DNA from: Tomocerus qinae | Lineage: Eukaryota > Arthropoda > Collembola > Entomobryomorpha > Tomoceridae | NCBI GenBank assembly: GCA_020055645.1 | Contig: CM034546.1 | Coordinates: 75,144,001-75,208,000 of the forward strand | Length of the DNA stretch: 64,000 nucleotides | Direction of reading: 5' to 3' | Shown here: one piece after another, positions 1 to 64,000 of the stretch | Numbering within the stretch: position 1 is the stretch's first letter | How the letters are laid out: each line of letters opens with the position of its first letter | The notes under the pieces: model-generated | The model's database searches: none | The model's input: the letters and a program-made list of their open reading frames with translations, nothing else | Told to the model about the DNA's origin: nothing | Position numbers and translations under genes: made by a program

Positions 1-14
1 ACATTTCTAGCAAT

Positions 15-257
15 TTGTGTGATGGAATGATGATGGGGGATAAAAAAAGTAGTGTCTTAAGGACAATTCAATGGGAAAATGACGCCAGTGTTTTGACGAC
101 CAACGTTGCATATGGACCTTTGTATTATTTTCCTATTCAACCGTCAACAATTGAAGAAATTGAAATTAAGCTATCATCTGGATGTGACGAGTTTTTGCTA
201 CCGGCAAACTGGAAAAATCTAATTACTGTTTTAAAATTCAGAAAACGAGACAAATAA
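15..257 (+). CDS. Small Polinton frame of unknown function
   Basis: An 80-residue frame lying directly against the integrase frame. I do not recognise a domain. It contains a Pro-Ile-rich stretch and a basic C-terminus. Its position beside the integrase suggests it belongs to the element; it could also be the tail of a longer gene that starts outside the window. Confidence 0.4.
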   Translation: MCDGMMMGDKKSSVLRTIQWENDASVLTTNVAYGPLYYFPIQPSTIEEIEIKLSSGCDEFLLPANWKNLITVLKFRKRDK

Positions 258-1241
258 ATGGCGACTGTTAAAGCGCGATATGTGAAAACCAATCTCCCTG
301 GTAGCTTTGGGGGCGTGGATACATTTGTAAAAAATACAGTTTTTAAAAATAAAAGACTTGTGGAAAAAGAATTAAATTTGTTGGATGCGTATAGTTTGCA
401 TAGACCAGCGAAAAAAATAATTAAACAGAGACGACATATTCAAGTTAATTTTGTGGGCGACTTATTAGCCATGGATTTAGTGGATTACTCGGCATATAGC
501 TCTGAGAATAAATCATTTAAATGGATTCTAATGGTTATGGACGCATTTTCCAGAAAACTGTATGCCGAACCGTTGAAAAATAAAACGGGGGCATCGACGC
601 TCGAGGCTTTGAAAACTATTTTCAAAAGAAACAAGGAACTAAGGTCAACACGTCAATTATTTGCGGATTTGGGAGGGGAATTTTGGAACAAGCAAATGGA
701 ACAGTTTTTAAAGACGAAAAACATAAAACTTTATAGTACTAATAGTGAGATGAAAGCTGCAAATGTTGAACGTGTAAATAGAACCATAAAATATCGTTTA
801 CAACGTATTTTTACTCATAGAAAAAACAATAAATGGATTGATGTCTTAAATGGAGTCGTAAACAGTTATAATAATTCATTTCACCATGGGATTGGCATGA
901 CTCCTAATGAAGTATATCTAGAAGATAATGCAAGTGTGGTGTGGAATAACGTTTTTGAAAAACGGTCAAAAGAGAAATATGCCAAGCCTAAACTAAAAGT
1001 TGGGCAATATGTTCGATTGTCAACGGTTAAGAGACTATTTATGAAATCCTACACGTTTAATTGGACGCAAGAAGTGTTTATAGTAAGTAAAGTGCTTCAA
1101 ACAAAACCAGTGACATATAATGTTCGGGATATGGCCACTCCGTCAAATGATATTGAAGGAATTTTTTATGAGGATCAGTTACAAGCCGTCGACGAGAGAG
1201 TTGCAAATTTATATAGAAAATCAGTTTTAGATAACAAGTGA
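258..1241 (+). CDS. INT: Polinton retroviral-type integrase (rve family)
   Basis: The 327-residue product shows the DDE-type rve integrase core: a DLVDY strand, an ADLGGEF strand and a VERVNRT helix in the expected order. They are followed by a basic C-terminal part (KVGQYVRL) resembling the SH3/chromo-like DNA-binding tail of Polinton and retrotransposon integrases. The family joins element ends to host DNA. Lack of any gag or reverse transcriptase nearby, and presence of capsid and ATPase genes downstream, argues for Polinton rather than an LTR element. Confidence 0.88.
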   Translation: MATVKARYVKTNLPGSFGGVDTFVKNTVFKNKRLVEKELNLLDAYSLHRPAKKIIKQRRHIQVNFVGDLLAMDLVDYSAYSSENKSFKWILMVMDAFSRKLYAEPLKNKTGASTLEALKTIFKRNKELRSTRQLFADLGGEFWNKQMEQFLKTKNIKLYSTNSEMKAANVERVNRTIKYRLQRIFTHRKNNKWIDVLNGVVNSYNNSFHHGIGMTPNEVYLEDNASVVWNNVFEKRSKEKYAKPKLKVGQYVRLSTVKRLFMKSYTFNWTQEVFIVSKVLQTKPVTYNVRDMATPSNDIEGIFYEDQLQAVDERVANLYRKSVLDNK

Positions 1242-1339
1242 TTATATTTAAATATTTGTTTTATTTTCAAAAAATTTTTTTGTTAAATTAGGATACATAG
1301 TAATAGATAAATAAATTATTCAAACCGTTAAAATCATTC

Positions 1340-1515
1340 TAATCATTCGAATAATTCGAATCAATCTGATCAATTCGGATCAATCTGATCAATCTGATCA
1401 ATTCGGATCAATCTGATCAATCAGATCAATCTGATCAATCTGATCAATCAGATAAATCTGATCAATTCGGATCAATCTAATCAATTCGGATCAATCTAAT
1501 CAATTCGTATTATCC
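1340..1515. repeat. Short tandem repeat of GATCAATCT/GATCAATTCG units
   Basis: About 170 bases made of repeated 9-10 base units built on GATCAAT, between the integrase frame and the convergent minus-strand frames. It is AT-rich and self-complementary in part (TGATCA). It probably sits in the 3' regions of two converging transcripts. Confidence 0.8.
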
Positions 1516-1628
1516 GAATGATTCAAAACATTTGAATGAATAGAATGGTTTTAACCAATTTGACTAGTCTAAAATAATGTATTTTAACAATTTGTTTAAT
1601 AAATTATTTACAAAATTTACAAAAGTTT

Positions 1629-2132
1629 TTACAATTTCATTTTATTCATACCCGCTATACAGTCGCACGTCATATTCTTTTCGTTCCATAAACCTTTAAT
1701 ACGGGCTTTAACTTTAGAAACATATTCTTTGCCAGTCATGTTGCCATGCACATACCAGACAATGTCTCTGAACCGCTCACGATTATCCCGGCAGGCCAAA
1801 TGTCGACATCCAACAATAAAAGGCAATTTTGTCTCCTCATCGTAATTATAGTTTGCCATAGGTGGGTGCCATCCGTCTACTAAACTCCCAGAATAGTTTT
1901 GATTCACAGATAGAATAAATCTACTGCATGTTGGCGATGGGGGATTACCATCTTTATTGATTAATTTAAAAATATAATCATATTTTTCCACAGCATTCAT
2001 ATCGCAAGGCATATGATTGCAAGCAATTATTAATGGTACCTTCCTGTCTGGATCATAATCCCGAAAAGGTTCCAGTTCACCAGGTAGCTGTTCTGTAATA
2101 TCGGAAATAACCTTAAACAATGGACACTCCAT
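1629..2132 (-). CDS. Polinton accessory frame, unknown function
   Basis: About 167 residues from the Met chosen here. Two similar segments ending in CNHMPCD and CRHLACRD suggest an internal duplication with Cys-His pairs that might bind metal. No family is recognised. It is one of three consecutive minus-strand frames, each slightly overlapping the next, which suggests a shared transcript diverging from the capsid-side genes. Confidence 0.5.
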   Translation of the reverse strand: MECPLFKVISDITEQLPGELEPFRDYDPDRKVPLIIACNHMPCDMNAVEKYDYIFKLINKDGNPPSPTCSRFILSVNQNYSGSLVDGWHPPMANYNYDEETKLPFIVGCRHLACRDNRERFRDIVWYVHGNMTGKEYVSKVKARIKGLWNEKNMTCDCIAGMNKMKL

Positions 2133-2322
2133 TTTTCTTTTCTTCAATCTCCTCAAAAGAAATCCAGGGGCAATAATTGCTCTTTTCGGTAGTTTTAATT
2201 TCCGGCACCTGTTTCTCATCCGTCTTTAGCCCACTTGCAATTAGTTTTGCTTGAATTAAACGATATATATCTGGATCGTGATAAATTTCTTTGGGTATTG
2301 GAATGAACACAGAGCTCATCAA
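2113..2322 (-). CDS. Small Polinton accessory frame
   Basis: A 69-residue frame overlapping the next minus-strand frame by about 20 bases and abutting the preceding one. It is rich in Glu and Lys. No domain recognised. The tight spacing supports it as a real small gene of the element. Confidence 0.4.
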   Translation of the reverse strand: MMSSVFIPIPKEIYHDPDIYRLIQAKLIASGLKTDEKQVPEIKTTEKSNYCPWISFEEIEEKKNGVSIV

Positions 2323-2654
2323 ATATTTTGTGAATTTATAAAGAATTTGAAAACTTCTATTAAAACAAAAGCTACAACTGGTTGAATAATACTTCTATAT
2401 TTCGTTAACACGGTTTTTGCGGTTGATAAATTCCACTTTCTTCCTCTCAACAATAATTTAATAGCCTTTGAATACTTTGAAAGTTTCTTTTCTTCTCGCT
2501 TAGTCTGTTTAAATGAACTAAAATTTTCCAAACACTCAATTAAGCTTTTTATTTCGTCGTCAGTTGCTCTTTCTATTATCTGTTTTCCTTTTCTAGATTT
2601 AGAATTGGCAAATTGCTCTAGGAACGCTCTGTTGCGCTCGAACCTATCGAGCAT
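2319..2654 (-). CDS. Small basic Polinton protein with C-terminal hydrophobic helix
   Basis: A 111-residue frame: a charged helical N-terminal two-thirds rich in Lys, Glu and Arg, then a hydrophobic segment (VVAFVLIEVFKFF) near the C-terminus that could be a membrane anchor or amphipathic helix. Small proteins of this layout are common in Polintons and adintovirus-like elements, but I cannot name a function. Confidence 0.5.
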   Translation of the reverse strand: MLDRFERNRAFLEQFANSKSRKGKQIIERATDDEIKSLIECLENFSSFKQTKREEKKLSKYSKAIKLLLRGRKWNLSTAKTVLTKYRSIIQPVVAFVLIEVFKFFINSQNI

Positions 2655-3147
2655 AATGATAAAGTTTCAGCTAGATACTATTTGTATTTATACGCAGGAA
2701 ATAATTTGGTTTGTCCTTGACTACATTTGATTTTCCCTGTTTACCAACATATGACCTTGAGAAACCGGTTTATTTTTTTGCTTTTATCGTTTCCTGCTTT
2801 GTGAATTACCTTGGATGAGTAAAAAAGTGGAGTAACCGGTTATTACGACCTTGACTATTTCCTGGTTAGTACTATGGTAATGGTAAAAAACTATGAAACC
2901 TGTTTAATTTCCTACTGACCTTCACCATTTCCTGGATAGAGCTTACCTTGTCTGTTGATAAAAAAGGTGAGGTAACCTGTTTATTTTCCTTGAGAATTTC
3001 CCGATTGCCTTGGCTAACGTTCAAAAGTTGGATAACCTGTTTATTGAATTTACTTCCTACAGTAAACTTCATTCTTTGTAAACAAGATATTCGTATAAAT
3101 ACAAAGGTAAATCTCATTTACCAAATCAGTTCACTCTTGAAATCAAC
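2655..3147. promoter_or_regulatory. Divergent intergenic region with repeated AACC(G/T)GTTTAT motif
   Basis: The gap between the leftward and rightward frames holds at least five copies of a loose unit containing AACCGGTTTA or AACCTGTTTA followed by TTTCCTG-like words, near 2764, 2832, 2897, 2973 and 3033. It is the only intergenic region of this part of the element with divergent flanking genes, so a shared bidirectional promoter is likely. That is inference; no experimental sign is available. Confidence 0.45.
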
Positions 3148-3999
3148 ATGGACATCAGCAATATTAAACGGAAATTAGTCGAGCAGACTTTGAACGGAGA
3201 AATCGATCCAACAAAGACTAGAAAAATGTTAGACCCTAAGCTCTATAAGGAAGTTGTTGAACTAGCTCGATCTCTAAGCAATAACGAACCAACGCTTTCC
3301 TCATCAACCTCTCAACAATCATCCAATGTTGATCAAGTGAGTTTAAGCCCAAATCCCGTTTCACGATCTGAAGAGCCTTCTAAACCATCGTCCATCGAAT
3401 CGGATCAATCATCACCATCGGTAAGGAAAACGTTAGACCCTCAGCTTTATAAGGAAGTTCTTGAACTAGCTCGAACTCTAATCAATAACAAACCATCGCC
3501 TTCCTCATCAACCTCTCAACAATCACCCATAGTTGACCAAGTGAGTTTAAGTCCAATTCCTGATTCGGGATCTGAAGAGCCTTCTGAACCACCGGCAGAT
3601 CCGGTTGATCGAGCATCGTCTATACCTCCACCATCTTCCCCCGACGTGGATACTATGTATAGGTATGGTATTCTAACCCCTGGTGGTGTAAGAATTCCAG
3701 ACAATGAAGAACAAAACGCCCAGCAAATGAACACTCAGGACTCAGAGTTTAACAGTGAGATAAGCAGTGAAAGTGAATCTGCAATGCAGATTGATACAGA
3801 GCCCCCTGGAAATGCACCTGATCCTGATGACTATTTCAACATGGAGTCTCTCGATTCATTTGGAACTCGAACTCAGGTATCTAACTGCGATAAACCTAAC
3901 AATCCACTTTTTTCCAAACTAACTTTGTTCAAGTTGATAGCATTAGGTTTAAACATAGTTATTTTGAAGATAGTGACAGCTTTTACATTCACGTTTTAA
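3148..3999 (+). CDS. Ser/Pro-rich Polinton protein with internal duplication
   Basis: The 283-residue product is low-complexity. Two imperfect copies of a unit of about 85 residues carry the same words (LDPKLYKEV then LDPQLYKEV, and SSSTSQQS in both). Pro, Ser, Glu and Asp dominate the rest and a hydrophobic segment (LFKLIALGLNIVILKIV) ends the frame. No family recognised. Disordered acidic proteins with a C-terminal hydrophobic segment could be structural or membrane-associated virion parts, but this is not shown. Confidence 0.5.
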   Translation: MDISNIKRKLVEQTLNGEIDPTKTRKMLDPKLYKEVVELARSLSNNEPTLSSSTSQQSSNVDQVSLSPNPVSRSEEPSKPSSIESDQSSPSVRKTLDPQLYKEVLELARTLINNKPSPSSSTSQQSPIVDQVSLSPIPDSGSEEPSEPPADPVDRASSIPPPSSPDVDTMYRYGILTPGGVRIPDNEEQNAQQMNTQDSEFNSEISSESESAMQIDTEPPGNAPDPDDYFNMESLDSFGTRTQVSNCDKPNNPLFSKLTLFKLIALGLNIVILKIVTAFTFTF

Positions 4000-4052
4000 A
4001 AGAACAGGGCACAAGAAAACCTAGCCGTTTAGCCTTTTCAGCCTATGACGGG

Positions 4053-4388
4053 GTGGAAATTTCAAGCTATATCCACAAAGTTCTTAAACAGATTGCATGT
4101 ACACAGGAAAATGAGGTGATTCCAATGTTGAGAAATGCTGAGGGTGAAAGAGTGAAAGTAAAATCTGAAGCTTTTTGGGATCCGTTAGTTGCCTATACCT
4201 CTTCGGACAATAAAATTTCCTTCAGAGTACATCGTCTTCCCACCGGCGTTTATCAGTTTCACATTCTAAAGCGGGTTAATTCGCGATGGAGTAGCGTTGG
4301 GTGGGCGGGGCCAACACAAATTTACTCAGTCAAAGAAGCGAGAAGATTAGGTCTCTACATTAAAGATCTTGTTAAAGAATTGCACTAA
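4053..4388 (+). CDS. Small Polinton frame, unknown function
   Basis: About 111 residues with a compact alternating pattern (FRVHRLPTGVYQFHILKRV) that looks like a small beta-rich domain, ending in an amphipathic helix. No family recognised. It lies between the Ser/Pro-rich frame and the ATPase. The start was not determined. Confidence 0.4.
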   Translation: MEISSYIHKVLKQIACTQENEVIPMLRNAEGERVKVKSEAFWDPLVAYTSSDNKISFRVHRLPTGVYQFHILKRVNSRWSSVGWAGPTQIYSVKEARRLGLYIKDLVKELH

Positions 4389-4478
4389 GGCGAGTGTGAA
4401 ACAAAAAATAAATAAAAACCTGTCATTTAAAACATTTGCAACATTTGTAAAATTGAGTTTGATAAACTAACACACATT

Positions 4479-5165
4479 ATGGAGAATAGTCTCATCATGA
4501 AAATTCAACACCCAGCTAGAATTACAATATGTGGACCGTCTTCATGTGGTAAAACTGAATTAACTAAACTAATCTTGGAAAATGTTGACTCAATATTTGA
4601 TAAAAAAATTGACAAAATTATATATGTGTATGCGGCACACCAAAAAATTTACGATGATTTACAAAAGACAATTCCCAATATAATTTTCACGACAGATGTG
4701 GAAGATTTGGAATCACATTTGGGTGAAAATACTATTGTTATTTTCGACGACAAAATGTTGGATTTTTCAGAAAAGAAGAAAGATAGCACATTTATCACTA
4801 AATGGTTTACCGTGTTAAGTCATCATTTGTCTGTTTCAGTTATTTTAATACTACAAGCATTATTTGTAGATAATCTACATACTGCAATGATTAACACGCA
4901 GTATCTAATATTTTTCAATCAGCCAAGAGATAAAACTTCAATTTCAATTTTGTCACGTCAATTTGCGCCGGGAAAGCCAAAGTACCTGTTGGAAGCATAT
5001 GAAAGTGCAACAAAAAAACCTTTTGGGTACCTTTTCCTTGACTTTCACCAAGTTACAAATAATATATACCGTGTGAGAAACAGTGTGTTTTATGTACCAA
5101 ACCAAACTGAAATATACGTCCCCGAACAACCTTTACAGCAGCTTGTGAATCTCGTTTACCATTAA
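4479..5165 (+). CDS. ATP: Polinton packaging ATPase (FtsK/HerA type)
   Basis: A 228-residue P-loop ATPase. The Walker A motif GPSSCGKTEL lies near residue 20 and a Walker B-like strand, NTIVIFDDKM, about 70 residues later. Size and layout match the A32-like/FtsK-HerA ATPases that load DNA into capsids in Polintons and adeno-like viruses. Position upstream of the capsid genes is typical. Confidence 0.85.
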   Translation: MENSLIMKIQHPARITICGPSSCGKTELTKLILENVDSIFDKKIDKIIYVYAAHQKIYDDLQKTIPNIIFTTDVEDLESHLGENTIVIFDDKMLDFSEKKKDSTFITKWFTVLSHHLSVSVILILQALFVDNLHTAMINTQYLIFFNQPRDKTSISILSRQFAPGKPKYLLEAYESATKKPFGYLFLDFHQVTNNIYRVRNSVFYVPNQTEIYVPEQPLQQLVNLVYH

Positions 5166-5225
5166 AAGCGTCAAGAAAAATATCATTCACAACAGTTTTC
5201 AATAAACGATCATAGTGTTAACAAC

Positions 5226-6938
5226 ATGAATACTAAAAGGGGAGATATGTTAAATATTAATACTCATTTCATAGAAACTCTTCGAAGTGATGCAAAATCA
5301 AACCATTCAGATAACCAACCCAATCATTTTAAAAATACACTGTACAAACCTTTAAAATTTTTACCAAATACATATAATGTGGGGATATTAAGCACGTCCT
5401 TTACTGTGTTGAATGATCTTCTCTTTTCACCTTTAGAAAATAGAGACATGAAAGTTAAATCTGTCAGCTCTAGTGCCATTACATATCAAAAAACAGAGTC
5501 GGATATCAAAAAACAATTTCAAAAAATGTATGAAAAGGATGTGTCAGTTCAGGGAACGCCACGCCACACCTTCACAGCAATAGCTCAGGAAACGCCAAGG
5601 CAAGCTGTTTTTCAAAATAATACACTAGATGTAGTTATATTTATCCCTGATCTGCTACAGGGAGTTTTGTTACTAGACACTACGGAATGTATACCTGGGA
5701 CATATAAAAGTAAATTGAATGTTAATTATGATATGTGGGACAGAATTCCATTGAATACTAGAATAGTTTTTTATTATACTAGTGACGAGGAGCGAAAAAC
5801 CTACCAGTACATTGACAGTGTAAAGAAAACTAAAAATATATCCGATTATGTCGTGCAAGTGAACAGTCTTTTAAAAGCAGCAGAGCTTAATATCGATTTA
5901 TCTGTAAATTTTCAATATTTTAAAAGTATGGTAGTTAATTATAAATCTTCTCACCGTTTGAAAATCAACGACCCTTTAAAAAGTATTTTGGGGTTTGAAC
6001 AAGATGAATTTTCGCAAGGTGTCTCAAAATCAACCTATTTCTACGATGGCGCTGCATTTGAGAATATTCCAGATGGAAATATCGCATTTGATGTCATTGA
6101 TGTAGCGACTGGAGAAACGACAAGCATATCTGTAGAAAAAAGAGGACATAAAATACATGATTTTATACTCGCTGCAAACTTGGTATTTTCAGCAAACAAT
6201 TTGAAATTTTTCATTGACATGTGGGAAACTTCTTTATATAAAGTAAACCTTATTTACACCGCGTCTACAGATAATTCAACGCTTGTATTACCTCAAGATT
6301 TTGCCAGATCAATTGGTTTTTTACAAACCGAATTTTCACCGGGCGAGTATTTGGCAGACATGGCAACGGACCCTCAATTGTATTCAAACATTATGTTTGA
6401 TTCAGATATTGTTATTAAGGAAATCGTCACTTCTTTCCAAGTTAAAACTATTGAACAACCTCCTGATGTAAATGAATTAAATGTTTTGAGTGCTTTAAAC
6501 AAGGCATTTGGACGGTCGTGGATTAAAATCGATGGATCTAAATGTGTAGTTAGTTTAAGAGAATACGAAAATGTGTATTTACCTGATCGAATTTGCGATT
6601 ACTTGGGTATACAGAGAAAATCAGTTTTAAACCATCAAACTTTGTCTCTTGATTACCCTCCAAAGTCGGGTAGAATCTCACAGTACGTCAACATTGAATG
6701 TGACATTGTAGAAGCTAGCGGTGAAGGTGAATCACTTGTTCAAAATCTTGGAAGATGTTCTTTTGGCAAAATAAATAGTCCAGCATTAGTAACATTTAAT
6801 CCAGTTGTGTACAAGCCGCTGATATCTTCGGATATCAAGACTATTTGTGTCAAATTTACAAATCAGTTTGGTCAACTTTTGAACTTTGGATCAAACGTAA
6901 GTACAGTTGAGTTACACTTTAAACCAAAGTATCTATAG
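5226..6938 (+). CDS. Penton-like minor capsid protein of Polinton
   Basis: The 570-residue product begins with a conserved Polinton-type entry, in which FKNTLYKPLKFLPNTYNVG resembles the N-terminal jelly-roll signature of penton proteins. Length, beta-rich composition and the location between ATPase and major capsid gene support a penton (vertex) role. Only the N-terminal part gives a family signal by eye; the rest is assigned by context. Confidence 0.65.
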   Translation: MNTKRGDMLNINTHFIETLRSDAKSNHSDNQPNHFKNTLYKPLKFLPNTYNVGILSTSFTVLNDLLFSPLENRDMKVKSVSSSAITYQKTESDIKKQFQKMYEKDVSVQGTPRHTFTAIAQETPRQAVFQNNTLDVVIFIPDLLQGVLLLDTTECIPGTYKSKLNVNYDMWDRIPLNTRIVFYYTSDEERKTYQYIDSVKKTKNISDYVVQVNSLLKAAELNIDLSVNFQYFKSMVVNYKSSHRLKINDPLKSILGFEQDEFSQGVSKSTYFYDGAAFENIPDGNIAFDVIDVATGETTSISVEKRGHKIHDFILAANLVFSANNLKFFIDMWETSLYKVNLIYTASTDNSTLVLPQDFARSIGFLQTEFSPGEYLADMATDPQLYSNIMFDSDIVIKEIVTSFQVKTIEQPPDVNELNVLSALNKAFGRSWIKIDGSKCVVSLREYENVYLPDRICDYLGIQRKSVLNHQTLSLDYPPKSGRISQYVNIECDIVEASGEGESLVQNLGRCSFGKINSPALVTFNPVVYKPLISSDIKTICVKFTNQFGQLLNFGSNVSTVELHFKPKYL

Positions 6939-6943
6939 ATAAA

Positions 6944-7261
6944 ATGAGGAAAATTCTTTGTTTAGACGGCAAATGCGTCTTAGAACCATTGTCTGATACA
7001 CAAATTGGAGGAGGATTGGCTTTAGAGGCTCCTGACTATACTATTCCAATGTCTTCTAGAAATGTAAAGTCCAAAAAATCAAACAAAAAGTCATTAAAAA
7101 CAATAAAGAAAGCTGTAAAGCTGTCGAAAAGAAGAAAACAGATTGGCTCGGGTAGTCTGAAAAAGAAACAAAAAAGTGCAAAGAAGAAAGTTTTAAAGAA
7201 AAAGGTGGCAAAGAAAAATGTTAAAAAGAAAAAGTGTGGAAAATTTTTAGTTAGTCGCTAA
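6944..7261 (+). CDS. Lys-rich core-like protein of Polinton
   Basis: A 105-residue protein with roughly 40 percent Lys or Arg in its last 75 residues, following a short Gly-rich N-terminal part (IGGGLAL). It lies 6 bases after the penton-like frame and just before the major capsid gene. Strongly basic small proteins in this place are comparable to adenovirus core/mu-type DNA-condensing proteins. Function is inferred from composition and context only. Confidence 0.55.
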   Translation: MRKILCLDGKCVLEPLSDTQIGGGLALEAPDYTIPMSSRNVKSKKSNKKSLKTIKKAVKLSKRRKQIGSGSLKKKQKSAKKKVLKKKVAKKNVKKKKCGKFLVSR

Positions 7262-7282
7262 ATGACATTTGCGAAGTAAGCA

Positions 7283-8563
7283 ATGGAAGGAAAAGTTTTT
7301 AGTGGTTCTTCGTTAGTTGCAAGACCCGAGCTCGATTTATTTAATTTACCGGTGACAGATGTCTCCGTCTCATCGGAAGAATATCACCCTTATTTCCCCT
7401 TTTCAAGCGTTGAAAACGAGTTAAATCCAATCGAGTATAATATACTCGGAGATGGAATACATTATCTCGACTTGAGAAACAGTCCTTTACAAATTGCAAT
7501 TCAAGTTGTTAACTCTGACGGTAGTAATCTAGGCATAAACGACGACGTGGCTTTGGAAAACAATTTTCTCCACACATTTATAAATTCAGTAAACGTTGTA
7601 GTCAATGGGAAAGACGTATCCGATGCTACGTCAATGAATCCATATCGTGCGTACATTAAAACTTTATTGACGACTTCAAAGGATGAAAAGGAAGGTTCTC
7701 TCACTTCGCAGGGATGGTATACTGACACTAATCCAGACGATAACCAAAACAATTCTGGATATACAAAGCGAAAAGCTTTAATTGCAGGTTCGTCTGTTGT
7801 GGAATTTGTTGGATACCTTCAATCGTCTATATTAGATCAAATAAAGTATTTACCTAACAACCTCCCTGTAACAATAGGGTTACGAAGAAGTCGTCCAGAA
7901 TTTTGTCTGTCTTCGCCTACAACTACCAAAACATACAAAATTAATCTACTTAAAGCCGTTTTACACGTTAAAAAGGTGACATTGCATGATCACATGCTGA
8001 CAAGTCAGCAACACTATTTTACAAGAGAACCGGCAAAATATCCAATACGTGCCGATAATCTAAAATCTTATAACATTCCACAAGGACAACTTTCGTCTAT
8101 TAACGATTCAGTTTTCTCGGGGCCAATTCCCGAGTATATGGTTGTTGGACTCGTGGACTCTTCAGCGTTTTCGGGTGTTTTAAACAAAAGTCCATTTAAT
8201 TTTCAACCTTTTGATTTATCATCTATTGGAGTGTTTGCCGATGGTAAGCCTGTGTTATACCAAGTTCAAACTTTTAATTTTGAGAAGAAACAATATTTGA
8301 TGGGCTTTAGAACCCTTTCTTCTGCAGGACAAAAGGAATGTGGCATTGATAGAGATACCTATATAAAAGGTAACACACTTTACGCATTAGCATTACTACC
8401 ATCTAACAAGGGTGGTCGTTTTCAATTAAACAAGGCTGCAAAAATTACTCTCGATCTAAAGTTTGCCAAGGCCTTGTCTACATCTGTCACCGTTGTTGTC
8501 CTAGCCCAGTTTCAAAGTCTTGTCGAAATTGACCAGTATCGAAACGTTTCTATTGAACAGTAA
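7283..8563 (+). CDS. MCP: Polinton major capsid protein (double jelly roll)
   Basis: The 426-residue product shows the Polinton hexon-like pattern: LDLFNLP near the start, then an NPIEYNILGDG and YLDLRNSPLQ block, a VNVVVNGKDV strand, and NPYRAYIKTLL. Family members form the pseudo-hexameric capsomers of the shell. Length is at the short end for the family. It is followed directly by the protease that processes virion proteins in related viruses. Confidence 0.85.
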   Translation: MEGKVFSGSSLVARPELDLFNLPVTDVSVSSEEYHPYFPFSSVENELNPIEYNILGDGIHYLDLRNSPLQIAIQVVNSDGSNLGINDDVALENNFLHTFINSVNVVVNGKDVSDATSMNPYRAYIKTLLTTSKDEKEGSLTSQGWYTDTNPDDNQNNSGYTKRKALIAGSSVVEFVGYLQSSILDQIKYLPNNLPVTIGLRRSRPEFCLSSPTTTKTYKINLLKAVLHVKKVTLHDHMLTSQQHYFTREPAKYPIRADNLKSYNIPQGQLSSINDSVFSGPIPEYMVVGLVDSSAFSGVLNKSPFNFQPFDLSSIGVFADGKPVLYQVQTFNFEKKQYLMGFRTLSSAGQKECGIDRDTYIKGNTLYALALLPSNKGGRFQLNKAAKITLDLKFAKALSTSVTVVVLAQFQSLVEIDQYRNVSIEQ

Positions 8564-8566
8564 ACC

Positions 8567-9064
8567 ATGGATGGAAATACATTGTTGGCATGGTTGAGGG
8601 TTTTGTACAAGGATCTTCACATACCGATAAGATCAAGATCATTTTACGTCATTGCTGCAGATGAAATGAATCAAGTCGACTTTTCGTCTATTTCATATCC
8701 CATTTCAATTATAATGAACACGGATAAACGGAATTCGCCTGGGGTACATTGGATAGTGTTTTACTGCCCTGAACCTTATGTTTATGAATATTATGACTCG
8801 TTTGGAAAGAAGATTGAATACTATAATCTACAAAAACCACCTGGAATATTAAAGCATTCATTTACAATTGCTACTCAAAATATTGATTCTAAAGTTTGTG
8901 GACAAATGTGTATTTTGTTTTTATTTTATAGGGCTTTCGGATATGGTATTTACGATAATTTTATGAGTATGTTTGATTGTGTAAAAGATATTGAAAAATA
9001 TGCTAAAAAGTTTTATGAAGAATGTGAACCGCAAATTTTGTGGCGATTAAATAGAAACTTTTAA
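8567..9064 (+). CDS. PRO: Adenain-like cysteine protease of Polinton
   Basis: A 165-residue protein with the adenain/Ulp1-type order of landmarks: His in GVHWIVFYC, Asp in EYYDSFGK, and Cys in KVCGQMCILFLF, with an oxyanion-type Gln just before the Cys. This family matures capsid and core proteins. It starts 3 bases after the major capsid stop, so the two are probably co-expressed. An AATAAA occurs shortly after the frame near 9128. Confidence 0.88.
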   Translation: MDGNTLLAWLRVLYKDLHIPIRSRSFYVIAADEMNQVDFSSISYPISIIMNTDKRNSPGVHWIVFYCPEPYVYEYYDSFGKKIEYYNLQKPPGILKHSFTIATQNIDSKVCGQMCILFLFYRAFGYGIYDNFMSMFDCVKDIEKYAKKFYEECEPQILWRLNRNF

Positions 9065-9190
9065 ATTTTTTATATAATTATGCTCAATTAATTTGTGTTA
9101 AAATGTTAATTTTATATTTATGAGTTAAATAAAAATGTATTGAAAAACAATTTACAATTCAGTCTTTATTTCTCATAAAAATTTATAGCC

Positions 9191-10257
9191 TCATAATTTA
9201 ATAAGGACCCCTGAGCGGGTGCGGCTGGGTCCAACCTCCGCCGCTGGTGACACTTCACGAGTGCGGTAGGGACGTCTCACAGCAGGGGGCGCTATCGGGC
9301 TTTGATACTAAAAAATTGTAATTTATTTTTATTATCACAGGGACATGATTACAAAATAAATTTAAAAACTTACAAGAATTTCTTCTTCTTCAGAATCCGA
9401 TATTATTTCCGCGGGAATTTCATTTGGCGGGTTTGGCCGAGGTGCGCGGGTCACGCAGAGACGTAGAGCTTGGAGCATATTCCGGGGGACTTCAGCATTC
9501 CTGGCCAAAAGAGCGCGAAAACGTAGATATGTGTCAGGGACGACACGTAGTCCATAACGGTAGACGACGCCCCCTGCCATCGCCACGCCTACTACCACGC
9601 CAATTGCGATTCCTTGGGGAATTTAAAAAATATTTTTAATTTTAATTTTTGGTTGAATTTATAAAAGGCAATTTTTAATACTTTAATTAAATAATTCTTA
9701 CCAGCATAAATTTGCCCACCACCACCTTCATTTTCAACTTCACTAGTTGTTGACTGTACTGATGTTGGAGTAAAGGAAGGGCATCTGGCTGATAAATGTG
9801 GTCCTATGTAGTAGGACGATGGGCCAATGTCTCCTTCAGAAGGAAAGCATCCACTTGTACCGTTCATATAACGGGCAAACCAGCACCCCATATTGGCACA
9901 TTGGCGGCATAGCATTGTCAAATTACAACCTAAAAAATAATTTTTTCATTTAATAAATAATAAATTCAAATAGAGGTTTTCCCACAATCGGTTTCTTCCA
10001 GAAACCGATTGTGTGAAACCGTTTATTGCATCTGATTCTAATTAGACAATTTCCCACAATCGGTTTCTTCCAGAAACCGATTGTGGGAAACCGTTTATTG
10101 CATCTGATTCTAAATAGACATTTTCCCACAATCGGTTTCTTCCAGAAACCGATTGTGGGAAACCGTTTATCGCATCTGATTCCGAATGAATAGTCTATTG
10201 TAACAAATACCAATGATAATAATAATAATTTCAAATAATTGTTTTCATACCTGACAT
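9191..10257 (-). CDS. Four-exon gene for a small single-pass membrane protein
   Basis: By splice consensus the coding exons on the minus strand are 10251-10257, 9702-9929, 9374-9612 and 9191-9307, giving 196 residues with consistent phases (1, 1, 0). Acceptors and donors are all AG/GT (TTTTTTAG, GTAAGA, GTAAGT). An AATAAA lies at 9165-9170 on the minus strand, just past the stop. The N-terminal third is Cys-rich (MSGCNLTMLCRQCANMGCW) with no clear signal peptide. Residues about 78-95 form a Gly/Val/Ala transmembrane helix (IAIGVVVGVAMAGGVV); the tail holds an acidic patch (SDSEEEE) and ends in a Pro/Arg-rich segment. I recognise no family. It lies between the Polinton and the ML-GH28 gene and could be a host gene or Polinton cargo; introns argue for host. 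Confidence 0.55.
9981..10159. repeat. Three 72-bp tandem units, each with a 35-bp near-perfect palindrome
   Basis: Units begin at 9981, 10053 and 10125, an exact 72-base period. Each starts with an inverted repeat with arms CCCACAATCGGTTTC and its complement around a short TTCCA loop. The first copy has a changed base in the right arm. The array sits in intron 1 of the minus-strand membrane-protein gene. Confidence 0.9.
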
Positions 10258-10304
10258 CTTTGATTAATGAAAACAGTCTTGGCAAGTGCTTGGCAAGCAA
10301 TTTC

Positions 10305-10530
10305 GTCTCGGTGAGAAATTTGATAGTAAACCTTTAACAATAATTTTCACTCACAAATAATAAAAACAATCTTGACAAATTCGCCTACGGCTGTTCCAAA
10401 TTCGTCCTCACCGTGAAATTATGGTAGTAAACCTTCAACAATTTGCTGTCTATCTTTGACAAATTCACCCACGGCTGTTCCAAATTCGTCTTCACTGTTG
10501 GCGACAAGTAGAGTAAACCTTTAACAATTA
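10305..10530. repeat. Degenerate tandem repeat of about 70 bp
   Basis: Three diverged units near 10305, 10375 and 10450 share GACAAATTC, GGCTGTTCCAAATTCGTC and GTAAACCTT(T/C)AACAAT. They lie upstream of the minus-strand gene's first coding exon. They may be promoter-proximal repeats or part of an element end; no further identification. Confidence 0.7.
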
Positions 10531-10592
10531 CTTGTTGGTCACAAGATGAAGGAGAGAACGATTCATTTTTAAATGAACGCGCTCTGGTATTG

Positions 10593-10654
10593 TTTCACTA
10601 GACACAGTTGTGTCTAGTGAAACCAGCCGACCCCCTAAGACTCGGCTTAGGGGG
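10593..10654. repeat. Two adjacent perfect hairpins
   Basis: Positions 10593-10622 form 14-bp perfect arms (TTTCACTAGACACA and complement) around GT. Eight bases later, 10631-10654 form 9-bp arms (CCCCCTAAG / CTTAGGGGG) around six bases. Two stems side by side could be a cruciform-forming element end or a structured transcript. Confidence 0.85.
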
Positions 10655-10928
10655 TTGGTTGGGTGATTTGGTACATTTTGTTTAATTGCCATTACTACTA
10701 ATACTGTATATATAAAGGTTGGCAACTTAGTCTTTATAATTATAATATTAGAATGTTAATATCAGAAAGATATAAAATCCTTAGAAAACCAAAGATAAGC
10801 TACACAGCAGACTTTATTAAATAAATACTCTAGTTAGTTGTTTATTCCATTCGTGTAATATTTTTTGCATGTTTTGTTAAACTGTGATTAAAATCAATAA
10901 TTCTGTTTAACTGTTTCAAGTTATTTAG

Positions 10929-13278
10929 GATGAAAATATTAATATTTTAAGCATTGTTATTCCGTTGACATTTTCGTTGGATATACTGGCTTATCCCCAA
11001 TCAAAAGTACAACTGTGGGCTTCAAATCGCCAAGAAAGGCTTTCCTTCCAGAAAGATGCATGGTTGAATGCTGACTGCGGTAAATAATTCTAATTTATTG
11101 TAAATTTACTAAATTTAGTACCATAGTAATAAATATTGTACTAGTATTATATCATCCATATTATTATTATACTAAAAATTGACGCATACCAATTTCATTT
11201 TTACTATAATTTCTGCAAAATTATTTGTCAAATAAATACTGCCTACCTATAAATTTTTACCTTTTTCAATACAATTTATTTACTTATCTCCTCTATTTTG
11301 TTTAGGCTCTGCAGGGACAATTCTTGGAATGACAGTTGGAAACTGTACTGGAGTACCCGAGTGTAACATCATTACTAAAAGAAAGTTCAATATTCGTCTT
11401 CATTTTATTCCTAGTAAGTAGAAATTGTTTTCAATATTATATCAAAATCAAGTTATTTTGAGGCGTGCATTTAATTATGTACACTTTTATAATGTAGGTG
11501 TTGCTAGTTCTGATTTGCTTTGGATAATAAGTGCTGTAATTGATGACAGGGAAGTAAACATGCTGGTTGACACAATAGAAGGTTCTGTTCTACCTGGTGT
11601 TGCTTATACCATTGATTATTCTCTGATGTTTGGTAGTCAATCGGAAGGGGTATTCAGTTTCCCTAATTTTAATTTTCATATTATTACCTATACAGTAAAT
11701 ATAAATATATAATTATAAATCATGAAAAAGTGAAATATTTTTTATTCTAGACGAAGTTTCTGACGAAATTTAAAATAATTGACCGATCGTCGACAATATA
11801 TGAAATCTGCAGCTCTATAACATTGGATCTTAGTACTTGGCACATGGTTCCTGAAATCCTTAGTAGAATCAAAGCTCCAACATTCCCAGATCAAGATTTT
11901 GTGATAACAGACTACGGGGCTGTAGCCGATGGGGAAACTGACAATACTGATGCTTTTAAAATTGCTATACTGAACTGTAATATTGCTGGGGGTGGGCGAG
12001 TCGTCGTTCCAACAGTAATGACTGATCAACAATATTTTATTAATTATCTACAAATATCTTAACGCTGACTTATAATACTTTGTGTGTTGGAATTAGGGAT
12101 TCTTCTTAACAAGCGCGATTAGGCTTTTGAGTAACGTAAATCTTCACTTGACATCTGGAGCCACGGTTCTATTTACTCAAGACACTAGCAAGTATCCAAA
12201 TGTTTTAAGTCGTTGGGAAGGAATGGAACTGATGAACTACTCTCCACTTATTTATGCTTTTGAAGCTGAAAATATTACAATCACTGGAACAGGCGTACTT
12301 GACGGAAATAGCGACTGCGAGCATTGGTGGCCTTGGAAGGGAAGAAATTCCAATCTGGAGAAATTATGCGGAATTATCGAAGGATTCCCGACTCAGGAGG
12401 AAGATCGAAATATTCTTCTTGACATGGTCGAGAGAAATGTGTCTGTAGAAGAAAGAGTATTTGGGGAGGGACATTATTTACGTCCTCAATTTGTGCAGCC
12501 CTACCGTAGTAAAAATGTTCTGATCGAAGACATCACTTTGATTCGTTCTCCAATGTGGATTCTGAATCCTGTCCTCTGTGAAAATGTTATTGTCCGAGGC
12601 GTGACTATCAACAGCACCGGACCAAACTCAGACGGATGTGATCCAGAATCGTGCAAAGATGTTCTGATTGAAAACGTCAAGTTCCAAACGGGGGACGATT
12701 GCGTTGCAGTTAAATCTGGAAGAAATGCTGACGGACGAAGACTGAATGTCACTTCTGAAAATATTATCATTCAGAATTGCGAAATGGAAGATGGACACGG
12801 CGCTTTTTCTATCGGCAGTGAAATATCTGGGGGAGCCAAACACATATTTTTCCAGAACTGCTCAATGAACAGCCCCAATTTGGAACAGGCGTTAATATTC
12901 AAAAACAACGCTGTAAGGGGAGGTCTAATTCAAGATATCTTCATCAGGAATATTCGTATTAATGAATTGTACACAGGACCAAGTCTGACCAGAGGAATGG
13001 CACTGTCGATTGATTTTTACTACGAAGAAGGACCAGCAGGAAATTACAGGCCCATTGTCAATAATGTCGACATCCGCAATGTAACGTCGTCTACCGCTAA
13101 TTACGCTTTGTACCTACGCGGATATCCTGAATACCATATTGATGACATTCGACTCTACGATTGTCATTTTGAAGAAGTTGTTCTACCGAATGTCATTGAA
13201 AATGTTAACTTTCTTTCCCTTTCCAATGTCACTGTTAATGGACAAATAATCAATGGAACTTCAGTTAGTTATAGTTAA
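10929..13278 (+). CDS. ML (NPC2-like) domain fused to GH28 pectinase
   Basis: Coding exons by consensus and phase: 10929-11079, 11306-11413, 11498-11649, 11751-12014, 12097-13278; about 618 residues. A hydrophobic stretch (LSIVIPLTFSLDILA) suggests a signal peptide, but an initiator in this frame is not visible: the ATG at 10930 is in another frame and stops after six codons. Either a short first exon is missed or the start is shifted. Residues about 47-163 match an ML/MD-2-type lipid-binding domain (ADCGSAGTI, NCTGVPEC, closing Cys in YEICSS); the usual middle disulfide pair is absent. Exon 4 continues unbroken from ML into GH28 (VITDYGAVADG, about residue 188). GH28 landmarks are present: NSDGCD, TGDDC and GHG; the RIK site reads IFK. 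GH28 hydrolyses polygalacturonan. Its style (RWEGMEL, NYSPLIY) is bacterial. Confidence 0.82.
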
Positions 13279-14949
13279 TTACTTAATTCTATTGCTTGAC
13301 GCTGTAACTGTAACCGTTGCGATTAATAATATCCACTTTTTAAAATTCATAAAAAAAATTTTGTAAAAAGATACCAGTGCTTTTTATTCAGTATTTGTAG
13401 ATATGAAAATTTCAACTTTATTTTTTTCGATATTAAAATAACGTTGCTAATGAGAATTGGTTTTAGCTCACCCGAGGAAGGAGCTAGCGTATAGAATCGT
13501 TCTCCGGTTAATTAACACGAACCTTCAAATGAATAAACGAAATTTCACACAAAATGGTGTTTTTCATCTACAAAATATTTAATGCCGCCTTTACCAAAAA
13601 CTTAAATTAGTAACAAACGAGTTAAAACCTAAAAATAATTAACCTAATAAATTTGATGCTCAGTATATAATTTGTTTTACCTTGGCCTTTACTTGGCAGC
13701 CGAAATCACGTGAATTCAATTTACAGTTTACATGCCGTTAAGCACCGCCCTTCTATGGAACTAAAATCTAGAGTGTATACAACCGCTCAAACAACCGCTA
13801 TTTATTAATTTCTATCATTTCATTTCACGACCCTGTTTATATTAAATGGCTTGACGTAAACGTTTAACATCAGTAATTAACAGTTCAATACGTAGCGATT
13901 TCTTTTCTGCGTGGGCACAGACTTCATAATTTAAAGCCAAGATAGCAAATAAAACCTTTCGTAGAAATAGAAATAAACGTTGATTACATATTGTTATATT
14001 TCATTTATGCTTGAACGGTTACATACAGCACCGGTTGCTTTGGCTAAAAATGCCCTGTGACTAATCTTCTTAGTCAAACTCTATCTAGCTACATTATTCA
14101 GTTAAGTTTTTATTTGCTGGTTTTTTATTTCATACTTTTACTTATGCTTTTAAATTACACATTACATAATATAATAGTAGGTACCCATTTTTATAGCATA
14201 CCCAGTAATTTTTAAAAGTATACATGACATAATCCACTTTCGTGTTTATTTGAACTTTTATTTCATTATATAATTTTTCATGGCGACATGAGACGGCACG
14301 TTAAGGTACATATTAAGTCTGAAAACAGTATTATTTGTAGCAGACGATTCGGAAATTAGAATTTTCGTTCTTCCTCTTAACGCATCACTAGAATCACTAC
14401 TATATAATTAGGCCATTAGGTTTTCTTTCTTTTATCATCAATTGCTGTGTAAAGTTTGCCTGCGATTTTAGAATATTTTTATTTCGAACCAGGAGACTCT
14501 GCAGTGAACTTCTTATATTATAATATACTAGTAACTAAACTATAATAAATTTCCTCGACTTCTTGTAACTATTTCCGTAGACAAGATTGCTACCTATGTG
14601 TAAAAGGGGATTAAATATACTCATAGATTGCCACAGCTAAGTGACGGACCACACCAATATTAGTCCAATCCAATAAAAGAGATCCAGTGGGAAACAACGC
14701 TGCCTCATCCTATCTACACTAATTAAACTCCTTACGCCTGTCCTTATCAATCAACACAGAACTGCGCTCAAAAAATTCTTAAAATTCGTTGCTTACTGGG
14801 ATTCATCGTCATTATTTCCTTCTTGAAAATTGTTTCCACTATACTGCATAGGGGACCTAACCAACTATAAAAAATAACTGTATGTATCAATTTTTACACA
14901 TCTCAAAAACAAAATTTGAGGCTGTAAATCAAGAAAACTCGTATTGATA
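13279..14949. other. Intergenic, no gene seen
   Basis: AT-rich DNA of about 1.7 kb between the ML-GH28 gene and a chemoreceptor. No coding exon with splice support, RNA gene or repeat stood out on either strand. Confidence 0.6.
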
Positions 14950-16327
14950 ATGATTTCAAAAAAGTACTTGAGATGCTTGGCATTCTCGGTAAAAATGGCA
15001 CTGTTCTTTGGTGGGCTGTCTTATCGGTGGGATGAAAAACGAAGCATCATGATAAAGACCAATTCTAAGTTCCAATCACTGAAATGCACTGCTGTCATGT
15101 GTACCCTATTAACACATATATTTGTAGCGACTATCAGACTATTGCATCACTTTTCCATTACGGGCATTTTAAAAGATCATGAAGCTAACTTAACTTTTGC
15201 CATAGCAGTAGCTGTTCTGCCACTTTTTATTATGGCCATTCAAAACCTAAGAGTTTCTAAGCAGTTGGTCCATTGTGGAAATATATCTCGGCTTCTCATG
15301 TTGAAATTTTCAAGTAAGTGAGAAATCCTTGTAAAGATTATTTTATTTACTTCTAATAACATTAATTTTTTTGAATTTCATCTTTATAAATTGTTATTAC
15401 AGAGGAGCACTTCAAAAATCCTAAACTAAACATTACATCCACACTGGATAATTTACTCGTCATAGCGTCAATCGTAGTTTTCAGCATGCCTTCATATGCA
15501 CCTGTTTTCTACTACTACACGCAAGATTCAATGTTACATTTACCAAATTTAATTCCAAGCCAATATCGAGGGGATAATTATTTCTACTACATGATTGTGC
15601 TTGTGTATCTACTAATCTTAACATTTTATTTTTATGGAATTACATCGTATATATGGTGTTCACTTTTAATTCACTTGATGAATTTCTACTGCATTATAAA
15701 AGTCTGTAAAGAAATAAGGTAAATTCCGTCGTAGTTGAATTAAAGGAATCATTGTCTTAAGTAATAATAATGATGAGGAGAAGGTAATTTCGGTTTGAAA
15801 ATTGCTAATTAATTAACTTTAATTTCAATTTCAGCTATGAGAAAAAATCACAACTAACAAAGGATTCAGCGAGAGAAATTGAATCGATGGTGAACATTGT
15901 ACGATCGCTCCATATAATAATGCAAGTTTTTGACGAAGCATACCGATATTATTTTGTACCATTAAGGTCAATACTTTTGAGATCTGTGGTTACGTGTAAT
16001 TTCCTTCTCATTACCTCTCATTCAACAATGAATGTATTGGAGATGACAGTGTTATTAAATGGCATATTGAATTGTGTTTGTGTATGGTTGGGAGTAATTA
16101 TTGCAGGAGCGTATTTACACAAAGCAAGCAAAAGGTGCAAAAGGTCCTGGAAATTGTATTCGAACTCCAGCAATCAAAAAGTTGAACATTATGTTCAAAA
16201 ATTCTGTTTATCTTGGAAGCCAATGCAGATAAAAATTGGGGACGTCTCATCAATTTCTCGAAAAACAATTCTACGATATATTTCTGTGATAAGTAGAGGC
16301 ACGATGAAATTGTTATTTGTAAAATAA
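14950..16327 (+). CDS. Seven-transmembrane chemoreceptor (insect gustatory receptor type)
   Basis: Three exons, 14950-15313, 15403-15718 and 15835-16327, join in phases 1 and 2 to give 390 residues, the usual size for arthropod gustatory/odorant receptors. Several hydrophobic helices are visible (AVAVLPLFIMAI, LVYLLILTFYFYG, NCVCVWLGVIIAGAYL), and the C-terminal part carries the family's last helix region with conserved Ser/Thr and a basic end. The first ATG in frame was chosen at 14950. AATAAA overlaps the stop at 16323. Ligand cannot be told. The paired receptor at 26.8 kb has the same three-exon design, so both probably belong to one expanded family. No stop or frame lesion seen. Confidence 0.8.
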
Positions 16328-17469
16328 AGGATTGATTGTGTAGAAATACTACATGTAGATGGAAGAGTATTATTATATGTAGGTATTCATTTAATTATTG
16401 CAAAATTAAAATCAGATCTTCATTCTTTTAATTTAAGCTTTATCCGACCTCGTTATCAATCTGACGGCCTCTAAAGCAGAAGAATTACTGTCACATTCGA
16501 GCACTTTATTTTACTGTACCCTTTCTTTTATTCAGTACTTCTAAAATCTATTTTCCATAAACTCCAATTTCCTTTTCTAAAAGTAACCGGAAATTCCCTT
16601 TGTTGTTAAATGAATAATTCATTTTGATGCTATGTATTTTATGAACTAAATGCCAATTCCGTTTTAAAAAATGCTAATTATTTTGTTTTATCTTATATGG
16701 CCTTTCAATATTAGTAGGTAATCTAAACTCATTCATGTATAGGCAATAATAGACAATAATTTTTTCATCTAAACTAATTTAAACTGGGGATGGAGAAAAC
16801 CTAGTTGGCTATGTTATTACAGTAACAAACATGTACACATTTTTCAAATAAATTGTTCAAAACTATCCACTTATATACACAAATGACAATTACGACCTTA
16901 ATAGTATACTCTTTTCAAAAGCATTCATTTCCTTTCCAACACACGAAAAAGAAACTCGTACATAAAATTATAGTTTCTGTAACTATCAATTTATATTAAA
17001 ACCACTACAATTCTTAGGTTTCTTCGTGGAAATTGTAAACCATTGAAGGAATTAAACGTAATTTAACAAAATAACAATAAATTCAGATTGACGAATTTAA
17101 TTTTCGGTGGATATAAATGTTATAGTTAAATGACTACAGTGTAGAAAGCCCAAATTGGTATACCTATATACTTTATATAGATTATAGAATAGATGATTCC
17201 GAATAAAAGACATTAAACAATTGCATGATGTTAGCAATTAGTATCTATCAAAATCCCTACGCTTTAGGGCGTTTCTTAGGAATGACATGTAAAATGATGT
17301 AATTACTAAACCAGTATTTATGTATAGTGAATATGACAATTACCTATGACTAATTAATAGTATCGTAAGTTGCATTATTTTGAAATGATTTTGAACTTTA
17401 TGTTATGGGCTGGCTTCCGAAAAACATGATGAAAAAAACCTTGATTGATTGATTGATACTACTCATGAT
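16328..17469. other. Intergenic, no gene seen
   Basis: AT-rich DNA without recognisable coding exons. A short GATT run (four units) lies just before the transposon at 17470. Confidence 0.6.
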
Positions 17470-17851
17470 CAGAGTTCTATTTTAGCCGGCTTTTTTACAT
17501 TTTACCCACCCACCCGGGCAAAAGGGGCAAAGGGGGCAAAAGGGGTAAAAGGGGCAAAAAGTCTAAACCGTAGTTCATCTACCAAAATAGATGTCGCGTC
17601 GATGTCTCTTCGTTTATACGTACCAAAAAACAGGCTTACTAGAATATCATTAACTCCGAATTTCAATGGCAAACAGTTAGTTTACTTGCGTGAGTTAAGT
17701 TTGAAATTTTTTTGTGCTATTTTTAAAACCTTAATTTTACTTTTGCCCCTTTTGCCCCTTTTGCCCACTAGCCACCTGACATTTTGCCCGCCCACTAGCC
17801 ACTTTTGCCCCCTAGCCACCTAGCCACTACCCACCGGCCAGTTGAACTCTG
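17470..17851. mobile_element. Non-autonomous hAT element (MITE), 382 bp
   Basis: The ends are CAGAGTTC and GAACTCTG, and both sides are flanked by the 8-bp direct duplication CTCATGAT (17462-17469 and 17852-17859). Eight-base target duplications and CAG-type ends are typical of hAT elements. The interior is a run of GGGCAAAA units on the left and its complement TTTTGCCCC on the right, so the whole element can fold back. No transposase. Confidence 0.9.
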
Positions 17852-17859
17852 CTCATGAT

Positions 17860-18266
17860 ACAACATGCCCTTGATAATCTTCGAGAACCTCGGCCCTGGT
17901 GATAGGGATATATATCAACATGTCATATAAGCATATGCCTAACGAAAAAATTATACATATGTATATAAATACATTAATTTTTACGTGTATAAATAAATAA
18001 TAATTAAGTATACCAGCCTAAATACCATTGCATTATAATGTATATCAGCAATCGAATGAAGAGAATTTCAACAGAAAATACTGTTTCTGCAAAACATCCA
18101 CTTATATTTAATATCAATCTACTTATCTACTGGTATAAAATTCCACTTTGGAAACATTCGTGGTTAGTAGCACTGCTTACGATCCAAATCGAACAACCAT
18201 AATTATACAAAGCCTCAATACTATATATTGAGTAGGAAAACAAAAAATAGAATACAAAGCTTTACG
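17860..18266. other. Intergenic, upstream region of the CUB gene
   Basis: About 400 bases with no gene; presumably contains the promoter of the CUB-domain gene. No clear motif beyond AT-rich words. Confidence 0.4.
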
Positions 18267-19564
18267 ATGAAGAATTTTACAAATAAATTATTTCTTGGTG
18301 TATCTCTGATACTAATCTTTACAATTTCTCATGGCCGTTCCAGCTTACTTAAAAGTAACATGGAAGACTTAAGTAAGATTAAAAGTTAATAATTATCATT
18401 GGTGGTATGTAAAAAGAAATTTTAATGTTACACAATCCAAATAACTTGTTTAGGTGCCAAGAACAAATTTTCGAGCTTTCAAGAAACTACGCCAACCCCA
18501 GAACCAATTAGTAAGTCAACTAGAATTAAAATTTGATAAAATGAAATACGAAAGCATCCAAGTGTAAATATATTATAACATTTTTGATGTTAGTCTCAGA
18601 ATGCGGTGGCGTACTTGAAGGGACGTCGGGAATAATTGAATATTCCATAGACCATGAATATAATGACTCCTTACGTTGCCTTTGGACCATTCGTACTAAC
18701 CCGCCAACCACACATATAGAATTAACTAAAGAATTCAGTGCATTTGAATTTCCTTACGACTATCTCACAGCATTCAGTTTTGTGGCAAGGAGTGGCCTAA
18801 ATTCAACGGAAATTATGTAAATTTTTCACAAATTTTAATTTCTCTGCCATGCAGTAAAAAATCCATGTTTTCATACTCTAAATAGATTTACTCTCTTTTA
18901 CCGACGTTTTTAGAGTTTTGCGATTTAAAAAGTAATTAAATTATATCAATGATATAGGGGAGTGACAACAAACAAATCGGAGACAGTATTGATGACCGGA
19001 TCTGTAGTGATACTTCAATTTTCGTCCGACATGTACATCACGGGAATGGGATTCCGCCTTCGATTCAGAGCCGCTGGAGAACCTCAGCCTCTTATTGCCC
19101 ACAGCTACGACATGAATTCCGGGGAATCTCCCTCCATTGTAGACTACTACTTTGGCAACAATTCCTATCACGATAATGATCTATCTACATTTGTTTTATC
19201 CACCGATTATAAGGCAAGCTCAGGGAAATTTTATCAGTTGAAAATTACTTTTTATTCATTGGAAAATTCCTCTGGATGTGCTCATGATGCTATTATAGTC
19301 TACGTAATTGACCGAGACAATATTCAACAATTTGCTAAGTAAGTCACACTTCACACTTTCCTGGCTTTTCTCTTAAACTAGTATATTAGTGTGGTATTTG
19401 AAAACCTAGATAATATTCATTCTTTTATTATTTAAACTTTTAGGCTTTGTGGAGACTCTGCTACAGGTGTCACCTATTCTGTAGATACATCGTTTGTGAT
19501 AGTGTTTTATAGTGATGAATCCATTGGGAAGTCGGGATTTAAAGCATTATGGGAAAAACAATAA
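18267..19564 (+). CDS. Secreted protein with two CUB domains
   Basis: Five exons: 18267-18372, 18454-18510, 18594-18816, 18958-19338 and 19444-19564, with phases 1, 1, 2, 2 and consensus borders; 295 residues. The N-terminus is a signal peptide (NKLFLGVSLILIFTISHG). A short Thr/Pro linker (ETTPTPEP) leads to a first CUB domain (ECGGVLEG, RCLWTI, VVILQFSSDMYITGMGF) and a second, shorter CUB-like half (GCAHDAIIVYV, LCGDSATG, IVFYSDES, GFKALW). CUB domains mediate protein or sugar binding in extracellular proteins. No protease domain follows, so it is CUB-only. AATAAA overlaps the end at 19563. Function in the animal is unknown. Confidence 0.82.
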
Positions 19565-22308
19565 TAAATAAGAGGACACATTGTAAAAAATAACCTTCAA
19601 AATTCTTGTTAGAATTTATTTGTATATTTTGTTAATACTTTCAGTATTCTGTACTTTTAATTTCAAATGTTATAGTTTTCTGAACACAAGAATTTTATAA
19701 GTTAAATTAAATACGGTACAAAATCTAATATAAATGATTCTAAACGTATAAAAGGTTTCTAACCATGACCATGATCTTAGCAATTATGGTAGGAGTACTC
19801 ATGTATCATGTCAAAAACAGATTTCGAAAACATTTTCTTATTATAACCCGAAATCATAATCATTCATATACCTATAGTTATATAAAAACCATCAAACCTA
19901 AAAAACCCGGGGTCGAAAATTTTTTTCCTAAAAAACCCTGGTTTTTCGAAACCTTGGCTGAAATTATCTTTTACTCCTTATTGCCCATTCACAAGAAATC
20001 TAGAATGAAAATTTCTTAGATTCAGGGCTGCAGCAAGCTAGGGGCACCGGGGCACTTGTCCCCTCCCCCCGAAATCGAAGATAAAACTTTTGTCCAAAAA
20101 CTCAAAATCGCTTAAATTATTATTAAACTATAAATTATTTTTTGTCGCCGCATTTCGGGGGTGGATTGTAAAAATGGTTACCTTTTTGCTGTTTTGCTTT
20201 TTTAAATTTCTGAAGTAGAATAAAAAATAAATAAAATATCTCATTCTGTAGTCCAATTATTTTTAGATTAGTGTTCTATTGATTTAAAAACACTATTTAG
20301 CACTCAAAATGTTTTATATTTGTTTGGTTTATGTAGTTTTAGACTGCCTTCGTCTTTATGCATAGGTGAAAATTGTTTTTTTGTTCCTTGACGGACTACA
20401 GATTACCTACCCAAGAAAAATTAATTACATTACCTTTCCACATACAGATACAATGCTGTAATATTGTAGTTTACATTTGAAACATAGTCTTCTATACTAC
20501 GTAATCAAAGATAATTATTTTTGTCATGAAATCAATTTATGACGTCAATAGAAATCCAGCGAGAGATTATCAGTCTATGTAGTCATTTTCTGACGTCAAT
20601 AGGAGGTAACGTAAAACGACATTAACCTTTTATTATACCTTTTATTACCTATATTATACCGAACGTATTATTATGTAGATTAGAATTCATCTATAATAAA
20701 TATTTAATGTTAATTGAATGCCGTAAGGTGTCAAATCACAATATCTCTAATCAAGGTAGCGAAATCTAAATGTATATACATTTTAAGGTTTTCAACTGAA
20801 AATAGCAATTTTCATTGAGGTAACATTAAAATCAGCGTACAAACTACCACTTACCAGTGGTAAGAGGTTTTAATGGTACTAGCGAAATCATTGCAATCCC
20901 AGACAAAAAAATATTGAAGGGCTTTAAGAATCTCGTGGAAAATAATTATAGGAGGCTCCCAGTAAAACTTGGCAAATTGAGAAAGGTAGGCGTCCAGCAA
21001 CCATTAGCAGATAAGAATTGATAAGTGTGTTCTTCAATCAGAGTTGGATTCAACCACTAATAGCCCTTATTTGCAGATTGATTTGCATTTGTGACGTTTG
21101 ACAAACCTCCTCTGTATGTTTATAATTGTAATCTTAAAACTTGAGATAAAGCAGAGAATTCACTTGTATATACGAGTGTCAGACACGTATCCAGAAAGGT
21201 CAAGAGGGCACAACCAAAAATAATGTCAAAAATGCGAAAAATTTTTGCAATGTTTTGGAAACAATCCTCTCTTTCTGCGGACCCCCGCCCCCATACTGGA
21301 TACGTTCTTGACGAGTGTATCCTATGACAAGTAAATATAGGGCATCAGAATTATTTAATTGTATTAATTGCATAAATAGAAAGAAGATATTTAACCTATA
21401 CCTATTACTTTATAATAATCAAACATGAATCAATACATTTTGGGCATTGAAATTTTCCCGACAGTAACCGAATTTTAAATGAAAAATGAAACTGTTGCCA
21501 CTCAGGTATACCGTGATCTCTGGGACATTTCCATTAAACTCTATCTATAGGGTCACGTCTAATCGTTATGCAGTTTCCGGACTTTCCCGTTATAAGATTA
21601 AATATGACGATCTTACTAGTCTCATGTAATATTAATACAAGAATCATACGAGAATGACAATCGCATAAGATGTGTGTTTGAGTCTAAATAAATAGGCGAA
21701 AGAACATTATGTAATTGTTAGTGAACAAACGCATGCATACATAACATCTCTTGTCAAACTTAGTTTCTGTAGACATTGTCTGTACACACAAAATTATAAA
21801 TAGAAGACGCAGACATAGTTAATATTATGGAGAGCTAAAACACGTAAAACTCGTTTGAAGTACACCCTAAGCTCTCAATGCAATCACACAATAAAAATAA
21901 GTTTGAATGGATGGAAAACCCTCCCAGCAATCAAAACTATTAGATTCGATTTATGTGATATTATATGCCAACCTTTGCTGTACAGTAACAGTTACCTCTT
22001 GTCTTGGATGTCTTCCTTCCCCTTCAATAAATATTTTTAAATTCGTCTGCCTTATAGATTAGAGATTAGACCTATTTTTTACAAATAGTAGAAGTAGTAT
22101 ATAAGTGTTTGCAGTCCAGGCAAGAATCTCCAATCAGAATTGTAAACAGCCATCGACACATCCAAGATAAACTATTCTACTTAAATTTTGTTACCACTCA
22201 CTTGGGAACATTTAACACTAAAAACAACTTTACCGAATACCAATAGCTCAGAACAAATTTTCCAGGTAAGTATTTAGCAACATCAAATTTAAAATAATGG
22301 ACCCTAAA
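19565..22308. other. Long intergenic stretch with transposon relics
   Basis: About 2.7 kb without a supported gene. Around 20033-20085 a GC-rich patch (GGGGCACCGGGGCACTTG) looks like an old repeat fragment. At 21185-21304, ACGTATCCAG and its complement bracket 120 bases, a possible short MITE without visible target duplication. A splice-donor-like CCAGGTAAGT at about 22264 ends a possible 5' untranslated exon. Confidence 0.5.
20833..21130. mobile_element. Diverged, one-ended copy of the CAGTGTAC hAT MITE
   Basis: The start CAGCGTACAAAC and the following ACCACTTACCAGTGGTAAG match the left end of the intact element at 22595. About 180 bases further, AATTGATAAGTGTG and GGATTCAACCA match its interior near 22806. 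The right end was not found, so the copy is truncated or too decayed to see. The end coordinate is approximate. Confidence 0.55.
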
Positions 22309-22406
22309 GGATGCAAAAGACCTTAATCCACTTTTCGTTTGGCATCGAAAAGGAACTTAATCCAATTTACGACCAAACGAAAAGTGGATTAAGGTCTGTT
22401 GCATCC
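22309..22406. repeat. Long hairpin with arms of about 37 bp
   Basis: GGATGCAAAAGACCTTAATC and the following bases up to TTTGG pair with the complementary run that ends in GCATCC, with one small mismatch, around a loop of about 25 bases. It lies between a donor near 22266 and an acceptor at 22459, so if that intron is real the hairpin would be transcribed. It could be a MITE. Confidence 0.8.
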
Positions 22407-22459
22407 TTAAAGGACGATATATTATTATTACAAATTTTTAAATACCGTATTAATTTCAG

Positions 22460-22551
22460 GTGACTGAATTTGAAAGTACAGAAAATGAGTTCAATTCCGA
22501 ACGTTAAATGCGCGGAACAATGCGGGAGAGGAATAGCTATCGATTCACAAG
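22460..22551 (+). other. Candidate 5' exon with short open frame
   Basis: TTAATTTCAG precedes it and GTATAC follows. An ATG at 22485 opens a 22-codon frame (MSSIPNVKCAEQCGRG and on) that ends in phase 1 at the donor. It could be the first coding exon of a gene whose next exon I cannot find, or a leader exon upstream of the terpene synthase carrying a short upstream frame. The hAT element starts only 43 bases downstream. Confidence 0.35.
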
Positions 22552-22594
22552 GTATACATGGCTAAAGTTCGTCTTATTTAAATTATATATAATT

Positions 22595-23193
22595 CAGTGT
22601 ACAAAATACCATTTACCACTTACCAGTGGTAAGTGGTTTTTAATGGTATTTAACGTTAAATACCACTACCTAAAAAGTAGTGGTAAGTGGTATAAATGGT
22701 ATAAATGGTAAAAAATAGTTTTATTTAAATTTCGTGTTTGAATTTTGAACAAAATTCGGTGCCAAAGTATGAAATAGCTTAGCAGATGAACATTGTTGTC
22801 AAAAATTGATAAGTGTTCATCAATCCGAGTAGGATTCAACCAATGGGGGTGCTAACAACCCTTGCCGATTGAGAAATTAATTGTAGTTAAATTAGCATCA
22901 ATTTTAAATGGACGATACCAAGTACAATCTTTCTTTCTTCATTTTTTTATAACTTTTGGTGTACAATCAAATAAATATGATTAATTTAATTTAATAAGGG
23001 GCTAATTGGAAATATTTCATAGAAAATAAAGTTTTAAAACTTATATTTTAGGAAGTCTAGTGTATCTGTACACAGCTGTCTAATCAATCGCTAAAATTTA
23101 CCATTTTTACCATTAAATGCATTTTTACCATTAAGTGCATTTTTACCACTGTGATGGTAAAAAAGGCTAAAAAGTGGTAAATTTTGTACACTG
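22595..23193. mobile_element. Non-autonomous hAT element, 599 bp
   Basis: Ends are CAGTGTACAAAAT and ATTTTGTACACTG, flanked on both sides by the exact 8-bp duplication ATATAATT (22587-22594 and 23194-23201). Sub-terminal regions are made of TGGTAA/TTACCA words in opposite orientation. No transposase frame. It sits about 290 bases upstream of the terpene synthase start, so it may influence that promoter. Confidence 0.93.
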
Positions 23194-23482
23194 ATATAAT
23201 TATTGGTATTGGTATGACGTGTGTATTGTGTATATAGAAACGAGTTTAAACACCCCTGCTATATACACTTTACATCAGCTTTTTAATTGATTTTTGACTC
23301 GGTTTCTCCCTTTGCCCCATTAAAAGTTTTTTAACGGTATTAATCCGCAGACAATTAGGTTAAGAAAACCGGAACTTCCATAATTACACAATAAGTATCA
23401 ATCATGAGAAGAATGATTATCAATTGAAATAAGAACTGATTGTTCAGATTATTGTAATTGTTCTAAGTAATTTATTACAACA

Positions 23483-24673
23483 ATGGCAAAATTGAATATC
23501 AAAGGCGGTACAGTCGTAACTTTGTCTTATGAAGTTGAGGGCACGGATTGCATTTCAGAAAAGAAACAAAATATTCAAGGACAGCTTCACTTTCCAGTTT
23601 TGACAGAATTCATGGACAACATTGAAAACACGGTTCAGCCATCGGACGCCATTTCAGAAAAGGTCAAGCTACTTCTTGCAGATGATTTAAAGGAAGCCGG
23701 ACTTTTGTCTACAGACAGCAAATCATTGCAACAAAATTTAGATTATCTGAATACTGCTGTTTTGTATTCGAATTCATCAGATTTCGAGGATATCACTCTT
23801 ATATACGCCAACTCATTTCATATCACTGTATTGTATTTAATTGATGATATACTCGACAATACATTTGACAACTCAGACGAATACATAGTAGATGGACAAG
23901 CTATGGGATTATTTATGAACTGTTATCTAGGCATAATGGACGAAAAACCTTTGGCAGATGTTGATTTCAACAATCATGTAAAATGTAAAAGAACGAGTGA
24001 AATTCTGAATTGTCTGGTAAAATTGACCAAGCGATTTTATAGTTTTCTTAAATCAACTTATCCCGTTTACTCCAATGAAAAATTGAGACAGCCTTTGGTT
24101 AAAGCATGGCATTCTAACTTTTTGGCAAACTTTTGGTTCCGTGGATTTCGCATGACTCGAGAATCTTTGTCAGACGAAATTTTCTTTGAGCTTCGCTGCT
24201 GTGGGATGAGCCATCATACTGTCACAGAGTTTTGGGCACTATTGAAACATTTTACTTTAAATGATGATATTAGAAACGATCCAATTTTTCAACGAGTATT
24301 AGTATCCGCAGGAACAGCTACTAGTCTAATAAATGACATTATGGGATTCACAAGAGAACTAAGTGGAGAAAGCGCTAATAGCGAAGACAATTTCATTTTG
24401 TTCAAATTTCGACAAGGTTTGTCTCTAGATTCGGCTTTTGAACTTGCTCATAAAACCATTGAGAAAGTATGCATGGATTATATCTCTTTTTCTCAAAAAT
24501 TAAGAGACAGATTTTCCAAAAATACGATCTTTCAAAATTTCATGGACATAAATGATTTCATTTTCTGCAATTTAGTGCCAATGCATGCAAAAATGCCAAG
24601 ATATAAAACTAAATGTTGGATAAATGGAGTCGTTGTGGCTAAATTTGGTTCTAAGGCTATAAATTGTGAGTAA
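23483..24673 (+). CDS. Bacterial-type class I terpene synthase, intronless
   Basis: A single uninterrupted frame of 396 residues. The Asp-rich metal motif DDILD lies at residues 121-125 (LIDDILDNT), and the NSE-type motif NDIMGFTRE at about 284-292 fits NDxxGxxxE. The 160-residue spacing and the helix-rich sequence fit class I terpene cyclases, which ionise prenyl diphosphates such as farnesyl diphosphate with magnesium. It lacks the FARM-type DDxxD pair of isoprenyl diphosphate synthases. The ATG at 23483 follows an in-frame stop, so the start is safe. Terpene synthases of microbial type are known from some springtails and mites; lack of introns agrees with acquisition. The terminal RY pair typical of bacterial cyclases is not obvious. 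The product terpene cannot be predicted. Confidence 0.82.
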   Translation: MAKLNIKGGTVVTLSYEVEGTDCISEKKQNIQGQLHFPVLTEFMDNIENTVQPSDAISEKVKLLLADDLKEAGLLSTDSKSLQQNLDYLNTAVLYSNSSDFEDITLIYANSFHITVLYLIDDILDNTFDNSDEYIVDGQAMGLFMNCYLGIMDEKPLADVDFNNHVKCKRTSEILNCLVKLTKRFYSFLKSTYPVYSNEKLRQPLVKAWHSNFLANFWFRGFRMTRESLSDEIFFELRCCGMSHHTVTEFWALLKHFTLNDDIRNDPIFQRVLVSAGTATSLINDIMGFTRELSGESANSEDNFILFKFRQGLSLDSAFELAHKTIEKVCMDYISFSQKLRDRFSKNTIFQNFMDINDFIFCNLVPMHAKMPRYKTKCWINGVVVAKFGSKAINCE

Positions 24674-26753
24674 ATTCAACATATTTATTAATAATACTAT
24701 ATTATGTACTTTAATTGGTATTGATTAATAATAATAATAAGCTACGATGGAGGTTTTTTGTACAACAGATTCCTTATTTTATGACACAATTTAATAATTT
24801 TATAAATTCCACTTTTAGTGCCATAAATAATAACGGTTAACCTAGATTTACTAAAGCAGCTAAATATTATAACTAAATAAGTATTTAATATTATTTTTAA
24901 AACTTATAACACAACTGTCTCATAACTATAGACCAGTATAAACTCTGTATTGAACTCAAGAACTGTAAATTATCGTTGTAATATGTCTTATGTCCAAAAA
25001 ATCATATCGAGTTGTAATGAGATGTAATGAAGCCTTAAATAGGGCCACTTCTACTTCCTGTGGTGTTAGTTAATGCTAAAATAAAGGAGCTTAAAAGGAG
25101 AACAGAATTATGATGACAGGTTATTGTGGCATTTCCTACTCTAATCTAAAAGTTTTAAATAATTTCAAAGTCTTGCTTAAACTTTGTTCATAAACGCACA
25201 CACCATATCATAAGAACTTTACTAGTTTACGTACTCGCCACCACTAAACTCAAAGTAAATGTCGGACTATTGAATTTACAAATGCAGCGGATTACCAAAA
25301 ATGGGTATAAATAAATAAAAAATTGGATTCTGATGGAAAATATCATTGTTTATTTACCATTATTTTTGCGATTCATTCAAACCAAGTCATTAACTAAACT
25401 AAATGACTTGCAACTTAACGGAATTTTGTTGAGATGCATTTAATTAAATCGTTTGTGATGGATTCAGGTCAAAAAGCCACACACATCACATGATAAAAGA
25501 ATTGTCAAAAAGTCATGAAGTATTTTTATTCGGATTAATCATAATTTAAGTGGCTTCGATATGATCAGTTAACAGTTTTTCGAAGCTGAATACAGAAATG
25601 ACGTATTATATGTTACCAAATTCCACATTTGATGTATTTTTAGCAGAGCGGTTAGGCTTTGTATATTTTTAAAGACACGAGATTGAGATATAATTATGTA
25701 GACACACATATCGAGAAATAATGGGATGCATTGGGTAAATAAGGCTGCATGCAATTCCAGACTCCCATTATGCCTTGCATATTTGTCTATGGCTTAAAGC
25801 AGACGTATCATGAAGTCATGAATGTTTTGAAAATGCTGCCTGCAGGAAATTGGGGTTTAAAAGCTGTTTAAATCGTACTTAATTTATGAAATCTACGACG
25901 TACGCCATCAACAAATAATTTCATGCTGTGACTCAAAATTGGCATGAAAAACTCCTGTATGTATCGTCTTGGTAGTAAGCGGTAGTAGAATTGCGAGTTA
26001 ATTTAAAAAATTAATCATTGAGTGAACACAACACAAACAGAATGTGCAAATTAATATTTACATGGCGATACCCGTCAACAGTAAAGGGATATAATATATT
26101 AAGGTCGGCTCGTACCCTTACGGATGCGCCAGTTTATTTCACATACGTCAGGTACGAAACGCCTGTCGCAACAGAAAAGACTTTTGTGTTTATTTATCAT
26201 TTGACAGGGGAGAGATGTTATTTACGTAGCCACAGCTATTATTGCTTGGTTAGAATAAACAATATCGGCATAGGAAATTCTAATTTGTTGACAAGTTTCA
26301 AGTTGACATTGCAAAGCCTAGTTCAATATAACAAATATTTACTCTACCAAGGCTACTGTAAATAATTTTATTGACGTTTGATTTTTTTAAAATTTGTTGG
26401 TATATACATGTTTAGGTTGCATCAACTTTAACTTTTAACATCTACATAATTAATTAAGGTGCGATATTGTGGGTGTGGTCGGTGTGGGACCCTTCATTGT
26501 CCAAAGGTATTAAATCCAATGAGTCAGAACCAACAATTTTCCACCATCTTATAACAAAAAAGCTGTGTGGAAACGCTGTGCAATTAAAAACAATTATTTT
26601 TCTAGCTTACATCAATTTTTAACTATGAAATTCCATTCCAATTGCGAAAAACAAAAATTTTGTACCATTCAGTGCAAAATAATGGGTTGTGGTGGTAGAT
26701 AGGTTAGGTTACAATTCTTTTTTGTAGAATAAGTGTAACTACGTGAATTTACA
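24674..26753. other. Intergenic, no gene seen
   Basis: About 2.1 kb of AT-rich DNA. An open stretch at 26018-26365 has no recognisable domain, no ATG start and no splice support, so it is not called. Confidence 0.6.
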
Positions 26754-28240
26754 ATGCTGTCGGTTAATTCAATTTCTGATGGTATGCGGATTAAATCTAC
26801 TAACAAATCAAAAGCAGTGGGAGCCAGACAAAAGCGAAGATTAAATTCAAAAGGAATTTTTCCCTGGATTGGAATGTACATTAATATGGTTCATTATTTT
26901 GGAGTGTTGACCTTTGTTTGGGACAGCAAGAAAGAAAAGTTTTTCCCCGCTAAATCGCAGTTGATAAAAGTGAACACGTTTTTCATTGCATCTTTACTGG
27001 GCTATGAAATATACCGATTGATATCTGAACTGAGAAACCCCAACTTGGTTATTACCGAAATAACTCTCATTCAAATCTGCCTTTTTGGATACTCCATATT
27101 TATCATGTCTTTGCTTAATGCACAGCTCAAGCAAATAGAACTCGTCTACATGATGAATTGTTTAACTTCGGACGTCTTTAATTCCAAGGGTTAGATTTTA
27201 AAATATGTTTTGAATTTTAATATTGATTTATTTAGTTTTATTACATTTTATTGTTAACAGAAAATCAAGGGAAAACAGAAATAAAGTACAGCCGATTGGA
27301 GAAATTATTGTCGAAATGGATGTTTCCTACTTTTGCTTCAATGTCCACCTTTGTCATCTTAACAATGATTATTTTACTTCCTGGAAAACATCTCATTGCA
27401 GATATTCTCCCATCAAATGATAAAAACAAACATTTAAAACTTCTTTTACATGTCTACCAAGCTATTCCTAGCTTAACGGCTATTTGTTCAACATTCATAC
27501 AATTACTTTGCATGCTAATCTACATTTTCCGAGACACTCACTTTCTACGCCATATTAGGTAAGTCATTAATTATATTGTTTTTAGAAAGTAGTATAACAA
27601 GTAACCAATCACGTATATCCAGAAGGGGGCCGGCCCCCTTAAGATTCCAGAAAAAAGATGATATTATGAAGTCCCATATTATATTCATAGCTAATAGACC
27701 AAAACCCTTAATTTTAAGGATAAATTATTAGTAAAAGATCCGTTATGCGGTAAAAATAATTTTGCACTATTTTCTAGGACGAATGAAAGCGATTTTGACC
27801 AAACAGTATCGGACTATAACAAGCTGTGGATATTGAATATGTTTTTCAATAATAGCTTTGTTTCTATGTATACTCCAACATTTGTCATTTCGTATTCGTT
27901 CTATTCTTTATTGGGAGCATTCTGTTCTATTCGTTTCTACGAAATACTAACTTGGGTTACTTATGCTGTGTATCCTTGTACACTGTTTATATGTCTGAAT
28001 GGACTCACTGCCTTGTTGATTGGATTTTCCATCTGTTGGAAAAATTCCTTTGAACTCAGGGCACATATGGAATCATCTTTGAAAATTGATGGCAGTAACT
28101 ACCGAAGAAAGATGCTTCGAGCCACACGGCCATATGGAATTCGAGTTGGACCGATTAAAGCCGTCAAATATGAACGAATATTTGACTTCTACGACTGTTT
28201 AATTAATACTTTGGTCACCCTTCTGATGACCATAATATAA
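26754..28240 (+). CDS. Seven-transmembrane chemoreceptor (insect gustatory receptor type)
   Basis: Exons 26754-27189, 27261-27558 and 27778-28240 join in phases 1 and 2 for 398 residues. The N-terminal cytoplasmic part is basic (KRRLNSKG). Helices include VNTFFIASLLGY, SMSTFVILTMIILL and GLTALLIGFSICW, and the C-terminus has RPYGIRVGPI before a last helix ending in TLLMTII, matching the usual order of the receptor family. The intron phases equal those of the receptor at 15.0 kb although the proteins are very different, which indicates a common but old origin. Intron 2 contains an 18-bp GC-rich palindrome (AAGGGGGCCGGCCCCCTT). The ligand is unknown. Confidence 0.8.
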
Positions 28241-28745
28241 GCAGCGATAAAATATTTAAGCATAATGAATAATGATATTCTTAAGTTAGTAATAATGCAC
28301 GTAACACATCACATTAATTTGTTGTTTGAGTAAGTAATAATGCTCTACTATAAGGCTTGCTTAGGGATGCAGCTTTCAGAAGCATAAATAAAATGTCAGC
28401 TCCTGTATTGATTAGTAGGTACACTTACGCTAAAGAAATTCATGTGTGTGGATTCAAAAGGTCATGCAAAATAAATATGGTTTCAGGGGAGTCAGTCACA
28501 CAAAAGCTACGCAAGCCTATATTTAACGATGTAATATAACACTGTAATAATATACTCAGAGAAATCCTTAGAGCTGTACTAGTGAGCAGTGCCATCATTT
28601 AAATGATTGCAAACCATTAAATTCTGCAATTTACATTAAATATTTAACATTAAAGTATAGCCATGATTCTACATCTTTGGTGCTTTTTGCTTGATTCGGT
28701 ACTTTTGTGTTATTTGTATCAATAAATTACAATAAATACAATACA
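28241..28745. other. Intergenic, no gene seen
   Basis: Short AT-rich gap between the chemoreceptor and the I-mfa-like gene. Nothing recognisable. Confidence 0.5.
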
Positions 28746-30454
28746 ATGGACAAGTCTGGTATAGAAAAATTAATTGGTGTATGGAATGGCGCAAATACTT
28801 AATGGAAACCAGCAATTTACATTGCTACTACAAAAGGCAGGAGGTAAACAAGAAGTTAAGCCGATTTAATGATAATACATGCATGACAATGACAATGTTC
28901 GAGTGTTTTTGACAGCTTATGAGAATGAGTGACGCTCATACTCATAAGGAAAAATCATGAAGTATTTATCTATACGGAGTATTTTACGTCAAATTAATTC
29001 GTTACTTGCCAAATGTCGTAATTCAATTACTATTACACATTGACTCCATTTAACCTTATCAATTTGCAACAATTATCGAATTTTGACTCTATTTATAGAA
29101 CCTCTATTTGACCTTAAAGAACATAACAATATAATATAAAGATTGTTGCTATTATGTAAATTACAGTTAATAGTGCAGTTAGAACTAAAAATAAAAACTC
29201 CAAACAAAGTCAGGAAATTACTATTAGGAATAACATTGACGATAAATATCTTCAGGTTAGGAATCAGAAATATAATATAAAACCCATTGGTGACAGCATC
29301 AAAGTGTTTCGTAATGCATTAGGTAAAAAGATGACTTTAGCGTATTTAGGTTTATCTGTATGCATTATAATGATTTTGCTCCATTTCAATACAGTGCAGA
29401 TAAACTATATATATTGATAAAGCCTGACCATGTGTAATTGGTGATATTGATGATTAGATAATAATAATAATAACCATATAATATGTATGTCTAATCATAT
29501 TATCACAGGCACATTATAATAATACGATGAAACAAACTGTCTCATAATGTTTTAATTATCTCATTTTTCTATGAATATTAAATTATGGTATTAAATATCT
29601 CTGTAGGGATAAACTGTGTAAAAGATGAAATAGTAAACATTTATCTGCCATTACGTGTATACAAAAATAAATAGTGCTGATTAAGAAATCAATAAGACCT
29701 TATCAGTATTGCGTAGGTAAGCATAAAGCCTATCAGTAAACGGAATTAGATAATTCCTAGATCCATTACATCGCTGGACACTATACTGAACACTTGGCCT
29801 AACAATGGGTAAAATTTTTAACTTAGTTAAAACTGGTAGTTTATTAAAATTAACATTCTTTCTGAAAAGCTCTCGACTCTCATGTATCTTTGTAATAAGC
29901 ATTTTTATAATTTTTGTACAGCAGTTAAAGTTTTCTATCAGTAATAAAATTATTCATGTAAAATGTTAAGTGAATTTGTCAATTGACTTATATTCATTTG
30001 TATAACAGGTGACGTTGCTGGAATTCAAGGTCTAGGAGTAGGCCGATTTACAAGCTCACCACCTCCACCTTACTCACCGCCACCAATATACTCCGAAAGT
30101 GAAATGCCTGGTGTAATAACTCATGAGAACGAAATGAACAGTTTTGTTGACCCTACTTATCTACCAAACTCAAACAACGTTCACGACAGAGAAAATCCTG
30201 AATATGAAAATAGTCCAAATAATGAGGATTGTTGTCGCTGTGACTGTAATTGTTGCTCGAGACAATCTTCATCCAACAATTGCTGTTTGTTTTCACTCTG
30301 CTGCTGTTGTCTGTCAACTTCTCACTTTGGTAGCCCCAATAGTGAAAGTTGTGACTGCGACTGTGGAAATTGTGCAGATTGTGATGGTGGAGAACTGATA
30401 GGATGTTGTCTTGAAATATTTGTTGAATTGCTATGTTCCTTCGCATGTAGATGA
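28746..30454 (+). CDS. Cys-rich I-mfa (MyoD family inhibitor) domain-like protein
   Basis: Coding exons 29167-29322 and 30009-30454 join well in phase 1; a first exon at 28746-28776 (ATG, ten codons plus one base, donor GTGTAT) fits the phase but is tentative. The product is about 210 residues: a charged N-terminus, a Pro-rich stretch with PPPPYSPPP (a PPxY-type WW-binding site), then a C-terminal block of about 26 Cys in 75 residues (CCRCDCNCC, CNCAD-like and CCLEIF). Cys spacing and the closing Cys-Leu-Glu-Ile element resemble the I-mfa domain, whose vertebrate members sequester transcription factors in the cytoplasm. The last cysteine of the usual DCLEICxECC pattern is missing, so this is a relative, not a clear orthologue. 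AATAAA at 30674. Confidence 0.55.
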
Positions 30455-31523
30455 TGGGATTCCCTATATGTATTTTGTGTTTTTTGAAAGAAATCTTCAT
30501 CGACCTTCATCCCAATTGTGGATATGGCTGCATAATTAGCATTTATTTTACGAACTGTTAAGTCTTGGCGGTATAATAATATCTAAATTTTTTACAATAG
30601 TGTTAAATATAAATGTATATGAATGAAGAAAAATTATATAGTGTAAACGTTATTTTTACGAAGAACTTTTAGCAATAAATGGGCACTGCGTAACGAAAAA
30701 GCACATTCTTATCAATTAGTGTTGGTCTTCCTGATTTACAATTTAACAGTGACTTTACAATTATTCGCAGAAAAGAATCGTCAATTTATGTATTACGGTA
30801 ATTTTAGGTTGATTATAATACTAAGAGTATTTATCTACTTACTACTGTCACTGCCTTACATTAACATTCTGGCATCATTATCATACTAATCAATGTTCAT
30901 CACTACAGGAAGCCAAGGCGTTTTACGAACAGGTTAATTAAAAACTAAATGTAAAACAAAGAAAACATGCGAGTCGCTTTCTCTTGTAGGTAAAAGGCCT
31001 TCGGCACGATAGTGAAGAGCGATAATAGCGAAAGGACGGTTAAAAAGAATACTACTAAGACTGCATCTTCCCACGCATGCTCATGATATTCTTCATTTAC
31101 ATATTCAATTTTTCTTTGTACTGTAAGCTATTCCAAAATTTCAAAATGGCTGCTGTCTTTGTCTAGTGTGTCTAGTGTGTGGGTTTAGGGTTTAGATGCT
31201 TTGCTCTAATCTGTCTTATTCCTTTGTTTGGATTGAGATCGTTTTCTTGCTGTGAAACACGTCTGTAAAAATAGTAATTGCTCATAAATATTCCGAAAAG
31301 AACCCTTTTAGTCATATTGATTGATTTATTGACAAGGGATTTGAAAATTTTTGTTATTCTGTTGATGCTAATTGTAATTTAAAGTTATTTTTTAACTAGC
31401 GACAACATCAGGTAACTTTCCAAACCTATTTCCCTTTTATATATAACATTTTACTTAAATGGCCGTTCACAGTTGTTTCAAATATAATTTACTCGTATGA
31501 TTATAGTTGATTTGCAGATTACA
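30455..31523. other. Intergenic and upstream region of the BTB gene
   Basis: No coding exon. An acceptor-like TTGATTTGCAG directly before the BTB start codon at 31524 suggests a non-coding first exon somewhere in this stretch. Confidence 0.45.
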
Positions 31524-33892
31524 ATGAGCAAATATCAAGTTTCTATAAAGAAGAGGAAGCGAGGAGATGATGATGACAACAAAGAAGACTGGAGGGATTC
31601 TGCGTCAACATTCTCCATCTTGATGCATTCGATGTTCAAGAATAAGAGTGATACTGATGTCATCCTGAAGATCAAATCAGATGGTGGAAGCAAAGATGTC
31701 GAATGCCATTCTATGATTTTAGCGGCTCATTCACCTGTACTAAGGACAATGATAAATAATCGTTGGGCAAAAGGCGTCACCCGTAACGAAGATGATCAGC
31801 GGATTTTCAATGTGGGGGATGACGATCCTCAACACTTTGCTTCATTTGTCGATGTAAATACTCTTTATCACACAATTTTTGTTTAATTTAAAGGAGAATA
31901 TGTTTTTGTCGTTTTTACAATAGTACTAGTAGGATATTATCTGTATTTTAATATTTTAAAAATAGTCTGAACTATCATAATTATGTTGATTTTTGTAGAT
32001 GATGTACTGGGATTGGAACGAAGGAAAATTCCAAGCGCATTTTGCTACAAGTGGAATAACTGTGGAAATCCTTGTTGGTGTCCTCTCTCTGGCTCACAAA
32101 TATTTGGCCTGTCACATCATTAAGCTAACCGAAACCCTGATCCATCACTATTTGAAACTGGATGTCGGGCTTAACTCAGTCAAACTTTACAGGCTACTAA
32201 AGGACCTTTCGATTTGTGAGGTTGGCCAGGTTGCCAGGAAACAATTGCGAACCGTTGAAAATTGCCTCCTGAGGTATTTCTATATAAGATTGTGAAGCAT
32301 TAGTACTAATATCAGTAGGTCTTAAAAATTTTGTGTATAATTATTTACTTATTATTGTAGATGTGGACCGAAAGTGTTTTCTTCTGATGCCGTTCTTGAA
32401 TTGACTCAATCTGACTTGATTTACATGTTGAAGAAGGAAGAGTTACTTTGTGACGAAGATACTATTTTCATGGGATGTCTCAAGTACGTTTATAAACATA
32501 ATTATGTCAACATCAACATCATTTGATGATATATCCCTATTTTTGAAGGATTATTTTGAATTAAATGGTATAAATTATTATTTAGATGGGCAAAAGAACA
32601 ACTTAAGCTAAATGAATTAAGTTTCACGTTGGAAAACATGAGATCTGCCCTCGGAGATATAATTAAATCCATTCGCTTCCCGTTGTTGACGGAAGAGACG
32701 GTGAATAATGAAGTACTGGATGCAAACATTCTTACTCCGGGAGAATTGGATGAACTTCTGGCATACATCGTCAGCTCCAAATGTATAATGATGACAAAAA
32801 CCCACATCAGGTAATAAATTATTTTAAACTATTATTTAATTTCTAGCACTACGTAGAAGAATTGTTTCTATTTGTTTGTTGACGACAATATAGAAAATAA
32901 TAACTTTATTTAGAGGCACATTTATTGCTGTCTTTTATAATAACTACTAACATTTAACATCTACCCTTGGAAATTAATTTGTTTCCAACTATTTTTCAGG
33001 TTTTTGACAGAACCTAGATTCAGTGATGAGAATGTCGAACTAAAACGCTTAGAAATGGATACGCTAGCCAAAAACGTTATGAATTTTTCTACTCCTCATG
33101 GATTTCTGTAAGTTTTTAGTTATACATTTAAATTACTGTATTTATTTTAAAATTGTGTAAATCCATTTTTAAATGGGCCAATTTTCCAGTAAGCCTTCAG
33201 AATTTAGTCGCCGTACTCATGCATGACTAGGGCGACTAAATTCTGAAGGCTTACTGGAAAATTGGCCCATTTAAAAATGGATTTACACAATTAATCTTAA
33301 AGTATAATTAAATTAATTTGGCATTTAATATGTAGGTTAACAGTATCTAAGAGGATGATACTAGCTGGTGTGCGTATTTATGGAGGAAACCCCGCTTGTA
33401 ACCATCGCCAATTTCAATTGAAGTTAGAAGTAGGACCCAAAAAATGTCAAAGGAATTTCTTCAATGCCGGAATGCCACAAAATAAATCGACGTTGCACCA
33501 CTTCATGTTTCCCCCAGTTGTCATTGAAGCTAATACTCCTATTTTAATCAAGTTTTCAATCACGGTAAGTGTAATTGTTAAATGATATCATAATATTTAC
33601 TTCCGAAGACATTTGACTCTGATTAATTGTAATCACACATTAATTTGTGTTATTACACGAAAGAAAAGCTTTTTTGATTACAAGTAGTAATTAATTATTA
33701 ATGTCTTTTCAGGGAGGCAGTACATACGTGTCTGATGAAAAGGTGGAAGACGTCACTACAGAAGTCGTATATTGGATGAATGAAATTGTAACTTGCACAT
33801 TTCGCCCTTGCTCTACTATTCCAAATGGATTAAAGCAAATCCCGGGATTAATTTTTGCTCATGATTGCTATCGTTACTTTTCAGTCAACTAG
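31524..33892 (+). CDS. BTB-BACK protein with C-terminal PHR-like domain
   Basis: Seven exons: 31524-31853, 31999-32273, 32361-32483, 32586-32810, 33000-33107, 33336-33564 and 33713-33892; phases 0, 2, 2, 2, 2, 0; 489 residues. After a basic lead (KKRKRGDDDD) comes a BTB/POZ fold (SDTDVILKI, ECHSMILAAHSPVLRTMI), then a BACK-type helical region (CGPKVFSSDAVLELTQSDLIYML, cut here by an exon border) with the usual WAKEQ helix. The C-terminal third (MILAGVRIYGG, QLKLEVG) looks like a PHR beta-sandwich as in BTBD1/2/3/6. Such proteins are usually Cullin-3 substrate adaptors; that is a family expectation. AATAAA at 34071 ends the gene. The N-terminal acidic run is unusual. Confidence 0.85.
33151..33292. 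repeat. Perfect 62-bp-arm hairpin inside a BTB gene intron
   Basis: Bases 33151-33212 are the exact reverse complement of 33231-33292, around an 18-base loop that itself contains ATGCAT. No mismatch was found by eye. TTAA occurs at 33147-33150 and 33291-33294, so a TTAA-targeting MITE is one reading. Because it lies in intron 5 it would be transcribed with the gene. Confidence 0.93.
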
Positions 33893-34899
33893 AATGTTTT
33901 CACGTAAATTGGAATCTATAAATTTTCATGAACCAGGAAGATTACTATGCCATTAATTCAATAATTTTGTCAATATTTGCATAATGTTTCTGCAAATATT
34001 CAGTTTTGTGTTTTATTTACTCATTTTCGTTTATTATATGTTTTTGCTAATGTTACTGAAAATTAATGGAAATAAATAAATATTTACTTTTATTTCCTTG
34101 AAAATGATAAACGCTTTGGAAATGGTATTTATTATGATCTTTTGATTTGTTGCACATAAGCCAGTGGAATAATATCAAGATTAATCTCTATACTTTTATG
34201 CATTGCTCGGTTCTAAATCAATACATTTTTTAGTAGTGTAAGTCATGTTAAGAGTTCGGAGTTGATATCTATAATGTACACATTTAATTGCGTGCATGTC
34301 GGTGGCCCGTCCATGAAAGATTTTTGATGTGAACACTTAATACGACATGACGACATTATTTATTCTTTGCCATTAAACTTTGCCTTGGTGAGATTATTAA
34401 TATATAGAACATTTGTGGATATATTTTTGTCGTTTGCTTTCTCTTTTGTTTTCCGTATTCGCGTCAGTTAGAAGAGTTCATGAATGAAAATCGATTGTAC
34501 GACTGTTGCTATAATCACTAATCACTGACCTACTTAACGCAGCAATAAGTAATCCATTTGGAGCAAAGTAGGTTGCTATTAATTATTAGGCATCATTTAC
34601 AACTCCTTGCATTGACACACTTACACATGACAAGTATGTCACCTTACTTTATTTATAGCAAATTCCTTCCTAATATAAGCCTTTGTCTTTTCCCATATTT
34701 GGCTTTGGCTGTGAGAATAGTTATTGAAAATATATCCTTCATAAACTGTCTTTCCTTTTTCCTCCAGGTTGTTAGCTTCTGCTTGTCATATTTTAGTTTA
34801 AACATAGGCACTGTAGAAAGTAAATGAGAAAACTTTCAGAATATTATGTAAAAAGCTTAGTGAAAGCAAAAATTATAACTAAAACAAATACTTTTTTTT
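33893..34899. other. Intergenic, no gene seen
   Basis: AT-rich spacer after the BTB polyadenylation signal. Short open frames here have no supporting domain or splice pattern. Confidence 0.55.
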
Positions 34900-35276
34900 C
34901 GAGAGGTATTCCAAATTCCGTTAGTAACATCTTTGTACACCATAACAAAACATTTTCATCTGGCTGTGGATTTTGTTACTACGAAGCACTGAAGCACGCA
35001 AAAGTGAATGTTAAGTGAAAGTAAACTTTTATATCCATTCGCAATCTGAGACTCTGAGACAGAGTAGAATTATTGCAGTTGTGGAACAGTCATTGACATT
35101 TATTCTTAAGTAAATTCCCTAATATATATCCACATCGTTCCATTGCAGTTACCATAAAGTGAAATTGTAAAAAGACTTGACAGATACCGACTTTAAAAGA
35201 ACAATTCATTTAATTAATTTTAAAGAGTTTCATAATATATCTTCATTTTGAGTGAATTTTGTAACGATTCAAAGTC

Positions 35277-36761
35277 ATGGGAATCGTGGATTGCTTAAAG
35301 TTGAAACCTGGATCTGTAATTTCCAGCGAAGATATTGAAGGGAGAAAGACATCCGCACATTCTCAAGCATGGAGTACTAAAAGTAAATCATTCGATGCAA
35401 CTTCAAACAAGTGAGATTAATAATTGTACCGAAATATTACTTGTCATTGTCCCCTTTACCTCTTTGCAATTAACTATTTTAATATAGAATAACCACAAAG
35501 TCATTTAAAGTTGAAAATCAATTCAAGTAGATTTATTAGTTAATGCACGCAAACCATAATCTAAATTATAGATACTTCTTCATTGCATGTTTTGTACTAA
35601 CCTATAAGTTGCAAGAAAGTGACATGACCTATTTTAAGCACTGTGTTTTGATCTGTTTTCACTGATATGATATTAATCTTTATAGGTTAATTGCCTTATC
35701 ATGTGATATAATTCAGCCTACGTTATATTATTTAATCATATTTATAGTGAAGCTGATATTGTCCCGGTTTACGGCTCGGATGTCAAAGAGCAAAATAAAG
35801 GAGGTTTAAATGAAATGGAAATTCGAGACGCTCTTCGTGATTTCGAAAAATGGAAAGGTTGTTCCAGAAAATTAGCGAACGAAATGGATATCAAAAGCAT
35901 TACAATGAGCGAGGGGCACATTTACAAGGCACAAGCCATAATCGAACACAGAAAATCCGAATTGAAGGTTGAACCTTATAAACCTGGGATGATCATCGAC
36001 GGTACAGAAAACGGCCCCGCCCCTTCAATCTGGAGTATTGTTGTAAAACCTCCGAAAGATTTTAAATTCAAGTCTAAAAAGGATAAGTCAGTTCATGAAA
36101 TTCCACACACGGCATTCACAACGGAATGCGATCATTGTCATAAGGACGGTTATGTACCATGTCACCCTTGTAAAGGCACTGGGATAGATAAGTGCTCCTT
36201 TTGTCACGGAAATGGAATTAGTATAGTATTCGATGAAAAACGAGATTGCTCTTCTTGTCGCGGTCAGGGAAAGAAAGACTGTCTTCACTGCAACGGATTA
36301 GGGCGTCAAACCTGCCGAGGATGTGCTGGCTCTGGCTCCCAGAAAAAGTATCAAGCACTGTCTGTCGATTGGAAAGTGTTGTCACAAAATTACGATAGTG
36401 GTGCGTTGTTAGAAAAACAACTGAGAAAGGTCACCGGAAAAGAATCCGGTTTTACTAGCGACGATTGCGAATTGAAAACTAATCCATTGGTCAATTTCTA
36501 TGATGAAGGAATAAAGGAAATATCAGAAAGTGCATTGCAAAAGTTCGGAATGGAAACCGGTGAAAAAAATGACGAATCTACGCAGAAGGCAAGAGAATAA
36601 TCAAAGTACAACAAACAGTTATTACTATTTCTATTGCAGAGGTCATTGGAATAATACAGAATGAGAAAATGGAAACTCATTTCTACGTTTTTGGTGACGA
36701 GCGAAAAGTTTACTTCCCAAATGGCTATCCAGGAGGTTGCTGCTGTTGCTCGATTGTCTAA
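35277..36761 (+). CDS. SSUH2-like gene A1 (type I), frame-shifted near its 3' end
   Basis: Exon 1 is 35277-35410 and exon 2 starts at 35758 (phase 2). The protein has an N-terminal region (MGIVDCLKLKPG), a helical domain (MDIKSITMSEGHIYKAQA), a DnaJ-type Cys-rich zinc domain with repeated CxxCxGxG, and a C-terminal beta domain ending GYPGGCCCCSIV, the typical SSUH2 finish. SSUH2 proteins are poorly understood; the vertebrate member affects tooth development. Relative to its twin B1 it carries two extra bases near 36586, so the frame stops at 36600 while the coding pattern continues in another frame to 36761. Either the copy has lost its last 55 residues or the sequence has an error. AATAAA at 36815. 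Confidence 0.78.
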
Positions 36762-36888
36762 TGTGCATGAAAATGATTTGATAGGCGTCTCTATAAATAC
36801 TGGCTAAGCACTTTAATAAAAATATTTAAATTGCATTTAATATTTACTTGTATAGGTACATTCGAAAACTTTATTTATTACAGCATAG

Positions 36889-37225
36889 GATTACATGGAA
36901 CGACTCCTACGAGGGAATCACTCCTAAAAGACTTTACTCCTACAGGACTCCTACAGCCAGCTAATACAATGTACAGTACAGCTTCATCATGCAATAACAG
37001 CTTAAGATTGTCTTAACAGTTAATTAACATTAAAGTTACTGAAAATTAAACTGATAAGTAAACCAATCGAATAGTCGTGATTAGATGTGGTATAAAGGGC
37101 AACTCTAAAATAATTAAAAACAATCAGTTAATATATTGCATTGCAGGAAGAAGTACTTTTTAGGAATCCTTTAGGAGTAAAGTCTTTTAGGAGTGATTCC
37201 CTCGTAGGAATCGGTCCCTGACAGC
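36889..37225. mobile_element. MITE-like insertion with long inverted ends
   Basis: CCTACGAGGGAATCACTCCT and the following AAAAGACTTTACTCCTA near 36910 pair with the reverse run near 37163-37211. CAGCATAG flanks both sides (36881-36888 and 37226-37233), an 8-bp duplication. Unit B at about 45290 has a simple uninterrupted AGCATG-type site, so the element arrived in unit A after the duplication. End bases are imperfect, so the family (probably hAT) is not certain. Confidence 0.7.
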
Positions 37226-38297
37226 CAGCATAGCATGAATCATCAAAACAATGTCGGTTGGGTAAATATCCATAAATGATGAAATAAATATGATTTGTGG
37301 ACATTTAGCACGACATCAAATGTCTTTAATGGCCACACTTACAGGTAAATTCTTGTATTATCTTAAGGTTAGTCGTTTTATTATCATACGGTATTACTTC
37401 GTAGATAAACTTTGCCTTTCGCTTATAGTCCAGTTCTACGAAGCAATTAATCGATTACATACTTGAAGGTTTTCTAACGGTCTAGCTACACAACTCAGTG
37501 CCGTGTAGCTCAGTCCATTCTCAAAGCAGTGTGTAACACATTCTTCATAGAAAAATACATAGCATTGGTTAAATATTACATTGACCTACATTATACTCTG
37601 CAGTCATGATTTACATCTACGTCTATGGCACTCGCTACATATTAAACGGCCTTTTCTCTGTCATTATTGCTAGGTCAGTCTCAGTCTCCTACTTTCATGG
37701 CACTTTTACATTTTAACTAGTCCGACAGAATAGAAGTGAACATTGTATAATTGCTTTTCTTATACTGACGCTGCTTTTACATGCTCTAGATTGTCTAGAT
37801 TTTAGATGTCCTCAAACACTTGAAATTTCTCATTCCACGCATGAATATTGAATAATATCCTTCAATAATTTCTTCTCTTAACATTACAAGAAAGTTTTAC
37901 TTGGCTATCATTGCATTCAAAGTTTGGGTTAGAGTGAAAGTAAAATAAATATCAGTGTTGAATTATGAAAATCCTCTTTTAATATTTGTAGAATTTCCAT
38001 TTGACACTTAACAAAATGTCCATCTACAAATAGTGGTTTTAATATTTGGAAGCATACTCTATAGTGTCTGATCTGTATTCTATAAGTGCTCTCTTATTGA
38101 AGTAAGATCTAATTTGAGATATTATGTAGCGTATCATATTGTTTTGTAGACAGGCTATTTATTTTATTTTTGATTTGACATGAGATTGAAAGGAAAATAT
38201 AATTAAGAATAAAATCCCAGCTGAAGTGGGATTTGTGGAAGATTTGGATACTTTCATCCACGGACAGGAACTCGGAAAGAGACAAATTTACTTAATT

Positions 38298-40556
38298 ATG
38301 GATTGTATAGCACTTGGACGCTTTCAAAAACCTTTGAGCAGTAGACGTGAAATATATTATATTATTATGATGGGGAATGTAAATAAAAAAGTAAGTCAAT
38401 TTTCTATTTCTTTGAGACAATTTTCTATTCCTAATTCTTTGCCACCTAATTCAAGAAATTTACTTATTGTTTTGAACATTATTTTGGTTGTAATTCATTG
38501 CAATTGAAGTGGAACGAAAATATGAAATAAATGTTTGTTTCTATTGAATGGCATAGTATACAGGATTCCAATTCTTTATCGCTTGACTGTGTAATACGAG
38601 CAGCAAACAATTAGAAATATGCATTTGAACATGTGAGCTCATTATTCTACTTCTGAATTTCTGCTTAAAATGAATATGACGGAAAATTCTGGATTTCGTT
38701 TCAAAGGAAGGTAACAATAATTACATAAATAGATTAAATTATGTCTCATACTCATATCGTTTCTTAAGGATGGAACAAGCCTCTTTCCACTATCAGATAA
38801 TATGTAACTGTAAATAGCTTGTATAGCATTTTTTGTTAGTAGGAACAGTAAAATAACCCATATAACAATATCTATACGGTAGGAAATAGTTAGCTAACAA
38901 AAATGTATATAATAGACTAAGTATTTCATACTGTAAAAAACAAAAAATGAATATAAATGCAGATCATAATATTATGCTATTTACTGTAAGGCATCAATCT
39001 GAAAGTAGATATTATAGGCTTTTTCCATCCTTAACGGACGAAATGTGTACAGATAAATATAATTATTAGTAATTATTATAATTTCAGTCGTATTACAACT
39101 GTTTGAGCAATTTTGGTAGCTTATAAAAATCTCTTATTATAATACATACGACAACGTTTTTGATTCCTTTTTCTCACCACCATTTTTTTATACTATTAAA
39201 TATTATTATAATATCTAGCCAAAAAGGTCTAAGTTGGGAAACGATGAGAATTAATCCTATTGTTTTAGTAGCACAATCATTTCACCTCCTGTCTACGGCT
39301 GGGTGCCTATTGCTACAAATGACATCGGAGTGCAAGTGCCACCAACTCTTCCTGTTCCCGAAAAGAAACCTTACTATGGTTGGGTGCCTACAATTGTTAA
39401 AAATGACATCGGAGTGCAAGTGCCACCAACTCTTCCTGTTCCCGAAAAGAGTCCTTACTATGGTTGGGCGCCTACAATTGTTAAAAATGACATCGGAGTG
39501 CAAGTGCCACCAACTTTTCCTGTTCCCGAAAAGAGCCCTTTCTATGGCTGGGTGCCTACAGTTGCTGTTTCTGGAGACGAGCCTATTTGTAAATGTCCAG
39601 AAAAATTCACTGAAGAGGAAGTGCGATCGGCACTCCGAGTTTTTGAAAAGGGTCGACATTGTTCGGAGAATTTGGCTGATACGATAGATATCAATAGTAT
39701 TACGATGAGTGAAGGACACGTATACAAAGCTCATGCAGTATTGGAGCACAGAAAAGTGAAATGGCAAACTGACCCATACTTACCCTCGATGGCAATCGGA
39801 GGGCCTAAGGCCGGTCCTCCTCCTCCAATTCAAGTTTGGAATATAAAAGTGAGTCCTCCGTCGGGTTATGATTTCAAGCATTTCAAAGACATACTTATCT
39901 ACGAAATTCCAAACACAGCATTCAAAACGGATTGTCTGACATGTCTAAAGTCTGGTCATATTCCCTGTCCTCAATGTGACAGGACATGGATAAATCATTG
40001 CAAAATATGCAAAGGAAGCGGAAAGACGACAAATCGTTCTATAGGTAACAAGATTCTCTGTCGTACCTGTAAAGGTATTGGGAAGAACTCTTGCGCTGAT
40101 TGCGATCGCTCAGGACTTCAACCCTGCACAGATTGTGCAGGCACCTACTCCGTAAAAAAGTACCAAGGATTTACTGTGGACTGGCATGTCTTGATTGAAA
40201 AACGGAGCGACGGAGATATCCCTGAAGTGGAACTGAATGGAGTCACGGGAGAAAGGTCTGTTTATCACAGTGGAGATTTTGATGTAGGGGTGAATCCATT
40301 GGCTCAATGCTATAACGAAGGAGTTAGAGAGATATCAAAGTCCGTGTTCCAGAAATTCAGATTGCACATCGGAGGAATTAACCGTGTGGGAGGCAAAAAA
40401 ATTATCAAAGTTCGACAGATTGTTGTCACTATACTCATTGCAAAGGTAATTGCCACGTGGAAAGGGAAAAAGGAAAGATTCTATGTTTTTGGAAAGGAAA
40501 GAAAAATATATTTTCCAAATGGCTACCCCAAATGCAGCTTTTGTTCGATTACATAA
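38298..40556 (+). CDS. SSUH2-like gene A2 (type II) with Pro-rich repeat insert
   Basis: The main exon is 39269-40556 (acceptor TTGTTTTAG, phase 2). It encodes an N-terminal Pro-rich part with three 28-residue repeats, then the SSUH2 body: EEEVRSALRVFEKG helix region, DINSITMSEGHVYKA, zinc domain CxxCxxGH to CTDCAG, and a C-terminal domain ending GYPKCSFCSIT. A probable first exon begins at 38298 (MDCIALGRF) with donor GTAAGT after 38390, but this leaves phase 0; an 8-base exon at 39219-39226 would restore phase. The first exon is shorter than in B2. In the second CxxC unit a Trp replaces a Gly (CDRTWINHC). AATAAA at 40618. Confidence 0.75.
39316..39567 (+). repeat. Three in-frame 84-bp tandem repeats in gene A2
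   Basis: AATGACATCGGAGTGCAAGT starts at 39316, 39400 and 39484: exact 84-base period, 28 codons. Each encodes NDIGVQVPPT, then LPVPEKSP and YYGWVPTIVK. Copies differ by only a few bases, so the expansion is recent. Gene B2 has one YGFVMPT-like stub in the same place and no repeat. Confidence 0.95.
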
Positions 40557-41096
40557 TCTGTGTAGGAAAGTTTTTATTTAATAGTATTTTATGACTTAGA
40601 CTCATGAAAATTTTTAAATAAAACTTTTCAATTTCTCTAGTACCACTCATTTCTTATTTTACGTTAAAAAGTGATTATTGTTAGGTTACTAAGTTCTACC
40701 ACTGCTACGTTAACTTTAACTTTCTGTACGTGTATTACTTGACAAGAATAAAGAAAAGAATGTGTCATAATAATACTAATATTAAACAGGTAATACTATT
40801 GTTATGTTGTTCGACAAAACAATTCGCAAAATGTTAGTAGATTAATTCGTTTATAATCGGAAGCTAATTTTTGACTCAAGCTTAGAATCCAATTACTTTA
40901 TTTTTGAAGCATGCACCCCCCCCCCACATGGTTTACAGATATTCATCCAAGTTATGTGCGAAATATAATTCCTTAGACTTTATAGTTAAATATTTACATA
41001 AGCACTATAAATTATCATTTACTTCTAGAGTCAAAGGATAACTGAAAAACAAAAAATAGCAAAAAATACAATATTTAGTTTCATTATAACACAGTA
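40557..41096. other. Spacer of unit A, no gene seen
   Basis: 3' spacer after gene A2, matching the spacer after gene B2. A run of nine C at about 40917 is notable only as low complexity. Confidence 0.5.
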
Positions 41097-42159
41097 GGTG
41101 AATTCAAATTCCGTTTGTTATAGCCATGTTATAGCGTTAAGCTCGTTATTTATGTTAAGATAACGAAGTGTTATGGCGTGACGTCACATCTCCTACTCTT
41201 TTACACAGTTATATTTTAACGCATTATCATAACATTTTAACCACCTAGGAGGGCATGTTTTTTCTATAACAAATTCGTTATATCCTTTGACAGAAGCGCC
41301 AAGAAACAAAAGTCTGTCAAATTGTTAGTTCACTCACTACTCGTATTACTTTTTTGTTTTTTAATGCAAATGATTTGTTGGGCAATTCAAAAACCAAAAT
41401 GAATTTTGATGGACGTAATTTTTACATCAACGACTTACAACAACATATGAGAAACTTGAAAGCCTGAACAAACCAAAATAATTCAGCCATCAAAAGACGT
41501 GGAACCAAAAAAGAAATTCAGTGAAATTGGACATTCAATCCAAAAAGAGCATCTCGATTTTGAAAGACTGAAATGGAAAGAAGAATTAGAACAGCGAAAA
41601 GTAGCCGAAGATAGGAAGCATGAATTGGAAAAATTAAAACTTCAAAATGATGCTGAGTTGGCGAAAATGAAATTTTAAATTAGCTCAAGAGTTTGAACTC
41701 GAAAAACTTCGTATGCAGATGTAAATTAACTAATTATTTTTATTTGTTCACTCATATGTGGTCATCGTCCATTTATCCAATTAAATAAATCTCTTCTTCG
41801 CTCTTCCCCAAGATTACAATCTTATCTATAATATTGTTCTGCTTCGTCGTCACCGTCCACTTCATCTAGTGGACCAATAGGTCTAGTATCTAGTTCTGGT
41901 AGTTGCCCATAGTATATTAAAAATTCCGTCGTAAAATACTTTTTCAATCAGTTTCTTACGCTCTGATCTTCGTACCATTTTGAATTTTGCGATAGAAAAA
42001 GTTGAAATTACAATTTGACTAAATATTAAATTTCGCGGTGCTATATAACACTAAAACTAAAAGGTTTATTTACTCCAGCAGAGGGGTCTTCAAATTTAAA
42101 CGGTGTTAAACTGTTAAATGATTAAAGCTTAACAAATAACAAAAGAATTTGAGTTCACC
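41097..42159. mobile_element. PIF/Harbinger-like DNA transposon remnant
   Basis: Ends GGTGAATTCAAATTC and the reverse of GAATTTGAGTTCACC form imperfect inverted repeats of about 27 bases, flanked by TA. Inside, the plus strand holds a coiled-coil tail (EELEQRKVAEDRKHELEKL, about 41575-41680) typical of the Myb/SANT-like protein of Harbinger elements. The minus strand near 41800-41890 reads GPLDEVDGDDEAEQYYR and EERRRDLFNW, like a Harbinger transposase C-terminus. It is internally deleted. Unit B has an empty site at about 49112 (TATTAAGTA), showing insertion after the duplication. Confidence 0.7.
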
Positions 42160-43695
42160 TAGTAAGTATATTGGTATACTTATAATCTAATAATATAATG
42201 CCTTCAACTCAATGGCTCCAATTTCAGCTTGCTTCTCCCAAAGAAAAACATTTATAAGCTTGTTTCATAGGCTTTATCGCCAGATTTAAAGTTTCTGACA
42301 TGTTTTATTTTCTGTCTTCTGTCTTGAATTTCCGTTTCTCGTTACATTTGTTACCATACTTTATGTTAGTAATCATAATGAACTGCTCAGGAGCTCAGAT
42401 TCCAATTGTTGACCTACGTAATGGCGATGTGTAGTCAAGGACCAGTATAATAATGTGTATAAAGGTGTTCTAAACTGTAGCTTTATTGTTCTTTCACTGA
42501 CATTTATATTTTTAGATATCATCTGAATTATACACCCTAATCCAACTGCTTAACTGCTCTAGTTACTGACTGCTGGCCCATTTAGGTATGTTATATATTT
42601 GCTAATGAATGATTTATCATATCAGTCGAGGAGAACAATACTCTTGCATAACTCTATGTCAGTGACTTTACTGAACTTGGATGAAATAATAAATTACGAT
42701 TGCTACAGAGTTGCACCTATGTGGAAATCTATCCAACATCCGTCTGAAAAACTTAATTTAAATACCAGGAAAATATTATCTTTTTAGAAGAATACTCAAT
42801 TTTTCACCGAAACAATGACATTTCAAACACTATTAGGGATGGTATTTTACATTATTGCATTTTGCACCTTATCTGAAAGCTTTGTATGAGCGAGTCGATT
42901 CAAGATAACTCCAATCTAAACCAAAAATACTCACCAAAATTCTATAGCATAATATCATGTTATTTCATGCCGCTAGTAAATTTATTTCGAGTAGACACTT
43001 TTATTCATGTTGCATATTACAACCCTTTTCCCAAGTTTTAAAAAAAATGTTTATATAATCCAGCCAGAAATGAAGAATTTCGTAATTTACTACTATTATG
43101 TGTCACACGCATGGCACTAGGATCCTTGTAGTATAGCTGGAGAAGCTTTGGACAAATTCAGTGGCTGGAATTGAACATAGGCATTTGCTGTAAAATCAGG
43201 CATTCCACACTAAACACCTTTGTACAGCATAATAGAACATTTTTGTCTGACTGTGGTTTTTACAACCACGCAGCGGCAACACGCAATAGAGGACACGAAG
43301 AGAAAACAAACCTCTAATTTTATTCGAAGCATGAGACAGATCAGAACTAATGCAGCTGCAGAACAGTCATTAACATTTACTTCTTAGTATGAAATATAAT
43401 GTGCTTTACATTTACTATTCAGTAAATTCCCTAATGTATATCCACATCGTTATCCATTTCAGTTACCATAAAGTGAAATTCTAAAAAGATTTAGCAGATA
43501 CCGACTTGAGACTGAAAAATCTCGTTTATTCATCAGCATTAATCTTCTTCACTTTTTATTTCCACTGACTTCATGCAATTAAGTCTGCAGTGTCTCAAAT
43601 TGGACTAAATATTTAAAAAACAATTCATTTAACTAATTTTAAATAATTTCATATTATATCTTCATCTTGAGTGAATTTAATAACGAATCAAAATC

Positions 43696-45184
43696 ATGGG
43701 AATCGTGGATTGCTTAAAGTTGAAACCTGGATCTGTAATTTCCATAGAAGATATTGAAGGGAGAAAGACATCCGCACATTCTCAGGCATGGAGTACTAAA
43801 AGTAAATCATTCGATGCAACTTCAAACAAGTGAGATAATTCAATAATTATAATAATATACTGAAATATTACTCGCCATTGTTCATTGTTCCCTTTACCAT
43901 TTTATTGTAAACTTCTAATTAAATATTATTTTAACCATAGAATAATCGCAACATTATTTAATGTAGAAAATCTATTCAAGTAGACTTATATCTAAATTAT
44001 AAATATATTCAATTATTGTTTTGCACTAATTAACAAATTGAAAGAAAGTGGCATGACCTATTTTAAGCACTGTGTTTTAATCTGTTTTCATTTATATGAT
44101 ATTGATCTGTATGAGTTAATTACCTTATCATGATATCCCGCAGTCTACGTCATATTATTTAATCTTGATTTATTACAGGGAAGCTGATATTGTAATGGTT
44201 TACCGATCGGATGTCAAAGAAGAAAATAAAGGAGGCTTAAATGAAATGGAAATTCGAGACGCTCTCCATGCTTTCGAAAAACGACAATGTTGTTCCAAAC
44301 AATTAGCGAACGAAATGGATATCAAAAGCATTACAATGAGCGAGGGGCACATTTACAAGGCACAAGCCATAATCGAACACAGAAAATCTGAATTGAAAGT
44401 TATACCTTATAAAAAAGGGATGGTCATCGACGGTCTACAAAACAGACCTTCAATCTGGAGTATTGTTGTAAAATCTCCGAAAGATTTTAAATTCAAGTCG
44501 AAAAAGGATAAGTCAGTATATGAAATTCCACACACGGCATTCACAACGGAATGCGATCATTGTCATAAGGACGGTTATGTAACATGTCATTCATGCAAAG
44601 GTACTAGGAAAGATAAATGCCCATTTTGCCACGGAAAAGGGTATAGTAAAGAATTCGATGAACATAAAACTTGTTCGTTCTGTCACGGTCAGGGTGAGAG
44701 AGATTGTTTTAACTGCGACGGAAAAGGGCGTAAGAAGTGCAGCGTATGTAAAGGCTCTGGCTCTCTCAAAAAATATGAAGTACTTTCTGTCGATTGGAAA
44801 GTATTGTCACAAAATTACGGTAGCGGTGCGTTGTTAGAAAAGCAACTGAAAAAGGTCACAGGGAAAGAATCAGTTTTCAATAGCGACGATTGCGAATTGA
44901 AAACTAATCCATTGGTCAATTTCTATGATAAAGGAATAAAAGAAATATCAGAAAGTGCATTGCAAAATTTTGGAATGGAAACCGGTAGAAACTATGACGA
45001 ATCTACGGAAGGGTGGAGAATCATCAGAGTACAACAAACAGTTATTACTATTTCTATTGCAGAGGTCATTGGAATAATACAGAATGAGAAAATGGAAACT
45101 CATTTCTACGTTTTTGGTGACGAGCAAAAAGTTTTTTTCCCAAAGGGCTATCCAGGAGGTTGCTGCTGTTGCTCGATTGTCTAA
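43696..45184 (+). CDS. SSUH2-like gene B1 (type I), intact
   Basis: Exon 1 43696-43829 and exon 2 44179-45184, phase 2, 379 residues. Exon 1 differs from A1 by three bases in 134. Regions: N-terminal tail 1-70, conserved helical segment about 70-125, zinc domain about 170-239 with CxxC pairs at CDHC, CHSC, CPFC, CSFC, CFNC and CSVC, and C-terminal beta domain ending GYPGGCCCCSIV. The repeated CxxCxGxG arrangement is that of DnaJ-type zinc domains, but no J domain is present, as in SSUH2. In the second unit Gly-Thr-Arg replaces the usual Gly-x-Gly. AATAAA at 45230. This is the best-preserved member of the cluster and the reference for the others. Confidence 0.85.
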
Positions 45185-46705
45185 TGTGCATGAAAATGTT
45201 TTGATAGCCGTCTCTAGAAATATGAAAATAATAAAAGTCTCTAAATTGCATTCAATGTTTATTCGTATATCCAAAAATTTATTTATTATAGCATGATAGC
45301 ATACCACAAACATATAGTATAAATATATCGTAGATATAACAACTTCATTTAGCTTTTATACGGTTAAATAATTGACTGATTGAATGGAAAATCAGAAATT
45401 CATCCAATTGGAAAATTTCATTTTATAACCCTGCATTAATTTATGGATTTTATTTACCTGTAAGAATTTACAATACTTTCATCTCGTTGTTACTTACGGT
45501 AGAAATTCTAGTCGGTTATTTATGAGCGTAACAAAATCCCCTGTACTTGTAAATAAATATAATTATAATGTGAAGAGATTAACATCTACATAAAATTATA
45601 GCAAGCCAATGGATTGTATCATCTTGCTTCTCAGTTGCCGTGAAATGTAAGATTTAATGCAATGAAATTGGTAGTTACATGATTACATACATGAAATGTG
45701 ACTTATGGACATTAAGCACGACATCAAAGGCTTTAGTGTCCATTTGATTTCGTATATTAGCACTTGTATTTTCATTTCTTGTTGCTATCTTAGGTAGGAC
45801 ACTTTATTACCATACAGTATTATTTAGTAGCTCATAAACTTTCCCTTTCGCTTACAGTCCCATTCTATGATGTAATTAATCGATCACCTACTTGGCGGTT
45901 TTCTAACGGTCTAGCTACACAACTCAGTACTGTGTAGCTCAGTCCATTCTAAAAGCATTGTGTAACACATTCTTCAGAGAAAATACATAGAATTGGTTAA
46001 ATAGCACAATGGCCTACATTACACACTCTGCACTAATGATTTACATCCACATCTTAGTGCACAAGCTACATATTAAAAGGAATTTTCTCTGCAATTATTA
46101 CTAGGTCAGTCTCCTACTTTCTTTGCACTTTCACATTTAAATTAGTCCGAGAGAACTATATAACAACATTTCAAATACTTATGTTACTTTTACTTGCTCT
46201 AGATTGCTTACAGGCTGCTATATTTCTTCCCTACGTCGGTTACAAGTGTCTAACCTGTTTAAACACCTCATTCCACGCATGAATAATATCACACAATAAG
46301 TTCTTCTCTTACCACAGCATGAAATTTTTACTTGGCTGTCACTTCATTGAAAGTTTGGGCAAAAGTGAAAGTAAAATAAATATTAGTGTTAAATGTTGAA
46401 AATCCTTCTTGATATTTACAGTATTTCAATAAAAGTTCCACTTGAAACTTGACAAAATAATTTCATAATAAAGTAGTCCTAAAATTTGGAAGCATATTTT
46501 ATTACCCTATCTGTATTCTATCAATATTTCTTTAAAAATAATTAAAAATGTAGAGCGTCATAAGTTTATTAGACTTGTTATTTAGTTTTTCTGATTTGAC
46601 ATGAGATTGAAGGATAATCTATTTTGGAATAAAATCTCAAAAAATTGAAGTGAAATCTGTGGAAGAGTTATTAGCTTTCATCTACAACAAGAAATAACAA
46701 ATACC
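45185..46705. other. Spacer between B1 and B2, no gene seen
   Basis: Matches the spacer 36770-38297 of unit A. A well-conserved stretch near 45895-45985 (GGTCTAGCTACACAACTCAG) includes a small stem (AGCTACAC / GTGTAGCT). Confidence 0.5.
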
Positions 46706-48412
46706 ATGGATTGTATATCACCGAGACGCCAATCGGTAATCTCAAACAAAGATATCGCGAGGGGAAAATCACCGACCTGCTCTCAAAGACCTTTGAGCAG
46801 TAGAAGTGAAATATATATGGGAAATCTAAACAAGTTTGTCAATTCCTTATTTCTTTCAATTTCCTATCCAAAATTATTTGCCACCTAATTCAATAATTTA
46901 ACTTCACATTATTTCTTCAAATTCATTGCACTGCATGGGAGAGTTTGATGATTGGAAATACCTGGAAGTTGGTTTGTTTCTATTGAATGGAATATTTTAC
47001 ATGCTTTATCGTTCATATTATTTAATAAGAATGGTAAACAATTAGAAATATGTATTTGAACTTGTGAGTTGATGATTTTTACTTCATGAAATTACACTCA
47101 AACTGAAAAAAAATCAAATTTGCTTCCAAAGGAAGGTAAAAGTAATAGTCAATAGTAAATACAGCTCATTATTTTCTGCACCTTATGTATAATATTATTA
47201 TATTAGAATTAAACACTATTTTTGTATTTTTGCAGGACGAACATTTTGCCTACCTATGGCTTCGTAATGCCTACAGTTGTTAGAGAAGAACCTAAATGTC
47301 TAGAAAAATTCCCTGAAGTAGAAATACGATCTGCTCTTCGACTTCTCGAAAAGGGTCGATATTGTGCAGAGAAGTTGGCTGATACGATAGATATCAACAG
47401 CATTACGATGAGTGAAGGACACGTTTACAAAGTGCATGCCGTAATGGAGCACAGAAAGGTGGAATGGCAAACTGACCCATACGTAACTTCGATGACAATC
47501 GGTGAATCTAAGGAAGGCCCTCCACCTCCAATTCTACTTTGGAATACTTTTGTGAATCCTCCGTCCGGTTTTAATTTCAAGCATTACAAAGACATACTTA
47601 TCTATGAAATTCCAAACACAGCATTCAAAACGGATTGTGTGACATGTCTAAAGTCTGGTCATATTGCATGTGCAAAGTGTGACAGGACAGGAATAAATCG
47701 TTGCAGTACATGCAAAGGAAGCGGAATGGCGTTAGATCATAACAAGGGTGACAAGATCCCTTGTAATTCTTGTAAAGGTCGTGGAAAAAAGTCCTGCTCT
47801 GACTGCAAAGGCTTGGGGCGACAACTCTGCACAGATTGTGCAGGCTCTTGCTCTGTGAAAAAGTACCAAGGATTCACTGTAGATTGGCATGTCTTGTTTG
47901 AAAAACGGAGTGATAGTGTTGTCCCTGTAAAAGAACTGAATGGGGTTACCGGAAAAGTGTCTGTTTACCACAGTGGAGACTGTGATGTAGAAGTGAATCC
48001 ATTGGCTCAATATTATAACGAAGGACTTAGGGAGATATCGAATTCCGTGTTCCAGAAATTCAGATCGCACACTGGAGGAATTAACCATGAGGGAGGCAAA
48101 AAAATCATCAAAGTTCGACAGACGGTTGTCACTATCCTCATTGCAGAGGTAGTTGCCACGTGGAAAGGGAAAATTGAAAGATTCTACATTTTTGGAAAAG
48201 AAAGAAAAGTATATTTTCCAAATGGCTACCCCAAAGGCTGCAGCTTTTGCTCGATTCGATTGCATAATCTTTGTAGGACAGTTTTTGATAATGTGACTTT
48301 TGAAAGTTTATCAAACAAAATACCCGTTTCAACGTATCAATATAACTCGTTTCTTATTTTACATACATTTTTACGTAATCAGAAATGTAAATGTATATTC
48401 CATTTTAATTAA
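46706..48412 (+). CDS. SSUH2-like gene B2 (type II) with extended C-terminus
   Basis: Exon 1 46706-46833 (MDCISPRRQSVISNKD) and exon 2 47236-48412 join in phase 2; 434 residues. The body follows the type II pattern: EVEIRSALRLLEKGRYC, DINSITMSEGHVYK, zinc domain CVTC, CAKC, CSTC, CNSC, CSDC, CTDC, and C-terminal domain GYPKGCSFCSI. Compared with A2, the bases CGATT are repeated at 48252-48261, which moves the frame past the normal stop and adds 51 unrelated residues. The donor GTTTGT is weak. AATAAA near 48680. Host gene; the tail is probably non-functional but the core domain is whole. Confidence 0.8.
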
Positions 48413-49374
48413 GCAAAGTTTCCTATTAATAATCATTCAATTATACGTGGCACAAAGTTACAAAGACATACAAGTGAAATTGTTTTGCACACCTCAAACA
48501 TTAAAATGAAATTCTGCTCCTTTCTGGGCTAAAATCAATGTTTAATTTTACAGATAAATTATTATCATTAGACAACCGTTACTATAATCCTAATCATGTA
48601 AATGTACACTCCCTGCTGCAAATCCGCTAAGTCTCGTCAATTTTTAGAGTCCTTATAATATCTGTACTTGTATCTGACACGAATAAAGAATATAATTATG
48701 TTATTAATAATTATTAAATATATATTATTATTATGTAACAATATCATTTTATTGCTTTGTTCGACCTAAAAAGTAGCATAATGCTAGTAGATTAATTCGT
48801 TACCAAACTGGAGCTAGGCATTTTTTTGCCAAGCTTAGAATACAACTAGGTACTCTTTAATTTTGAAGCATTGAAATACCTCCAAATTTTTGTCGGTTTA
48901 CAGATAAAGATACAGATACAGATATTCATCCAAATTAGATTAAAAGTCAATATGCCAATGCGAATGATAATTTTTATAGACTTCAATTCATAATTTATAG
49001 ACTAATAAGTTAATACTATATTACGGTATTATAGCCTACTTCTAAAGTTTAAGGACAACTCCAGTGAACAAACAAAAATTTAGCAAAATGTGAAAAATTT
49101 AGTTTTATTGTAACATATTAAGTATAATAATAATATAATTAATAGGTATACAATATTAATTATTCCTGTAACCCGATGGCATTAGTTTCAGCCTGATTTT
49201 CACAAAGAAAAGCGTTTATAAGCTTGTTTCTTAGGCTTGGCGTTATCACCCGATGTAAAGTTTCTGGCATGTTTTATTTTCTGTCTTGAGTTTCCTTTTC
49301 TCGTTGCATTTAACCTACTCTATTTCAGTAATCATAATGAATTCCTCAGCGGCTCCGATTGCAATGGTTGACCT
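48413..49374. other. Spacer of unit B, no gene seen
   Basis: Matches 40557-42410 of unit A apart from the Harbinger insertion there. No gene. Confidence 0.5.
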
Positions 49375-49631
49375 CAGGGAACTAAAAAGGTACTCCTTTT
49401 TTACAAAAAAGGTAAAAAGTACTGCTTTTTCTAAAAAAGCAGTCCTTTTTACCATTTTACCTTTTTTTACCTTATTTACATGTAAAGTGAAGTAAATGGG
49501 GCACTCTGCTACATCAAAAAAGGTAAAAAGGCAAAAAAGGACTGCTTTTTAAAAATCTTACTCCTACCTTTTTTATAAAAAAGGCAAAAAAGGTAAAAGG
49601 CAAAAAAAGGTCCTTTTTTGTTCCCTGCCTG
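49375..49631. mobile_element. hAT-type MITE in unit B, 257 bp
   Basis: Starts CAGGGAAC and ends GTTCCCTG followed by CCTG; the 8-bp duplication GTTGACCT flanks it (49367-49374, 49632-49639). The interior is runs of AAAAAGG and CCTTTTT in opposite orientation. Unit A keeps the empty site, GTTGACCTACGTAATG at about 42409. Confidence 0.88.
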
Positions 49632-50420
49632 GTTGACCTACATAAAAGCGACTTGTAGCTGTAGCCCAAGACCAGTAATGTGTTCTAAATTTTGTTTCAG
49701 TGTTATTTATCTGTCCTACAAAATACATTTATTTTAAAGATATAATCTGCATTATACACCATAATCCAACTGCTCTAGTTACTAACTTTGATGGCCCACA
49801 TAGGTAAATATTTTATTACATGCTAATGAATCATTTACCACATCATTACTCCTGGAAAACAAGACTGTCGATGCCTATACTCACTTGCTATAAAGTAATG
49901 TTACAATGACGACAGTTGTACCTTTGTGGAATGATCAAACTAGGAATTCAAACAGGTACATAATATTTGAAGTTAGTCTCGAAGAACCTTTTTATCCCGA
50001 AGCAATGACATTTTGACTAGGGATTTATAGCATTTTACACTTTATGGAAAAACTTTTGTATCGCCCAGAATATTCAAGATAACTCCATGTCAAAAATGCA
50101 TGTCAAACTTATAGAGCACCAAAGGTTTTATTATACATTTCTCTATTTTTTATATCGCTAGTTTTTAGGGTTCTTTGGAGTTGACAATTTTACTTAAGTT
50201 GTTGTAACATCTTTTCCCACGTTTTTAATCCGAATGTTTATATAATCCAGTCAGAAATGGAGAATTTCTTATTTACCATTATGTGTCCCACGCATGCCAC
50301 TTTATGGATCCTTATGGTGGAAGTGTAACTGTGTAAGCCTTAGAGGGATTCAGTGGCTGGAACTCAACACAGTTGAATGCACTTTCAACTAAGTTGCTGT
50401 CAAACTCGACTTCAAGGAAA

Positions 50421-50719
50421 TCCTGTTAGTGCCGTCTACAGTTTTGGACTTTATTATTACTATTTACCCAAACTTTTTCAGCAAAGGTATTTATTACTAT
50501 GTTGTAGTTTTCACTTTAAGCTCTAGGGATCCATTTTCCGAAATTATATGATATCAGGTTTGTAAAGTGTTTAATTCATTTCGCTCAACATTTTTTCTAA
50601 CATAATAATATATAACTAGTAAAGTTACCCGTCCTACGGACGGGGTAGTAACAGTACGGTTGCATTCATTAAAAATTTTCTAAATTTTCAAGTGTAAAAT
50701 TTGTAAAAGTTATGCTGAT
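50421..50719. other. Unassigned boundary region
   Basis: Stretch between the end of unit B and the minisatellite. A short GC palindrome (CCGTCCTACGGACGG) near 50630 is the only notable feature. Confidence 0.4.
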
Positions 50720-51050
50720 CAATGTGGAGTGATGTGTGGAGTAGAATATGGAGTAAGTATGGAGTACAATATGGAGATAGTATGGAGAAGTATATGTAGT
50801 AAGTGTGGAATAGAATATAGAGTAAGTATAGAGAAGTATATGTAGTAAGTGTGGAGTAGAATATGGAGTAAGCATGGAGTAAGTATGGAGTACAATATGG
50901 AGATAGTATGGAGAAGTATATGTAGTAAGTGTGGAATAGAATATAGAGTAAGTATAGAGAAGTATATGTAGTAAGTGTGGAGTAGAATATGGAGTAAGCA
51001 TGGAGTAAGTATGGAGTACAATATGAAGTAAGTATGGAGAAGTATATTCT
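50720..51050. repeat. GGAGTA minisatellite (about 19-23 bp units)
   Basis: Tandem units of the form TATGGAGTAAGTGTGGAGTAG and AGTATGGAGAAGTATATG, with a higher-order block of about 120 bases repeated twice. Long open frames on the minus strand (about 100-138 codons) arise from the repeat and are not genes. Confidence 0.92.
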
Positions 51051-51058
51051 GAGAATAG

Positions 51059-52063
51059 AACTCGGGCTAGAACGCAACATAGCAAAAGTTTAAGCGAGAC
51101 CCTACTTGGCCGGTCTGTCGCAACTACTTATGCATGTCGTCGTTCTACCTTTAGTTCTGCGGCTGTGTATGTGTGTTTCTGTGGCCTTGGAACTCTGATT
51201 CGCAGCACATTACTTCAAATGAAGCTTTAGTGCTCTCCACGTGGGTTATTCGGTTCTAAATAGCAGCAACTAACTTATGAACCAAAGTTCATACCAACAC
51301 ACACATTTACTTCCTTACAGCCCTTTACGTCAGATGAGTAGCCCCTGACTCATCAGAACAATCATACTCGCTTGACAACAGAGAGGGAGGCTACAACGAG
51401 TTTTTATACCCCGCATCTTCTGAGAAAAAAACTCGGGCTAGAACGCAACATAGCAAAAGTTTAAGCGAGACCCTACTTGGCCGGTCTGTCGCAACTACTT
51501 ATGCATGTCGTCGTTCTACCTTTAGTTCTGCGGCTGTGTATGTGTGTTTCTGTGGCCTTGGAACTCTGATTCGCAGCACATTACTTCAAATGAAGCTTTA
51601 GTGCTCTCCACGTGGGTTATTCGGTTCTAAATAGCAGCAACTAACTTATGAACCAAAGTTCATACCAACACACACATTTACTTCCTTACAGCCCTTTACG
51701 TCAGATGAGTAGCCCCTGACTCATCAGAACAATCATACTCGCTTGACAACAGAGAGGGAGGCTACAACGAGTTTTTATACCCCGCATCTTCTGAGAATAG
51801 AACTCGGGCTAGAACGCAACATGTAGCAAAAGTTTAAGCGAGACCCTACTTGGCCGGTCTGTCGCAACTACTTATGCATGTCGTCGTTCTACCTTTAGTT
51901 CTGCGGCTGTGTATGTGTGTTTCTGTGGCCTTGGAACTCTGATTCGCAGCACATTACTTCAAATGAAGCTTTAGTGCTCTCCACGTGGGTTATTCGGTTC
52001 TAAATAGCAGCAACTAACTTATGAACCAAAGTTCATACCAACACACACATTTACTTCCTTACA
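51059..52063. repeat. 371-bp tandem units, 2.7 copies
   Basis: AACTCGGGCTAGAACGCAAC starts at 51059, 51430 and 51801: an exact 371-base period. Copies are nearly identical. The array interrupts the GGAGTA minisatellite, which resumes at about 52064. Each unit ends TATACCCCGCATCTTCTGAG. No coding content. It resembles a young satellite. Confidence 0.93.
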
Positions 52064-52215
52064 ATATGTAGTAAGTGTGGAGTAGAATATGACGTAAGTA
52101 TGGAAGAGAATATGGAGTAAGTATGGAGTACAATATGAAGTAAGTATGGAGAAGTATATGTAGTAAGTGTGGAGTAGCATATGACGTAAGTATGGAATAG
52201 AATATGGAGTAAGTG
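52064..52215. repeat. GGAGTA minisatellite, continued
   Basis: Same unit family as 50720-51050, on the other side of the 371-bp units. Confidence 0.88.
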
Positions 52216-53300
52216 TTTTGGGCTGTAGCAAAGAATTGGAAAAAGGATTAGTGGTCTAATAATGATTAGATGAGATTCAAAATGTTGAATGAAATGATGT
52301 TGTAAGTTATGGCGAAATGAGCTTAAGTGAGATAAATGAAGCTATGAACTCAAATATTGACTACAAAAATAGAATGCAATAGACTCTTAGTAATACGAGT
52401 AATGAGAATCAAAACGACAAGTAAATGAAATAATCAACAATTCGGAAACAAGAAAGTTCTAGTCAGGATAATTTAATTCAAGTAAAAAGACGACAAGAGT
52501 TCCTGACTAGTCTGACCGAATGCTCACATAAGATTAAAGAGATCGCATTGAATTACATTGACATGGGTCCTATATATAGACAATTGAAACACATTGGAAA
52601 GATACAACAGAAAGTTACATGAATGCGTAATTAGGGACGCCAAGAATACAAAATTAAGTTCTAGAAAGTTCGGTAAGAGATTAGTATACACGAGTCAATA
52701 TATAACGTCTTAACTAATACAAGTAAGTCCATATAACACAAAGAGGTCAAATACATACAATAAAAGTGTACAAATCCTGGCATTGGGGATTAAGATAGTG
52801 ATTTTCTTACATTAATTAGCATAATGTCTGGACACGAAAGTACACGAATATGAAACACATCATAAAATACATTACATTACATGGATAGAGTTCATTGTAT
52901 CGTACTCTATGTATGAGATGGTCTCCACACTCATATGATGGTCTCCGCATTTATGTGATGGTCTCCGCATTTATGTGATGGTCTCCGCATTTATGAGATA
53001 ATACAAGATTTCACATTAAACATTATACGGTTTGAACATAGAATAACACGTATTAGCCAAGCTTATACATTACGTTAAATAATAGAATAGGTCATACGAT
53101 ATCGAATAATGTTGTCGCCTTACATGTTATTAATAGTCGCCTAAACAAATTAGCACATTTTACAAGTAAATTTAGTCAGTTTACATATAAGAGAATACAA
53201 CATACAATATTTAGACAGGAATGGCGGTTTTCCTATCCACAACTTAAAACTACACTACAAATCAACATTTTCCCATATAACATTAAAAACCCGCCCGAAC
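52216..53300. other. No gene seen; short 22-bp repeat inside
   Basis: AT-rich DNA. At about 52914-52998 the unit GATGGTCTCCGCATTTATGT is repeated four times with small changes. Nothing else recognised. Confidence 0.55.
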
Positions 53301-53745
53301 AGTAAGTGTGGAGTAGAATATGAAGTAAGTATGGAGAAGAACATGGAGTAAGCGTGGAGTAGAATATGGAGTAAGTGTTGAATAGTATGGAGTAAGCGTG
53401 GAGTAGAATATGGAGTAAGTGTGGAATTGAATATGGAGTAAGTGTGGAATTGAATATGGAGTAAGTGTGGAATTGAATATGGAGAAAGTGTGGAATTGAA
53501 TATGGAGTAAGTGTGGAATTGAATATGGAGTAAGTGTGGAATTGAATATGGAGTAAGTGTGGAATTGAATATGGAATAAGTGTGGAATTGAATATGGAGT
53601 AAGTGTGGAATTGAATATGGAGAAAGTGTGGAATTGAATATGGAGTAAGTGTGGAATTGAATATGGAGTAAGTGTGGAATTGAATATGGAATAAGTGTGG
53701 AATTGAATATGGAGTGAGTGTGGAATAGAATATGGAGTATGACAT
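53300..53745. repeat. 23-bp minisatellite (GTGTGGAATTGAATATGGAG)
   Basis: About 19 units of 23 bases; GTGGAATTGAATA occurs at 53421, 53444, 53467 and onwards. As 23 is not divisible by three, all minus-strand frames stay open for about 170 codons with a 23-residue period. These are repeat artefacts. Confidence 0.95.
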
Positions 53746-53799
53746 AGATTGGTGTAAGAAGTATTATCCTCAAGGGAACACGACGTTACCCGTCACCCA

Positions 53800-54440
53800 C
53801 CACGAAGTTACCCCCATGAAATTGCCTGTCAAAAAACCTGCCGTCCACTTGCCCATCAAACATCTACTTGCCGTCCATTTGACCATCAAAAATCCACATG
53901 TCTTCCACTTGCCCATCAAACATCTACCTGCTGTCAACTTGACCATCAAACATCTACCTGCCGTCCACTCGACCATCAAACATCCACCGGTCGTCTACTT
54001 GCACATCAAACATCTACCTGACGTCCACTTGCCCAACAAACATCCACCTGCCGTGTTGTTACCCGTAAAAATTCTCCGTGCTTTAAAATTACACGTGAAA
54101 ATTTTACCTGCCGTGTTACCCGCCAAAGTTTTATATCTGTAAAATTACTTTGTCAAAGTCCTACACGTTTTAAAATTACCCGTTAAAATTCCATCTGCCA
54201 TGCAATTACCCTTCAAAATTCATCCTGCCATCCACTTACATAACTCTACCTACTTAAAAATTACCCCGTCAAAATTCTACGTGCTTTTAAATTACCATTT
54301 CAAAAATCTAAATGCTGTAAAATTACCCTTTTAAAGTGCTAGCGCCTTAACATTACCCGTTAAAGTTCTACCTGCCGTGAAATTACCCATCAAAATTCCA
54401 CCTTCCCTGAAATAACCCGTCAAAATTAAGCCTGCCGTCG
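53800..54440. repeat. 30-bp minisatellite (CATCAAACATCTACCTGCCG)
   Basis: Units of 30 bases (CTGCCGTCCACTTGCCCATC and on), grading after about 54050 into a related AAATTACCCGTCAAAATTCT unit of similar length. A 136-codon open frame is made only of these units. Confidence 0.9.
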
Positions 54441-54699
54441 ATGAGAGTTGGTACACGTGTAGTGTGGTCTCGGCTTTCGTATAGTTAGAATTGGTTTCCC
54501 AGCTACATGAAATAAATAATTTTATATTATACCCCATGGGTAGATATAGTTTGATACTTAAGTTTGTTAAGATAAATATGTTCAATGAAATGAAATTAAA
54601 TTAGTTATATGCAATGGAGTAAGGTATATTTTAAAAAATTACCGCCGATTTCTGCTACGCGCCGTTATGTCTAATAGAAATTATGCGGTCCGGTGTCGG

Positions 54700-55110
54700 G
54701 TCTTGTGCTAGTGGGTGTAGGGTCTTGTGTTAGTGGGTATCGGGTCTTGTGTTAGTGGGTGTCGGGTCTTGTGTTAGTGGGTTTCGGGTCTTGTGTTAGT
54801 GGGTTTCTGGTCTTGCGCTAGTGGGTGTCGGGTCTTGTGCTAGTGGGTGTCGGGTCTTGTGTTAGTAAGTGTCGGGTCTTGTGCTAGTGGGTGTCGGGTC
54901 TTGCGTTAGTGGGTGTCGGGTCCTATGAGGTCGGCTGTCGTGTTTGTGGGGACCCTACGTGGTCGGCTGTCGTGTTTGTGGGTGTCGGACCCCATGTGGT
55001 CGGCTGTCGCGTTGATGGGTGTGGTGTTCAGTGTAGTCGGCTGTCGCGTTGATGGGTTTTGGGTCTTGAGCCATTGGGTGTGATGTTCCGTGTAGTCGGC
55101 TGTCGTGTTT
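54700..55110. repeat. 22-bp minisatellite (GTGGGTGTCGGGTCTTGTGT), then a related longer unit
   Basis: 22-base units from about 54700 to 54920, then longer units built on GTCGGCTGTCGTGTTTGTGG to about 55110. G-rich on the plus strand. Confidence 0.9.
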
Positions 55111-55769
55111 GTGGGAGTCGGGTCGAGCTTGGATCTGCCACAACAGCACTTAGTTTGCGTTTGAATTGACGGAAGAGTGAGCGGCGGCTAATAGCAAAGT
55201 GAGGCTTATGGTAAAGAGAGGACTGTATTAAAGGGCGGCTAATGCATAATGGTCGCAGCATTAGCAGATACAGTCACCGACTCACTCTGCTATATCGTAT
55301 GTGTTGTTTGTGTGTATTCCTTTATAATGCACAGGATAGTGCCGTGTGCAATGCCATAAGAATAAAAGTATCGTACCGTGTGCAGATGTGACAAAACTGC
55401 ATTTTAAGGAGTAGAATATAATAATAATTGAAACGTTTTGTCTAATAACCTGCTTATTCAGCATAGGATTTCAGTAACTAGGAAATAAACAAAAAATCTG
55501 AAAAAAAACATGATTACAGGGTCATTGAAAATTGATATAAAATATTAAATAAAATGCACAAAACTCGTTGCCTACCTTAATCACAAAAAGTGAAAGTAGA
55601 TTTTAACGCTTATCATTTTCTGGACTCTAATAGTCAATCTTACGAATACGCGGGAAATTCATTTTCATACGATATTAGTTCTAACCGGAGAGATATAAAA
55701 GACTTTGTCCCATTAAGGCCATACTATTATACTAAATTATCACACACAAGGGAGTGAATCAAGCTAGAA
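55111..55769. other. No gene seen
   Basis: About 650 bases between repeat arrays, with no supported exon or known repeat. Confidence 0.5.
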
Positions 55770-56640
55770 AGTGACTATCCAAATGAAACCTACTGGGGAC
55801 CCGAATACCGTAGACCCAAAATCCGAATACTGTAGAACCGAAAATGCTATAAACCCGATATCCGAATACTGTAGACCCGAAAACCGAATACCCTAGACTC
55901 AAAAATCTCGCCACCCTAACCCTGGACACCCGAAAGTGCCCCAAAACCCTCAATTTGACCACCCAAATTGGCAAAAGGGCATGAACCGGCAATGTGACAA
56001 CCCAAGTGGTCAAATTTACATAAGCCTCCAATTTTACCACCCAAGTGGCAAAATCGCATAAACCTGCAATTTAACCACCCAAGTGCTCAAAATGACATAA
56101 ACCTTCAATTGACCACCCTAATGGTCAAAAAACCACCACCAAAGTTGTCAATATGAAATAAACCTACAATTTGACTACCGAAGTTGTCAATATGAAATAA
56201 ACCTACAATTTGACTACCGAAGTTGTCAATATGAAATAAACCTACAATTTGACCACCGAAGTTGTCAATATGAAATAAACCTACAATTTGACCACCGAAG
56301 TTGTCAATATGAAATAAACCTACAATTTGACCCCCCAAGTTGTCAATATAAAATAAACACAATTTGACCACCCAAATGGTTAAAATGGTCAAAACTTCCA
56401 ATTTGACCATCTAAATGGTTAAAAATGGCCAAAGTCTCTAATTTGACCACACATGTGGTCAAAATGCTCAAATATTTCAATTTGACCATCTAAATGGTTA
56501 AAAATGGTCAAAGTCTCTAATTTGACCACCCAAGTTGGAAAAATGGCAAAAGTCTTTGATTTGGCCACCCAAGTGATTAAGATGTCCAACAACTTCAATA
56601 TGACCATCAAAATTTACAAAATAGTAAAAACGATTTGACC
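55770..56640. repeat. CCGAATAC(T/C)GTAGACC and 39-bp TTTGACCACC minisatellites
   Basis: 55770-55910 holds about 18-base units (CCGAATACTGTAGACCC). From about 55940, units with CAATTTGACCACCCAAGTGG follow; around 56160-56340 they become a regular 39-base repeat (AACCTACAATTTGACTACCG at 56161, 56200 and on). Confidence 0.9.
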
Positions 56641-56763
56641 ATTTGGGTAAAATTGGAGGTTCATTTTCCATTATTAGGCACTTTCGGGTTTTTTGATGGA
56701 AAAATTTTCGGGTATGAGGTATTCGGTTTTCTGGTCTACAGTGTTTGGATTTCGGGTCTACAG

Positions 56764-56975
56764 CAGAGTTGCGATGCGAATATTATTTCCATTTCCCACC
56801 CAACTATGTATTACGTCCGGGAAATGTGGGAAATTATAGTAAATGGGAAATGTGGGAAATAAAGCCCAAAAATTTGAATTTGCCGCAATTTTGACTCTAT
56901 TTCCCACATTTTGATACCCATATTTTCCTGAAATTTGAAACTTCCCGTTAGTGGTATTTCCCAGTGGAAACCTTG
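56764..56975. mobile_element. hAT-type MITE, 212 bp
   Basis: Begins CAGAGTTGCGATGCGAA and ends in the reverse of CAAGGTTTCCACTGGGAA. Flanks GTCTACAG and GTCTACAC match at 7 of 8 bases. It interrupts the TCTACAG/ATTCGGG repeat unit. The interior is rich in TTTCCCA words. Confidence 0.7.
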
Positions 56976-57559
56976 GTCTACACTATTTAGTTTTCGGATC
57001 TACAGTATTCGGGCTTCAGGTCTCCAGTAGGTCCCCCATCCAAATGTCTAAATACCATCTTCACTAAATACAAAATGAATGGTATCATTTGGAACACCCA
57101 CTATGTCACCCGGCTTCTGCTTTAAAATATTGTATTAGAACTTTAGAAGTCAAATATCCTATTCCAATACCTGCTCCACGCACTCTTAAACGATTTGCGG
57201 ACATTAATTTGATGGGATGGGTCCCGAATGAATTTAAAAATGCTTGGGTGTTCCAACTGTTCCTGTTTCTCTTTTAATTTAGTATTATGGAACCGCCGTT
57301 ATTTCAAATAGTATTTCGTTCATGAACATAACTGTATAAATAATTTGTTAATGGAATTCTTTAGCTGTTGGTAAATGAGTTTGATACGAGTCAGTCAGCA
57401 GTTTGCCAATAAAAATTGTTTTAAATAGTTATGAAATACCAAGTACAGGAGTTCAAAATTTTAATATTTACGTTACCTACGATACTGACATAGGCAAAAA
57501 AATAAGCAGGTTACTCGGCAAAACGTTTCAATTATAAAACCTAGATAATTAACTCTTCG
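56976..57559. other. No gene seen
   Basis: An open stretch at 57089-57277 has a non-repetitive translation (GWVPNEFKNAW) but no recognised family or splice support; it may be a relic. Confidence 0.4.
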
Positions 57560-58805
57560 TACAAATTCAATAATTGAAGCTATTAGATGTAGAAGTCTAA
57601 CTTTCAATTTTATTTTCGTTGCTATATGAAATTAAATAATTTTAAAAAACAAAATTGCCGAATTCTAAGATAGAAGGTAGCCGACACCTGACAATAAGGA
57701 TACAGAAATTCGTTACAATGGCATTGTATAATGGTAACCAATGCGAGTTGACATGACTCCCCTCCCTCTTCCCCCATACACCGTGGCGTCATTCACCGAT
57801 ATGAAAAAACAGTTGAGTTTTGTCACACGCTGTTTTGGCGAATTTTCTTTAGGATTTCGAGTCGATTGCTACGGATGTCATGAAAATCAACTGTATTGTC
57901 CACATAAGTGGGATTAAATCAAGTTTTTTGTTAATGTGGGCAAATTTCGCCACGTTGTAAGGGGTCATTTCAACGCGCGCTGGAGAAAACCATAGCAAAA
58001 TGAGGTCAGCAGTTTTAATTAGTCATAATGAACTCGCCAGGTTTTACCCGATATATTACATATTCCGTGGCCTTACCGGACAACTAATACAGCCTGAGGA
58101 TATCATTTCTATTCGAATTCAGAAAAAATATGAATGTTATAAAGAGTACATTATTAATCCATAAATTAAAATTATTTTGATGATTGTAATTTCAAGTCGC
58201 TTCGCTTATATTGGTCTAAAAATCACAATTTCGAATCTATAATTTACAGTAGCACAAAAAGATGCGACTATTTAAATGGAGTTTTAAATTTTTACTCAAA
58301 ACGAAAGTTTCAGCTTTTTTAAATATGACGGGTCAGAAAACTGAATTTTATTTTAAAATGATTGGTTATAAACCATGAAAGTCCAACTAGAATTAATTAT
58401 TAAATTAATTACTCAAAAATATTTTAAACTTTGACTAACCTAGCCTTTTGTATTGAAAAATCATTTGGGTTATGAACAACGTACCCAGGCTATTCACCAG
58501 GGTCACATTTTTGAATCAAGGCATTGGAATCCGTTACTATGACTGACTCACCATTTTACATACTGCAAGTTTACCGCGGATCCGTTTAGTCGAGTCCGCT
58601 GACCTTAATTTACTATGGTAATTCTTTATATTCCCATTGCAATTGGAGGGTTTCCGTAATGACTTAGTCAGGTGTCGGCTACCTTCTAACTAAGGATTCG
58701 GCTATTTTGTATTTCAAAATTATTTAATTTCGGTTGTCAACGAAAATAAAATTGAAAGTTAGACTTCTACATCTAACAGCTTCAATTTACCTTTTAGTAC
58801 AAAAA
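57560..58805. mobile_element. Non-autonomous element with terminal inverted repeats of about 130-150 bp
   Basis: GAAGCTATTAGATGTAGAAG and on to TAGCCGACACCTGAC (left, to about 57690) reappear inverted at about 58670-58785, with scattered mismatches. The interior of about 1 kb has no transposase. No target duplication was found, so the exact ends are open. It lies 70 bases upstream of the SSUH2 pseudogene's first exon. Confidence 0.7.
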
Positions 58806-58876
58806 CAGTATCCCCGATTGGCAAAATATTTGAAGGAATTAGAAAGAGGCATCTGGGAATCTTTTTCTCAAGTATC

Positions 58877-60758
58877 ATGGACTGTATAAAGGCTGAAAGG
58901 CAAGACGTGGATCTACAATTTGCAGTACAAGTAAAGAAATAGAAAATTCTCCAAAGGCATGGAGCTCCAAAGATTAATCTCATAATCAAAAATCTGACAA
59001 GTAGACTAAATTTTTATATATTACGTATTTAAATTTATTTTACATTTTAAATTTTGTAAATAGGCAACTACATGTTAAGTAGTTAGTAAACGAAACAAAT
59101 TAAGTTATGATTAAGTGCTTATGAAATACTAGATAAATGAAATAATTATTTCAGGTACCAAATTTTGTGTCTTAATATATGGACTAATATGAAAATGTAT
59201 GATATTCTCGCAATTTTCAATATAGAGATGCTGAAATTAAACCGGTCTACACTATTTTAGTAACTGAAGAGGGAGATAAAAAGCCAGACGAACTAACTTC
59301 CGACAATATCCGGCAAGCCGTCAAAGTTTTCGAAGAATCGCAATTGTGTCCAAAAAACTTAGCTTATCAAATGGATATCAAAAGCATAACAATGAGTAAG
59401 GGATACGTTTACAAATCAAAAGCCATACTCTAGATAAGATTCGCAATCCTGGAAACTGTACCTTACACACCGGAGATGATTATTGATGGTGCAGAAAACG
59501 GTCCAGCCGTCTCAATATGGAGCATTCCAGTGAAGTATCCAGAAGGTTTCGATTGGGAATACCACTCTAATGGGTGGGGGTAAAAGGGGTCATAGAAAAA
59601 GTCATTTTGTCCATAAAATAAAGTCTTTTGGGCCAGAGTACATGGGACCATAACAAGAGGTACTGAGGGCAATAGGAAAAGTCTTTTATCCCATAGAAGG
59701 AGTACATTGTTCCATAGGTATATTAACATAAATAAACCAAAGAAATGACTACTTATATATAAAATTATATTATAGAATAAACATACCTTCATGCTATCTG
59801 TATACAAAAATAGGAGATAAGCATAATATGAAAATAAATATCCTAATACCTTGCTTTCTTTACTTCAAGTTCCAAGGAAATTTCAGTTGCAAAGTAATAC
59901 TGCAAAGGCTGACAGTATGCTTAAAACAGCTTTCCAACTAACTTATCATTCTAGTAATTCTGACACAGGTTTTGAATCAGAAATTGAAAATATTGTTAAA
60001 AAATCTGTCAGATGGAAATTGTTAAATACCTTTACCACTGAAAATGAAGCTTTATTAGTCGTTAAAAATAGTTGGTCGGTTAAAGTAAAAAATTTCAATC
60101 AAAGTTCCAAAGTGATTTACTTTTATTGTAAAGACAACATAAAGTGCCCATGTAAACGTAAGCTTCAGGTAGACACTAGTATAACTTTGTGGGAAAATAA
60201 CTCATTTCTATTTCGCAAAAAAAGTTAACTCGTGAAACAAAAGTAGAAATGCGTATTGCAATTAAGAGGAAACTGGGAGACCATCAGAGGTATTAAAACC
60301 GCGAATTTCATTGCAATGATGATATAACTGCTCATTTCTGGACATACAATTTTAATTCTCATATTGTTATAATTTTGAATAAATAAACTTCTTTTACTAT
60401 TTATGGAATCTAGTACTCGTTTTATGGCTTTTTGTACTTTTTCGTAGTGCCCCATATACTTTTTCTATGGCTCTTTGGACCCGGGACAAAATGACCTCTT
60501 TTTAGGGACAAAATGACTTCTTTTATGGTCCCATAAACCTTTACCCCACTCTAATGACTCATTCCTGGAAATTCCACACACAGCGCACAAAGCGAATTGT
60601 GACGAATGCCTAAACGTGGGTTATAAGCCATGTTACAATTGTGACAACATAGGTATAAATAAATGTTTCTTCTGTCAAGGAAGTGGAGTTTGTAGAGATG
60701 ACAAGGGTGACCATATTGGTCCATGTCTCAGCTGCAATGGACGTGGGAAAAAGTCGGC
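58877..60758 (+). pseudogene. SSUH2-like pseudogene (fifth member)
   Basis: A type II-like first exon (58877-58930, MDCIKAERQDVD) is followed by a body exon from about 59222 with SSUH2 signatures: LAYQMDIKSITMSKGYVYK, VPYTPEMIIDG, SIWSIPVK and, after an insertion, EIPHTAHKANC and the zinc pairs CDEC, CYNC, CFFC, CLSC. It is dead by several marks: a TAG inside the helical domain at about 59431, a MULE-like element at 59573-60548, splice phases that do not fit, and loss of the whole C-terminal domain at about 60758, where minisatellite DNA begins. Its zinc linkers differ from all four cluster copies, so it is an old branch. Confidence 0.85.
59573..60548. mobile_element. MULE-like element inserted in the SSUH2 pseudogene, 976 bp
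   Basis: The left end TGGGGGTAAAAGG pairs with right end CCTTTACCCCA. CTCTAATG is duplicated at 59565-59572 and 60549-60556; identical bases extend further left, so 8-11 bp fit. A plus-strand frame (59851-60228) has KSVRWKLLNTFTTENEA and DNIKCPCKRKL, like the WRKY/GCM1-type zinc segment at the N-terminus of Mutator-like transposases. The rest of the transposase is missing. Arms contain GTCATTTTGTCC in both orientations. Confidence 0.72.
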
Positions 60759-60844
60759 CAGACAAAAAAGCCCCTCCCTAGGGTGGGGCGCCCCACCTTG
60801 CTCTATGCGTACAGGGTGGAAAAAATATTTTTATATATAAATTT

Positions 60845-61492
60845 TCACGCAGGTACCAATGTCTACCAGGGTGGGGCCAGTGTCTACCAGGGTGGGGCCA
60901 ATGTCTACCAGGATGGGGCCAATGTCTACCAGGGTGGGGCCGATGTCTACCAGTATGGGGCCAATGTCTACCAGGAGTAAGCATGGCCTCAGTAAGCAGC
61001 GTAGGGACTTACACAACCAGGGTGGGGCCTTATAGTTAAACAGATTAGCTCCTTTGTTATAATGGTTGGGGCCTTAGGTAAATAGGGTGGGGCCTTAGAT
61101 TTATAGGGTGAGGCCTTAGATATATAGGGTGGGGCCTTAGATGTATAGGGTGGGGCCTTAGATGTATAGGGTGGGGCTTTAGTTACATAGAGGGGGGGCT
61201 TGGACAAACAAGATGGGGCCTTAATTAAACAGAGAGGAGCTTTAGTAAAACAGTACTGTCGTAATGTTAAACAGTGTGGGGCCTTAGGTAAACAGGGTGG
61301 GGCCTTAGTTAAACAGGGTGGGGCCTTAGTTAAACAGGGTGGGGCCTTAGTTAAACAGGGTGGGGCCTTAGTTAAAAAGGGTGGGGCCTTAATTAAATAG
61401 TACAGGCGTAATGTTTAACAGGGTAGGGCCTTAGTTAAGCAGGATAGGGCTTTAGTAAAACGGTAAGGCGTAATATTAAACAGGGTGTGGCC
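60845..61492. repeat. 21-bp minisatellite (GGGTGGGGCC family), left part
   Basis: First GTCTACCAGGGTGGGGCCAA units, then AAACAGGGTGGGGCCTTAGTT with a 21-base period (61291, 61312, 61333). As 21 is a multiple of three, open frames encode a 7-residue period (KQGGALV) and are artefacts. Confidence 0.95.
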
Positions 61493-61496
61493 TTAA

Positions 61497-62908
61497 TTGT
61501 GAGTGTGAAATAAACAACAGCCCAATCTTAGTCGTAGCCTCGAAGAATTATAAACGACTAAGAGTCGTGAACATTACCCAAAGTCTTAGTACTACTACAT
61601 CCGACAACTTGTAATAACTATCCAATTCCACCAAATTGGACATGCTGATTTCAAACATGGACCTCAAATTTATCACCGGACAACCGATATAGTGGAATGG
61701 GGTCCACCCACTATATCGGCATCATAAATTTGGTAATTAAATTCTGTAAACGCCCATTCAGAGGTACTTAGGCTTGCTGATTTCTAATATGGATCCCAAA
61801 TTTATGTATCGACAACCGCTATAATGGACTGGGGTCCACCCACCATATCGGCATCATTATACTTTGCAATTAAATTCTGAAATCGCCAATTTAGAGGTTA
61901 CTGAACATGCTGATTTCAAATATGGATCCCAAATTTATGTATCGACATTCGCTATAGTGGACGGGGGTTCACCCACTATATCGGCATCATGATACTTTGC
62001 AATTTAATTCTGAAAACGCCAATTTAGAGGTAATTCAGCACGCTGATTTCAAATATGGATCCGAAATTTATGCATCGACGATCGCTATAGTGGACTGGGG
62101 TCCACCCAATATATCGGCATCATTATATTTTGCAGCTAAATTCTGAAAACGCCAATTTAGAGGTTACTGAGCATGCTGATTTCAAATATGGATCTCAAAT
62201 TTATGTATTGACAACCGCTATAGTGGACTGGGGTTCCTCCAAATATACCGGCATCATTATACTTTGCAGCTAAATTCCGTAAACGCCAATTTAGAGGTAA
62301 ATCAACACGCTGATTTCAAATATGGATCCCAAATTTATGTATCGACAACCGCTATAGTGGACTGGGGTCCACCCACTATATCGGCATCATTATACTTTGC
62401 AATTATCGACATTCGCTATAGGGGACGGGTGAACCCCCGTCCCCTATAGCGAATGTCGATACATAAATTTGGGATCCATATTTGAAATCAGCAAGCTCAG
62501 TAACCTCTAAATTGGCGATTTCAGAATTTAATTGCAAAGTATAATGATGCCAATATGGTGGGTGGACCCCAGTCCACTATAACGGTTGTCGATACATAAA
62601 TTTGGGATCCATATTAGAAATCAGCAAGCCTAAGTACCTCTGAATGGGTGTTTAAAGAATTTAATTACCAAATTTATGATGCCGATATAGTGGGTGGATC
62701 CCATTCCACTATATCGGTTGTCCGGTGATAAATTTGAGGTCCATATTTGAAATCAGCATGTCCAATTTGGTGGAATTGGATAGTTATTACAAGTTGTCGG
62801 ATGTAGTAGTACTAAGACTTTGGGTAATGTTCACGACTCTGTTCACGACGTTTATAATTCTTCGAGGCTACGACTAAGATTGGGCTGTTGTTTATTTCAC
62901 ACTCACAA
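61497..62908. mobile_element. 1.4-kb fold-back element with TTAA target duplication
   Basis: Arms of about 480 bases (61497-61975 and 62430-62908) are inverted copies with few mismatches, beginning TTGTGAGTGTGAAATAAAC. TTAA flanks both sides (61493-61496, 62909-62912). Between the arms lie 133-bp tandem units (GCTGATTTCAAATATGGATC at 61909, 62042, 62175, 62309) that extend into the arms. No transposase. TTAA suits a piggyBac-type mobiliser, but the end sequence is not the canonical CCC. Confidence 0.85.
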
Positions 62909-62912
62909 TTAA

Positions 62913-63740
62913 GCAGGGTGGGGCCTTAGTTAAACGGTACAGGTGTAATGTCTAACAGGGTGGGGCCTAAGGTGAACAGGGTGGGGCTTACGTTAAACGG
63001 TACAGGCGGTATGTTTAACAGGGTGGGGCCTACGTTAAACGGTACAGGCGGTATGTTTAACAGGGTGGGGCCTAAGGTAAAAAAGGTAAGGCCTTTGTTA
63101 AACAGTACAGGCGGTATGTTTAATAGGATGGGGCCTAAGGTAAAAAAGGTGGGGCCTTTGTTAAACAGTACAGGCGGTATGTTTAACAGGGTGGGGCTTT
63201 GTAAAACAGTACAGGCGTAATGTTTAACAGGATGGAGCCCACGGTAAACAGGGTGAGGCCTTATTTAAGCTGTACATGCGGTATGTTTAACAGGGTGGGG
63301 CCTAACGTAAACAGGGGGGGCATTTGTTAAACAGTACAAGAGGTATGTTTAACAGGGTGGGGCGTAAAGTAAACAGGGTGGTGTCTTGGTTAAACAGTAC
63401 AGGCGGTATGTTTAACAGAGTGGGGTCTAAAATAGACAGCGTGGGGCCTTTGTTTCACAGAACAAACGGTATGTTTTTACAGGGTGTGGCCAAAGGTAAA
63501 CAGGTTGGGGTATTTGCTAAACAGTACAGTCGGTATTGTTTATACCGTGTACCCTTAGTAAAACAATACAGGCGTAATGTTTAACAGGGTTGGGCCTTTT
63601 GTAAACAGGGTGGGGCCTTAGTAAAACAGTATAGGCGTAATGTTTAACAGTGTGGGGTCTATGGTAAAAAGGGTGGTGCCTTAGTTAAACAGTACAGACG
63701 GTATGTTTAATAGGGTGGCGCCTTTGTTAAACATTAGAGG
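62913..63740. repeat. 21-bp minisatellite, right part
   Basis: Continuation of the array split by the fold-back element. Two unit types alternate: AACAGGGTGGGGCCTTAGTT and AACAGTACAGGCGGTATGTT. Before the insertion the array covered at least 1.4 kb. Confidence 0.93.
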
Positions 63741-64000
63741 CGTAAAGGCGTTCACCCACACAACACACTTCTCGCAGCAAGCGTCTAGCTTCAAGCAGCT
63801 AGCAGGTTTTTCCAATTCTGCTGCTGCATGATCCCACCTAAAAAATGCGTAATTACATACACTATTAGTACGCGCCAGAAAGAAGCAGCAGAAAGCTAGA
63901 TGGTAGCTGCAAGCTGCGTCTTCAAGTAGGTGGGATCACCCAACGCGGAAAATTCTTGAGTCGACTCACCACCACCACATAACTGTGTTTGCTGATGTGA
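63741..64000. other. End of window, unassigned
   Basis: Contains GATCCCACCT and its inverse AGGTGGGATC about 95 bases apart, with AGC-rich words between; perhaps one end of a further repeat. No gene seen. Confidence 0.4.

Follow-up and report, generated by a model that had tools for sequence, protein, structure and literature searches.

Horizontally acquired GH28 pectinases are found in beetles and stick insects, where the donors differ from the one considered here, and we know of no such enzyme that is fused to a host domain. The presence of a microbial GH28 pectinase in an animal genome has an insect precedent according to the available portion of PMC11311677. For the fungus gnat Bradysia coprophila, the accessible text of PMC12198962 describes three GH28 proteins of about five times the fungal seed size with repeated GH28 features. 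Among the papers listed in the literature searches, no title or opening abstract line described a fusion of an ML domain with GH28.

Such a fusion is encoded in the stretch of 64,000 nucleotides of the Tomocerus qinae genome that was analysed (the window). The gene and its parts are as follows:

10929..13278, forward strand: ML-GH28 gene, window copy, five exons
10929..11079, forward strand: exon 1, signal-peptide region, linker and ML start (..NADCG), start-codon frame broken; placed by splice sites and the paralogue
11306..11413, forward strand: exon 2, ML, flanked by phase-1 introns, exon bounds as in the host genes L007, L008 and L118
11498..11649, forward strand: exon 3, ML, 3' end at a phase-0 intron, intron place as in L007, L008, L118 and L097
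11751..12014, forward strand: exon 4, final ML strands and GH28 N-terminus in a single frame
12097..13278, forward strand: exon 5, remaining GH28 up to the stop codon, isoleucine in place of the RIK-motif arginine; placed by the PF00295 match
11061..11834, forward strand: ML-derived domain, exons 1-4, range including introns; based on profile matches, ML tree and introns
11835..13275, forward strand: GH28 exo-polygalacturonase part, exons 4-5, one intron inside the range

The introns total 493 bases, and their splice sites (11079/11306, 11413/11498, 11649/11751 and 12014/12097) are all GT-AG with phases 1, 1, 0 and 0. Joining the five exons yields a conceptual protein of 618 residues up to the stop. 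The original prediction had read exon 11751-12014 as one open frame and had placed the junctions 11649/11751 and 12014/12097; the frame holds IYEICSS and, 29 residues on, ITDYGAVADG without a stop, and both junctions are GT-AG and in phase. The ML/GH28 joint lies inside this exon at about 11834/11835, between ..LDLS and TWHMVPEIL...

The fusion of an ML-derived domain with GH28 in one gene is confirmed as real. It goes beyond chance because a paralogue has the same five exons, two database proteins have the same architecture, and substitution rates reveal constraint. The paralogue lies at 74.743-74.746 Mb of the same contig (C1), 0.4 Mb from the window gene, and its start is intact and hydrophobic. 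A whole-genome search with the database protein P0001 gave at least seven matches, which were exons of the window gene and the paralogue on C1 and of one stand-alone ML gene on C2. DNA similarity between window copy and paralogue is 70% over 10754-11114 and 86% over 11303-13307. Both halves are constrained: dN/dS between the genomic copies is 0.27 over 116 codons of ML (N vs S Fisher p 7e-6) and 0.16 over 452 codons of GH28 (p 2e-19). Synonymous divergence is lower in GH28 (0.25, 12097-13275) than in ML (0.49; p 0.018), which could be due to gene conversion.

Among the best 120 of 7999 scored proteins, P0001 and P0002 have the complete ML-GH28 architecture. P0001, of 614 residues, is encoded on a contig of 1979 bases and is probably derived from an mRNA, since this contig leaves no space for the intron bases of the window gene. 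P0002 (HA402_005979, Bradysia odoriphaga) lies on a 2.28-Mb contig and shares 61-65% identity with the window protein. In P0003 an ML start (43 bits) follows the GH28 part, beyond an apparent phase-1 intron behind C-G, and P0005 and P0018 terminate, as judged by eye, at the same C-G. This suggests putative head-to-tail ML-GH28 units. P0004 and P0005 diverge from the family sequence exactly at the intron 4 site, where by eye the codon suits a splice acceptor; intron 4 may be shared beyond the window gene. An ML profile run over 205 proteins placed only P0001, P0002 and P0003 above the inclusion line. A search for further fusions with residues 1-172 of P0001 matched only P0001 itself, and a search for longer proteins gave 85 matches.

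A broken start frame, the loss of the RIK arginine and faster evolution make it probable that the window copy is degenerating, a duplicate whose intact counterpart is the paralogue. In the window copy, the frame that opens at 10929 and leads into exon 2 contains no start codon. The paralogue start is homologous to the ATG at 10930, and reading from that ATG ends at a stop after six codons; this start region is either frame-broken or mis-assembled. The RIK arginine, which we take to have a functional role in GH28, is isoleucine in the window copy and arginine in the remaining 121 of 122 aligned rows, the paralogue among them. Changes unique to the window copy outnumbered those unique to the paralogue with each of four outgroups (25:11, 32:9, 25:1 and 17:3; p 0.02 to 3e-6).

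The GH28 half was expected to match its family profile, and it does so with 85.4 bits against PF00295 (cut-off 22.9), while the other half of that expectation, an ML match, was not borne out by PF02221. The aspartates and the GHG histidine, presumably catalytic, are identical in all 122 aligned rows including window copy and paralogue. The GH28 half nests among Acidobacteriota-type bacterial enzymes and keeps their mature N-terminus directly after the ML part. This supports a putative bacterial acquisition, an exo-polygalacturonase of Acidobacteriota type. The paralogue, with its catalytic residues intact, is predicted to hydrolyse pectin. Bacterial contamination of the window was ruled out, since the gene has introns and sits in a 140-Mb contig.

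The N-terminal half is more divergent. The Pfam ML model (PF02221) gave no match to the fused domain at its gathering score, and a whole-genome search with it matched 9 places, neither ML-GH28 gene among them. A lack of ML profile similarity upstream had been set beforehand as refuting the original prediction; judged by Pfam alone the prediction would have failed, and the ML assignment is carried by other evidence. Because the gathering score was not reached, we call the domain ML-derived rather than a filed member of PF02221. A profile built from four ML parts and run against 177,635 PDB sequences ranked first the NPC2 chain 3wea, of ant origin (E 0.006, positions 4-50 alone); the ML part as a single sequence gave 3 chance matches in the PDB (best E 0.72). 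With hhalign the fused domain aligned to the host gene L097 over 115 columns with probability 97.5, and over only 63 columns at 91.8 to three other host ML sequences. L097 itself scores 20.4 bits with PF02221, just under the cut-off of 22.7, and L007 with 54.8 bits is well over it. A search with L097 found 20 places, including exon 2 of the window gene at E 0.0067.

At all three ML places of the fusion, introns of matching phase occur in L007, L008 and L118, some acceptors being set by eye; one of the three is missing in L097 and one in L117. The last exon of L118 matches exon 4 of the paralogue at 11 of its first 20 residues without a gap; L118 stops twelve codons past the shared EIC, where the fusion continues into GH28. 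In an ML tree of 11 rows the fused domains group with L118, L117, L097 and L116 at 92/92, on long branches. NPC2 has six cysteines, and one pair of these is missing from the fused domain, which has four (residues 50, 64, 70 and 157 of the conceptual translation). They are invariant in 4 of 4 aligned fused copies, which were picked for carrying the domain, and the four-cysteine state also occurs in the stand-alone host genes L097 and L118. Homology to accepted ML sequences is indicated through L097, the 3wea profile match and the introns shared with L007. The upstream exons had been assigned to an NPC2/MD-2-type domain; the matching phases and the ML homology of this assignment hold, but the source is better described as a divergent four-cysteine ML subfamily of the Tomocerus qinae genome than as NPC2-like. 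Three genes of the L097 type (L114, L115 and L116), stand-alone ML genes with four cysteines, also cluster at 19.45-19.49 Mb of contig C5, which suggests that the subfamily has expanded locally.

From the shared intron positions and phases, the L118-like exon and the Acidobacteriota-type mature N-terminus, we consider it likely that a host ML gene was extended in frame, at its end, by a bacterial exo-polygalacturonase, giving one intron-bearing ML-GH28 gene. The view that an acquired pectinase captured a host ML start and fold is supported by the same three features. The pectinase gene would have been cut at its mature N-terminus and fused in frame onto the final exon of an unfused host ML gene of the four-cysteine kind. 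By taking over the host signal peptide, the protein would leave the cell, probably to the gut, where GH28 may free galacturonic acid from pectin chain ends by exo-cleavage and the ML domain may serve as a folding and targeting module. That ML holds a lipid or a lipid-coated surface is the weakest step of this mechanism, and we propose it tentatively, as more doubtful than probable.

The main rival concerns precisely this role. ML might be a carrier only, a source of promoter, signal peptide and solubility that binds nothing itself, and we put this at somewhat below an even chance. Between the copies, dN is higher in the ML part than in GH28 (0.132 vs 0.040), and the ML part lacks a cysteine pair of NPC2, as a mere carrier might; its dN/dS, however, shows constraint, its four cysteines are invariant in the fused copies, although these were chosen for the domain, and the four-cysteine state of L097 and L118 means that it is not the product of decay after the fusion. 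A different beta-sandwich in place of ML is very improbable. The fibronectin-like domain that presumably stands ahead of GH28 in the Yersinia exo-polygalacturonase is an example; the silence of the Pfam ML model would fit, as would a Foldseek alignment of the whole P0001 model to 2uvf/2uve over 620-640 columns, but at an rmsd of 14-16. No other Pfam family matched either, and intron places and last exon are common to host ML genes, to which the hhalign result with L097, an ML gene just under the Pfam cut-off, and the ML tree also lead. The P0001 model has predicted strands in the ML part, but pLDDT there is 32-69 in blocks over residues 41-160, and in the whole-model fold searches no ML chain was listed, GH28 filling the match list. 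The chance that neighbouring ML and GH28 genes were mistakenly chained is next to nil and strongly disfavoured: the gene is a predicted intron-bearing model and no in-frame start is present in the window copy, but the joint inside exon 4 needs and shows no splice site or stop, and the identical chain recurs in the paralogue, P0001 and P0002.

Very probably the ML-GH28 gene is common to a fungus gnat record and to an arthropod outside the Diptera, as follows from the TTAGG-type telomeres of the latter. (TTAGG)6 gave 400 overlapping matches in the genome vs 0 for the reversed control. According to the available part of PMC8977481, springtails have TTAGG, whereas 16 of 16 Diptera examined are without a telomeric tandem repeat. 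The telomeres found here would fit a springtail. A small unplaced contig of the assembly (C105, 1-1530) opens with a (CCTAA)n array of 229 units in 1.5 kb, interrupted by CTTCTT tracts; the inspected ends of large contigs had no CCTAA/TTAGG array. The sharing with Bradysia could be due to transfer between arthropods, to descent with wide loss or to a contaminated record. Common descent from an ancient hexapod, with most lineages having lost the gene and no transfer, appears rather unlikely. The distance between the GH28 parts of the window copy and the P0002 type (about 0.4-0.5 changes per column) is compatible with an old split, and the searched protein database is poor in animal proteins, which makes absence elsewhere weak evidence; but B. 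odoriphaga is the sole named animal among the best 120 of 7999 proteins, and wide loss is required. A contaminated or misnamed B. odoriphaga record, with the gene limited to the lineage of the window, is quite improbable: only a single record was found, but P0002 lies on a contig of megabase size and differs from the window protein at about a third of positions, and oversized GH28 proteins, whose family link is not established, are reported in B. coprophila in the accessible part of PMC12198962. As a speculation, unlikely in its full form, the chimaera might have arisen in a springtail-like soil arthropod with TTAGG telomeres and moved as intron-bearing DNA to fungus gnats, there giving rise to repeated ML-GH28 units, with ML targeting the pectinase to lipid surfaces.

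Adjoining the gene, the ORFs at 258-9064 belong to an element that we take to be Polinton/adintovirus-like. They match an integrase core (PF00665, E 3.3e-9), an adenovirus-type protease (PF00770, 21.0 bits, cut-off 21.3) and, weakly, an ATPase; two large ORFs are without Pfam matches. In 1-20000, a search for terminal inverted repeats linking the gene to this mobile element found none, only a local palindrome. Between element and gene, three tandem copies of a near-palindromic unit of 57-58 bases occupy 9969-10170. An ORF at 23471-24673 contains a domain of terpene synthase family 2 (PF19086, E 5.3e-9), unusual for an animal, and is perhaps a further acquired gene. Related ORFs with DnaJ-type CXXCXGXG cysteines are repeated within 35707-48412 (at 35707, 39255, 44120 and 47213) and form a local gene family.

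Acquired pectinases are already known in arthropods; here the route by which a bacterial gene became an animal gene is readable, as joining to a host exon end would have supplied the enzyme with a host signal peptide, with introns and with an entire domain. The case raises the puzzle of why one chimaera should occur in a fungus gnat record and in an arthropod that is not a fly. In addition, ML-GH28 units suggest that the large multi-GH28 proteins of B. coprophila may be read differently. In the available part of PMC12198962, these are galacturonidase-related GH28 proteins of a fungus gnat whose size fits repeated units; they are described there with repeated GH28 alone, whereas P0003 has GH28 followed by an ML start. 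The Thermotoga maritima exo-polygalacturonase (GH28, PDB 3jur) is bacterial, in contrast to the gene described here, and has neither an ML domain nor introns. NPC2 (3wea) is alike in domain start and first cysteines, but the fused domain has 4 of 6 cysteines and no Pfam match. L118, L097 and L007 of the same genome resemble the fusion in their signal peptide, in ML sequence and in the places and phases of their introns, except that L097 is without intron 2 and that all three have a stop codon where the fusion proceeds into GH28.
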